A DNA stretch of 36,328 bases from a virus. The notes beneath the pieces are model-generated. The model searched no databases. It was given only the letters and a program-made list of their open reading frames with translations, and was not told the DNA's origin. This document shows positions 1-36,328 of the stretch, in pieces (position 1 is the stretch's first letter; each line of letters begins with the position of its first letter). Position numbers and translations under genes: made by a program. The DNA is taken from the IMG/VR virus record IMGVR_UViG_3300013126_000105, positions 1 to 36,328 of that record; one strand, written 5' to 3'.

Positions 1-213
1 ACAGGCTATACAGGTTCTGCTGGTGAAGCTGGTGCTGCTGGTGCAACAGGCTATACAGGTTCTGCTGGTGAAGCTGGTGCTGCTGGTGCAACAGGCTATA
101 CAGGTTCTGCTGGTGAAGCTGGTTCCATTGGTTACACCGGTTCTGCTGGTGAAGCTGGTTCCATTGGTTACACCGGTTCTGCTGGTGTAACAGGTTATAC
201 AGGTTCTGGTTAC
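1..213 (+). repeat. In-frame tandem repeats encoding a collagen-like shaft
   Basis: A 45-base unit (15 codons, five Gly-X-Y triplets) occurs at 1-45 and identically at 46-90. A third copy starts at 91 and diverges after base 120 into shorter 30-base units containing GSIGYTGSAGEA. The repeats keep frame, so copy-number change would lengthen or shorten the fibre shaft without breaking the gene. Confidence 0.9.
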
Positions 214-609
214 GGCACATCTGCAAGTGTGCAGATGGGTTCACTGGGTGTTGGAACGCCAGCATCCGGAACAGCTGGTGAAATCCGTGCAACAAACAAC
301 ATCACTGCTTACTACTCTGATGAACGCTTGAAGACACGCCTTGGTGGCATTGAGAACGCTCTCGATAAAGTCTGTCAGTTATCGGGCTTCTACTACGAAG
401 CAAATGAAACAGCTCAGGCACTTGGGTATGTCGCCAAGCGTGAAGTTGGGGTCAGCGCTCAGGAAGTTCAAAAGGTTCTTCCAGAAATCGTTACAGCCGC
501 ACCCATCAGTGACGAATACTTGACTGTCTATTACGATCGTCTAACACCACTGCTGATTGAAGCAATCAAACAGCTCAAAGCTGAAATTGATGAACTAAAA
601 GGCAACTAA
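1..609 (+). CDS. Tail fibre C-terminal part, collagen-like repeats plus S74-type chaperone domain (5' partial)
   Basis: The frame is open from base 1, so the start lies outside the window. The first ~70 codons are Gly-X-Y triplets (GYT GSA GEA GAA GAT), a collagen-like shaft typical of phage fibres. From about base 315 the protein reads SDERLKTRLGGIENALDKV, the usual opening of the intramolecular chaperone of endosialidase (peptidase S74 family). It continues with GYVAKREVGVSAQEVQKVLPE and ends in a predicted coiled helix (LTPLLIEAIKQLKAEIDEL). In characterised members this domain trimerises the fibre and then cleaves itself off after a conserved Ser; SDERLK matches that region. The next gene starts directly after the stop. 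The receptor it serves is unknown. Confidence 0.88.
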   Translation, partial: TGYTGSAGEAGAAGATGYTGSAGEAGAAGATGYTGSAGEAGSIGYTGSAGEAGSIGYTGSAGVTGYTGSGYGTSASVQMGSLGVGTPASGTAGEIRATNNITAYYSDERLKTRLGGIENALDKVCQLSGFYYEANETAQALGYVAKREVGVSAQEVQKVLPEIVTAAPISDEYLTVYYDRLTPLLIEAIKQLKAEIDELKGN

Positions 610-1500
610 ATGGCGCTACCAGCATCAGGACAAATTAGTTTAACCCAAGTTAACACAGAGCTTGGTTTATCAGCAACAGCAACTATCACAATGAATGATG
701 CTGGTGTTCGTGGACTTTTTGCTGTTGCTTCAGGTGCTATTGCGATGAGCAATGGGCATGGTAAAGCAAACTATGTAGCTTTTGGCACCAAAGCAACGTA
801 CACTGCAAATTCAACATTAACTATCCCAACGGGGTGTACTGCAATTAGAGTGAAGGCATGGGGTGGTGGAGGAGGAGCAAGTGGAAGTGCTAATACCGGC
901 GGCGGTGCCGGTTTTGCTAAAGGTGATGTTTCGGTATCTGCTGGCACAGTTGTAGCTATTCGTGTAGCCGGAGGAGGTGGCAGAACCGGCCAAGCAGGAA
1001 CAAATGGCGGCGGTTCAAATTCAGCTGGAAACGCAGGAGGCGGTGGTGGATATTCGGGTGCATTTAATAATAACACCGTAAATCAAGCAAATGCTCTAAT
1101 TATAGCTGGTGGCGGTGGTGGCGCCGCCGCCTACGGCAACACCGGACACGGTGGTGGCGGTGGGGGAAGTTCTGGTTTGCGTGGCGGCGGCAGTGGGGGA
1201 ACTGGGGGTTCCCAGTCAGCCGGAGGATCGTTATCCGGGACTGCGTTGCAGGGAGGTAGTTCGTCAACTGTCTATAGTGGTGCCGGCGGAGGAGGTTATT
1301 TTGGGGGTGGTGCTGGGCGTCTTCAGTCTGGTGGTGGTGGCTCGGGATATGTAAAATCTGGGGCAACAAATTCACAAAATACCGCAGGAACAACTGGTGG
1401 AGCTGCTGCGAATACTGGTGATGCTGATTATGTTTCAGGCAAAGGAAATGGTGTCTATGTTTCTGCTGGTCAACCGGGTTATGTAGTAGTTTATTATTAA
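610..1500 (+). CDS. Gly-rich fibre-associated or adhesin-like protein
   Basis: This 296-residue protein begins with MALPASGQISLTQVNTELG, a start found on many proteins encoded beside phage tail fibres. After a short domain (about 1-75) it becomes extremely Gly-rich from about residue 85 to 245, with GGGGG runs separated by short Ser/Ala/Asn stretches, and ends in a hydrophobic strand (GQPGYVVVYY). Gly-rich motifs of this kind form polyglycine-II sandwiches in gp38-type adhesins of T4-like phages and bind outer-membrane receptors. Whether this is an adhesin or a fibre part is inference. It starts immediately after the preceding fibre stop, with AAAAGG about 8 bases upstream. Confidence 0.6.
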   Translation: MALPASGQISLTQVNTELGLSATATITMNDAGVRGLFAVASGAIAMSNGHGKANYVAFGTKATYTANSTLTIPTGCTAIRVKAWGGGGGASGSANTGGGAGFAKGDVSVSAGTVVAIRVAGGGGRTGQAGTNGGGSNSAGNAGGGGGYSGAFNNNTVNQANALIIAGGGGGAAAYGNTGHGGGGGGSSGLRGGGSGGTGGSQSAGGSLSGTALQGGSSSTVYSGAGGGGYFGGGAGRLQSGGGGSGYVKSGATNSQNTAGTTGGAAANTGDADYVSGKGNGVYVSAGQPGYVVVYY

Positions 1501-1522
1501 AGGATTAAAGGAAAATAAAAAA

Positions 1523-2128
1523 ATGTCATTTGCACACACATGGAAAGTAACACAACTGGACACATACGTTGAACACAACGGTATTCAAAATCTAGCATAC
1601 CATGTTCACTACTCTATCACAACAACAGATACGGAATCTGTTTACAAAGTAATCCAAAACATGACACACTGGCTCCCCTTTGAAGAACCAGCATTTGCTG
1701 TTCCAGCATCGCAGCTGACAGAACAGCAAATTGTGGATTATATTAAATCTCAAGTGGTTGTTGCTGATCTTGAACAAGCTGGTGAACAACAATTGCAGGA
1801 AATGAAGACCCCAACTATCACAACTATTCCGTTACCCTGGAAAACTACTGAAGAGTTATTCGAAGAAAAGAAAAATGAATTTACGTGGCACGTTCAACAC
1901 TTTATGGATCAACAAGCATCTCTGAAGGGGTATGATAATATACTATCAGCTTGCTCGTACGCGGCTTATCCCAATGCATTCCAACAAGAATCACAGTCAT
2001 TCATATTGTGGAGATCAGCGGTTTGGACATACTGCTATCAAGAACTGCAAAAAATACAAAACAATGAACGATCCATTCCTGCAGTTGAGGATTTTATTGC
2101 TGAACTCCCTGCTTTCGTAAACTTGTAA
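1523..2128 (+). CDS. Tail-fibre assembly-like protein
   Basis: This 201-residue protein has two parts. Residues ~1-95 (MSFAHTWKVTQLDTYVEHNG) are a strand-rich domain common in phage structural neighbourhoods. Residues ~115-201 are helical, with VQHFMDQQASLKGYDNILSA, a WRSAVW motif and a PAVEDFIAELP end. The pattern GYDxIxSAxSYA...FxxWRxAVW...PxxxxFxAxLP recurs in small proteins encoded next to phage tail fibres and usually annotated as fibre-assembly or chaperone proteins. The role is assigned by that resemblance and by its position between fibre genes. A GGATTAAAGGA sequence precedes the start. Confidence 0.55.
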   Translation: MSFAHTWKVTQLDTYVEHNGIQNLAYHVHYSITTTDTESVYKVIQNMTHWLPFEEPAFAVPASQLTEQQIVDYIKSQVVVADLEQAGEQQLQEMKTPTITTIPLPWKTTEELFEEKKNEFTWHVQHFMDQQASLKGYDNILSACSYAAYPNAFQQESQSFILWRSAVWTYCYQELQKIQNNERSIPAVEDFIAELPAFVNL

Positions 2129-2134
2129 CACAGA

Positions 2135-2142
2135 TATAAATA
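2135..2142 (+). promoter_or_regulatory. T4-type late promoter box TATAAATA
   Basis: An exact match to the T4 late -10 element, just after a stop codon and 78 bases before the fibre start at 2220. The long leader it would create holds the hairpins described at 2151-2219. Confidence 0.7.
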
Positions 2143-2150
2143 GATAAACA

Positions 2151-2219
2151 GGATATATATCCTCTGAACACAACGCGGTATATACTGCAACGTGTTCTCC
2201 CTAAACAACGGAGAACTTT
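2151..2219 (+). promoter_or_regulatory. Structured leader of the fibre gene with two mutually exclusive hairpins
   Basis: Three elements are visible. GGATATATATCC (2151-2162) is a perfect palindrome. GAACAC (2166-2171) pairs with GTGTTC (2192-2197) around an inner stem in 2175-2188. GTTCTCC (2194-2200) pairs perfectly with GGAGAAC (2210-2216), which contains the Shine-Dalgarno GGAG of the gene at 2220. The last two share bases 2194-2197, so they cannot form together: one hides the ribosome site, the other leaves it free. The pairing is read directly; a switching role is inference. Confidence 0.5.
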
Positions 2220-3728
2220 ATGGCACAAACTATTCTACTCAAACGCTCTGCGGTCCCTGGAAAAATCCCGCAAGTAACGGATCTGCAGACAGGCGAATTG
2301 GCCCTCAACACATACGATGGTAAGTTGTATGTCAAACAAGATGATGGTACCGAAGCAATCAAGGAAATTGGCGCTGATCCGTTTCCAACACAATCAGGTA
2401 AAGCAGGACAATTCCTAAAAACCGATGGTACACAAGTATTATGGTCAGCATCTGGTGGTACTTCTTCATTAATTGATCAAGTCGCACACGGCTTTACCGT
2501 CGGAAAAATTCTTCGCTATGATGGCACAGCATACGCATACGCTAGTGCGGATGGTGAAAATACAGCTGATGTTGTTGGTGTTGTCACAGAAGTGAATTCA
2601 GACGACAGCTTCACATTAACTACCAGTGGGATTATCAATCTTCCAGGATTTGCACTTACCCCAGGAGCTCCATACTTCTTGTCCACGTCACTATCAGGTG
2701 ATCTAACTGACGTGGAACCAACAGCCCCAGGAACAATCAGCAAACCACTGATGATTGCTCTGTCAGCAACATCCGGTTTATTTTACAACTGGCGTGGTGT
2801 AGAAAACAGTCCTGAAGTTGAAATTGACAATCTGTTACCAGATCAAACAGGCAACGCTGGGAACGTGCTAATGTCCGATGGAACATCGGCTGGGTGGATC
2901 AGTATCGCTGCTGCAACTGCTTCAACGTTTGTTGAAGCATCCAACTCGTTCACAGTCGGACAAATTGTTCGTGCAACAGGCAACCCATCGACACCATACG
3001 TGCTGGCACAAGCAAATAACGTCAGCAACTCTCAGGTGTACGGTATCGTGTCCAGTGCATCACCGACACAGTACACAGTTACAACATCAGGTCGTGTTGT
3101 CGGGTTATCAGGCCTAGTGCCTGGTTCTGTGTACTATCTCAGTGATGCAACTGCTGGTCAATTGACGGTCACTGAACCGACAACAGTAACGTCAATCAGC
3201 AAACCACTATTCATAGCAACTGACTCAACTGAAGGTGTATTTTTCAATCAACGTGGAATCGTTGTTGGAGTTGCAACGGCTACACCAGCACAGCTACTAC
3301 CAACCCAAACAGGACAGGCAGGCAAATTCCTGACAACAAATGGGTCATCCGCAAGCTGGGCAAGCATTGTGACGGGTGTCAGTTCATTCAATACTCGCAC
3401 TGGTGCTATCACCCTGACATCAACAGACGTTGCAAATGCTTTGGGCTACACACCAGCAAACAATGCAACATTGGTGTCTGGGTATCTACCACTCACAGGT
3501 GGCACACTAACAGGTGACTTGACAACATACCGTGATGCAACCCCAACAACTGGTGTGGTGTATTTGGGTAACACAGGAAATAGATACGTATCATATGACG
3601 GCACAAACTACCAAATGCCGGGAGCAAACCTATTCGTAAATGGGTCGCAGGTGATGACAGGCGCTAAAACAATTTCCACAGCAGCACCGTCTGGTGGTGC
3701 AGACGGTGACATTTGGTTCAGGGTATAA
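2220..3728 (+). CDS. Tail fibre protein (MAQTILLKRS family)
   Basis: This 502-residue protein starts MAQTILLKRSAVPGKIP and continues LQTGELALNTYDGKLYVKQ, the well-known N-terminal attachment module of many phage tail fibres. The body has two long related repeats (each with a GxxVRxDG-like strand, TTSGxxxLPG and PGxxYFLS), spaced by QTGxAGKFLxTxGxxxxW units. It ends with ISTAAPSGGADGDIWFRV, a C-terminal tag shared with the fibres at 14666 and 15749. It is a close paralogue in architecture of the gene at 15749, and each is followed by a Gly-rich adhesin-like gene. Probable host-recognition fibre; receptor unknown. Confidence 0.8.
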   Translation: MAQTILLKRSAVPGKIPQVTDLQTGELALNTYDGKLYVKQDDGTEAIKEIGADPFPTQSGKAGQFLKTDGTQVLWSASGGTSSLIDQVAHGFTVGKILRYDGTAYAYASADGENTADVVGVVTEVNSDDSFTLTTSGIINLPGFALTPGAPYFLSTSLSGDLTDVEPTAPGTISKPLMIALSATSGLFYNWRGVENSPEVEIDNLLPDQTGNAGNVLMSDGTSAGWISIAAATASTFVEASNSFTVGQIVRATGNPSTPYVLAQANNVSNSQVYGIVSSASPTQYTVTTSGRVVGLSGLVPGSVYYLSDATAGQLTVTEPTTVTSISKPLFIATDSTEGVFFNQRGIVVGVATATPAQLLPTQTGQAGKFLTTNGSSASWASIVTGVSSFNTRTGAITLTSTDVANALGYTPANNATLVSGYLPLTGGTLTGDLTTYRDATPTTGVVYLGNTGNRYVSYDGTNYQMPGANLFVNGSQVMTGAKTISTAAPSGGADGDIWFRV

Positions 3729-3740
3729 GGGGTTAATTAC

Positions 3741-4583
3741 ATGACAATACACGTAAAAACAGGTGGTGTTTGGAAAACTCCCGTATACATTTATGCAAAA
3801 ACAGGTGGAGCATGGCAAGCCGGAAACGGGTTGTCAGAAGTGTATATCAAATCCGGTGGGACTTGGATTTTACAGCACAAACTAATCACAATCAGTGCTG
3901 TGACAACAAACTACAACGTTGCAGCTGCTTGCGGCAATCCGACAAGGCCGCTAACCGTAACGATTGTGAATAATTCATACATTGCATCAACAAGTACCGG
4001 TGCTTGGGCATTTACATGCAACCTACCAGCCGGATCACAACTGTACTTCATCAACAACGGTTATGTGATTGGAGCGGGCGGTAATGGCGGTGCTGGACAA
4101 GCGGGCGGTGGAGCAGGTGGTAGCGGTGGAGCAGCTGGCGGACCAGCGTTCCTCACATACAATACCACTACAATTTGGAACAACGGCACTATAGCTGCAG
4201 GTGGTGGTGGCGGTGGCGGTTCAGCTCGTTACACATACACATACACTCAAAACAAAACAACCGTAACGTCATACAATGGTGGCGGTGGCGGTGGCGGAGG
4301 TGCAGGATACACCAAAGCCGGAGCTGGTGGAGCTGGAGGTGCAGCAGGCACAAACGGTGTTGCTGGAGGTGCCGGAGCTGGTGGAGCTTGGAATGCAGGA
4401 GGTATTGGTGGATTGACTGGTGGAACTTCTGCAGCACGCGGCGGTACCGGTGGAGGTTGGGGTGCGGCTGGTGGCACAGGTTGGTCAGGATATGGCGGTG
4501 GTGGAACATCTTACTATATTGGATACAACTCAAATGTGACATGGGCGGTTACTGGTAACCGATACGGATCCGTTCTTGCTTAA
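3741..4583 (+). CDS. Gly-rich receptor-binding adhesin-like protein
   Basis: This 280-residue protein starts with short repeats (VKTGGVWKTP, AKTGGAWQAG, IKSGGTWILQ), a pattern of phage tail-tip proteins. A strand-rich domain follows (to ~110), then Gly-rich blocks from about 111 to 255 with aromatic loops (ARYTYTYTQN, WSGYGGGGTSYY) between them. The end SNVTWAVTGNRYGSVLA is nearly the same as that of the gene at 17393 (SNVTWAAAGTRLGVAV). Gly-rich motifs with hypervariable loops are the design of T4-like gp38 adhesins. I infer a distal receptor-binding role. It follows the fibre at 2220 by 12 bases and is likely co-expressed with it. Confidence 0.62.
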   Translation: MTIHVKTGGVWKTPVYIYAKTGGAWQAGNGLSEVYIKSGGTWILQHKLITISAVTTNYNVAAACGNPTRPLTVTIVNNSYIASTSTGAWAFTCNLPAGSQLYFINNGYVIGAGGNGGAGQAGGGAGGSGGAAGGPAFLTYNTTTIWNNGTIAAGGGGGGGSARYTYTYTQNKTTVTSYNGGGGGGGGAGYTKAGAGGAGGAAGTNGVAGGAGAGGAWNAGGIGGLTGGTSAARGGTGGGWGAAGGTGWSGYGGGGTSYYIGYNSNVTWAVTGNRYGSVLA

Positions 4584-4591
4584 TTATACAT

Positions 4592-4619
4592 TGTGTTGTA
4601 AAAGCATAAATACAACACA
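4592..4619 (+). promoter_or_regulatory. Late promoter box CATAAATA inside a perfect inverted repeat
   Basis: TGTGTTGTA (4592-4600) and TACAACACA (4611-4619) are exact reverse complements with a 10-base spacer. The late box CATAAATA occupies 4605-4612, 28 bases before the start at 4640, so it spans the spacer and one arm. RNA from upstream could fold here as a weak terminator; as DNA the symmetry could bind a protein. Either role is inference. Confidence 0.55.
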
Positions 4620-4639
4620 CCAAACAAAAGGAATACAAA

Positions 4640-5020
4640 ATGACAGCTAAACTAAACATTAAAATCGTTGGAATTGACCCACAATCGCAATCAGTACTGG
4701 TTGCATGCAACACTTCTGAAAGCGTCAAAGCACTGGACGAGTACGCTCCAATCGCGTTCAGCATGGTCGGTCACGAAGCCACGTCCCCTGAAGAATTCCT
4801 GCAGTCGATTGTTAGCATCGCTAACATCCAAGCTCGTGCACAGGATGAGATGGACAAAAAAGCTGCAACATTTAATCTTGACGCATGGATTGGCGCATCA
4901 ACAGCAGTTGATCTACCACCTGACCCAAAGGAAAATAGTGTTCAGGACGGATCCATCACAATACCAGCTGCTGGTGAATCTCAATTATCTCCAATTCAAA
5001 ATCCCGAGGTGTCTCTATGA
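4640..5020 (+). CDS. Unrecognised small tail-region protein
   Basis: I do not recognise this 126-residue protein. It is soluble-looking: residues ~1-85 are mixed strand/helix (LNIKIVGIDPQSQSVLVACN, then helical EEFLQSIVSIANIQARAQDE) and the last ~35 residues are Pro/Ser-rich and probably disordered. AAGGAA lies 7 bases before the start and a late box 28 bases before it. Its stop overlaps the next start as ATGA, so it is translationally coupled to the cupin-like gene at 5017. It is probably a late virion or tail-assembly protein; no function can be assigned. Confidence 0.6.
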   Translation: MTAKLNIKIVGIDPQSQSVLVACNTSESVKALDEYAPIAFSMVGHEATSPEEFLQSIVSIANIQARAQDEMDKKAATFNLDAWIGASTAVDLPPDPKENSVQDGSITIPAAGESQLSPIQNPEVSL

Positions 5021-5532
5021 TTGTACAAAATTCTGTTAACACGGGTGGATTCTTGTACTGCAATCTGTACGTGGGTCCACACCAAACGGGTGAATATTTA
5101 AACGACGGTACTGGACACTATCACCAGGCTGCTTACATCATTGAAGGTGATGGAACGGCTACATCATCAGCTGAAAAACCACCATTACCACGAGAAACCT
5201 CACATCTTACAACTGGGTTATTTGTTGATTTGTCACACTCTCGCGGAGCAAACACAGACATTAAGACGTATGAGACAGGAACCAGCATGATGTTCTTTAA
5301 TCCAATTCCTGATACTCGCGAGTTGGACATTGTGATCGCCAAAGGTAAAGACACACAAACTCTACAGCTAACACCTCAGGATGGCATTCGCACTGTGATT
5401 GTTAGCATTGTTGGTACAGCAATCGCAAACAGCAAGGAACTCAAAGCATCACAATATGCTATCGTGTCAAAACCGGTTTCGATCCAACTCGAACCAACAG
5501 GTGTTATTGCTATTGTAAAACATTCCAGATAA
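5017..5532 (+). CDS. Cupin-like beta-rich protein, paralogue of the gene at 12354
   Basis: This 171-residue protein contains GTGHYHQAAYIIEGDGTA (about residues 30-48), which looks like the first strand pair of a small cupin or jelly-roll barrel, and MMFFNPIPDTRELDIVIAKG near residue 95. The gene at 12354 shares the same landmarks at the same places (GDGSYHQAAYILAGSATVT, ILFNPTPASNVLKIQVFQ, VVALTGTAFVNN versus IVSIVGTAIANS) and ends alike (IAIVKHSR versus IAIVRE). Only one of the usual cupin histidine pairs is seen, so metal binding is uncertain. It follows its upstream neighbour by ATGA overlap and directly precedes the lipid operon. Function unknown; a structural or assembly role fits the late context. 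Confidence 0.6.
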   Translation: MIVQNSVNTGGFLYCNLYVGPHQTGEYLNDGTGHYHQAAYIIEGDGTATSSAEKPPLPRETSHLTTGLFVDLSHSRGANTDIKTYETGTSMMFFNPIPDTRELDIVIAKGKDTQTLQLTPQDGIRTVIVSIVGTAIANSKELKASQYAIVSKPVSIQLEPTGVIAIVKHSR

Positions 5533-5536
5533 ACTC

Positions 5537-5565
5537 TTGACTTTGGTGTGTGACTATGGTATAAT
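5537..5565 (+). promoter_or_regulatory. Near-consensus sigma70 promoter of the lipid operon
   Basis: TTGACT (5537-5542) and TATAAT (5560-5565) are separated by exactly 17 bases. Transcription would begin near 5572 and give a short leader containing the Shine-Dalgarno AGGAG just before the start at 5590. It starts right after the stop of the cupin-like gene. The -10 is a perfect match, pointing to use by unmodified host RNA polymerase. Confidence 0.82.
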
Positions 5566-5589
5566 AGTCCTATCAAAACAGGAGTTAAA

Positions 5590-6816
5590 ATGGAACAGTA
5601 TGTAATCACCGGGATGGGGTTATACAATGACCTCGGTAAAAATACCGAGTCAAGTTGGTTGGGATTGTTGCAAGGCAAAAGCACAATCAAACCAGTCCAA
5701 TGGCCAGAAGATGACCTAAACAGATTTCCCCAATCTTATTCAAACCTAAAAACAAATATTGGGGGCATCTGCACACCTCCATCACCAGATGAATGCATTG
5801 ACAAGTTCTCCAAATACTGGAAGGACTGGGATCCTAATACTCGCGTTGGCCTGCTGTCCGTCGATGAGGCTATCACATCATCAAAATTAACATCATCGAA
5901 TACTGGTGTTATATTCAGCACATTTGGTGCTGGCACATCAATCAGGTTGGAGGTGTTCACGGCCATTCACACAGGCAAAGTTCGCTTTTCTCCGCGCAAG
6001 TGTCTTAACATCGGGCTTGATTTCCCGGCAGCTCAGATCGCAGCAATATATGGGTTCAATGGTCCCAACACCAGTCTTGATAGTGCTTGTACAACAGGAC
6101 TAACATCAATTCAGCAAGCCGTCAATACACTAAAAGCGCATCCGGAGTTGGATGCGATGGTTGTCGGTGGCACTGATTGCATGTTTGAACCCATTTACAT
6201 ATTCTGGTTTCAAAGTCTTGGTGCATTAAGCCCAACAGGCACTAGTGCTCCATTTGACACAAATAGAAATGGGTTTGTGCTCGGTGAAGGTGCAGGAACT
6301 ATCATCATTGAACCAAAATCCAAAGCCATTGCACGTGGAGCAACTATATATGGTATAGTGTCTGGCAGTGGCAATAGCACCCTATTTGATAGTGATACAA
6401 GCCCTGATCCACTGGGTAATGGAGCAAAGTGGTGTATGTCGCAAGCCGTGGAGAGAGCGGGAATAACATTTGACCAGATCGATTATGTGAGCGCACATGC
6501 TACAGGAACACCTGTTGGTGATGAAATCGAGTATAATGCTGTTGCAGAGCTGATGCCCGGGCGAGTTGTTGTCAGCAACAAAGGGCAGATCGGGCACTGT
6601 ATGGCAGCTGCTGGTATTATCGAAACTATCTACACCATACAAGCCATGAACAATGCTACAACACCATTCAACGCCAATCTAACAGACCCTATTGGGGCGG
6701 GTGATGTTGTTTTACCAACAAGACCTACAAGTCTAAATATCAAATACGCCATCAAAAACAGTTTCGGTTTTGGTGGTCGAAACGCTTCTGTTGTGTTGGA
6801 GAGATGGGATGGTTAA
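5590..6816 (+). CDS. Beta-ketoacyl-ACP synthase, FabF/KAS II-like
   Basis: This enzyme would condense an acyl chain with malonyl-ACP, the chain-lengthening step of type II fatty-acid synthesis. At 408 residues it has normal FabF length. All catalytic residues are present: nucleophile Cys167 in LDSACTTGLTSIQ, His303 in SAHATGTPVGDE, Lys331 and His336 in NKGQIGHCMAAAG, with the same 5-residue Lys-His spacing as E. coli FabF (Lys335/His340). The C-terminal loop NSFGFGGRNASVVL is intact. The N-terminus (MEQYVITGMGLYNDLGKNTE) matches the family. It is the first gene of the operon, with AGGAG upstream and a strong promoter. A polyketide-type KS cannot be excluded, but the fatty-acid reading is favoured by the FabI-like gene downstream. 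Confidence 0.93.
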   Translation: MEQYVITGMGLYNDLGKNTESSWLGLLQGKSTIKPVQWPEDDLNRFPQSYSNLKTNIGGICTPPSPDECIDKFSKYWKDWDPNTRVGLLSVDEAITSSKLTSSNTGVIFSTFGAGTSIRLEVFTAIHTGKVRFSPRKCLNIGLDFPAAQIAAIYGFNGPNTSLDSACTTGLTSIQQAVNTLKAHPELDAMVVGGTDCMFEPIYIFWFQSLGALSPTGTSAPFDTNRNGFVLGEGAGTIIIEPKSKAIARGATIYGIVSGSGNSTLFDSDTSPDPLGNGAKWCMSQAVERAGITFDQIDYVSAHATGTPVGDEIEYNAVAELMPGRVVVSNKGQIGHCMAAAGIIETIYTIQAMNNATTPFNANLTDPIGAGDVVLPTRPTSLNIKYAIKNSFGFGGRNASVVLERWDG

Positions 6817-7594
6817 CTTAATACAACCAAACAAATACATACCAACGGCCATTCAGATATTAACGCCGTTGTTTATATGGATGGGCATTCAATCCACCGA
6901 TGATTGGGTCTGGTGGATTGTTGCGCTTGTATTTTTTCTATGCTACAGAATGATTGGGCATGGTGTGGGGTTGCACAGATATTACTGTCACAGTCAATTC
7001 ACGACGAGTAAAATTGGGGAATGGATTATTGGATGGTTCAGCTTGATGAGCTGTGTGGGGTCTCCATCCAGTTACACTATGGTTCATCTGGTTCATCACA
7101 GATACAGTGATACGGATAAAGACCCTCATGGACCAACAAAGGGGATTAAATCCCTGTTCTATGGGTTTTGGAAACCACCAATGGATTTGTCAAACACACC
7201 AGTATTCACACGGCGCTTATCACAATTGATTCCATATATGTGGATACACAACTGGTATTGGCCTTTGATTCTAGCAAATGCAGTTGCATTATATCTAATT
7301 GATTACAAAGTGTTTTTATTTGTATGGCTGATACCAATGAGCATAACAATATGGGAAATTGCATATTCTACTTATTTTTCGCACTGGACACCGTCAGGCA
7401 ATAGAGCACTCAATCACAAAAATATAATTGGATATCTGTGTCCATTCCACGAATATCTACACAAAACACACCACGATTATCCAATGCTGGGGGATCATGC
7501 TTTGAACAAAGGCGAAGTTGATTTCACATACAAACTGTGCAAATTATTTGCAACAAGCTGGAAACAAGAACACTTGAAGGACAAAACGCTATGA
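6809..7594 (+). CDS. Membrane fatty-acid desaturase 1 (SCD/delta-9 type)
   Basis: This 261-residue integral-membrane di-iron desaturase carries the three histidine boxes of acyl-CoA/acyl-lipid desaturases: HRYYCH (56-61), HLVHH (93-97) and HKTHH (218-222). A conserved DTDKDPHG follows box 2. Two hydrophobic hairpins (about 12-50 and 148-190) bracket the boxes as in stearoyl-CoA desaturase. Such enzymes use O2 and two electrons to put a cis double bond into a saturated chain. I chose ATG 6809 rather than an upstream in-frame start because MVNLIQPNKYI aligns with the starts of its paralogues and GGAGAG lies 5 bases before it. It overlaps the KAS gene by 8 bases. Regiospecificity cannot be read from the sequence. 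Confidence 0.9.
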   Translation: MVNLIQPNKYIPTAIQILTPLFIWMGIQSTDDWVWWIVALVFFLCYRMIGHGVGLHRYYCHSQFTTSKIGEWIIGWFSLMSCVGSPSSYTMVHLVHHRYSDTDKDPHGPTKGIKSLFYGFWKPPMDLSNTPVFTRRLSQLIPYMWIHNWYWPLILANAVALYLIDYKVFLFVWLIPMSITIWEIAYSTYFSHWTPSGNRALNHKNIIGYLCPFHEYLHKTHHDYPMLGDHALNKGEVDFTYKLCKLFATSWKQEHLKDKTL

Positions 7595-8400
7595 AACTAC
7601 AACAATTAATGCAACCATCTGGGTGGTCAACCACCATCTTGCAACTATCACTGCCATTCAGCATATACTTCGGAATACAAGAAAATGTAGAATGGTATTG
7701 GTGGGCATTCTGCATGTTTATGTATGTTATTGTGTATTCATTGATTGGCAACAACATCGGATTGCACAGATACTTCTCTCACGGTCATTACAAAGTGAGC
7801 AAACCGATTGATTGGCTGTTTGCATGGACTGGAGCAATGAGCGGTCTAGGTGAACCAGTAAGCTATGCTATGACACACCTAGTCCATCACGATCCCCGCT
7901 ACACAGACACGGATAAGGATCCTCATGGACCTCACCGCGGGCTCAAATCAATTCTGACCATATTCTACAGGCGCGTTGACATTAAAGAAACGCCAATTCC
8001 TGCGAAGCGAATTGTCGAGTTAACCAGAAAATATGGATGGCTGCACAAGTACTACATCCCCTTTGTTGCTGCAAACGCAGGGGTTATGTATCTCATTGAT
8101 TATAAATTATTTTTGTTCGGTTGGTTGATTCCAGCTAGTCTGTGCTCAACTGGTGTAGCGATTGCTGTGTTAACCCAGCATTGGAGCGGATATGCTAATA
8201 ATGGTTGGCACCATAAATGGTTTCTCTGGTATGAGGCATTACATAAGAACCATCACGACTGGATGATGGCGCCAAACACAGCTGTCCGTCCTGGTGAAAT
8301 TGATTACACATATGAATTTACTCGTCTTGTGTTCAGACCAGAATTTAATATGAGGGGGCAACCTACCAGTGAACAGGTTGCAAAAAGGTCAAATTTGTGA
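7591..8400 (+). CDS. Membrane fatty-acid desaturase 2
   Basis: This 269-residue paralogue has all boxes: HRYFSH (59-64), HLVHH (96-100) and HKNHH (218-222), plus DTDKDPHG after box 2. An extra residue pair (DPR) sits between HH and YTDTDK. The C-terminus contains PGEIDYTYEFTRL, a signature shared by all five copies. Start ATG 7591 forms an ATGA overlap with the previous stop, implying coupled translation, with GAAGGA about 9 bases upstream. Like its neighbours it needs an external electron donor (ferredoxin or cytochrome b5 type); none is fused to it. Positional specificity is unknown. Confidence 0.9.
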   Translation: MKLQQLMQPSGWSTTILQLSLPFSIYFGIQENVEWYWWAFCMFMYVIVYSLIGNNIGLHRYFSHGHYKVSKPIDWLFAWTGAMSGLGEPVSYAMTHLVHHDPRYTDTDKDPHGPHRGLKSILTIFYRRVDIKETPIPAKRIVELTRKYGWLHKYYIPFVAANAGVMYLIDYKLFLFGWLIPASLCSTGVAIAVLTQHWSGYANNGWHHKWFLWYEALHKNHHDWMMAPNTAVRPGEIDYTYEFTRLVFRPEFNMRGQPTSEQVAKRSNL

Positions 8401-9197
8401 TTATCTTTTCATCAACAAAGTATGCGACGTTTTGCATGCAACTGTTGTTCCCACTAGCTGTATGGCTGGCCATAACATCAGGTGCCGACTGGATATGGTG
8501 GGCAATTGCGTTTTGTGCTCACGTTGTGTACGCTGTGGTCGGCAACAACATAGCACTACACAGGTATTTTTCACACAAGCAGTTTACTGTCTCACCGCCT
8601 GTGGAAAAATTGTTTGTGTGGGTGTCATCAATGTGTGGGCTTGGCAGCCCGTTGGGGTATGCAATGATACATCTAGTACATCACAAGTATGCTGACACAA
8701 TACACGACCCGCACGGCCGCACATCATGTGGGTTAAAATCAGTGCTGGTGTGCTTTCACAAAGATGTTGACTTAACAGCAACCCCGATTAACACTAAACG
8801 TGTTGTGGAACTGAGTAAAAAATATGGATGGCTACACCAATGGTATGTATTATTCATTGTTGCTAACGCGGCCATGTTGTTTCTAATAAATTATAAGCTG
8901 TTTTTGTTTATCTGGTTATTGCCTGCTACATTCACGGTATGGGCCGCCGCCATCGCTGTGGTGTGTCAACACTGGAACAATGAGCCTAATAACGGTTGGT
9001 ATAAGATACATCAACTACTGTGGACATACGACAGCCTTCACAAAAACCACCACGACTGGCCAATGGCCCCGAATGCAGCCGTAAGACCAAATGAAATAGA
9101 CTATGCATTCCAATTTTCCAGATTATTCCGTCCAAAATATAATTGGACGGGCCAACCGCGTGGCGCAGATCATGACAATGAAAATACTCCAACCTAA
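8397..9197 (+). CDS. Membrane fatty-acid desaturase 3 (GTG start)
   Basis: This 266-residue paralogue has HRYFSH (55-60), HLVHH (92-96) and HKNHH (215-219). The post-box-2 motif is TIHDPHG instead of DTDKDPHG. It starts with GTG in a GTGA overlap with the preceding stop, and AAAAAGG lies 8 bases upstream. The membrane hairpins are conserved. It resembles desaturase 2 most closely, sharing the KKYGWLH segment and the WPMAPNAAVRPNEIDYAF end, so the pair may be a recent duplication. Role as for the others: insertion of a double bond into a host acyl chain, position unknown. Confidence 0.88.
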   Translation: MIIFSSTKYATFCMQLLFPLAVWLAITSGADWIWWAIAFCAHVVYAVVGNNIALHRYFSHKQFTVSPPVEKLFVWVSSMCGLGSPLGYAMIHLVHHKYADTIHDPHGRTSCGLKSVLVCFHKDVDLTATPINTKRVVELSKKYGWLHQWYVLFIVANAAMLFLINYKLFLFIWLLPATFTVWAAAIAVVCQHWNNEPNNGWYKIHQLLWTYDSLHKNHHDWPMAPNAAVRPNEIDYAFQFSRLFRPKYNWTGQPRGADHDNENTPT

Positions 9198-9918
9198 CGA
9201 ATATATTATTACCCTAATACAATTCACCCTACCGGCCGCATTGTACTTTGGACTCACATCCAATGCGGAGTGGTATTGGTGGTTATTGAGCGCCTTTCTG
9301 TGCCTGGTGTACATTTTTATTGGCAATAATCTGGCTCAACACAGATACTACAGCCATAATGAATTCACCATTGGCAAAGCGGGCGAGTTTATATTTGGTT
9401 GGGCAGCGCTAACACTATGCATTGGTTCACCGGTATCGTATGCTATTTTGCACTTAACTCATCACAAACACCCCACCAGCGGTCCCGACTGGACGTGGAA
9501 AGACTTACCATTTTACAAACACATTTGGTTTGATCATGACACAATTCAACCATATATTGGTAAAAGAGTGATCGAATTACACAAAAAGTATGGGTGGATG
9601 CATGATTACAATTTAATATGGGTTGTTGCCTATCCTGCAATATTGTGGTCCATAGACTATAAACTTTTCCTGTTTGGGTGGTGGATCCCTTGCACTGTAG
9701 CCATGCTGGAGATAGCGCTTGCTGTGTACTTTCAGCACCGTAGAGATGCCCATAACAGTAAATGGCACAAATGGGTGCCCACATATGAAGGGTTGCACAA
9801 AAACCATCATGATTTTCCTGGACAGAGCAATAATGCAAAAGATCCAGGACAGATTGATTATACATATATAATCAGTAAATTATTTGTAAAGAAGTATAAA
9901 AATGACACGATTGCTTGA
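9172..9918 (+). CDS. Membrane fatty-acid desaturase 4, divergent copy
   Basis: This 248-residue paralogue keeps the metal-binding boxes HRYYSH (57-62), HLTHH (94-98) and HKNHH (209-213). After box 2, however, the region carrying (D)xDPHG in the other four is replaced by HPTSGPDWTWKD. The cytosolic segment before the second membrane hairpin is therefore rebuilt, which may change substrate or partner while leaving the di-iron site intact. Start ATG 9172 (or 9178) aligns with the starts of the paralogues; an upstream in-frame start at 9103 would lie deep within desaturase 3. The overlap with desaturase 3 is 26 bases and no strong Shine-Dalgarno is seen, so coupling is likely. Confidence 0.86.
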   Translation: MTMKILQPNEYIITLIQFTLPAALYFGLTSNAEWYWWLLSAFLCLVYIFIGNNLAQHRYYSHNEFTIGKAGEFIFGWAALTLCIGSPVSYAILHLTHHKHPTSGPDWTWKDLPFYKHIWFDHDTIQPYIGKRVIELHKKYGWMHDYNLIWVVAYPAILWSIDYKLFLFGWWIPCTVAMLEIALAVYFQHRRDAHNSKWHKWVPTYEGLHKNHHDFPGQSNNAKDPGQIDYTYIISKLFVKKYKNDTIA

Positions 9919-10660
9919 ACCAAACACTAAAATAATGACACTACTACAACTGTCTTTGCCCTTGCAGTTGTACTGGGCTTTCACGATTGATGCTCCTCTC
10001 TATTGGTGGGGCATCGCATTTGTGTTTTACTTTCTGTACTGTGCAGTTGGCAATAATGTTGGATTGCACCGTTATTTTTGTCATAAGCAGTTCGACATGC
10101 ACAAATACACCGAGTGGTTTGTATTATGGTGCTCAACTATGAGTGGTTTGGGCTCTCCGCAGAGTTATACACTACCACACCTCGTTCACCACAGATATAG
10201 TGATGAAGACAAAGATCCTCATGGTCCAACTGCAGGCAAACGTTCAGTGCTTTATTACTTTCATAGACACACAGGAATGCGATCTATGACCGTTTTTGGC
10301 AAACGTTTGGCAGAATTGTGTGAGAAATACGGGTGGTTGCACAAATATTACTGGGGCGTTGTTGTCTTAAATGCTGGATTGATGTATGCTATTGATGCAA
10401 AGGTGTTTTTGTTTTGTTGGCTACTCCCAGCAACACTGACCTTATGGGCTGTAGCACTGACAATATATTTGCAGCATGAACAGCTGCCTGATGGGTCTTA
10501 CTCAGCATCAAATACACAAAAACACAGTTGGTGGGGGTTAGGTGAAGGACTACATTTAAACCACCATTTGAACCCAAAGCAATTTAACAACGCGATCAAT
10601 CCAGGTGAGGTTGATTATACATGGCATATTGCTAAACTGTTTGCAAGGACAAAACAATGA
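9902..10660 (+). CDS. Membrane fatty-acid desaturase 5
   Basis: This 252-residue paralogue has HRYFCH (56-61), HLVHH (93-97) and a slightly altered third box, HLNHH (218-222), with DEDKDPHG after box 2. The loop before box 3 is expanded (DGSYSASNTQKHSW) relative to copies 2 and 3. The start overlaps desaturase 4 by 17 bases, and its end overlaps the next gene as ATGA. The PGEVDYTWHIAKLF end confirms membership of the family. It is the last of five consecutive desaturases, which would allow several successive double bonds, though that is inference. Confidence 0.89.
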   Translation: MTRLLEPNTKIMTLLQLSLPLQLYWAFTIDAPLYWWGIAFVFYFLYCAVGNNVGLHRYFCHKQFDMHKYTEWFVLWCSTMSGLGSPQSYTLPHLVHHRYSDEDKDPHGPTAGKRSVLYYFHRHTGMRSMTVFGKRLAELCEKYGWLHKYYWGVVVLNAGLMYAIDAKVFLFCWLLPATLTLWAVALTIYLQHEQLPDGSYSASNTQKHSWWGLGEGLHLNHHLNPKQFNNAINPGEVDYTWHIAKLFARTKQ

Positions 10661-10938
10661 TACTGATCACACAAGCTGCAAAAACACAAGTTGACAAAAT
10701 GATTACTCAACATCCAACCCAACCAAAGCCAGTTGGTCTGGGTGCTTTTTTGGAGGAAGGGGACGTCAAACTGAAGCCAATATTTCACTTCCTTGGCAAA
10801 CCATATGCTTTGGAGTTTGATGAAAAGGACGAGTTTTTGGATGTTGGCGTTTTGTTATCACGTGAAGTGTACCATCTAGCAAAAAATAAACCATTAACTA
10901 TTGATTGGAATGGAACAGAGTATGTTGCTGGCTGGTAA
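10657..10938 (+). CDS. IscA/HesB-like small protein lacking all cysteines
   Basis: This 93-residue protein opens MILITQAAKTQVDKMI, like A-type iron-sulfur carriers. It continues with strands (VGLGAFLEEGDVKLKPIFHF) and ends in GVLLSREVYHLAKN...IDWNGTEYVAGW, which follows the 'DxxSxxyLxGxxIDyv' pattern of IscA/HesB. It has no cysteine, so it cannot carry a canonical Fe-S cluster, and the usual C-terminal CGCG tail is absent. The fold assignment is tentative. Coupling by ATGA to a di-iron desaturase and overlap with a FabI-like gene suggest a helper or scaffold role in the lipid pathway. It is not an acyl carrier protein: no DSL phosphopantetheine motif is present. Confidence 0.42.
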   Translation: MILITQAAKTQVDKMITQHPTQPKPVGLGAFLEEGDVKLKPIFHFLGKPYALEFDEKDEFLDVGVLLSREVYHLAKNKPLTIDWNGTEYVAGW

Positions 10939-11677
10939 AACCATCGTTGTAACGGGAGTGTTAAACAAACACTCTCTGGCACATACCATTGTGTTACAAT
11001 TAACTCACCACGGTGCTCGAGTTGTTCTGTTGACACAAGTTCCGTTGCAGGAAGATGTCGGGGTGTTTGAGCACTTTGTGTGCGACTTAACCTCCGACAA
11101 GCAGATTCTGTTGGCCGTGAGCTCGATCACACACAAATATCATCACATCGAAGGGATCGTCCACTCGGTAGCGAACGCTCCTGTAGATGCATTCGCTGGT
11201 TCGTTTACAGACGCCACCACCCGTGATAATTTCCAACAGACGATTGACGCAAGTGCATACAGCCTGCTAGCGCTTGTGCAAGCATTCAGACCATATTTGT
11301 CGGAACAAGCAAGTATTACCACATTGACATATGATGGTGCAGAAAAGTTTGTGCCTGGATATAACGTGATGGGTGTAGCCAAAGCATGCCTCGAGAGTAT
11401 TGTGCGTTACACCGCAGGAGATTTGGGCACAAAAGGCATTCGTGTTAATGCCGTCTCAACAGGCCCATACCTCACCAATGCTACAAAACGATCACCGGTC
11501 ATCAAGCGTAGTATAGAAAAATACAAAACAAATTCACTACTCAAACGTGAGATAACACGCGAGGAAGTTGCAAACACTGTTGTGTTTCTGTGCAGCAACC
11601 TATCCACAGGCATTACAGGAGAAACTATTTTCGTTGATGGTGGGTTTAGTGTTGTCAATGGAGTTGGCATAAATTGA
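10922..11677 (+). CDS. Enoyl-ACP reductase, FabI-like SDR
   Basis: This enzyme would reduce trans-2-enoyl-ACP with NAD(P)H, the last step of each elongation round. With start ATG 10922 it is 251 residues and begins MLLAGKTIVVTGV, aligned with the FabI N-terminus. The catalytic set is Tyr137, Tyr147 and Lys154 within LTYDGAEKFVPGYNVMGVAK, the same spacing as E. coli FabI Tyr146/Tyr156/Lys163. Further FabI-like segments are GIRVNAVSTGP, FLCSNLSTGITGE and VDGGFS. Earlier in-frame starts (TTG 10901, ATG 10910) are possible but extend past the family N-terminus. It overlaps the IscA-like gene by 17 bases. No ketoreductase or dehydratase is encoded nearby, so host FabG and FabZ would be needed. Confidence 0.92.
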   Translation: MLLAGKTIVVTGVLNKHSLAHTIVLQLTHHGARVVLLTQVPLQEDVGVFEHFVCDLTSDKQILLAVSSITHKYHHIEGIVHSVANAPVDAFAGSFTDATTRDNFQQTIDASAYSLLALVQAFRPYLSEQASITTLTYDGAEKFVPGYNVMGVAKACLESIVRYTAGDLGTKGIRVNAVSTGPYLTNATKRSPVIKRSIEKYKTNSLLKREITREEVANTVVFLCSNLSTGITGETIFVDGGFSVVNGVGIN

Positions 11678-12297
11678 TTATCATCCGGGACATTAATGTA
11701 GATTTACAACAGGTGAAAAAGGATGCGCGCAGGGCATCCAATAAAATACTGAAAGCGTATGACGACATTATCAAAAATGACAGTTACATCTCTCGCAAAA
11801 GTTATCACGCAGAACTGAATAACCAGTTGGAGCAAGCACCTCAAACATCAAAGTTACACGACTATTACAACCTTTTCACGTTCCCTTATGAAGGAATAGT
11901 GCAAGTGTATAGAGAAGCGATTGGCACCTTTAAAGAGGTGAATAATTACTCGGAACAATACTATGTCCATGCTTGGCTCAACTACCAGCACAAAGGCGAG
12001 TGTATTCCGTGGCACTACCACTGGAAGGGGTTATCGGGACTTGATAGAACATATGTAGCCACCGCGTACATAAATGCCGAAGGATCAATCACCACATACA
12101 AATATCCTGATGGGACTGTTTATGACCATCACTGTAAAAATGGAACAATCTCCATATTTGAGGATATTGGCGACATCCATCAGGTTAATCCGTGGACTGG
12201 AGATGACCCACGCATAACAATTTCAATGGATTTTGTGCCGATCAAGTACGTGCAAAGCACCCCATACATCGTTAACACATGGATGCCTGTCCTGTAA
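11674..12297 (+). CDS. Putative 2OG-Fe(II) oxygenase, last gene of the lipid operon
   Basis: This 207-residue protein has PWHYHWKG (His114, His116), a strand YVATAYINAEGSITTYKYPDG, and a distal EDIGDIHQVNPW (His169) followed by DPRITISMDFVP with Arg180. That layout fits the double-stranded beta-helix 2-oxoglutarate/Fe(II) oxygenases common in T4-like marine phages: metal His...His and an Arg for 2-oxoglutarate. The substrate is unknown; in this operon a hydroxylated acyl chain is one possibility. The only plausible start is TTG 11674, forming a TTGA overlap with the FabI-like stop, with GGAG about 10 bases upstream. The late box at 12300 directly follows, ending the operon and beginning the next tail module. 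Confidence 0.66.
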   Translation: MIIIRDINVDLQQVKKDARRASNKILKAYDDIIKNDSYISRKSYHAELNNQLEQAPQTSKLHDYYNLFTFPYEGIVQVYREAIGTFKEVNNYSEQYYVHAWLNYQHKGECIPWHYHWKGLSGLDRTYVATAYINAEGSITTYKYPDGTVYDHHCKNGTISIFEDIGDIHQVNPWTGDDPRITISMDFVPIKYVQSTPYIVNTWMPVL

Positions 12298-12299
12298 GT

Positions 12300-12307
12300 T
12301 ATAAATA
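12300..12307 (+). promoter_or_regulatory. T4-type late promoter box TATAAATA
   Basis: An exact late -10 element three bases after the stop of the oxygenase gene and 47 bases before the cupin-like gene at 12354. It marks the return from lipid genes to late structural genes. Confidence 0.75.
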
Positions 12308-12353
12308 GACATTAGCAGTACCCACAAAAACAATAATAACAAAGGGGACACAT

Positions 12354-12878
12354 ATGTCAACATTTAACTACACTACTGTAGATGCAGGCGCTTTCACGTT
12401 TGATCTACTTGAATTATTTCCAAACAACACATTAATTTACTTTAACGGAGGTGATGGGTCATACCATCAAGCAGCATACATCCTAGCAGGATCGGCAACA
12501 GTAACGGTTCATGACACGATAGACGGACCACCAATTCCATCACTCACTCGTGGCAATGATCCTGTCGGAACGCTTATTGATTTGTCACCAACAAAAGATA
12601 AGTATACAGTAACAACAACTGTTGATGGACTAACAACAATTCTATTCAATCCAACCCCTGCATCGAATGTGTTGAAAATCCAGGTATTCCAAACACCACA
12701 AACACTGAATGTTGCATACTCTAATGGAGACAAGTATATCACAGTTGTTGCATTAACCGGTACAGCATTCGTAAATAACGCAGTTCTGTCACAAATGCAG
12801 TGGATGCAACTCCCGCCAACCATGACAACAGTGGTTACCGTAACACCGGACTCGGCTATAGCGATCGTGCGTGAATAA
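12354..12878 (+). CDS. Cupin-like beta-rich protein, paralogue of the gene at 5017
   Basis: This 174-residue protein shares the landmarks of the gene at 5017: GDGSYHQAAYILAGSATVT, PPIPSLTRGNDPVGTLIDLS (versus PPLPRETSHLTTGLFVDLS), ILFNPTPASNVLKIQVFQ and a final AIAIVRE. It is all-beta in appearance, with no membrane segment. A strong AAGGGG Shine-Dalgarno and a late box precede it. The two paralogues lie on either side of the lipid operon. A structural or fibre-accessory role is likely from context; no enzyme motif is clear. Confidence 0.6.
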   Translation: MSTFNYTTVDAGAFTFDLLELFPNNTLIYFNGGDGSYHQAAYILAGSATVTVHDTIDGPPIPSLTRGNDPVGTLIDLSPTKDKYTVTTTVDGLTTILFNPTPASNVLKIQVFQTPQTLNVAYSNGDKYITVVALTGTAFVNNAVLSQMQWMQLPPTMTTVVTVTPDSAIAIVRE

Positions 12879-12881
12879 TTT

Positions 12882-12899
12882 CTTCACACTTTTGTGAAG
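12882..12899 (+). terminator. Hairpin after the cupin-like gene
   Basis: CTTCACA (12882-12888) and TGTGAAG (12893-12899) pair perfectly around a 4-base loop, three bases after the stop at 12878 and just before the next late promoter. No U-run follows, so it may be an mRNA-stabilising 3' end or a weak terminator rather than a classical one. Confidence 0.5.
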
Positions 12900-12915
12900 G
12901 TGATATGGTTGGTCG

Positions 12916-12923
12916 TATAAATA
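12916..12923 (+). promoter_or_regulatory. T4-type late promoter box TATAAATA
   Basis: An exact late -10 element 28 bases before the fibre start at 12951. Confidence 0.78.
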
Positions 12924-12950
12924 CCATATATTTGTTTAACAGGACGAACT

Positions 12951-13829
12951 ATGGCTACATCATTCACACAATTTCAAGCAGTTCCAATTGATGCTGCACT
13001 TGATCCACAAAATACAGCTACAGTCGGCAAAGCGCTAATTTCCAACGGTTCACACGCCACGTGGAATACAATCCTATCGATGATTGGACCAGGGTCAGGA
13101 CAGACAGCAGGTGCCGATGTTGCTAATGCAATCCTGCCGTCACAATCAGGACAGGCAGGTAAGGTGCTATCAACCGATGGGAATGGAACACTGTCGTGGG
13201 TTACAGACCAGGCCGGAGCGGGTGGCGGTGTCACCAGTATCACAATCAGTGGTGTGACATCAACAGGTGCTGTGACGATCACCAATGTTCCATCGGCTAC
13301 CATAGCAGGAAATGTATCGGGTGTTGTTGCAATCGCCAACGGTGGAACTGGTGCAACATCTGCTGCCCAGGCACTAACAAATCTCGGTGCAGCGGCTGCA
13401 AACCACACTCACAACTATGCACCGCTAGCATCTCCAGCATTCACTGGAACCCCAACTGCCCCAACCGCTGCTGCAGGTACCAACACAACACAGTTGGCGA
13501 CAACAGCTTTTGTAACAGCTGCTGTAAGTGCTGGTGGAGGGTTGGGATATGGACAAACATGGCAAGATGTAACAGCCAGTAGAGTTGTTGGAACCAATCT
13601 TTCACCAACAACATATACAAACAATACAGGGAAGCCAATTGTTGTAAACTTTGCATCAGCCGAATTGAACAATCAGTTCATAGCTAAAGTCAACGGTGTT
13701 ACTGTTGGTTGGTTCACTAACAATTCCGGATCATCCAGTACGCTTAGTTTTATAGTCCCGCCGACCAACACGTATTCAATTTCAACATCGATGTTAAACC
13801 CAGCATACACATGGGTCGAACTGAGATAA
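12951..13829 (+). CDS. Tail fibre-like protein
   Basis: This 292-residue protein starts MATSFTQFQAVPIDAALDP and has VGKALISNGSHATWNTIL, which recurs as GKALISNGMTASWNTILGM in the next gene. QSGQAGKVLSTDGNGTLSW is a repeat shared across all fibres here. Residues ~115-180 carry NGGTGATSAAQALTNLG and LASPAFTGTPTAPT, motifs widespread in phage tail-fibre shafts. The C-terminal ~90 residues form a separate beta domain (IVVNFASAELNNQFIAKVNG), probably the tip. Late-promoter driven and preceded by AGGA. Receptor specificity is unknown. Confidence 0.72.
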   Translation: MATSFTQFQAVPIDAALDPQNTATVGKALISNGSHATWNTILSMIGPGSGQTAGADVANAILPSQSGQAGKVLSTDGNGTLSWVTDQAGAGGGVTSITISGVTSTGAVTITNVPSATIAGNVSGVVAIANGGTGATSAAQALTNLGAAAANHTHNYAPLASPAFTGTPTAPTAAAGTNTTQLATTAFVTAAVSAGGGLGYGQTWQDVTASRVVGTNLSPTTYTNNTGKPIVVNFASAELNNQFIAKVNGVTVGWFTNNSGSSSTLSFIVPPTNTYSISTSMLNPAYTWVELR

Positions 13830-13854
13830 GGACTACGAGTGAGACAACTCTAAT

Positions 13855-13862
13855 GATAAATA
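13855..13862 (+). promoter_or_regulatory. Late-type box GATAAATA
   Basis: A one-base variant of the T4 late -10 element, 28 bases before the start at 13890, the same spacing as at 4605, 12916 and 30320. Confidence 0.55.
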
Positions 13863-13889
13863 TTAGCAACGAATAAACAGGACACAACA

Positions 13890-14651
13890 ATGAGCACATC
13901 TTTCCAAAGTTCAAGACCGGTCGTAGTTGACAGTGAGCTGCCTGCACAAACGGCAGCCACCAACGGTAAAGCACTAATCTCCAATGGCATGACAGCCAGC
14001 TGGAACACAATTCTTGGAATGATCGGCACAAATCCAGGCCAAGTACCTCCACACCAGCTAGCAAACGAAATCCTTCCTGCACAGTCAGGCAACGCAGGCA
14101 AGTTTCTGACATCCGATGGTTCCAATGTATCTTGGGCAGATGTATCTGGTGGTTCTGGTGTTACCATCCCTGATCAAACCGGTCAAGACGGCAAGGTGTT
14201 AGCAACCATCGAAGGCGGACTGACGTGGGTTGCAGGGGTGCCGAACGCTTCGACAGGAACAACATACGATTTCTTGCACATCGATGGTGTCGGACAAATC
14301 ACGTGGACTAACAAATTTACAACAAACTCACCAAGCATGCACACAGGCATAGTTGGTGGCAACGCCGAAACATACGACTTGACAGCATCTGTGTACCCAT
14401 CTGGATCGTGTATTACAAGTGAAAGTGACACACCGGTGACGATTACTATTGCTCAAGCTGGATCCGACACATACGATGTTGGTGCTGTACTCGACATCAT
14501 TCAAGTAGGAGCAGGACAAATAACCGTAGCACCATCAGGCATTCTGGTTGGTGCAGCTGCAGGATTAAAAACAAGAACTCAGTATAGTGGCATAACGCTA
14601 ATAAAAGTTGATGCAACTACTTGGGTTCTGGTTGGCGACGCAACAGCATAA
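13890..14651 (+). CDS. Tail fibre-like protein
   Basis: This 253-residue protein shares its N-terminal ~90 residues with the gene at 12951 (TNGKALISNGMTASWNTIL, NEILPAQSGNAGKFLTSDG). A second copy of the QTGQDGKVLATIEGGLTW unit follows. The rest is a different beta-rich C-terminal domain (residues ~120-253; VTITIAQAGSDTYDVGAVLD). The common base with differing tips suggests swapping of receptor-binding ends among paralogues. AGGA precedes the start; the next gene follows after 14 bases. Confidence 0.68.
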   Translation: MSTSFQSSRPVVVDSELPAQTAATNGKALISNGMTASWNTILGMIGTNPGQVPPHQLANEILPAQSGNAGKFLTSDGSNVSWADVSGGSGVTIPDQTGQDGKVLATIEGGLTWVAGVPNASTGTTYDFLHIDGVGQITWTNKFTTNSPSMHTGIVGGNAETYDLTASVYPSGSCITSESDTPVTITIAQAGSDTYDVGAVLDIIQVGAGQITVAPSGILVGAAAGLKTRTQYSGITLIKVDATTWVLVGDATA

Positions 14652-14665
14652 AGAGGACAACAAAC

Positions 14666-15733
14666 ATGGCTGGAACAACATTCTCACAATTTACCCCAAT
14701 TAGCGTATTCCCTGACACAATAGGCAATGAAAATAAAGTATTGTTGGCAACAGGGGGTGGCACACAATGGGGTGTTGTACCAATTATTGCAGGTGGCACA
14801 GGACAAACAACGGCTCAGGCCAGCCTGGATGCTTTAACATCAGGACACCTGAATCTGACTGGGGTTGGCGCACGAATTCGAGGCGATTTCAGCAACAACA
14901 ACGTTACCAACCGCACAGCATTTCAAACACTAACAACATCAGCAGCCACACACGTGGCATTTGTCCCCAATGGTGCAGTTGCCGGCGGCAGTACTGCATC
15001 CGCTATTGAATTGGAAGACAACACATCATTTTCCACAGGCAACGGATCGGTTCTTCGCATTGAAAACCGCCAAGGGTCAGAATTAAGAATATCATCAACA
15101 GTTCGAGGAACAGGAACGCATCTACCACTAGCATTTTATGTTAACAGCGTCAAATCGCTACAACTAACAACGGTTGGAAGCAACACCGTTGCTGCATTCA
15201 ATACAGGAACTGATACATCAGCATATTCGCAGATCGTGTTAAATTCTGCAGTTGCAGGCGGAAGCGTGCAACTATCATCGTACACAAACAACAGTGCACC
15301 ATATGGGCAACTAACAGCTGGCTCTGCATCAATGCCGATGTATTATGACTTCAACACACACGTCTTCCGGACCAAAACAGGCAGTCACTTGTTGTCAATC
15401 AACTCTTCAGGGGCGGTCGGCGTCGGTGCAAGTGTTTCATACGGTACTCAATACCAAGTACTGATGTCCAATGGTTCATCTGCATCCCCAGTTTGGACAG
15501 ACGCGATCACAGCGTTAACGGGCGCTGGTGGCGGTACAGGGTTGGTACCATTAACCCTCGGTGGTACTGGTATTACAGCTTCATCAACTGACGATTTGAT
15601 TACACAACTTGGTGTTAAAACATACGTACAAAATTACGTTTCAAATTACGCCACTGCAAATATTGGTGCAAAGACAATTTCCACTGCCGCACCGTCAGGT
15701 GGAAATGATGGTGATGTTTGGTACAGAATTTAA
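14666..15733 (+). CDS. Tail fibre-like protein
   Basis: This protein is 355 residues from ATG 14666; MAGTTFSQFTPISVFP parallels the start of the gene at 12951, and AGAGGA lies upstream. An earlier in-frame start at 14621 would lie inside the previous gene. IIAGGTGQTTAQASLDALTS and LTLGGTGITASSTDDLITQL are tail-fibre shaft motifs. The middle (about 90-250) is a beta-rich domain listing Ser/Thr/Asn strands. The C-terminal tag ISTAAPSGGNDGDVWYRI matches that of the fibres at 2220 and 15749. It is part of the second fibre module. Confidence 0.7.
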   Translation: MAGTTFSQFTPISVFPDTIGNENKVLLATGGGTQWGVVPIIAGGTGQTTAQASLDALTSGHLNLTGVGARIRGDFSNNNVTNRTAFQTLTTSAATHVAFVPNGAVAGGSTASAIELEDNTSFSTGNGSVLRIENRQGSELRISSTVRGTGTHLPLAFYVNSVKSLQLTTVGSNTVAAFNTGTDTSAYSQIVLNSAVAGGSVQLSSYTNNSAPYGQLTAGSASMPMYYDFNTHVFRTKTGSHLLSINSSGAVGVGASVSYGTQYQVLMSNGSSASPVWTDAITALTGAGGGTGLVPLTLGGTGITASSTDDLITQLGVKTYVQNYVSNYATANIGAKTISTAAPSGGNDGDVWYRI

Positions 15734-15748
15734 CAGGGACACAAAAAT

Positions 15749-17383
15749 ATGGCACAAACAATTAGATTAAAAAGACAAATCCAATCAGGAGCTTCAGCAG
15801 CTGGAAAAAAGCCAACTGTCGACATGCTTCAGGACGGTGAACTAGCTGTTAACACTGTTGATGGTAAACTGTTTTTGAAAAAGACACCAGCCGCAGGCCA
15901 GCCCGAAATCATCGAAGTTGGAGCTAACCCATTTCCAGATCAAGCCAACAATGCAGGTAAGTTTCTTATAACTGATGGAACGAGTGTATCATGGGCAACA
16001 CCAAACACTGTTAGTGCAGCCGCCATCGACATTACTCAGTCAAACCACGACTTTGAACTTGGTCAAGTTGTGTACCACGACGGGACAAACTATCAGCTTG
16101 CTCGAGCAGATAGTGTACTAACCGCTGACGTAATTGGCATCATCACATCAATCAAATACAACCCTGCTCTACCATCCGGAAAAGAAGGATTTACACTAAC
16201 AACAAGCGGGTTTATAGACTTTGAAAACACAACTCTAAACCCAGGTTGGGTTGCTGGACAAACATACTACCTATCCCCAATTGCTGCAGGAGTTATGACA
16301 CCTGACGAACCAGTTCAAGCAGGCACTATCAACAAACCTCTAATCGTTGCTATATCAAGCACTCGAGCATTCTTCTACAACTGGCGCGGCATTTTCAATG
16401 AAATTCCATATAGTGATATTGATGACTTGTTACCGCCACAAAATGCAAACACAATTGGCATGGTGCTAACATCTGGTTCTGACGGTAATGCCTACTGGGC
16501 CCAAGGAGGGGTTGGTGGTTCAGGAGCGAGCTCTGTAATCAATGTCAATCAGACGTCACATGGGTTTACGGTAGGCAATCTAGTTCGCTACGATGGCTCT
16601 GCTGGCATTCAACGGTATGTATTGGCTCAAGCCGATAATGCAACAAATGCTGATGTTATTGGTATTGTCAGTTCTATTACATCAACTGATGCATTTGCTA
16701 TCACAACACAAGGTGTAATAAACGGTCTTGCTGGACTAACCCCCGGGGCTTCTTACTTCTTGTCTGATGTTGTTGCGGGTGCTTACCAGATAACAGAACC
16801 AATAAACTTTACATCTATCAGCAAGCCTGTGCTGCTGGCAGTAAGTACAACATCAGCACTATTTACAAACTGGCGCGGAATCGCTATATCAACACTGCAG
16901 TACGTGTCTGATGTTGCACCACAATCCGGTCATAGTGGAAAATACCTGTCCACTAACGGGATCTCTACAGTTTGGAACACGCCAGTAACATCATTCAACA
17001 CCCGCACCGGTGCCGTAACACTAACAAGCAGTGATATCACAAGTGCGTTGGGGTATACACCATACAATGGCGCAACAAATCCAAACAGCTACGTTACAGC
17101 TTCAGGCGCTGTAACATCATTTAATGCACGAACAGGCATTGTAACTCTGTTGCTATCTGATATTATTGGCGCTGGTGGTGCACCAATATCATCACCTGCA
17201 TTCACAGGCAACCCAACAGCACCAACTCCAGCAGTTGGTGATAATGATACCAGTATTGCAACCACCGCGTTTGTGCAAACTACTATACAAACGCTTGGCA
17301 AGAACTCCCAAGGCAATAAAACACTATCAACTGCAGCACCATCAGGAACTGGCGCTGCAGGTGATATTTGGTATCAATACTAA
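15749..17383 (+). CDS. Tail fibre protein (MAQTIRLKR family), paralogue of the gene at 2220
   Basis: This 544-residue protein starts MAQTIRLKRQIQSGASAAG and has LQDGELAVNTVDGKLFLKKT, the same attachment module as the gene at 2220. Two long internal repeats (each with NHDFELGQVVYHDGT or SHGFTVGNLVRYDGS, then TTSGFIDFE or TTQGVINGLAGLTPG) match those of the paralogue. Near the end are FNTRTGAVTLTSSDITSALG and SSPAFTGNPTAPTPAVG. The C-terminal tag is ISTAAPSG-like (LSTAAPSGTGAAGDIWYQY). It is followed after 9 bases by the Gly-rich gene at 17393, the same order as the first module. Confidence 0.8.
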   Translation: MAQTIRLKRQIQSGASAAGKKPTVDMLQDGELAVNTVDGKLFLKKTPAAGQPEIIEVGANPFPDQANNAGKFLITDGTSVSWATPNTVSAAAIDITQSNHDFELGQVVYHDGTNYQLARADSVLTADVIGIITSIKYNPALPSGKEGFTLTTSGFIDFENTTLNPGWVAGQTYYLSPIAAGVMTPDEPVQAGTINKPLIVAISSTRAFFYNWRGIFNEIPYSDIDDLLPPQNANTIGMVLTSGSDGNAYWAQGGVGGSGASSVINVNQTSHGFTVGNLVRYDGSAGIQRYVLAQADNATNADVIGIVSSITSTDAFAITTQGVINGLAGLTPGASYFLSDVVAGAYQITEPINFTSISKPVLLAVSTTSALFTNWRGIAISTLQYVSDVAPQSGHSGKYLSTNGISTVWNTPVTSFNTRTGAVTLTSSDITSALGYTPYNGATNPNSYVTASGAVTSFNARTGIVTLLLSDIIGAGGAPISSPAFTGNPTAPTPAVGDNDTSIATTAFVQTTIQTLGKNSQGNKTLSTAAPSGTGAAGDIWYQY

Positions 17384-17392
17384 GAGGCACAA

Positions 17393-18238
17393 ATGGCTAC
17401 TAAAACATTTGTTAGTGATGGAACAGCACACCGTGAAGCAAAAAGCATTTGGGTCAGTGACGGCACAATCTGGCGGGACATCAAGCGCGCTTGGGTCAGT
17501 GACGGCACAGCCTGGCGGCTAGTGTTTGTTAAAACAATCAATTTAGTTATATCATCTAACACACAGAACTACAACATTTTAACCGCTGCCCAAGCTCTGT
17601 ACGGCACGATAACAACACCTGTTAACATTAATCTAACAGTTAATTCTAGTGTGATTGTCGGATCATCATATACAGTATCTGGCGTCAACCAGAATAAAGT
17701 GCAATCAGTGGCATCACCTGCAATGGTCAGTGGCACATTCCCCGCTGGGTCAACGTTGACCATAACTGTCAACTCGGGGGCATACATTGTTGGAGCAGGC
17801 GGACAGGGTGGATCATATGGCACGCCAACAAGTGGTGCAAGAGGAACCCGTTGGGCAGGTGGTGATGCATTATCTGTATCTCTTCCAACAACCATATACA
17901 ATTATGGAACAATTGCGGGTGGCGGCGGTGGAGGCGCTGGCGGTGATGGAGCAGGCGACAACTCTGTGGCTGGTGGCGGTGGTGCAGGTTACCCGGGCGG
18001 CCAAGGTGGGTTTGGATACGGATGTGGTACCTGGGGCGCAAATGGAACACTAACAGTAGGTGGTAACGGCAGTTGTCAAAGTATATACCCAGCCAAGGGT
18101 GGCAATTTGGGAGTAGCTGGCCAATACGGCGGGAACTTCTATAGCACTGGCGTTGTCGGTCAACCTGGTGCGTATATTGTGGGCGCAAGCAATGTCACAT
18201 GGGCTGCGGCTGGTACACGACTAGGGGTAGCAGTATGA
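17393..18238 (+). CDS. Gly-rich receptor-binding adhesin-like protein, paralogue of the gene at 3741
   Basis: This 281-residue protein starts with repeats of the type WVSDGTIWRDIKRAWVSDG, common in phage tail-tip proteins. A beta domain (about 45-130) is followed by Gly-rich blocks (about 131-255; GAGGQGGSYG, AGGGGGGAGGDGAGD, GGGGAGYPGGQGGFGYG) and the C-terminal SNVTWAAAGTRLGVAV, which also closes the gene at 3741. The loops between the Gly blocks differ between the two copies, as expected for host-range determinants. Its stop overlaps the next start as ATGA. Confidence 0.64.
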   Translation: MATKTFVSDGTAHREAKSIWVSDGTIWRDIKRAWVSDGTAWRLVFVKTINLVISSNTQNYNILTAAQALYGTITTPVNINLTVNSSVIVGSSYTVSGVNQNKVQSVASPAMVSGTFPAGSTLTITVNSGAYIVGAGGQGGSYGTPTSGARGTRWAGGDALSVSLPTTIYNYGTIAGGGGGGAGGDGAGDNSVAGGGGAGYPGGQGGFGYGCGTWGANGTLTVGGNGSCQSIYPAKGGNLGVAGQYGGNFYSTGVVGQPGAYIVGASNVTWAAAGTRLGVAV

Positions 18239-18414
18239 ACGAATATCAATTTATTAGAGATGATGATGGTATAATCAGAAGTGTGCAGCACATACCAACA
18301 GCATCGGTTATTTTCTTTATGGATTTGGTTACAGATCAACCAAATACATCACTAGAATATGAAGCATATCGTGAATGGTTGCTACAAGGCAACACGCCTG
18401 CGTATCCAGATTAA
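18235..18414 (+). CDS. Small tail-fibre accessory protein
   Basis: This 59-residue protein starts at ATG 18235 in an ATGA overlap with the Gly-rich gene. Its end, YEAYREWLLQGNTPAYPD, follows the YxxWLxxGNTPxPxD pattern found in small proteins encoded after phage fibre genes. It may help fold or attach the adhesin, which is inference from position. It is the last gene of the second tail module; the regulatory gap before gp32 follows. Confidence 0.55.
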   Translation: MNEYQFIRDDDGIIRSVQHIPTASVIFFMDLVTDQPNTSLEYEAYREWLLQGNTPAYPD

Positions 18415-18430
18415 TGGTCAGCCACCAAAG

Positions 18431-18459
18431 TTGACACATAAATAAGAATATGGGATAAT
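18431..18459 (+). promoter_or_regulatory. Distal sigma70-like promoter of gp32 with embedded late box
   Basis: TTGACA (18431-18436) and GATAAT (18454-18459) are separated by 17 bases. CATAAATA (18437-18444), a late-type box, lies inside the spacer, so this site could be read by both early and late RNA polymerase. Transcripts would carry the structured leader at 18482-18526. Confidence 0.6.
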
Positions 18460-18477
18460 ATCTTCGGGTGTTATCCC
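18452..18477 (+). terminator. 11-bp hairpin with cUUCGg tetraloop
   Basis: GGGATAATATC and GGTGTTATCCC pair over all 11 positions (two G-U pairs) around a UUCG loop closed by C-G, an exceptionally stable tetraloop common in T4 RNA hairpins. No U-run follows. It overlaps the -10 box of the distal promoter, so only read-through RNA from the tail genes contains it in full. Likely a 3'-end or terminator of the tail transcript. Confidence 0.65.
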
Positions 18478-18481
18478 AGAT

Positions 18482-18526
18482 AGAGGCTGAGAGGCAGCCT
18501 AAATTTAGGGTAATTCCTAAACCTCT
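18482..18526 (+). promoter_or_regulatory. Possible RNA pseudoknot upstream of gp32
   Basis: AGGCTG (18484-18489) pairs with CAGCCT (18495-18500). The 5-base loop AGAGG (18490-18494) is fully complementary to CCTCT (18522-18526), which allows an H-type pseudoknot. Between them TTTAGG/CCTAAA (18504-18509/18516-18521) forms a second hairpin. Alternatively CCTCT can pair with AGAGG at 18482-18486. An AU-rich, apparently unstructured stretch runs from here to the gp32 start. T4 gp32 represses its own mRNA from such a pseudoknot; the same role here is inference. Confidence 0.45.
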
Positions 18527-18527
18527 G

Positions 18528-18556
18528 TTGTATTATTTTTAGACAAGCAGTATAAT
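18528..18556 (+). promoter_or_regulatory. Proximal sigma70-like promoter of gp32
   Basis: TTGTAT (18528-18533), a 17-base spacer and TATAAT (18551-18556). Transcripts would begin near 18563, omit the possible pseudoknot, and have a short AU-rich leader with AGGAGA before the start. Confidence 0.65.
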
Positions 18557-18601
18557 AATTGAAGTATTAGACAAATCAGACAATCATTAGGAGAAAATAT
18601 T

Positions 18602-19567
18602 ATGTCAAAAATGTCCCTAGCAGCACTAAAAGGTGCTTTCAGCAACGAACAAACCCCACGCGAAGGCGGTTCCAGCAATAACAACTACTACCCATTCTGG
18701 GATATGCAAGTCGGTCAACGAGCAGTAATCCGATTTCTGCCTGATCTTAACGAAAACAATCCTCGTGGCTTTCTCGTTGAACGCGTATCTCACAATCTTG
18801 AGGTTAATGGTCAACGCCGTACTGTCCCCTGCCTGAGCATGTATGAAGAAGACTGCCCAGTCTGTAAGGTCAGCCAAGACTATTACAAGGCAAAGGATGA
18901 CGTGAACGGTAAGAAGTATTGGCGCAAGCGTCAGTACATTGCACAAGCAATCATCGTTGAAGATCCACTGCCAGCAAACGAAGAAACTGGTAGTAACTAC
19001 GAAGGTCAAGTTAAGGCAATCAGCCTGGGCTTCCAAATTTACAACATCATCAAGGAAGCATTCGGTTCTGATGAACTGGAAGCGATTCCATACGACTTCT
19101 CTGAAGGGTATGACTTCATCATCAAGAAGACAGAGCAAGGTCAATATGCATCATATGCTGTTGGTACTAAGTTTGCCAACAAGCAACGCGCTCTGACAGA
19201 TGAAGAACTGGCTGCAGCAGAAGAAGGTATGATCGATCTTGCAACCCTGCTCCCAGCAAATCCTGGTGAAGAACGTGTTCGTCAAATGTTGAATGCCGAC
19301 CTCAATGGTGAAGAACTGGAAGAAGGTTCTGGTCGTCCTTCCCGTAAGGCAAAGAATGATGACGATGATGAAGAATTCGTCCCAAAGAAGCCAGCAGCCA
19401 AGCCAGCCAAGGTTGTTGATGAAGACGAGGAAGAAGACGAAGCTCCTGCTCCAAAGAAGGCAGCACCAGCAGCCAAGCCAGCTCCAAAGGCAGCCGCTAG
19501 TGAAGATGATGACGCATCAGTTGATGACATGCTCGCAGCCATTCGTGCTCGTCGAGCAGGCAAGTAA
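18602..19567 (+). CDS. 32: Single-stranded DNA-binding protein gp32
   Basis: The T4-type gp32 coats single-stranded DNA and organises replication and recombination proteins. This 321-residue protein has the zinc site at the T4 positions: His64 and Cys77 (H-x12-C), then Cys85 and Cys88 (CPVC). The OB-fold core runs to about residue 215. The C-terminal part (240-321) is Asp/Glu-rich with Lys/Ala/Pro linkers, ending in DDMLAAIRARRAGK; in T4 the acidic tail recruits partner proteins. The tail is longer than in T4. AGGAGA precedes ATG 18602. Two promoters and a possible autoregulatory RNA lie upstream; uvsX follows. Confidence 0.95.
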   Translation: MSKMSLAALKGAFSNEQTPREGGSSNNNYYPFWDMQVGQRAVIRFLPDLNENNPRGFLVERVSHNLEVNGQRRTVPCLSMYEEDCPVCKVSQDYYKAKDDVNGKKYWRKRQYIAQAIIVEDPLPANEETGSNYEGQVKAISLGFQIYNIIKEAFGSDELEAIPYDFSEGYDFIIKKTEQGQYASYAVGTKFANKQRALTDEELAAAEEGMIDLATLLPANPGEERVRQMLNADLNGEELEEGSGRPSRKAKNDDDDEEFVPKKPAAKPAKVVDEDEEEDEAPAPKKAAPAAKPAPKAAASEDDDASVDDMLAAIRARRAGK

Positions 19568-19591
19568 CAGGTCGTAAACGCATCATAACAC

Positions 19592-19623
19592 GCTCTGTTC
19601 TGGTTCCATAACTGGAACAGAGC
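19592..19623 (+). terminator. 9-bp hairpin between gp32 and uvsX
   Basis: GCTCTGTTC (19592-19600) and GAACAGAGC (19615-19623) pair perfectly with a 14-base loop. It lies 25 bases after the gp32 stop and 20 before the uvsX start. With no U-run it may only partly terminate or may protect the abundant gp32 message. Confidence 0.5.
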
Positions 19624-19642
19624 ACTTCATTGGAGATATCAC

Positions 19643-20722
19643 ATGGCAACAAATAACTTTCTAAAAACCTTCCAGAAAGAACTGGAAGGCATCGATGGTA
19701 TCGGCACATCGTCACAACCACCACGCTACTGGTATTCATTCGGCAACTATGTACTGAATAAGATCATGTCCGGCAGCTTCAACAACGGGGTTCCACAAGG
19801 CCGCATTACATCAATCGCTGGATCGTCAGGTGCGGGTAAGTCATTTTTGGCAGCAAACCTTGTTAAGTCAGCACAAGATGCTGGTGCTATCATTCTGGTT
19901 GTTGACAGTGAGAACGCTCTTGACGATGACTTTATGGGTAAGATTGGTGTAGACGTGGATAACGACTACTTCTACGCTGCTGTCACCACTGTGCCACAAG
20001 TAACAAAAGTTGTATCATCATTCCTGAAAGGTTACAAGGCTGAAAATGGAACGGATGAAAATGCGCCTCAAGCGTTCATCTTGATCGATAGTCTTGATAT
20101 GTTGATGACGGAAACAGAACTCGATCACTACGACAAGGGCAACCAAAAGGGTGATCAAGGTCAGCGCAACAAGCAACTCAAGCAAATGCTTCGTACATTC
20201 GTTCAAGACGTCAAGAACCTCAACGTCACTCTTGTATTCACTAGTCAGGTGTATAAGAACCAGGATGTGATGAATGGTGAAGGGTTGTGGATTGTCAGCG
20301 ATGCTGTCAAGTATTCTGCGTCCCAAATCATTCTACTATCCAAGCTCAAGTTGAAGGACAAGGAGGCTGGCGAGGTCGCTGGTATTCGTATGAAGTGCGA
20401 AGGATACAAAACACGCTTCACCAAACCGTTCCAAAGCGTCGTGGTTGAAGTTCCATATGATACTGGAATGGACCCATATTCTGGCTTACTAGAAGTTGCG
20501 ATCAGCCTTGGTGTGGTAGAGAAGAAAGGTGCTCGCTATGCTCTGAAAGGTGCTGATGACAGTTGGTACGCCAAGGACATTGAAAAGTATGGCAAACAAA
20601 TCATTGAAGCTTGTGAAGCGGTGAGTGCTGATGCACGTCTGACTGCTGAAGAAGTGGAGATCGATATGTCCGAAAATGAAACAGCAAAATCACGCCGCAA
20701 AGCAAAAGCAACAGAAGAATAA
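19643..20722 (+). CDS. uvsX: UvsX RecA-like recombinase
   Basis: A strand-exchange ATPase for recombination-dependent replication and repair. The 359 residues compare with 391 in T4. Walker A is GSSGAGKS (60-67) and Walker B AFILIDSLDML (near 150). The segment NVTLVFTSQVYKNQD resembles the DNA-binding loop region of RecA family members, and the core ends with FQSVVVEVPYDTGMDPYSGL. The C-terminus is charged (ETAKSRRKAKATEE). GGAG precedes the start. Its mediator UvsY and helicase UvsW lie downstream in the same run, so the recombination genes are clustered. Confidence 0.95.
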   Translation: MATNNFLKTFQKELEGIDGIGTSSQPPRYWYSFGNYVLNKIMSGSFNNGVPQGRITSIAGSSGAGKSFLAANLVKSAQDAGAIILVVDSENALDDDFMGKIGVDVDNDYFYAAVTTVPQVTKVVSSFLKGYKAENGTDENAPQAFILIDSLDMLMTETELDHYDKGNQKGDQGQRNKQLKQMLRTFVQDVKNLNVTLVFTSQVYKNQDVMNGEGLWIVSDAVKYSASQIILLSKLKLKDKEAGEVAGIRMKCEGYKTRFTKPFQSVVVEVPYDTGMDPYSGLLEVAISLGVVEKKGARYALKGADDSWYAKDIEKYGKQIIEACEAVSADARLTAEEVEIDMSENETAKSRRKAKATEE

Positions 20723-20730
20723 AGGCTGAT

Positions 20731-21315
20731 ATGATGGATTATGAAGAAGATGACATCATTGAGTACGATGATGAAACCAAAAAAGTTCAACGGTTATTTG
20801 TTGAACGTGATGAAGCGTATGTAAATGCAACACAGGACATTGTTAATGTCATTGGACCGACTGTGCTTGAGGCATTGTATGAGGTATTTGAAGTCCCTCA
20901 AGATGCTGTCAGGTGGTTGGACTTCCAATCTACCGACAACCTGTTGATTGTTATTTGCAGCATCAAGTATAATCCATCTATTAGCATTCCTGAGTTCATA
21001 AAGCGGACACGGGAAGCCATCGAACATGTTGAAAATGAGGTTGAGCAACCAGTTCGTATCGGTATTCCATACGAACTGGTTTTATCTGATCCGGAAGAAA
21101 TCGTGGATTTTATTTACGCATTGGTCGAAAGTCATCAAACTGGTGGTCCAACATTGATTGAACATCTGGAGGCCGAAACTGAGCTATCGGAAACTACAGT
21201 GCATCACGTTCCGATTGCAATAGACGCTGGGGAGTTTAACCCAGCAGAACTAACACTTGAACAAAAGCAACAATTGTTGATATTCCAACACCACACAAAG
21301 GACAAACTGCATTGA
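20731..21315 (+). CDS. Unrecognised acidic protein between uvsX and uvsY
   Basis: I do not recognise this 194-residue protein. The first ~18 residues are highly acidic (EEDDIIEYDDETKK). A mixed alpha/beta core (about 25-140) contains WLDFQSTDNLLIVICSIKY and PVRIGIPYELVLSDPEEIVD, and the C-terminus is helical and Gln-rich. No membrane segment or catalytic motif is evident. Its stop overlaps the uvsY start as TTGA, so it is translationally coupled to a recombination mediator; a role in DNA metabolism is plausible but unproven. Confidence 0.7.
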   Translation: MMDYEEDDIIEYDDETKKVQRLFVERDEAYVNATQDIVNVIGPTVLEALYEVFEVPQDAVRWLDFQSTDNLLIVICSIKYNPSISIPEFIKRTREAIEHVENEVEQPVRIGIPYELVLSDPEEIVDFIYALVESHQTGGPTLIEHLEAETELSETTVHHVPIAIDAGEFNPAELTLEQKQQLLIFQHHTKDKLH

Positions 21316-21770
21316 GCCGCATTCCCGATTTAGGCAAAAACTTTGAGAAATTGCCTGACATTTTGGCTGAATATGATGAGCATCTTGTGAATGCCCAGGA
21401 ACGGCTATCCATCAAAGGCAAGATGATCGAGGAAGCGTTGAAGGAGCAAGCTGCATGGCCAATCTTTTATGATGAGAAACGCCGGGAACTAAACACTCTC
21501 GTCAAATATCTGGACAGCAAAGTGAATGCAGTTCGGGGAAGATTGACGCGAGCATACACCGAAAACTATTCTCGTGAGTTGTCCGATCGGCTCAAGGACA
21601 AATATATTGACAATGAAGATGAATATCTGTCTATGAATGAGATTTATCTTGAGATCTATGAGATTGCTGAAAAATATGAAGCAGTGGTAGAGGCATTCAA
21701 GGTTCGTGGATTTGCTTTGCGTGATATTACTCAATTGCGCATTGCACAAATGCATCAGGGTGTTCTATGA
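21312..21770 (+). CDS. uvsY: UvsY-like recombination mediator (TTG start)
   Basis: UvsY loads UvsX onto gp32-covered DNA. This protein has 152 residues (T4: 137), is almost entirely helical, and ends with AFKVRGFALRDITQLRIAQM, matching the T4 UvsY ending that contains IKSRGFAIKHIQDMR. The N-terminal part (LVNAQERLSIKGKMIEEAL) corresponds to the helical core that forms hexamers. The start is TTG 21312, overlapping the previous stop, with AAAGGA about 9 bases upstream. It overlaps uvsW by ATGA. The position between uvsX and uvsW supports the call. Confidence 0.82.
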   Translation: MSRIPDLGKNFEKLPDILAEYDEHLVNAQERLSIKGKMIEEALKEQAAWPIFYDEKRRELNTLVKYLDSKVNAVRGRLTRAYTENYSRELSDRLKDKYIDNEDEYLSMNEIYLEIYEIAEKYEAVVEAFKVRGFALRDITQLRIAQMHQGVL

Positions 21771-23269
21771 GTAAATCTGTCAAATTACGCATTCTTGACG
21801 AAGTATCGTGCATCTTTGTCGGATTGCACGGTGATCATATCACCAAACTATATGAACTATTCGGTGTTCATGTGCCAGGCTATTTCTTCCAACCGCTATT
21901 TAAGCTGGGACGGTGGGACGGCAAAGTGCGATACTTCCAAAACAACGGCAAGACATATATCTACTTACTCGATCGTATTCTACCAAAGTTGAAGCAATGG
22001 GGCTACGCCATTGAGGTGGAAGACTTACGGGAGAGCAATATTGTGTTCCCTGACCACATTGATGATACACTGTTTTCACACATAAATCATGTGGACACAG
22101 GTGAACCAACATTTCTGCGTGATCACCAAGTTGAAGCCGTCAATGCACTGATTGATAACGGACATGGCATTGTTATTGCTGCAACAGGTGCTGGCAAGAC
22201 CATTCTTTGTGCTGCTCTGTGTCATGTATACGGGCAGCACAATATCAAAACATTGACAATCGTGCCCAGCCAGGATTTGATCAAACAAACCAAAGCTGAT
22301 TACATTACATATCAGTTGGATGTCGGTGAATATAGTGGAACCAATAAAGATTTGGATCATCAACACGTCATATCAACATGGCAAGCGCTGAAGAACAATC
22401 CCAAGGTTATTCAGATGTTCCAAATGGTTATTGTGGATGAATGTCATGGATTGAAGGGTAAAGTATTATCTGACATTCTAACCAACCACTGTTCCCGTAT
22501 CCCATATCGCTTTGGAGTTACAGGAACCCTACCAAAAGAACAAGCCGACCAACTGGCTGTGAATGTTGCTGTCGGTGATGTGAAATATACAGTAAATGCT
22601 TCACACTTGATCGACAAGGGCATTTTGTCTCGCCTACACATCAATGTATTACAACTTGAAGAAAATCTCGAGGCTGAATGGAAGCAATACTGCGAAGAAG
22701 AAGTACCATTCGGTGAAAAGCCACCCACATACATTCAATTTAAGGATGGGTACTTCCCTGATTTTACAGCAGAAAAGAACTATCTTCAAAAGAAAGCAGA
22801 TCGCATTGAATGGATTGCTCATATGATTGAGCAAAAGCGAGACGAGCGCAAAGGCAATGTACTATGTCTTGTTGACAACATCGCATTTGGTCGCAAACTA
22901 GCAAAACACATCGAAGGGGCAATCTTTGTAAACGGTCAGGATGTTAAGCAAAAGGACCGCAAAGATATCTACGATATGTTCAAAGACTACGATGATCTTG
23001 TTGTGATTGCAACTGTGCACGTTGCAGGAACGGGATTGAGCATTAATCGCATTTTCAACCTATTCTTGATCGATCCGGGTAAATCATTTATTCGGGTAAT
23101 TCAAGCAATTGGACGCGGCTTGCGCATGGCAAACGACAAAGACTTTGTTAATGTGTGGGATGTTTGTAGTGATTTGAAGTACAGCAAACGTCACGTAACA
23201 GAGCGGATAAATTATTACAAAGAAGCGCAATACCCACACAAAAAGCATAAAATTCAGTATGACGCTTGA
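21767..23269 (+). CDS. uvsW: UvsW-like SF2 DNA/RNA helicase
   Basis: This 500-residue helicase has an N-terminal DNA-binding domain (1-100), motif I ATGAGKT (139-145), motif II DECH (224-227), motif III VTGTLPK, and C-terminal QAIGRGLRMAN (motif VI). It matches T4 UvsW in length (~500) and order. UvsW unwinds branched DNA and R-loops and drives the switch from origin- to recombination-dependent replication. The start overlaps the uvsY stop as ATGA. It is the last gene before a new promoter at 23266. Confidence 0.93.
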   Translation: MSKSVKLRILDEVSCIFVGLHGDHITKLYELFGVHVPGYFFQPLFKLGRWDGKVRYFQNNGKTYIYLLDRILPKLKQWGYAIEVEDLRESNIVFPDHIDDTLFSHINHVDTGEPTFLRDHQVEAVNALIDNGHGIVIAATGAGKTILCAALCHVYGQHNIKTLTIVPSQDLIKQTKADYITYQLDVGEYSGTNKDLDHQHVISTWQALKNNPKVIQMFQMVIVDECHGLKGKVLSDILTNHCSRIPYRFGVTGTLPKEQADQLAVNVAVGDVKYTVNASHLIDKGILSRLHINVLQLEENLEAEWKQYCEEEVPFGEKPPTYIQFKDGYFPDFTAEKNYLQKKADRIEWIAHMIEQKRDERKGNVLCLVDNIAFGRKLAKHIEGAIFVNGQDVKQKDRKDIYDMFKDYDDLVVIATVHVAGTGLSINRIFNLFLIDPGKSFIRVIQAIGRGLRMANDKDFVNVWDVCSDLKYSKRHVTERINYYKEAQYPHKKHKIQYDA

Positions 23270-23294
23270 CTTCAACCTTTACATAGAGTATAAT
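23266..23294 (+). promoter_or_regulatory. Near-consensus sigma70 promoter, probably leaderless transcript
   Basis: TTGACT (23266-23271), 17 bases, TATAAT (23289-23294). The expected start of transcription is about 23301, which is the A of the ATG of the next gene. A stop codon lies in frame directly before that ATG. Confidence 0.8.
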
Positions 23295-23300
23295 AATTAA

Positions 23301-23792
23301 ATGCTTATATTTGACAATACCTCGCAGCCGATTATAATCGACAACATATCAGCACCAATCATATCAGACTATTTTTGGGTGTTAGACCTGTCCATGAAGG
23401 ACTTCACTTTAACACCTCTAAATGTGCTAGAGGAGATTGTGTGTCCAACCGTGATCCTGCGCGTCGAGGGGTTTGACTTCCCTGTTCCGGCGTCGTGGAA
23501 TGTGCTAGTTTTTGACCCAGAGACTGCTCAATTGGATACAATCGAGCTAGCCGAAGCAGCAGGCCGGGAATTTACCGCACTGGTGTATGGTCCATCAATG
23601 TCAGCGCCAACAGGTGCTAGTGTGAGCGTTGTTGACTATTTTATCGAATACAAAAACATAAACCCAGCGTTGAACAAACACCAGATGTTGTGTCATCCAA
23701 TTGGTCCAAACGCTTGGATCAACATTGCTCCAACAGACTCATATGCAAAATATCTCAAAGACCTGTCTGTGAGCGACTTAATAAACAACTAG
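23301..23792 (+). CDS. Unrecognised protein, probably translated from a leaderless message
   Basis: I do not recognise this 163-residue protein. It begins MLIFDNTSQPIIIDNISAPI, is rich in beta-branched residues, and has VCPTVILRVEGFDFPVPASW, FTALVYGPSMSAPTGA and a C-terminal GPNAWINIAPTDSYAKYL. The alternating pattern suggests a beta-rich soluble fold. No Shine-Dalgarno exists because the -10 box of its promoter ends six bases before the ATG; the next Met is residue 32 and has no ribosome site either. It is the first gene of a run leading to the DnaE-like fragment and the GroES-like gene. Confidence 0.68.
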   Translation: MLIFDNTSQPIIIDNISAPIISDYFWVLDLSMKDFTLTPLNVLEEIVCPTVILRVEGFDFPVPASWNVLVFDPETAQLDTIELAEAAGREFTALVYGPSMSAPTGASVSVVDYFIEYKNINPALNKHQMLCHPIGPNAWINIAPTDSYAKYLKDLSVSDLINN

Positions 23793-23801
23793 GAGATTAA
23801 A

Positions 23802-24170
23802 ATGAGCGAAGACAAAAAGATTACAGTAAAAGAATTCAAGATGTGGCTCCAGGGCGTAGAAGAAATGCAGCCTGAAGACTGGACCCCAGATGCACGACAG
23901 TGGGCTCGTATCCGTGAAAAGATTAACAGTATCGAAGAATCTGTTGGACAGCAACCTGTTGCAACACAACCGCTGCAACCAATGCCGACAAATCCAGTAC
24001 CCCGACCATTACCAGCAGTTCCGGCTGGCCCAAGTATGATGCCTCCACCCCAAGCCGCTCGGCCCGCGCAACTGTCAGGACCATTTGCTAACCCAGAATC
24101 CCCAACTATGCCGGTGAGAACACCAAACATTGACACACAGGGTAAGCCGTACGAGAGTTCATTCGCATAA
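23802..24170 (+). CDS. Small phage protein with Pro-rich tail
   Basis: This 122-residue protein opens with a helical domain, KITVKEFKMWLQGVEEMQ and DARQWARIREKINSIEE (about 5-48), a layout I associate with small conserved proteins of T4-like marine phages. The remainder is Pro/Ala/Gln-rich and probably disordered (PNPVPRPLPAVPAGPSMMPP). No enzymatic motif is seen. AGGAG precedes the start and the next gene begins two bases after its stop. Function unknown; the helical head could bind a partner with the tail as a linker. Confidence 0.65.
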   Translation: MSEDKKITVKEFKMWLQGVEEMQPEDWTPDARQWARIREKINSIEESVGQQPVATQPLQPMPTNPVPRPLPAVPAGPSMMPPPQAARPAQLSGPFANPESPTMPVRTPNIDTQGKPYESSFA

Positions 24171-24172
24171 CC

Positions 24173-24703
24173 ATGCGTAGTACCCAACTACGAAATAGAA
24201 CCCTTTGGTTTGACGGCACATCATCTTACGATCCGTCAACATTGGAAAAAGTGGTGAGGATGTATGATGTTGAGTATGTGGATTACATCAACGATGCAGT
24301 AAAAGAATACAACAAACATGTTTCAAAAGAACAAGAGCTCACTGTTAAGACTGGGTGCAAGCCACTTGATTACACATGGAACATACCAGACGAATACAGA
24401 ACGCTTGACGTTGTGGAATACATTTCAGAAAAACACATGCTGATAACAGCAAACACAGATGAAGATGAGTGTGTGCAACGAGATATGCGATTGGCACAGG
24501 AACTGAAAATATTCAAACGACACAATTTATTTGATGTGTTACGCACGATAATTTTCATCATAAATAAACTAACTGCCGGCAATGTCGTTTGGGGCGTTGG
24601 GCGGGGTTCGAGTGTGTCAAGCTATGTGTTGTATGTGATTGGCGTTCATGATGTGGATAGCTTTGCATACGATCTTGACATTAACGATTTTATAAGTGAA
24701 TAG
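24173..24703 (+). CDS. DnaE-like (C-family DNA polymerase) palm, N-terminal part
   Basis: This 176-residue protein ends with GVGRGSSVSSYVLYVIGVHD (141-160), then VDSFAYDLDINDFISE. In bacterial Pol III alpha the matching text is [20 protein letters not shown], then LDPLEFDLLFERFLNPER, including the GS motif that binds the incoming nucleotide. Upstream, RDMRLAQELKIFKRHNLFDV aligns with the RLEYELQVINSMGFPGYFLI region. It stops exactly where DnaE continues into its catalytic PDFDxDF motif, and that motif opens the protein at 35482. There is no PHP domain and no intein. Residues 1-95 are not recognisable. A weak Shine-Dalgarno precedes the ATG. The similarity is read by eye; whether it works with the other half is inference. 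Confidence 0.72.
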   Translation: MRSTQLRNRTLWFDGTSSYDPSTLEKVVRMYDVEYVDYINDAVKEYNKHVSKEQELTVKTGCKPLDYTWNIPDEYRTLDVVEYISEKHMLITANTDEDECVQRDMRLAQELKIFKRHNLFDVLRTIIFIINKLTAGNVVWGVGRGSSVSSYVLYVIGVHDVDSFAYDLDINDFISE

Positions 24704-24712
24704 GAGAAACAA

Positions 24713-25051
24713 ATGGCAAAAGGTGTACGCTCAGCTAGAGGCGAAATCGTGGATTTCGATCTCCTGCGGATCAAAGAAAATTTAGGACAGGCACCAAAAG
24801 CATCGACAGTGAAAGCACGAGAAGACTTCATCGATCAGAAGTTTAAACGACGTCTCCGCCGCATGTCAGAAACTGTGGCGCAAGCTGCTGCACCACAAGC
24901 AGGAACCGCTCAACCTCAACCTGTGGTTACAGCAGTAGAGCCAGCAATTGAAGAAGTTGCAGTGGAAGTTGAAGATATTTCAGCAGACACAGAACCGCAG
25001 GTTGCCGCGGAACCTGTGAAGAAAAAAATCATCAAACCAGCTAACAAATAA
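24713..25051 (+). CDS. Small protein with basic head and acidic tail
   Basis: This 112-residue protein starts MAKGVRSARGEIVDFDLLRI, then a basic helical stretch (REDFIDQKFKRRLRRMSE) to about residue 55, followed by an Ala/Glu/Val-rich disordered segment and a Lys-rich end (VKKKIIKPANK). I do not recognise a domain. A strong AGGAG ribosome site precedes it, nine bases after the DnaE-like fragment. The basic patch could contact nucleic acid; that is speculative. Confidence 0.62.
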   Translation: MAKGVRSARGEIVDFDLLRIKENLGQAPKASTVKAREDFIDQKFKRRLRRMSETVAQAAAPQAGTAQPQPVVTAVEPAIEEVAVEVEDISADTEPQVAAEPVKKKIIKPANK

Positions 25052-25057
25052 GTAACC

Positions 25058-25065
25058 CATAAATA
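25058..25065 (+). promoter_or_regulatory. Late-type box CATAAATA before the GroES-like gene
   Basis: A T4-type late -10 element 15 bases before the ATG at 25081, leaving a leader of about ten bases with no clear Shine-Dalgarno. T4 gp31 helps fold the late capsid protein, so late expression would make sense. Confidence 0.55.
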
Positions 25066-25080
25066 TAGAGATAACACCAT

Positions 25081-25386
25081 ATGAAACTGAGAGCTATCCG
25101 CAATCACATTATTTTTGAGTTTTTAGACGGTCTCGATTCAAAGAATCAGTTCACACAAACCACCGAAGCGGGCATTCAAATTGCAGGACATTTTGACGCT
25201 AGTGCAAAAGAACCTCGTTGGGCAAGAGTTCTTGCTGTTGGTCCAGAAGTCACCGAAGAACTAACTAGGTCAGACTGCGAGGTGCTAATCGACAACCTGC
25301 GGTGGACTGAAGGTGTTGTATTTGAAGGAACAAAGTACTGGCGCACCGACGACAAGCAAGTGCTTGCATACCGGTATCCTGACTGA
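25081..25386 (+). CDS. GroES/gp31-like co-chaperonin
   Basis: This 101-residue protein matches the GroES layout: N-terminal strand LRAIRNHIIFEFLDG (GroES: IRPLHDRVIVK), a mobile-loop-like stretch TQTTEAGIQIAGHFDASAKE with GIQI in place of the GIVL that docks on GroEL, then ARVLAVGPEVTEEL (GroES: GEVLAVGNG), a hydrophobic strand CEVLIDNLRWTEGVVFEGTK and the C-terminal strand KQVLAYRYPD. T4 gp31 and RB49 CocO replace GroES to let host GroEL fold the large capsid protein. It lies directly after a late box. Substrate assumed from T4. Confidence 0.75.
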   Translation: MKLRAIRNHIIFEFLDGLDSKNQFTQTTEAGIQIAGHFDASAKEPRWARVLAVGPEVTEELTRSDCEVLIDNLRWTEGVVFEGTKYWRTDDKQVLAYRYPD

Positions 25387-25412
25387 TTAACAACCTTTTT
25401 ACAAGGATTTTT

Positions 25413-26714
25413 ATGGTTTTCATTACATTACTGATAATAACAACAGCATTTATTGCTGGCGCTGCAGCTTTCTTTAGCGTGTATGGTCTAGCTGCCACAT
25501 TCAGTGGTACGTTCTGGTCCGTTGTGCTAATGGGATCATCACTTGAAGCCGGTAAACTGATTGCTGCTTCATACTTATATCGGTATTGGAATCAAACCAA
25601 CGTTTGGTTAAAAACATATTTGATGGCAGGCATTTTAACACTAATGGTGTTAACATCAACAGGTATTTTCGGATATCTGTCTTCAGGGTATCAAACAGAC
25701 GTCCTCCCATTAAAACAAGTTGAAGAACAAGTCAAGCTCCTTGAAGACGAAAAGGCTCGCTTGATTCAGCGTAAAACACAGATTGATGAACAGATTGCAC
25801 AACTTCCAACAAATGTGGTTCGTGGTAGAGTAGCTCTAATCAAAGGGTTCAAAGCAGAACAAAAACAAGCAACCGATCGCATTTCCGAGTTAGATAAAAT
25901 CATTCTTGAAGAAAAAACCAAGCTAATTAAAACGCAAGCTCACATCGGTCCAATCACTTACATTGCCTCTGCTTTTGAGTTGGACACAGATAACGCAACA
26001 AAGTATTTGATCTATCTTATCATTTTTGCCTTTGACCCAATGGCTGTGTCATTAACGCTAGCCGTTAATATTGCAATCCGTCTCCGTAAAGAAGAAAAAG
26101 AACGTGAATCAGCAGAAAAGGCCGCGATGGCGCTTGTTGCTCCTGTCATTGAACCACCAAAACCTGAGCCGGTTACTGAAAATCCAGAACCTCAGCTGCT
26201 CATTGAGGAACCTGTGGTTCAAGAGCCAACTCTGGAAGAAATCAACGAAAAACTTGATGAAGTATATGAACCGGTTGAATATGAAGTCGAAATTCCACAA
26301 GAATATCCAACACCAGAAGAAGTGGTTCAAGAAGCTGCACCGGTTGCTGAAGAGCCTGCGCCAGCGGTTGAGGAACCAGTAAAAGAAATCCAACCTGAAC
26401 CGGAACCTGAAGAAGCTGTCGAGGAGATCGTACAGGAAGCTGAGACATTCATGGAAGAGCCTGTGGTTGAAGAATTTGTTGAAGAGCCTGTTGTAGAACC
26501 ATCCAAACCATCACAGGCCCGCCGCAGAACTCGTCCATACAGCTCCATCAATACCGCTCTTAGTGATGCAAAACTCCAAGAGCTTATCCAACATTATCGT
26601 TGGTTAAAGGACAAGGAACGTAGTGGAGAACCCCTAACGCAAGACGATCGTTGGGAACTCAGCGCCATCGAAGAAATTCTTCGTAAGAACGGACTCGGCT
26701 TATATCTTGGTTGA
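25413..26714 (+). CDS. Multi-pass membrane protein with coiled coil and long acidic Pro/Glu tail
   Basis: This 433-residue protein has hydrophobic segments at about 2-30, 34-55, 68-88 and 192-218. Between the third and fourth lies a heptad-rich coiled coil (95-175; VEEQVKLLEDEKARLIQRKT). FAFDPMAVSLTLAVNIAIRL ends the last membrane span. Residues 225-365 are Glu/Pro/Val-rich repeats (EEPVVEEFVEEPVVEPSKP). The final ~65 residues, RRRTRPYSSINTALSDAKLQ onwards, look like a folded helical domain. It appears to be an inner-membrane protein with a long cytoplasmic tether. I recognise the type from T4-like marine phages but know no function. AAGGA precedes the start. Confidence 0.75.
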   Translation: MVFITLLIITTAFIAGAAAFFSVYGLAATFSGTFWSVVLMGSSLEAGKLIAASYLYRYWNQTNVWLKTYLMAGILTLMVLTSTGIFGYLSSGYQTDVLPLKQVEEQVKLLEDEKARLIQRKTQIDEQIAQLPTNVVRGRVALIKGFKAEQKQATDRISELDKIILEEKTKLIKTQAHIGPITYIASAFELDTDNATKYLIYLIIFAFDPMAVSLTLAVNIAIRLRKEEKERESAEKAAMALVAPVIEPPKPEPVTENPEPQLLIEEPVVQEPTLEEINEKLDEVYEPVEYEVEIPQEYPTPEEVVQEAAPVAEEPAPAVEEPVKEIQPEPEPEEAVEEIVQEAETFMEEPVVEEFVEEPVVEPSKPSQARRRTRPYSSINTALSDAKLQELIQHYRWLKDKERSGEPLTQDDRWELSAIEEILRKNGLGLYLG

Positions 26715-26739
26715 CATTTTCAGAGTATGGTCGTATAAT
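26711..26739 (+). promoter_or_regulatory. Near-consensus sigma70 promoter of the clamp-loader operon
   Basis: TTGACA (26711-26716), exactly 17 bases, TATAAT (26734-26739): a perfect match in both hexamers. Its -35 begins inside the stop region of the membrane-protein gene. Transcription from about 26746 would cover gp44, two small genes, the cytochrome, gp62 and the zinc-finger gene. Confidence 0.85.
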
Positions 26740-26773
26740 AATAAAATACAACTATACTCCGAAAGGTTAGCAA

Positions 26774-27703
26774 GTGAGCAGAAACTATTTATGGACGGAA
26801 AAATATCGTCCACAAACGATTGACGAATACGTCTTCCACGACCCACAACAGCGAGCAGCATTCACCAAATTCATTGCTGACAAAACCATCCCACATCTGC
26901 TATTATCTGGTGTGCAAGGTAGCGGTAAAACAACGATAGCACAGATCCTTATCCGTTCAATGGACATCGATGATACCGATGTTCTGGTCATCAATGCATC
27001 TGATGAACGCGGTATTGACACATTCCGAGATGGCATCAAGAACTTTGCAAGCTCTATTTCAATGGGTGCATTCAAGATCGTCCATCTGGAAGAAGCCGAT
27101 ATGCTAACCCCACCGGCACAAGCCGCTTTAAAGCGGTTTATGGAAGAAGTGCATGAGACAGTGCGTTTCATTCTCACATGCAACCACGAAAACAAAATCA
27201 TCCCACCGATTAAATCCCGCTGCCAACACTTCCACTTCAAGGCGGGCGATAAAAACGACATTGCAGAATACTTGATCGGCATTCTTGCAGCAGAAAAGGT
27301 CAAGTTTGACCTGAACCTCCTGGACAAGTACATTGCGTACGGGTATCCTGACATTCGCAAAATTGTCAACTCACTACAACAGAATTCAATCGATGGTCTG
27401 CTTCAGCCACCTCATTTTGAAGGCTCGGACGGAGATTACAAGTTCAAGCTGATTGAATTGATTGAGCGTAATAAGTGGAATGAAGCACGGAAGTTGTTAT
27501 GCTCGTCTGTATCAAACGATGAGTGGGAAAATGTGTATCGTTTTCTGTATGAGAACATTAACAGAGCACCTCGCTTTGCTGATGATAAAGATAAATGGGA
27601 AGAAGCAATTGTTATTATTGCTGAACACCTGTACAAGAACTCGCTTGTCAGCGATCAGGAGATCAACATGGCAGCTTGTTTAATTAGACTTGGTCAAATT
27701 TAA
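26774..27703 (+). CDS. 44: Sliding-clamp loader large subunit gp44
   Basis: An AAA+ ATPase that loads the gp45 clamp onto primed DNA. The 309 residues are close to T4 gp44 (319). Visible motifs are Walker A GVQGSGKT (46-53), Walker B IVHLEEADML (about 102-111), an arginine finger in SRC (148-150) and a sensor-like FILTCNH (132-138). The N-terminus LWTEKYRPQTIDEYV is the classic RFC/gp44 opening. The start is GTG 26774, with AAAGG 9 bases upstream. In T4 gp62 follows directly; here three genes, including a cytochrome, lie between the two. Confidence 0.95.
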   Translation: MSRNYLWTEKYRPQTIDEYVFHDPQQRAAFTKFIADKTIPHLLLSGVQGSGKTTIAQILIRSMDIDDTDVLVINASDERGIDTFRDGIKNFASSISMGAFKIVHLEEADMLTPPAQAALKRFMEEVHETVRFILTCNHENKIIPPIKSRCQHFHFKAGDKNDIAEYLIGILAAEKVKFDLNLLDKYIAYGYPDIRKIVNSLQQNSIDGLLQPPHFEGSDGDYKFKLIELIERNKWNEARKLLCSSVSNDEWENVYRFLYENINRAPRFADDKDKWEEAIVIIAEHLYKNSLVSDQEINMAACLIRLGQI

Positions 27704-27716
27704 AAGGAGAATGACT

Positions 27717-28439
27717 ATGGACGAGAAGGTAAAACAGATTTACGAGAGTGTAAAGGCAAAATACGAACAAGATTATGACCCATCATATGAGTGCTCATTC
27801 AGTGATTATGTATACATTTCATCATTGACGGATCAATACCTGGCTACCACAGGTTTGACGATCGAAGATGTAGAATGGACTGCTGGCGATGGCACATACA
27901 CTGTTCAGTATGATCCAACCACATACACATACGGCATCGGTTCAGTTGCTGACATTATTGCGGATGTTAAGATGCCGGATGATGCAACAGCATTCCGCAT
28001 TGACGGAGGTCTCGGTCTCACACCCAACCACAATGACATTACAACAATATCTACCAACATTCCGTTGACAACAACCCATACCATCACGAACGCTGGGTCA
28101 ACAGGGGTATACATCACGGATAGCACTATCAACTCATTCATTTCAGACACCACATCACAACACTACCAACGAATGCAAGAGTTTGTTGGGCAACTACGCC
28201 AAACTCTTGGCGTTGAAGGCTGCGCAGATTGGGAAGATCAAATCATGGAATGGGCCCAAGACTATGCCTCAGCCGTTAAGCGGGATGCGGAGCAAGCAGA
28301 ACGCAATGCAAGACAACAGGACTGGATTCAAGAGCTGTACAAGGTAGCAGAAATCAATGCACAAATCCGTGCAGCAGCAAAGGCGGATGAAGGTGATAAG
28401 CATGATGAAGCATACACAAACGCAATGAAGCTGCTATAA
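27717..28439 (+). CDS. Unrecognised protein between gp44 and gp62
   Basis: This protein is 240 residues from ATG 27717, chosen because AAAAGGAGA ends about six bases before it; ATG 27711 and TTG 27690 are in frame but less well placed. Residues 1-50 are helical (MDEKVKQIYESVKAKYEQDY). Residues 50-140 are Thr/Asp-rich strands (DGTYTVQYDPTTYTYGIGSV, TTISTNIPLTTTHTITNAGS), and 150-240 form a long charged helix (RDAEQAERNARQQDWIQELY). This shape resembles a structural or scaffold protein more than an enzyme. No known family recognised. AGGAACTGAC separates it from the next gene. Confidence 0.68.
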   Translation: MDEKVKQIYESVKAKYEQDYDPSYECSFSDYVYISSLTDQYLATTGLTIEDVEWTAGDGTYTVQYDPTTYTYGIGSVADIIADVKMPDDATAFRIDGGLGLTPNHNDITTISTNIPLTTTHTITNAGSTGVYITDSTINSFISDTTSQHYQRMQEFVGQLRQTLGVEGCADWEDQIMEWAQDYASAVKRDAEQAERNARQQDWIQELYKVAEINAQIRAAAKADEGDKHDEAYTNAMKLL

Positions 28440-28448
28440 GGAACTGAC

Positions 28449-28814
28449 ATGGCTCGCAGAAAGAAACCAGACGACGAAACATTAGAGCAGGCAGAAGTGC
28501 GCCGTATCCTGGAAACAATCGCCGATAACGCTACCCGTAGCGAGAAGGTAAGTTGGGATCGCAAAATGGACAATATGGTCAAGCTGTTGGCAAAGCTTCG
28601 CCCGATTGAAGACCAGATTGTTGATCTGATGGCACAGAAAGCGCCTCTGATGGACGATGTTCAAGCACTCCGCAAAGAGATGGTGAAGGAATGTGTGCAT
28701 CCATACACACACTTGACCTTTGACCAAAATGATGAGACAATTGTATGTAAATTCTGTGAGCGAAGGTTTGCAATCAGAGAACTACTCAACAAGGAGATTG
28801 AAGATGATGAATAA
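28449..28814 (+). CDS. Small helical protein with zinc-knuckle-like C-terminus
   Basis: This 121-residue protein has residues 1-80 as a charged helix pair (EQAEVRRILETIADNATRSE, KMDNMVKLLAKLRPIEDQIV). Residues ~80-108 contain ECVHPYTHLTFDQNDETIVC KFC: a CxH pair and a CxxC pair that could bind one zinc ion. The acidic end (IEDDE) overlaps the cytochrome start. A DNA- or RNA-binding accessory of the clamp-loader operon is possible; no family was recognised. Confidence 0.65.
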   Translation: MARRKKPDDETLEQAEVRRILETIADNATRSEKVSWDRKMDNMVKLLAKLRPIEDQIVDLMAQKAPLMDDVQALRKEMVKECVHPYTHLTFDQNDETIVCKFCERRFAIRELLNKEIEDDE

Positions 28815-29112
28815 AACACTATTTGCACTAGCACTAGCAGCAACATTTATGGCAGCACCAGCCCAAGCAAGCCAAGAACTAGCACAAAAACGGGGCTGCC
28901 TAGCATGTCATAGCGTAGAGAAAAAGGTTCTTGGTCCTGCGTTCAAGGACGTTGCCACCAAGTATAAGGGTCAGGATGTTGCCGCTAAGCTATCTGCAAA
29001 GGTAGCAAAGGGTGGTAGTGGTGTATGGGGCCCAATCCCAATGCCAGCCAATAGTCCGGCAGTGCCTGATGAAGATATTGCCACGATTGTCAAATGGGTG
29101 TTAACTCTCTGA
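28804..29112 (+). CDS. Class I c-type cytochrome, cytochrome c-551-like, with signal peptide
   Basis: A haem protein that shuttles electrons in the periplasm. It is 102 residues from ATG 28804; AAGGAG lies 7 bases upstream, so the longer in-frame start at 28720 is unlikely. Residues 1-22 form a Sec signal (NKTLFALALAATFMAAPAQA). The haem-binding CLACH is at 32-36 and the axial Met80 lies in VWGPIPMPAN. The mature ~80 residues are close to Pseudomonas c-551 in size and sequence: GCLACH...GPAFKDVATKYKGQ...GVWGPIPMPAN...KWVL against GCVACH...GPAYKDVAAKFAGQ...GVWGPIPMPPN...KWVL. It needs host Ccm or Ccs for haem attachment. It overlaps both neighbours (11 bases upstream; TGATG with gp62). Acquisition from a proteobacterial host is inferred. 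Confidence 0.94.
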   Translation: MMNKTLFALALAATFMAAPAQASQELAQKRGCLACHSVEKKVLGPAFKDVATKYKGQDVAAKLSAKVAKGGSGVWGPIPMPANSPAVPDEDIATIVKWVLTL

Positions 29113-29597
29113 TGTCACAAACAAAATACAAAAATGACATTTTTGCTGTTCTGGGACAAGCCAATAACAAAAATGCCGAGTATTTTGAAAACCTACCCGA
29201 GGATCAACAGAAGGCACTTCAACCTCTGTTGATCCAGCGGTGGATGACAGGCACTGAATCTGCTCGCCAAGTGTTCATGATCAATGAATTAACGAATCCA
29301 TTTGTATTCAGTCTGTTCAGACACAAACAACTGCTTTGGCAACTGCTAACTATTTGCGCACCTGGCAGATTCCAGAAATATACCTGGACATCCCAAAAGG
29401 GTAGCGGTGGTGAAAAATCAACCTCTGTGCAGGTGGTGGCGGAATATTACAAGTACAGCACAAGACAAGCTAAGGATGCTGTAAAAATATTATCATATGA
29501 ACAAGTCGCTGAACTAGCCCAACAATTGGGGTATCAGCAAGATATTATAACAAAGATCAAGAAAGAATACAATGCTAATGGCGGTAAATCCGACTAG
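29112..29597 (+). CDS. 62: Sliding-clamp loader small subunit gp62-like
   Basis: This 161-residue protein (T4 gp62: 187) starts at ATG 29112, whose A is the last base of the cytochrome stop. The middle, FSLFRHKQLLWQLLTICAPG, parallels T4 gp62's FNYLMAAVPRGKRYGKW region. The C-terminal part, VQVVAEYYKYSTRQAKDAVK followed by ILSYEQVAELAQQLG, corresponds to LIIKLLAKRYQVNTNDAINY then KSILTKNGKLPLVLKEL. The similarity is weak but collinear, and the position downstream of gp44 supports it. gp62 bridges gp44 subunits and contacts the clamp. An alternative start at 29094 lies inside the cytochrome gene. Confidence 0.72.
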   Translation: MSQTKYKNDIFAVLGQANNKNAEYFENLPEDQQKALQPLLIQRWMTGTESARQVFMINELTNPFVFSLFRHKQLLWQLLTICAPGRFQKYTWTSQKGSGGEKSTSVQVVAEYYKYSTRQAKDAVKILSYEQVAELAQQLGYQQDIITKIKKEYNANGGKSD

Positions 29598-30294
29598 ATC
29601 ATCTCGTGTCCGCACCGTAACAGCATCATTCACCTGTAAACACTGCCATAAAGTTATGGTGAAAGAAGCTGCATTTCTGACGCACAAGTGCAAGGAAATG
29701 AAACGGTTTGAGGAACTGCAATCTCCGATGGGACAGGCTGCGTTGAGTTATTACCAACGCTGGATGCGTGTCATGAAACGCTCACCGCCATCAGCTAATG
29801 CATTCTTGGATTCCAGGTACTTCAGAACATTCATAAACTTTGCTCAATTTGCAGCAAAAGTAAATCTGCCCATGCCTGAAAAGTTCATCTGGTTAATGGT
29901 TGAGAAGAAGTACCCACCGACAATGTGGACGACCGATGATGCATATCTCCTGTACATGGAATTTGTTGACCATCAGGCAAAACCAATGGACCAGGTATCA
30001 TTATCAGTAAAAACACTTTTGAATATAGCAGACGAGGCTGACGTTGACGTTAGTGATGTATTTGACCACATTACTCCCGCACAATTGATCCACCTGGTGC
30101 GAATTCGACAACTATCGCCGTGGTTGCTACTTCACAGCACCAAGTTTAAGTTGTATTTCAGAGACAAACTGTCTGACGAGCAGAAGATCATCTTGGAAAC
30201 ATTGATCGATCCTGACAGTTGGTTTGACAGATTTGACCAAAAACCCAAAGATGTTGATAAGATCAAACTGTATATCAAAGAACTGAACATATGA
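29572..30294 (+). CDS. Zinc-finger protein conserved in T4-like marine phages
   Basis: This protein has 240 residues (238 if ATG 29578 is used). Residues ~19-42 read FTCKHCHKVMVKEAAFLTHKC, i.e. C-x2-C-x12-H-x-C, a single zinc finger followed by KEMKRFEEL, a pattern I know from proteins of T4-like cyanophages. The rest is alpha-helical (RYFRTFINFAQFAAKVNLPM; MDQVSLSVKTLLNIADEADV) with no catalytic motif. It overlaps gp62 by 26 bases and is the last gene before a late box. A nucleic-acid-binding role is likely; the exact function is unknown. Confidence 0.72.
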   Translation: MLMAVNPTRSSRVRTVTASFTCKHCHKVMVKEAAFLTHKCKEMKRFEELQSPMGQAALSYYQRWMRVMKRSPPSANAFLDSRYFRTFINFAQFAAKVNLPMPEKFIWLMVEKKYPPTMWTTDDAYLLYMEFVDHQAKPMDQVSLSVKTLLNIADEADVDVSDVFDHITPAQLIHLVRIRQLSPWLLLHSTKFKLYFRDKLSDEQKIILETLIDPDSWFDRFDQKPKDVDKIKLYIKELNI

Positions 30295-30319
30295 TGTGCT
30301 AAACCATCTGGTTATCATT

Positions 30320-30327
30320 CATAAATA
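30320..30327 (+). promoter_or_regulatory. T4-type late box CATAAATA
   Basis: A late -10 element 28 bases before the structural gene at 30355, marking the switch from replication to virion genes. Confidence 0.72.
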
Positions 30328-30354
30328 ATAGCGAATATAACCACGAGGTTTAGG

Positions 30355-31125
30355 ATGGACTATCAGATAACATTTTCGGACGGCTCAAAAGCCCCGTTTG
30401 TTGTAAAACCGTATACAGCAAACGGGCCAAAAGAACCAGCCGCGCCAACACCACTGTACAGTGGGGCCGTCAGTGCAAACACATCACTTGTTGTTCTCGG
30501 CAAGGGCGCTTTTGATTATGGTGAGCCAATACAGAAAAACTTTGTTCACCTACTTGAAAACTTTGCAAACAAGTCTCGACCAGCATACCCAATTCAAGGA
30601 CAATTGTGGTACAAAAATGCTGATTTTGGAGACGTTGCATACCCTTCCGATCCATTAAAACTTGGCCTTTACGTTTATACAGGGTCCACGTGGGCACAAA
30701 TCCCAACAACAAATTCCACTCTTCAGAACAATCTCGATTTTGGTAATTTCAGAGGCATCAATGTAGGGGACGCTATAAACCCACAAGATGCACTAAACAA
30801 GCGTACAGGTGATACTTTATACGTCAATGTGAGCGGTGATTCAATGGCCGGCCCATTGAATATGTCGTCAAATGGGATTACAGGCGTTGCAGACATAAAT
30901 CAATTCACCCCTGATATGACACAAGCGTTGAACGTTGCATCGGGCGATAGCCGCTACGTTAAAGCAACAGGCGGACAGATGCTTGGACCACTGGATATGA
31001 GCAACAACAAAATTGTGAACTTGCGTGATGCAGTGGATCCACAAGATGCTTTGAATCTACGCACAGCCCGTAATCTCTTTGTAGCAGCCGGTCCTAATGG
31101 GTCTGTTGACGGCGGAACATATTAA
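30355..31125 (+). CDS. Virion structural / tail-fibre-like protein
   Basis: This 256-residue protein has an N-terminal strand domain (DYQITFSDGSKAPFVVKPYT), then VLGKGAFDYGEPIQKNFVHL and LLENFANKSRPAYPIQGQLW (about 47-83), which recurs in the next gene as HHLENFANSQPPASPLNGQLW. The C-terminal half repeats units of the type INPQDALNKRTGDTLYVN and MAGPLNMSSNGITGV, common in phage fibre shafts. It ends in GPNGSVDGGTY, parallel to the AAIDGGAF end of the next gene. The two genes are probably parts of one fibre or of a baseplate-attached structure. The exact T4 counterpart is unclear. Confidence 0.72.
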   Translation: MDYQITFSDGSKAPFVVKPYTANGPKEPAAPTPLYSGAVSANTSLVVLGKGAFDYGEPIQKNFVHLLENFANKSRPAYPIQGQLWYKNADFGDVAYPSDPLKLGLYVYTGSTWAQIPTTNSTLQNNLDFGNFRGINVGDAINPQDALNKRTGDTLYVNVSGDSMAGPLNMSSNGITGVADINQFTPDMTQALNVASGDSRYVKATGGQMLGPLDMSNNKIVNLRDAVDPQDALNLRTARNLFVAAGPNGSVDGGTY

Positions 31126-31137
31126 TAGGAAATACAA

Positions 31138-34100
31138 ATGACAACACCAAAGACAACATTCTTTTTATCCAACGGCACAGAACTGGTTGACATTTATCCA
31201 CTGGAAAGCAACGGACCAGTCACCCAAGGCACTTCCAACCAATCCATTCCAAATGAAATCGTCGATATTGATTACTCTAGTGGATCAATTATCGTAAACG
31301 GTGATTTGTCTGAACGATTAATCACCCTATCGGCAAACACATTTGGTGGTGCAGTTGGCACAAATACAATCATGTGTCAATCACAAGCTGAATTTGACAC
31401 ACTGATTGCTGCTGGGCTTGAAGTTGGAATGTTTGTTGAGATCCCGAAAACAACACAAGAAATTACAGATGGAGTGTTTTTCTTTGTAAGTGATGAAGAC
31501 ACGCGTGTAAAAATCACAGCAATTGAAAAAACATCCCGAATTGTAACGTTATCAGCAACTCTGTCAACTGCGGTAAACGCAAGAGCAGTAAAGTTTTGTT
31601 ATCCATTCAATGTTATTGACTTGGATCCATCAACGCCATCGCCATATGTGGGAGAGTATGGTGTTACAAACGCTGTATATCTACCGAACAAAACAACTTC
31701 AATTTCATTGAGCTCATGGACACCGCTAGCCTCTGCAACATTTGACGTTGTCGGCGTGGTCACTGGCACAAATGGCCGCTGGATTATACAAGGTATCACA
31801 AACGGACGTGAGATCTTTTACCCAGGCTCAACATTTAAGATTGAAGGTAACACATTCGCCCAAGCTAACGGTGGATACCTTGTAGCAAACACAGTTCAAA
31901 GCCAGTCATATGTTATTACCGATCTCGTGATTGGAGCAACAACCTCGCAAGTGACTGTGGATGGTAACGTATCAGATTTCTTTGTTGTCACCACGAGATA
32001 CGGCGTCTATATCAATGGGGTATTGGACAACATTTATAACACTCTAGCGGAAGCATCCGCTGCAGCGGCAGGGGACCCTAATGTTGATGTTGAACCAATC
32101 ACATCCCAACAACTACAAATCACCCAAAACACAACACACGCTGTTGGATCTCATCCTCTAAACGGGACTCATGATATAATTCAAGTGGACACTGTTTTTG
32201 GTGGTGAGCAAACAATCATCACCATTGGGACGGTTGTGTCTGGGGCATCAGGACCAGCCAACGGCAACATCCAGCCAACGATCCCGACAACAGCAATCAC
32301 TATTGCTGCGCCTGATCCAAGCAACCCAGCCCACGTCGGTATAAATGGACTGATTATTAGCAATACAACAGCAACCGGTTCTGTTGTTGCAGGTGCACCT
32401 GTTCAATTGCAATTTGCAGCACCTCCTGCAATTACGCCAACCACACCACACAACTATATTGTGTCGTGGCGAGTTGCTGGAGATTATTCCAACACATTTA
32501 ACGTTGGACATACAGTAACAATAAAGAATAATAACTATTATAGCTTCAAACGGTTAACCGTTGACAGCGTAAATGTTGTTCCAGCTAATGACCCAGTTAC
32601 GGGCGACCCGATCCAGATTACTGAGATCCGAACGATTGTAACAGATCCATCCGCGGTAACACCAATAATTGGGCAGTCTGGATATATCATTTATCCATCA
32701 CCCGCTGTTCCGTACGGCCACATTCAATACACAGTTCTTACACCAGCAACATCACTACAACTGGTGGGGCGAGGTGTGACACATTATAACGCGACCACAA
32801 CTTGGGGCCAAGCACTACAGAATAACGCAATCCACCACCTGGAGAACTTTGCTAATTCACAACCACCAGCATCACCACTCAATGGTCAATTGTGGTTTAA
32901 CACAGCTGTTCCATCAATGAATGTTTGGTTCAATGGTGCCTGGAGCGGGATTGTTGTTCAAGGCATGCCGACTCAGGGTGATGTTGACATGAACCAATAT
33001 AGCATCACAAACTTGGGTGATGCCGTTAATCCACAAGATGCCGTGAATCTTCGCACCGCTGATGCACGCTACGTTAATGTTGCTGGTGATTACATGTCTG
33101 GGGTGTTGAGCATGACAGAGCCTCTATCAGGCGTGCTCCACAAAATCACAGATTTGGCTGATACTGATGTTCCAACAGGCGCCGTAATTGATTTGAATAC
33201 AGCAAATGGCACGGATGCATTGAATATGCGCACTGCTGATGCACGTTACGTTAATGTTGATGGGGACACAATGCTTGCAGACCTTGATATGGGAATGCAT
33301 CGCATTACTAACGCTCTAGACCCTCTACAATCGCAAGATGTAGCAACCAAATCATATGTCGATAGTCTTTCATCAGGCATCGTTTGGTTACAGTCAGTTC
33401 TCGATCCTAACCTGTTTGACGACACACTAGCCGCACCCCCAGCAATCGCTGACAGTGCAATGTTGTTCTACAGATCATACATTGTTAAACCAACTGCGTA
33501 TGCTGTGTCAGGTGTAAACGATGCATTAAAGGTTTGGACTGTTGATGGTGATTACACATCAACATTTGCTGTTGGACAAACGATTGAAATTAAGGGTAAC
33601 CAGGAACCAACAGCAAACCAACCATACACAATCGCGGCGGTAGCACTAGTTGGGACCGAAACACACATCACGGTACAAGAAACAATCCCATCAACAGGCC
33701 TGCTCACAATATCGGGCACTCTTTACCATGCTGGACAAGCCTGGAATGGTAAACACGGTCATGTGATGGCATGGAGTGGGACCACGTGGGTCGATGTGCT
33801 AGACCGTCCGGTTCAGCCTGGCGACCGCTTTGGTGTATATTTCGAAGTGGACAATGACGAAGTTACCGTCCCAACACCAGGTGGGAGTTTTGGTGTTGGC
33901 TCTGCTCTTGGAACAGCCACTGTTTCGGCAGCAGGCAAAATTGTAACAGTTAACGGATTGAGTGATGATTATTCGGTTGATTGGGGCACTGCACCAGCAG
34001 CTGTTTATCCGCCACAATTGCCTGTTGAGCCTGATGCTGTTTCTGTGCTGGGTGTGAATTCACTACACTACGGTCACTCGTATACATTCCGTGGTCAGTG

Positions 34101-34842
34101 GGGCACTGGTAACTACAACTACGAATACAAGTGGATTGAATTTGCTGGTCCGTCAATGTTGGTTGATGGTGCAGGCTTGAAATACACAGGTAATATCCTC
34201 AATGTTGGTCAAGGTACAGGCATTTTGGTGTCCGCAAATGCTGTTGGCATCAACCCAACATACTTTAACAACACGTATATGCGCCGCGACGGAACAACTG
34301 CATTCACGGCTGATATATCAATGGACAACCACCGTTTAGTGTATGTAACCAACCCGGTTGATCCACAAGATGCTGTTAACAAGCGCTATGTTGATGACAA
34401 CTTCATGAGTTTGTCGGGCATGTCCACAATGATCGGTGATCTCGACATGGGTGGATTTGCAATCACAAACCTTGCAGCACCCTCAAATGGTGCCGATGCA
34501 GTAACGAAGGACTATGCTGACACCAAGGTTGCAAAAGCTGGTGATACAATGACTGGTCCTCTATCAATGAGTGATGCATCCGGACTTGCATTCATTGACA
34601 TGGGCACAACCAACAAAATCGTCAACTTGGCTGACCCTGTAAATGCGCGCGATGCAATGAACTTACAAACGTCGGATGGTCGTTATGTTCGTAAGATTGG
34701 TGGTGTAATGACTGGTGCTTTGACGCTTAGTGGCGATCCAACACAAGTTCTGCACGCAGCAACAAAGCAATACGTTGACAATAGTGTGGCAGATGCGACA
34801 ACAGCAATTCAGTCTGCTGCAATTGATGGTGGTGCGTTCTAG
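31138..34842 (+). CDS. Large virion structural / long tail-fibre-like protein
   Basis: This 1234-residue protein starts MTTPKTTFFLSNGTELVDIY. Residues ~1-530 are a series of beta domains (YSNTFNVGHTVTIKNNNYYS and a later copy, YTSTFAVGQTIEIKGNQEPT). At ~560-600 is the HHLENFANSQPPASPLNGQLW domain shared with 30355. From ~620 on, many copies of NPQDAVNLRTADARYVNVAG alternate with MxGxLxMxxxxIxNL units, the shaft repeats of tail fibres. A separate domain (about 755-970) includes GHVMAWSGTTWVDVLDRPVQ. It is the largest gene in the window and is co-transcribed with 30355 from the late box. No enzymatic motif seen. Confidence 0.75.
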   Translation: MTTPKTTFFLSNGTELVDIYPLESNGPVTQGTSNQSIPNEIVDIDYSSGSIIVNGDLSERLITLSANTFGGAVGTNTIMCQSQAEFDTLIAAGLEVGMFVEIPKTTQEITDGVFFFVSDEDTRVKITAIEKTSRIVTLSATLSTAVNARAVKFCYPFNVIDLDPSTPSPYVGEYGVTNAVYLPNKTTSISLSSWTPLASATFDVVGVVTGTNGRWIIQGITNGREIFYPGSTFKIEGNTFAQANGGYLVANTVQSQSYVITDLVIGATTSQVTVDGNVSDFFVVTTRYGVYINGVLDNIYNTLAEASAAAAGDPNVDVEPITSQQLQITQNTTHAVGSHPLNGTHDIIQVDTVFGGEQTIITIGTVVSGASGPANGNIQPTIPTTAITIAAPDPSNPAHVGINGLIISNTTATGSVVAGAPVQLQFAAPPAITPTTPHNYIVSWRVAGDYSNTFNVGHTVTIKNNNYYSFKRLTVDSVNVVPANDPVTGDPIQITEIRTIVTDPSAVTPIIGQSGYIIYPSPAVPYGHIQYTVLTPATSLQLVGRGVTHYNATTTWGQALQNNAIHHLENFANSQPPASPLNGQLWFNTAVPSMNVWFNGAWSGIVVQGMPTQGDVDMNQYSITNLGDAVNPQDAVNLRTADARYVNVAGDYMSGVLSMTEPLSGVLHKITDLADTDVPTGAVIDLNTANGTDALNMRTADARYVNVDGDTMLADLDMGMHRITNALDPLQSQDVATKSYVDSLSSGIVWLQSVLDPNLFDDTLAAPPAIADSAMLFYRSYIVKPTAYAVSGVNDALKVWTVDGDYTSTFAVGQTIEIKGNQEPTANQPYTIAAVALVGTETHITVQETIPSTGLLTISGTLYHAGQAWNGKHGHVMAWSGTTWVDVLDRPVQPGDRFGVYFEVDNDEVTVPTPGGSFGVGSALGTATVSAAGKIVTVNGLSDDYSVDWGTAPAAVYPPQLPVEPDAVSVLGVNSLHYGHSYTFRGQWGTGNYNYEYKWIEFAGPSMLVDGAGLKYTGNILNVGQGTGILVSANAVGINPTYFNNTYMRRDGTTAFTADISMDNHRLVYVTNPVDPQDAVNKRYVDDNFMSLSGMSTMIGDLDMGGFAITNLAAPSNGADAVTKDYADTKVAKAGDTMTGPLSMSDASGLAFIDMGTTNKIVNLADPVNARDAMNLQTSDGRYVRKIGGVMTGALTLSGDPTQVLHAATKQYVDNSVADATTAIQSAAIDGGAF

Positions 34843-34871
34843 TTGATTTTTTGGTTGGTTTGTGGTAAAAT
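34843..34871 (+). promoter_or_regulatory. Sigma70-like promoter of the homing endonuclease, leaderless
   Basis: TTGATT (34843-34848), 17 bases, TAAAAT (34866-34871). The expected transcription start, about 34878, coincides with the ATG of the endonuclease. It begins one base after the stop of the large fibre gene and has no Shine-Dalgarno before the ATG. Confidence 0.6.
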
Positions 34872-34877
34872 GTCCAA

Positions 34878-35498
34878 ATGACATTCTTGTGTTACAAAAT
34901 AACAAACACGGTCAATGGTAAAGTATATATTGGCATTACTCAGCGCTCTTTGTCTGAGCGGTGGAGAGATCATCTCAAGCCTGTAAAATATAATTTAGAG
35001 CAGAATATGCACATTCTGCACGAGGCCATTAAAAAATATGGTGAGCAAGCATTCACTATAGAGGAGATTGGTCAGTCAGATACAGCCGAAGGGGTTAAAC
35101 TGTTGGAACAGATGTTTATCCGACAATTTAACTCATTCTACGCAAATGGGGCTGGGTATAATATGACATATGGTGGCGACGGAACCACTGGTCACATTGT
35201 GACTGAGGAACAGCGACAAAAAATGTCCAAGTCACACGTGGGCAAGTCGAAGGGACCTCACACCCAAGAAACCAAAGATAAAATATCGGCAATCCACAAA
35301 ATCAACAAGCACGGGCCGTCCAAATTGTGCAATCAACGCAGGAGCGAGACAGGCAGAGGGGTGCCGCGGTCGGATGATGTAAAAGAACGCATCCGTGCAA
35401 CACTAAAAGGCCGACCTCGCCCACCCGAGGTCGTTGAAAAAATAAAGGCAGCTGCAAAACGGCGGAAAGAGCAGAGAGACAATGGCTCACAGACCTGA
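34878..35498 (+). CDS. GIY-YIG homing endonuclease with NUMOD3 repeats
   Basis: A site-specific endonuclease of the free-standing SegA/I-TevI type. This 206-residue protein has the GIY-like strand CYKITNTVNGK (5-15), KVYIGIT (15-21), catalytic-type Arg28/Arg30, Glu77 in LLEQMFIRQFNS, and YNMTYGGDGTTG (94-105). The C-terminal half has NUMOD3-type DNA-binding repeats: TEEQRQKMSKSHVGKSKG, TQETKDKISAIHKINKHG and SDDVKERIRATLKGRPRP. It has its own promoter. Its 3' end overlaps the start of the DnaE-like C-terminal gene by 17 bases in another frame, so it abuts the second half of a split gene, the usual site for such elements. Confidence 0.93.
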   Translation: MTFLCYKITNTVNGKVYIGITQRSLSERWRDHLKPVKYNLEQNMHILHEAIKKYGEQAFTIEEIGQSDTAEGVKLLEQMFIRQFNSFYANGAGYNMTYGGDGTTGHIVTEEQRQKMSKSHVGKSKGPHTQETKDKISAIHKINKHGPSKLCNQRRSETGRGVPRSDDVKERIRATLKGRPRPPEVVEKIKAAAKRRKEQRDNGSQT

Positions 35499-36069
35499 CA
35501 TAGATCTAGATTTCAAGCCGTCATTTGACCCAAGAACAGTCTTCCCACAGGCTGTTCCTGCGTCTATGGTCCGTGATGACGACCTCGCAAAGCATCCTTG
35601 CGGACACTACTTCCAAAACATTCCTGTTGATCCTGTAACAGGTTGGTCAGCCATCCCATATGAAGAAGCAGAGGTGATGGGATACTTCAAGATTGACTTC
35701 CTGCACTTATCCACACTAGATTATTTTGAAAGCAAGCAAGAAATCCGTGCTCTGCTAAAAAGAGAGCCCGATTGGTCATTATTGCTACGTGAAGAGCACG
35801 TTGCTAAACTTTTTCAGATCAGCAAACACCACAAAATAATCTCACAAGTAAAACCGCAATCCATTCAAGAACTTGCAGATGTTGTTGCTTTAATTCGCCC
35901 AAATAAACGTCATTTATTGAATGATTATATCAGAAATAAAACAAAAGTGCGTCCAATGCTGTATAGACAGGGCAGTGACGACAAGTCTTCATTCAAAAGA
36001 TCCCACGCACTCGCATACGCTATGACAATTGTATTGCAATTACACTTAATTGAAGCAGACGTGTTATAA
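35482..36069 (+). CDS. DnaE-like (C-family DNA polymerase) palm, C-terminal part
   Basis: This 195-residue protein begins MAHRPDIDLDF, the catalytic PDFDxDF motif of Pol III alpha: Asp6 and Asp8 correspond to E. coli Asp401/Asp403. It continues with KHPCGHYFQNIP (KHAGGVVIAP), YFKIDFLHLSTLD (VKFDFLGLRTL, with Lys70 and Asp72 for Lys553/Asp555), QSIQELADVVALIRP (CFEDMIALVALFRP) and FKRSHALAYAM (FNKSHSAAYAL). All three catalytic aspartates are thus present. The spacer between the Asp motifs is about 64 residues rather than ~150, and the fingers-distal, beta-binding and OB parts are absent. It overlaps the endonuclease gene. Whether it makes DNA is unknown. Confidence 0.78.
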   Translation: MAHRPDIDLDFKPSFDPRTVFPQAVPASMVRDDDLAKHPCGHYFQNIPVDPVTGWSAIPYEEAEVMGYFKIDFLHLSTLDYFESKQEIRALLKREPDWSLLLREEHVAKLFQISKHHKIISQVKPQSIQELADVVALIRPNKRHLLNDYIRNKTKVRPMLYRQGSDDKSSFKRSHALAYAMTIVLQLHLIEADVL

Positions 36070-36072
36070 ATA
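36065..36072 (+). promoter_or_regulatory. T4-type late promoter box TATAAATA
   Basis: An exact late -10 element overlapping the stop codon of the DnaE-like gene and 26 bases before the start at 36098. Confidence 0.78.
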
Positions 36073-36097
36073 CATATACCAACACAGGAACACAACG

Positions 36098-36328
36098 ATG
36101 ATTACATTTAAGCAATATCTGCAAGAACAAGACTTCAATATGGGACAACCACAAGGGGCTCCACAACAAGGTGGAAGAAACCTCAAAGGCTCATTGACAG
36201 ACAACGAAAAGCGTGTTCTTGCATTGCTTTCTGCCAATCAAGTTAAATCCAGTCCAGGTCTTGCCCGATCACTGATGCAACACACAAACATGGTGCAAGC
36301 AGTTAAGACTTTGAAAACAAACTTCAAG
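36098..36328 (+). CDS. Partial late gene, helical N-terminal region
   Basis: The frame is open from ATG 36098 to the window end (77 codons so far). It starts MITFKQYLQEQDFNMGQPQG, a 'TFxxYLxE' opening seen on several T4-like late proteins, then a Gln/Gly linker. A helical block follows, LTDNEKRVLALLSANQVKSS and PGLARSLMQHTNMVQAVKTL, with a winged-helix-like rhythm. A late box 26 bases upstream and the AGGAA before the start support it as a real gene. Identity unknown without the remainder. Confidence 0.65.
   Translation, partial: MITFKQYLQEQDFNMGQPQGAPQQGGRNLKGSLTDNEKRVLALLSANQVKSSPGLARSLMQHTNMVQAVKTLKTNFK

Follow-up and report, generated by a model that had tools for sequence, protein, structure and literature searches.

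Why would a virus carry a run of genes that resembles part of a fatty-acid pathway? The question is raised by a 36,328-base IMG/VR record, a metagenomic fragment that we refer to throughout as the window, in which nine genes at 5590-12297, each overlapping its neighbor by 4-29 nt, encode a FabF-type ketoacyl synthase (KAS), five membrane desaturases, a small 93-aa protein, a FabI-type reductase, and a 2-oxoglutarate (2OG) oxygenase. The original prediction for this DNA was of a nine-gene, translationally overlapped operon, and its coordinates and reading frames all proved correct. The operon is on the plus strand, as are its promoter, the late promoter at its right edge, and both flanking genes; it lies between tail-fiber genes. 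The proteins encoded on its two sides are paralogues of each other (31% identity): one directly upstream, outside the operon (5017-5532; cupin fold, model pLDDT 86, HutD match E 1e-5), and one on the right flank (12354-12878).

The first gene (5590-6816) encodes a thiolase-fold beta-ketoacyl-ACP synthase with matches to the Pfam ketoacyl-synt domain (E 4e-38), the second KAS domain (E 2e-26), and FabF in the PDB (E 7e-53). The catalytic residues named for it in advance, Cys167, His303, Lys331, and His336, are intact and invariant across 11 phage KASs. Its score against the curated equivalog TIGR03150 is 273 bits, short of the cut-off of 494, and the protein is FabF-like rather than a FabF orthologue. 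The enoyl-ACP reductase (SDR, 10910-11677) is likewise of the FabI type: alignment to 3ek2 shows the NADH fold and a Tyr-X9-Tyr-X6-Lys arrangement, with the anticipated Tyr140, Tyr150, and Lys157 all correctly placed at the FabI spacing of 10 and 7 residues. Against the curated FabI equivalog it reaches 213.7 bits, where the best model needs 440. The last gene (11674-12297; phrog_81, TTG start) encodes a 2OG/Fe(II) oxygenase, with the HxH...H...R motif invariant in 10 of 10 homologues. The one label that fails is that of an IscA-like protein for the 93-aa ORF at 10657-10938. This ORF contains no Cys, has no Pfam match even at E 5 (IscA PF01521 included), yields a low-confidence structure model, and shows no detectable similarity to genuine phage IscA, and the identity is thereby ruled out; a true IscA in record L034 passes the same PF01521 and Cys test.

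The remaining five genes encode the desaturases D1 (6809-7594), D2 (7591-8400), D3 (8397-9197, GTG start), D4 (9178-9918), and D5 (9902-10660), which are 37-50% identical among themselves. The nine His metal ligands known from stearoyl-CoA desaturase (HX4H, HX2HH, H, HX2HH) are present in all ten aligned sequences, D1-D5 included, in agreement with the earlier claim of five complete sets of His boxes, and with the family profile the match to stearoyl-CoA desaturase 4zyo reaches E 1e-7. Because Pfam PF00487 places only D1 (E 1e-15) and D5 (E 5e-13) above its cut-off, with D4 below it and no match for D2 or D3, the count of five rests on the mutual identity and the His set. D4 retains its nine His and, alone among the ten sequences, lacks the otherwise near-invariant DPH motif that follows the second His box. 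In a 126-row tree, a quick tree with long branches elsewhere, D1-D5 and the DesA and DesB proteins of related contigs form one phage-only clade of 22 rows (SH-aLRT 99). Within it, D2 is the counterpart of the relatives' DesA (54-58% identity), D3 falls on the DesA side, and D5 is closest to DesB (49%). Since the best bacterial full-length match is only 28% identical, this clade points to a long-standing phage desaturase lineage that was duplicated within phage.

Is the block itself a phage locus? The window contains T4-like gp32, UvsX, UvsW (closest to that of jumbo phage XacN1, 50% identity), clamp-loader, and tail-fiber genes, and a relative (G003) encodes the T4-type capsid protein Gp23 (E 6e-97), so the source contig appears to be a fragment of a jumbo T4-type phage. 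A megablast search of the phage collection with the replication region found no near relative, and the window, in which no tRNAs were found, offers nothing decisive for host assignment. Scanning IMG/VR with KAS or D1 as a single protein gave no matches; relatives were found with two profiles, one of the five desaturases and one of KAS. Eight other contigs (L006, L007, L167-L172) carry KAS-DesA-DesB-2OG at the same site, with the cupin gene directly upstream of KAS in seven of them, L168 beginning inside the locus. A ninth (L008), truncated, retains a partial DesA together with DesB and 2OG where the contig stops, and L169 has an additional short-chain dehydrogenase-like gene, below the Pfam cut-off, ahead of 2OG. 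This core is under purifying selection, with dN/dS of ~0.04-0.23 for KAS, DesA, DesB, and 2OG (NG86, pairs with dS < 2). The search for the same gene order in other phages, which the original prediction had proposed as a check, thus recovered the core in eight contigs but the nine-gene set in the window only. The conserved unit is KAS-DesA-DesB-2OG, with the full set peculiar to the window, which has expanded two desaturases to five by in-phage duplication and has gained FabI and the 93-aa gene.

That other contigs have this core in the same position largely removes the alternative, raised at the outset for both edges of the block, that bacterial DNA was misassembled onto a phage contig. Although the window is a 36 kb piece of metagenomic sequence and none of the relatives shows its right junction (12298), the cupin-KAS junction, which recurs in seven contigs, refutes such an error for the left edge. 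The nearest homologues are phage rather than bacterial, the cupin paralogue and a late promoter extend the phage pattern rightward, and the GC content is similar (0.43 versus 0.45-0.47); we consider an assembly error extremely improbable. None of 80 bacterial loci showed a cluster laid out in this way, and the single KAS match among them, in Burkholderia, has a desaturase only at a distance of ~8 kb; this absence is weak evidence because the search was pattern-limited.

The timing of expression can be approached through promoter consensus matches. A sigma-70-like promoter (TTGACT-17-TATAAT, 5537-5565), with TG before the -10, stands directly before KAS; it is the best plus-strand site in 4500-13500 and coincides with the predicted start of the block at 5537. 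Only five plus-strand sigma-70-like sites in the window score 11-12/12, and the other four precede gp32, a clamp-loader gene, and an ORF at 23301 (two sites). T4-type late promoters, TATAAATA, occur four times against 0.92 expected. The one at the right edge of the operon (12300-12307) serves the next gene, the cupin paralogue at 12354, while others precede a tail-fiber gene at 2220 and a tail gene at 12951, and the fourth is at 36065. Because the operon has its promoter type in common with gp32 and the clamp loader, whereas TATAAATA stands at tail genes, we read it as a probable early-type cassette inserted into a late tail-fiber region. Total promoter-like and terminator-like counts in the window are not above shuffles, and no equivalent promoter was seen upstream of KAS in the relatives. 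This timing bears on the idea that the target of the acyl product is the virion or the host surface, altered through acylation or hydroxylation of tail fibers or through lipid A/LPS, with effects on adsorption or superinfection exclusion. The operon does sit between tail-fiber genes; Des-ACP-Des-Des in L053 has a tail-fiber gene just upstream, and the desaturase cluster of pelagiphage Mosig also ends in tail-fiber genes. However, the early-type promoter is unlike the late promoters of tail genes, no acyltransferase was recognized in the operon, and tail-fiber regions are general cargo sites; we regard this idea as quite improbable.

In our best explanation, to which we assign a probability of roughly 0.55, the operon would be an early-expressed cassette of a jumbo T4-type phage for acyl-chain elongation and desaturation at the acyl-ACP level. 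In the predicted order of steps, the phage KAS would extend an acyl chain on ACP, here presumably that of the host, by two carbons, host FabG would reduce and host FabZ would dehydrate the KAS product, and the phage FabI-type reductase would complete the elongation round; no ketoreductase or dehydratase gene was recognized in the window. The five diverged desaturases would introduce several double bonds, with the activity of D4 possibly altered, and the 2OG oxygenase may hydroxylate the acyl chain or another substrate. Such a line would yield an acyl group that is polyunsaturated, perhaps also hydroxylated, and foreign to the host's own enzymes, and this group would most simply be placed into the lipids of the infected cell. 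Elongation with repeated desaturation, as originally proposed, is still the best-supported reading, though without the IscA component and with the nine-gene set peculiar to the window. That FabI and three of the desaturases are found only in the window and not in its relatives counts against it. Furthermore, no ACP gene was recognized in the window or in ~390 kb of close relatives, all of these records being fragments, so the carrier must be host ACP, acyl-CoA, or a lipid, unless an ACP lies in unsequenced parts of the genome. Desaturases can act on intact lipids without ACP, which counts against a role at the acyl-ACP level; that level is favored by ACP-Des-KAS and AcpS-ACP-Des-KAS modules in other phages.

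A KAS is also encoded by 18 of 50 desaturase-bearing viral records, and in most of the 18 it adjoins a desaturase directly. The layout is ACP-Des-KAS in six records (L034, L040-L043, L085) and AcpS-ACP-Des-KAS in seven (L064, L071, L076, L077, L079, L080, L195), with the genes end-to-end or overlapping. Among the more elaborate sets, L029 has ACP-Des-Des-Des-KAS and then a gene for a PF10118 metal hydrolase, L009 combines KAS and a radical SAM protein with five desaturases, and L038 has KAS-ACP-FabZ together with AcpS, a second ACP, a pair of desaturases, a Rieske protein, and a radical SAM protein. Des-ACP-Des (L017) and four desaturases in tandem (L018) also occur, and many phages have a lone desaturase. 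Because this list of records had been found by desaturase, we repeated the search with an ACP-type KAS only; nearly all close matches with sequence upstream of KAS had a desaturase adjacent, while in L194 ACP-KAS stands with no desaturase. The KAS tree splits the window type from the ACP-Des-KAS type at 100/100 and groups the latter with bacterial FabF/FabB, so the pairing with desaturases arose at least twice. Six of these records encode the T4 Gp23 capsid protein, which supports viral origin; for several others, all short fragments, we rely on their classification as viral in IMG/VR. KAS matches in GenBank "phage" records mostly looked like host carry-over (UNVERIFIED labels, one bacterial contig) and entered the KAS tree solely as bacterial-like references.

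We tentatively suggest, as a possibility, that phages belonging to several lineages have acyl assembly lines of their own, built on a carrier protein and comprising AcpS, ACP, desaturases, KAS, and oxygenases, with which a specific polyunsaturated lipid or small molecule is produced in the course of infection. If so, viruses would bear a class of polyunsaturated fatty-acid or polyketide-like pathway that had not been described before, and the window is the tandem version richest in desaturases within this analysis. A rival proposal, which we judge unlikely, is that the module makes a dedicated polyene-, polyyne-, or oxylipin-like small molecule instead of bulk membrane lipid; after repeated desaturation and then oxidation on the carrier, the chain would be set free to act as a signal, a toxin, or an agent against competitors. 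In its favor, the sister modules have an ACP and an AcpS of their own, neither of which would be required for remodeling bulk lipid, and the sets in L053, L038, and L009 combine multiple desaturases with ACP, Rieske, AcpS, or radical SAM genes. In addition, 2OG oxygenases adjoin desaturases in two separate clades, and bacterial polyynes require three cooperating desaturases (PMC8406139). Against this proposal, the fatty acyl-AMP ligase that loads alkyne and polyyne clusters (JamA, PF00501) is absent from 30 of 31 records, including the window and its clade, and present in one; the clade itself has no ACP, and no thioesterase or rubredoxin gene was recognized in the window operon.

Alternatively, the desaturases may act on membrane lipids or acyl-CoA as fluidity helpers, with KAS and FabI only boosting fatty-acid supply. 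This is the published model for the cryopeg phage desaturases, citing cyanophage work (PMC7300359), and it accords with the match to the stearoyl-CoA desaturase family and with the phages that have a single desaturase. Yet it would leave unexplained both the repeated desaturase-KAS neighborhood with ACP and AcpS and the retention of five copies as diverged as those of the window, and we consider it unlikely. Elongation and desaturation on a carrier protein is the reading that we prefer.

How new is such a module? The original prediction held that no phage system with this full set had been described. Within the open papers searched, no desaturase-KAS or ACP-desaturase-KAS phage module was found, and the words desaturase, fatty, and ketoacyl are all absent from a review comparing 224 jumbo phages (PMC7824862). 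The claim is too broad in that single phage desaturases, phages with five desaturases (PMC7300359), and prophages with acpP, fabF, and fabG (PMC8224337) are already known. Phage desaturases have so far been read as single membrane-fluidity genes, and the recurrent linkage of desaturase, KAS, ACP, and AcpS suggests that some phages carry a working acyl-chain pathway instead of a lone enzyme. Within their hosts, viruses appear to operate a small pathway for lipid synthesis that has gone undescribed. The linkage makes phage effects on host lipids during infection testable, and these loci are a source of short, phage-adapted desaturases.

Comparison with known systems places the operon among several partial likenesses. 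In the 2018 cyanophage work of Roitman et al., marine T4-type phages reportedly carry membrane desaturases among their auxiliary metabolic genes, with one or few desaturases and without KAS, ACP, or AcpS. Two cryopeg phages have five desaturase genes each, interpreted as fluidity helpers (PMC7300359; follow-up PMC10405475). Like those of the window, the cryopeg and sea-ice phage desaturases (Zhong et al. 2020, PMC7300359) belong to large phages, form phage-only clades, and show conserved His motifs and purifying selection; compared by description, the main text of that study does not mention ketoacyl synthase, acyl carrier protein, or FabF. Rhodobacteraceae (Roseobacter) prophages carry fabG-acpP-fabF (PMC8224337) and thus resemble the phage modules in having fatty-acid synthase genes that include ACP and FabF, but their order is that of the standard bacterial fab operon, and no desaturase is described within the cluster. 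Pelagibacter phage Mosig EXVC030M (MT647606) resembles the window in that its desaturase neighbors a gene for a 2OG-type hydroxylase within a tail-fiber region, although this desaturase is the only one, is ~25% identical to D1, and has no KAS annotated nearby. Bacterial alkyne and polyyne clusters (JamABC, protegencin, caryoynencin; PMC8406139) share the feature of several cooperating membrane desaturases, and the five of the window match, in copy number only, the polyyne count of three or more. The likeness in ACP is confined to the sister phage modules, as no dedicated ACP is present in the window or its clade. The phage modules differ in having a KAS in place of a recognizable fatty acyl-AMP ligase, thioesterase, or rubredoxin, and because the loading enzyme is missing we do not regard the operon as a member of the polyyne clusters. 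As an analogy, polyyne-type clusters are the closest working one for several cooperating desaturases.

Within the window operon, the fourth desaturase, D4 (9178-9918), has lost the near-invariant DPH motif but retains all nine histidines; its substrate or reaction may have changed. The window also carries a GIY-YIG/NUMOD3 homing endonuclease gene (34878-35498).

A viral contig of 138 kb (L009) encodes, at 318-10747, five desaturases, a window-like β-ketoacyl-ACP synthase (KAS; 36%), a radical SAM protein, and a gene that by eye looks like a 2-oxoglutarate (2OG) oxygenase. Four overlapping desaturases stand in tandem in another viral record (L018:9947-13070), flanked on either side by probable 2OG oxygenase genes. 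In the ACP-Des-Des-Des-KAS operon of viral record L029, a PF10118 predicted metal-dependent hydrolase gene (13229-13861) overlaps the end of KAS.

In the AcpS-ACP-desaturase-KAS phage cassettes at L071:3000-5557, L064:1391-4017, and L195:4521-7194, the desaturase and condensing enzyme adjoin both a carrier protein and the enzyme that activates it (AcpS). KAS genes also occur in phage-labelled GenBank records, for example OR846615, OR849884, and MT837044; these records are UNVERIFIED and unannotated, and look like bacterial carry-over.

In the metabolic cluster of Pelagibacter phage Mosig (L004:7354-13000), an Asp/Arg hydroxylase adjoins the desaturase, and tail-fibre genes lie at the cluster's end. 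The phage contig L038, which has genes for a ClpP-like head protease and an endolysin-like protein close by, encodes at 4712-12611 KAS, ACP, a FabZ-like dehydratase, a Rieske protein, two desaturases, AcpS, a second ACP, and a radical SAM protein, a set resembling a small-molecule gene cluster.

Follow-up and report, generated by a model that had tools for sequence, protein, structure and literature searches.

The leader of the gp32-like gene in the 36-kb virus record analysed here (36,328 nt in all, called the window) contains a predicted three-stemmed H-type pseudoknot, and comparison with related phages shows that this fold is conserved by compensatory change and that its position 5' of gp32 is conserved as well. 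By analogy with T4, we consider it probable that the leader is an autogenous translational operator, in which gp32 would nucleate on the pseudoknot, spread, and repress translation.

The gp32 gene of the window and its leader

The protein encoded at 18602-19567 matched PF08804 (E 9e-12) and phrog_1192 (E 1.5e-43) in profile searches, and H64, C77, C85 and C88 show no variation either in the protein's own alignment or in 11 relatives; in T4 gp32, residues like these hold zinc. The next gene encodes a UvsX-like recombinase, and a UvsW-like helicase is encoded further on. The named phages that encode the best relatives of the protein have genomes of 285-490 kb; among them is XacN1, a Xanthomonas phage (44% identity), which also has adjacent ssb and RecA-like genes. 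Just 5' of the ssb leader lies a gene for a Gp38-like tail fibre adhesin (17393-18238; PF05268, E 7.2e-9), and in L001 a glycine-rich reading frame is also present at this place. The elements that the initial annotation had named in front of gp32 were all found in the sequence, and the features of the region are as follows.

18431-18459, plus strand: distal sigma70-like promoter, TTGACA (18431-18436), 17 nt, GATAAT (18454-18459), with TG before the -10; 11/12 matches
18437-18444, plus strand: T4-type late promoter box CATAAATA, in the distal sigma70 spacer; expected start ~18450
18451-18478, plus strand: P0, a 12-bp hairpin with a C(UUCG)G tetraloop, where late transcripts are expected to begin; z -5.65
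18484-18489, plus strand: S1 5' strand, AGGCUG (DNA AGGCTG)
18490-18494, plus strand: S1 loop AGAGG, which is the S2 5' strand, complementary to CCTCT at 18522-18526
18495-18500, plus strand: S1 3' strand, CAGCCU (DNA CAGCCT)
18504-18521, plus strand: S3 hairpin UUUAGGG-UAAU-UCCUAAA, 7 bp (18504-18510 with 18515-18521), directly 5' of the S2 3' strand
18522-18526, plus strand: S2 3' strand, CCUCU (DNA CCTCT), pairing with the S1 loop
18527-18601, plus strand: unstructured, A/U-rich leader that contains UUAGACAA-like repeats and the Shine-Dalgarno AGGAG (18589-18593)
18528-18556, plus strand: proximal sigma70-like promoter, TTGTAT (18528-18533), 17 nt, TATAAT (18551-18556); 9/12 matches, weak -35
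18602-19567, plus strand: gene for the gp32-like single-stranded DNA-binding protein, 321 aa with an acidic C-terminal tail

The S3 hairpin, between S1 and the CCTCT strand, was absent from the earlier description, which was also silent on the near-invariant A as the first loop base and counted 11 bp in the cUUCGg hairpin, where we find 12.

Relatives of the leader

When IMG/VR was scanned with three aligned gp32 proteins, 68 loci were found, which together with the window made 69 rows; removing five whose leader was missing or whose start was mis-set (L149, L159, L177, L186, L195) and nine identical leaders left 55. Over the first 240 residues the relatives' gp32 proteins are ~50-87% identical to that of the window. 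Thirty curated rows were picked by eye, and pair counts were made on 26 of them after L171, L174 and L180 were dropped for loop or arm length together with one duplicate; the gp32 tree omitted L191, L209 and L211. A further set came from 29 loci on new contigs, from which eight identical leaders and one that was too short were removed, leaving 20; L250, L289 and L300, whose matches start at or near a contig end, lie outside it. An exact search of IMG/VR for GGCTGAGAGGCAGCC gave 21 loci, of which only the known relative is of this kind; at least 120 stretches match the pattern of late box, AGAGG and CCTCT, and a DNA-level search of named phages gave no match. Two loci of the further set, L303 and L304, lie on contigs binned as Thaumarchaeota and Heimdallarchaeota MAGs and encode relatives of these phages' gp32, and L303 carries the pseudoknot (ACAGG/CCTGT); both are probably misbinned phage contigs.

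Compensatory changes in the pseudoknot

In distant relatives the loop-tail helix differs in sequence and keeps its pairing, with more than ten distinct loop-tail sequences. Examples of loop and tail partners are AGAGG/CCTCT in the window, AGACG/CGTCT in L154, AAGGG/CCCTT in L164 and L172, ACGGG/CCCGT in L162, ACAGG/CCTGT in L167, AAGGC/GCCTT in L168, ACACG/CGTGT in L173, AAGAG/CTCTT in L176, ACAAG/CTTGT in L190, and ACGAG/CTCGT in L191. To quantify the pairing, we defined a descriptor that requires an S1 of at least 6 pairs, a loop of 5, and complementarity of the entire loop to a 5-mer 7-35 nt downstream. It was present in 18 of the 55 leaders, compared with a mean of 0.92 and a maximum of 4 in 100 rounds of dinucleotide shuffling, a test that was not blind, as the descriptor had been tightened after a loose version separated poorly. 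That version (loops of 5-8, any 5-mer, gap to 70) was rejected, since it matched 42/55 leaders and also 19-27/55 shuffled ones. With the descriptor frozen, 11 of the 20 further distinct leaders matched (200 shuffles: mean 0.19, largest 2), a frequency that is biased upward because all 11 query proteins came from fold-bearing phages, whereas its contrast with the shuffles is unbiased. These leaders brought the new partners AAGGA/TCCTT, ATGGG/CCCAT, TGGAG/CTCCA, AGAAG/CTTCT and ATAGG/CCTAT, and some of them are near members of the first set (L239 is 86.8% like L163). When hairpins were picked blind to S2, the loop complement was found downstream in 18 of 51 (permuted loops: mean 3.15, largest 10, 2000 rounds), and in 11 of 41 when each distinct loop was used once (mean 2.0, largest 8, 5000 rounds). 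The descriptor is also specific to the gp32 leader, with 18 matches in 10.6 kb of leaders; 528 kb of other sequence from these loci gave 53, a rate ~17 times lower.

The pair counts describe how the fold varies. They were made on a hand-set alignment, because MAFFT misaligned the S1 arms and the tails, and because the tails were chosen by pairing the counts are a description and not a proof, the fair tests being those with the descriptor, the frozen descriptor and the blind hairpins. Among the 26 distinct members, 96.5% of the cells are paired (S1 97.4%, S2 95.4%), and all 11 pairs of S1 and S2, including all 6 of S1, show changes on both sides somewhere. The covariation score is 0.920, whereas shuffles give 0.214 and slid partners no more than 0.22. 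Sliding the partner by 1-3 columns lowers the pairing to 36-52%. There are 21 G-U cells and 2 A-C cells, an excess that points to RNA of mRNA sense. On the gp32 tree the fold is scattered, with 11 changes needed, and supported clades mix S2 types (GAGGT in L160, AAGGG in L172 and AAGAG in L176; AAGAG in L181 and AAGGG in L163), as does the window's own clade (AGAGG in L151, AGACG in L154), implying that S2 changed repeatedly. The H-type candidate AGGCTG/CAGCCT, with its AGAGG loop matching CCTCT, is thus placed well beyond chance by covariation, and the pairing of AGAGG with CCTCT passes the check across related phages that had been proposed for it.

Anatomy of the family and its exceptions

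Of the 30 curated members, 28 have A as the first loop base, the opposite base being U in 23/27, and S2 pairs 2-5 are variable. Most simply, S2 has 4 bp and loop 1 a single nucleotide, or S2 has 5 bp and there is no loop 1; in the window, A18490 is probably either that loop nucleotide or part of a terminal A-U pair. Compared with pseudoknots that combine a one-nucleotide loop 1 with 6-7 bp, one loop nucleotide across an S2 of 4-5 bp is tight. In many members an A-rich stretch and then S3 lie between S1 and the S2 3' strand, and S3 ends 0-2 nt 5' of that strand in 24/30 (shuffled mean 4.7, largest 10). S3 is missing from six members (L158, L162, L166, L168, L171, L187), in which the loop at this place is short and mostly A-rich; S2 contains a mismatch in L152 and L153 and is limited to 4 pairs in L150 and L156. 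A pairing between TCCTAA of S3 and the Shine-Dalgarno TTAGGA was rejected as a general feature, being possible in the window and not in L001, and so was attenuation, no terminator-like site having been found within 18200-18700.

About 25 of the 55 first-set leaders are without this fold, and inspection found no such knot in L155, L178, L193, L002, L183-L185 and others. Likewise, none of the 12 named-phage leaders tested shows this kind of pseudoknot; A/U-rich or G-U matches in L216 and L223 were taken as chance. Some of the first-set and named-phage leaders without the fold belong to gp32 relatives at 40-50% identity. In all these leaders autoregulation would be absent or achieved by other means. 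The L155 leader (upstream of L155:2501) has about six tandem TAGATAATTT-like words and a hairpin loop AAAGG without a partner; it may be an operator in which repeats take the place of a knot. In the related leaders of L002, L178 and L193, AACCCTTGA is retained at the position expected for the S2 3' strand, with no matching upstream loop seen. Most of the knotless gp32 leaders of L220-L224 (RaK2, Munch, XaC1, XbC2, SNUABM_19) have ACAAAGAAACAAA-like words 5' of the Shine-Dalgarno.

Promoters around the pseudoknot

The late box that had been placed inside one promoter spacer is present as CATAAATA in the distal spacer, and the T4 spacing rule puts the late start at ~18450. The window holds 10 copies of YATAAATA versus 2.66 expected, with 7 of the 9 plus-strand copies intergenic, and the octamer occurs in 56 of 75 gp32 leaders (shuffled mean 3.4), a late box lying upstream of S1 in 25/30 curated members. 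With TATAAATA-like octamers found between genes on the coding strand, T4-type late promoters are likely throughout the window. We also noticed intergenic CATAAATA or TATAAATA boxes at 2135, 4605, 12300, 12916, 25058 and 30320, each 23-85 nt 5' of the next start.

Both of the sigma70-like promoters that had been annotated can be read in the sequence (11/12 and 9/12), with neither singly beyond chance. The distal one alone is at chance level, as 18200-18700 has 1 such site versus a shuffled mean of 1.7; its place is kept in L148 (TTGACT-17-GATTAT) and L152/L153 (TTGACT-18-TATGAT), and no sigma70-like site of at least 9/12 was found upstream of the knot in L150, L151, L154, L156 and L169. A promoter scan of 18200-18700 did not list the proximal site, from which transcription would start at ~18563 and give an RNA that lacks the pseudoknot. 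The place of this site was followed in the window's clade, clade A, which consists of 9 tree rows (100/98 support) and L276, L288 and L292 (70-73% identical to L151, outside the tree); omitting L153 as a near-copy left 11 phages. In 7 of these, a sigma70-like promoter of at least 9/12 starts at the knot end, versus a mean of 0.46 in shuffles, or 1.19 with the first 14 nt kept, and never 7 in 500. The layout is therefore conserved better than chance in clade A, and the element is a putative promoter. Outside clade A, a sigma70-like -10 ends 2-14 nt 5' of S1 in most members (24-25 nt in L163 and L180), which would place the knot at the 5' end of that RNA or close to it. Since most other relatives have their sigma70 promoter 5' of the knot, the two-mode layout would be a feature of one clade and not of the family.

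The initial annotation had suggested a two-mode control with an unregulated proximal and a regulated distal message. In clade A, promoter choice might set the mode, with an early or middle message from the post-knot promoter escaping autoregulation and late or read-through messages carrying the operator, a reading that we regard as a serious possibility without favouring it. The 7/11 matches at the knot end and the five relatives without a sigma70 site upstream of the knot lend it some support. However, the control set of other members is also above shuffles (6/20 versus a mean of 0.67 or 1.28), by weaker matches at scattered places with mostly poor -35 boxes, and TGA comes after the tail in the control set as well as in clade A, which means that the -35 may partly be RNA sequence. 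Moreover, L154, L156 and L276 are without a site of at least 9/12 at the proximal place, L148 scores 8/12 there, and the window's own -35 is weak. We also noticed a GTGAAC...GTTCAC-type hairpin near the expected start of the proximal promoter in L151, L152, L154 and L169, with which the proximal RNA would also begin with a hairpin.

The P0 hairpin and the unstructured leader

The stretch from the expected late start to S1, where P0 lies in the window, is hairpin-prone in relatives as well (mean z -2.46, with 13 below -2, among 24 leaders that have a late box and room), and P0 may shield the 5' end of the late RNA. On this basis the structures could chiefly protect the mRNA 5' end from decay, with translation not autoregulated: hairpin-prone stretches recur at the expected late start, and the window's P0 has a very stable cUUCGg loop. 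Stabilisation of this kind may well apply to P0, but as an account of the whole leader it is unlikely, since a plain hairpin would suffice and the compensatory upkeep of S2 and S3 is left unexplained.

The leader 3' of the knot had been described as AU-rich and unstructured, and in the window this holds: 195 of 200 shuffles of 18527-18601 fold as well or better. In general, the stretches 3' of the knot fold weakly (mean -0.067 kcal/mol per nt), but as a set they are no less folded than their own shuffles (mean z -0.57); those of L150, L154, L156 and L167 are not unstructured. ATTAGA occurs in 15 of 28 leaders versus 2.6 in shuffles, and AGAAGYGAA words are also found in relatives' leaders. A general 10-nt leader period, an idea taken from L155, was rejected, as only lags 5 and 6 were above shuffles.

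Proposed mechanism of autoregulation

The gp32 proteins of T4 and RB69 bind to a 5' pseudoknot and then occupy the unstructured leader, with its repeats, and cover the ribosome site; in T4 both the pseudoknot and the unstructured leader are needed (PMC535899, PMC3014915). From these two phages we infer gp32 binding, spreading and repression in the leader studied here, and we likewise infer the use of each promoter. The three-stemmed pseudoknot, with S1, S2 and the in-line hairpin S3, would be the nucleation site, to which gp32 in excess of free ssDNA would bind; the bound gp32 would spread cooperatively over the unstructured A/U-rich leader and cover the Shine-Dalgarno, and ribosomes would be blocked. 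In clade A, the knot would be carried by transcripts that start 5' of it, from the late box or, where a member has one, from a distal sigma70-like promoter, while the promoter just 3' of the knot would give messages without it. The overall interpretation in the initial annotation stands in that the knot covaries, precedes a gp32-family gene and is followed by a T4-like unstructured leader; repression is the part that is carried over from T4 and RB69.

The knot might instead be bound by another host or phage factor or by a small molecule, as in a riboswitch of preQ1-like shape, which would control gp32 translation in trans. Small riboswitches also have an H-type pseudoknot with an A-rich third loop, and the L3 base counts here fit that description. 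We nevertheless find this quite unlikely, because almost no unpaired position is conserved except the loop A, while a ligand pocket would need a conserved core, because no Rfam riboswitch family matches, and because the element is tied to a gene whose T4 relative binds such a knot. That the fold works as structured single-stranded DNA, for example as a replication start, as was once considered for STAXI, would suit a neighbouring gene whose product binds ssDNA, but is very improbable given that the excess of G-U over A-C cells (21 versus 2) favours RNA of the coding sense and that the place after the promoters and before the Shine-Dalgarno fits a leader. A chance inverted repeat with a 5-base match can be dismissed: nine other places in the window fit a loose geometric descriptor, yet only the one in the gp32 leader has S3, and the covariation in the frozen test set (11/20 versus 0.19) excludes it.

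Returning to autogenous control by gp32, the material as a whole suggests a wider picture, tentative and rather doubtful in its full extent, of widespread, fast-evolving three-stemmed gp32 operators in uncultured phages outside the T4 group, with a host-type promoter moved to the 3' edge of the knot in one clade. If this is true, the timing of transcription would decide whether a message carries the feedback operator, leaving expression open early and self-limited late. A knot with the topology of the T4 knot and other dimensions is kept by compensatory mutation in front of divergent gp32 genes. The dozens of natural variants make it possible to ask whether gp32 recognises shape or sequence, and the family supplies matched loop and tail pairs for direct rescue tests.

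Comparison with known systems

A literature search that lay mostly outside subscription journals returned no report of such a gp32 element beyond the T4 group, and according to the review PMC3014915 the T4-type knot may be the only example in viruses. No Rfam family reached its gathering score in the window, where no STAXI match was found either. STAXI is the nearest motif in kind, yet it is different: PMC2864571 describes it as a pseudoknot that often has UUCG tetraloops and is found close to genes for single-stranded DNA-binding proteins. It comes in two or three tandem copies and accompanies genes of several kinds, whereas the element here is in single copy. Three-stemmed H-type pseudoknots, a term used in PMC11262651, share the extra stem-loop embedded in the pseudoknot, but are known as riboswitches and frameshift signals, while here the fold stands 5' of a gp32 gene.

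The closest system is the gene 32 operator of T4, T2 and RB69, with which the element shares the kind of gene, a gp32-family gene, that it precedes. Following the published T2 knot, we read the T4 leader as S1 UGCC/GGUA, an A as loop 1, and S2 GCUAUGA/UCAUAGC. The H-type topology is the same, loop 1 being a single A and S2 directly abutting S1, and so is the unstructured short-repeat leader reaching the Shine-Dalgarno, which is found in the window though not in L150, L154, L156 and L167. In contrast, S1 has 6-11 pairs and S2 4-5 here, compared with ~4 and 7 in T4; loop 3 has 5-29 nt, usually with a third hairpin, compared with ~5 nt and none; and the repeats are UUAGACAA in the window and ATTAGA and AGAAGYGAA in relatives, not UUAAA/UAAA. 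There is no recognisable sequence homology to the T4 pseudoknot. We think that the element is a T4-like gp32 operator, which has either diverged too far for its sequence to be recognised or evolved independently.
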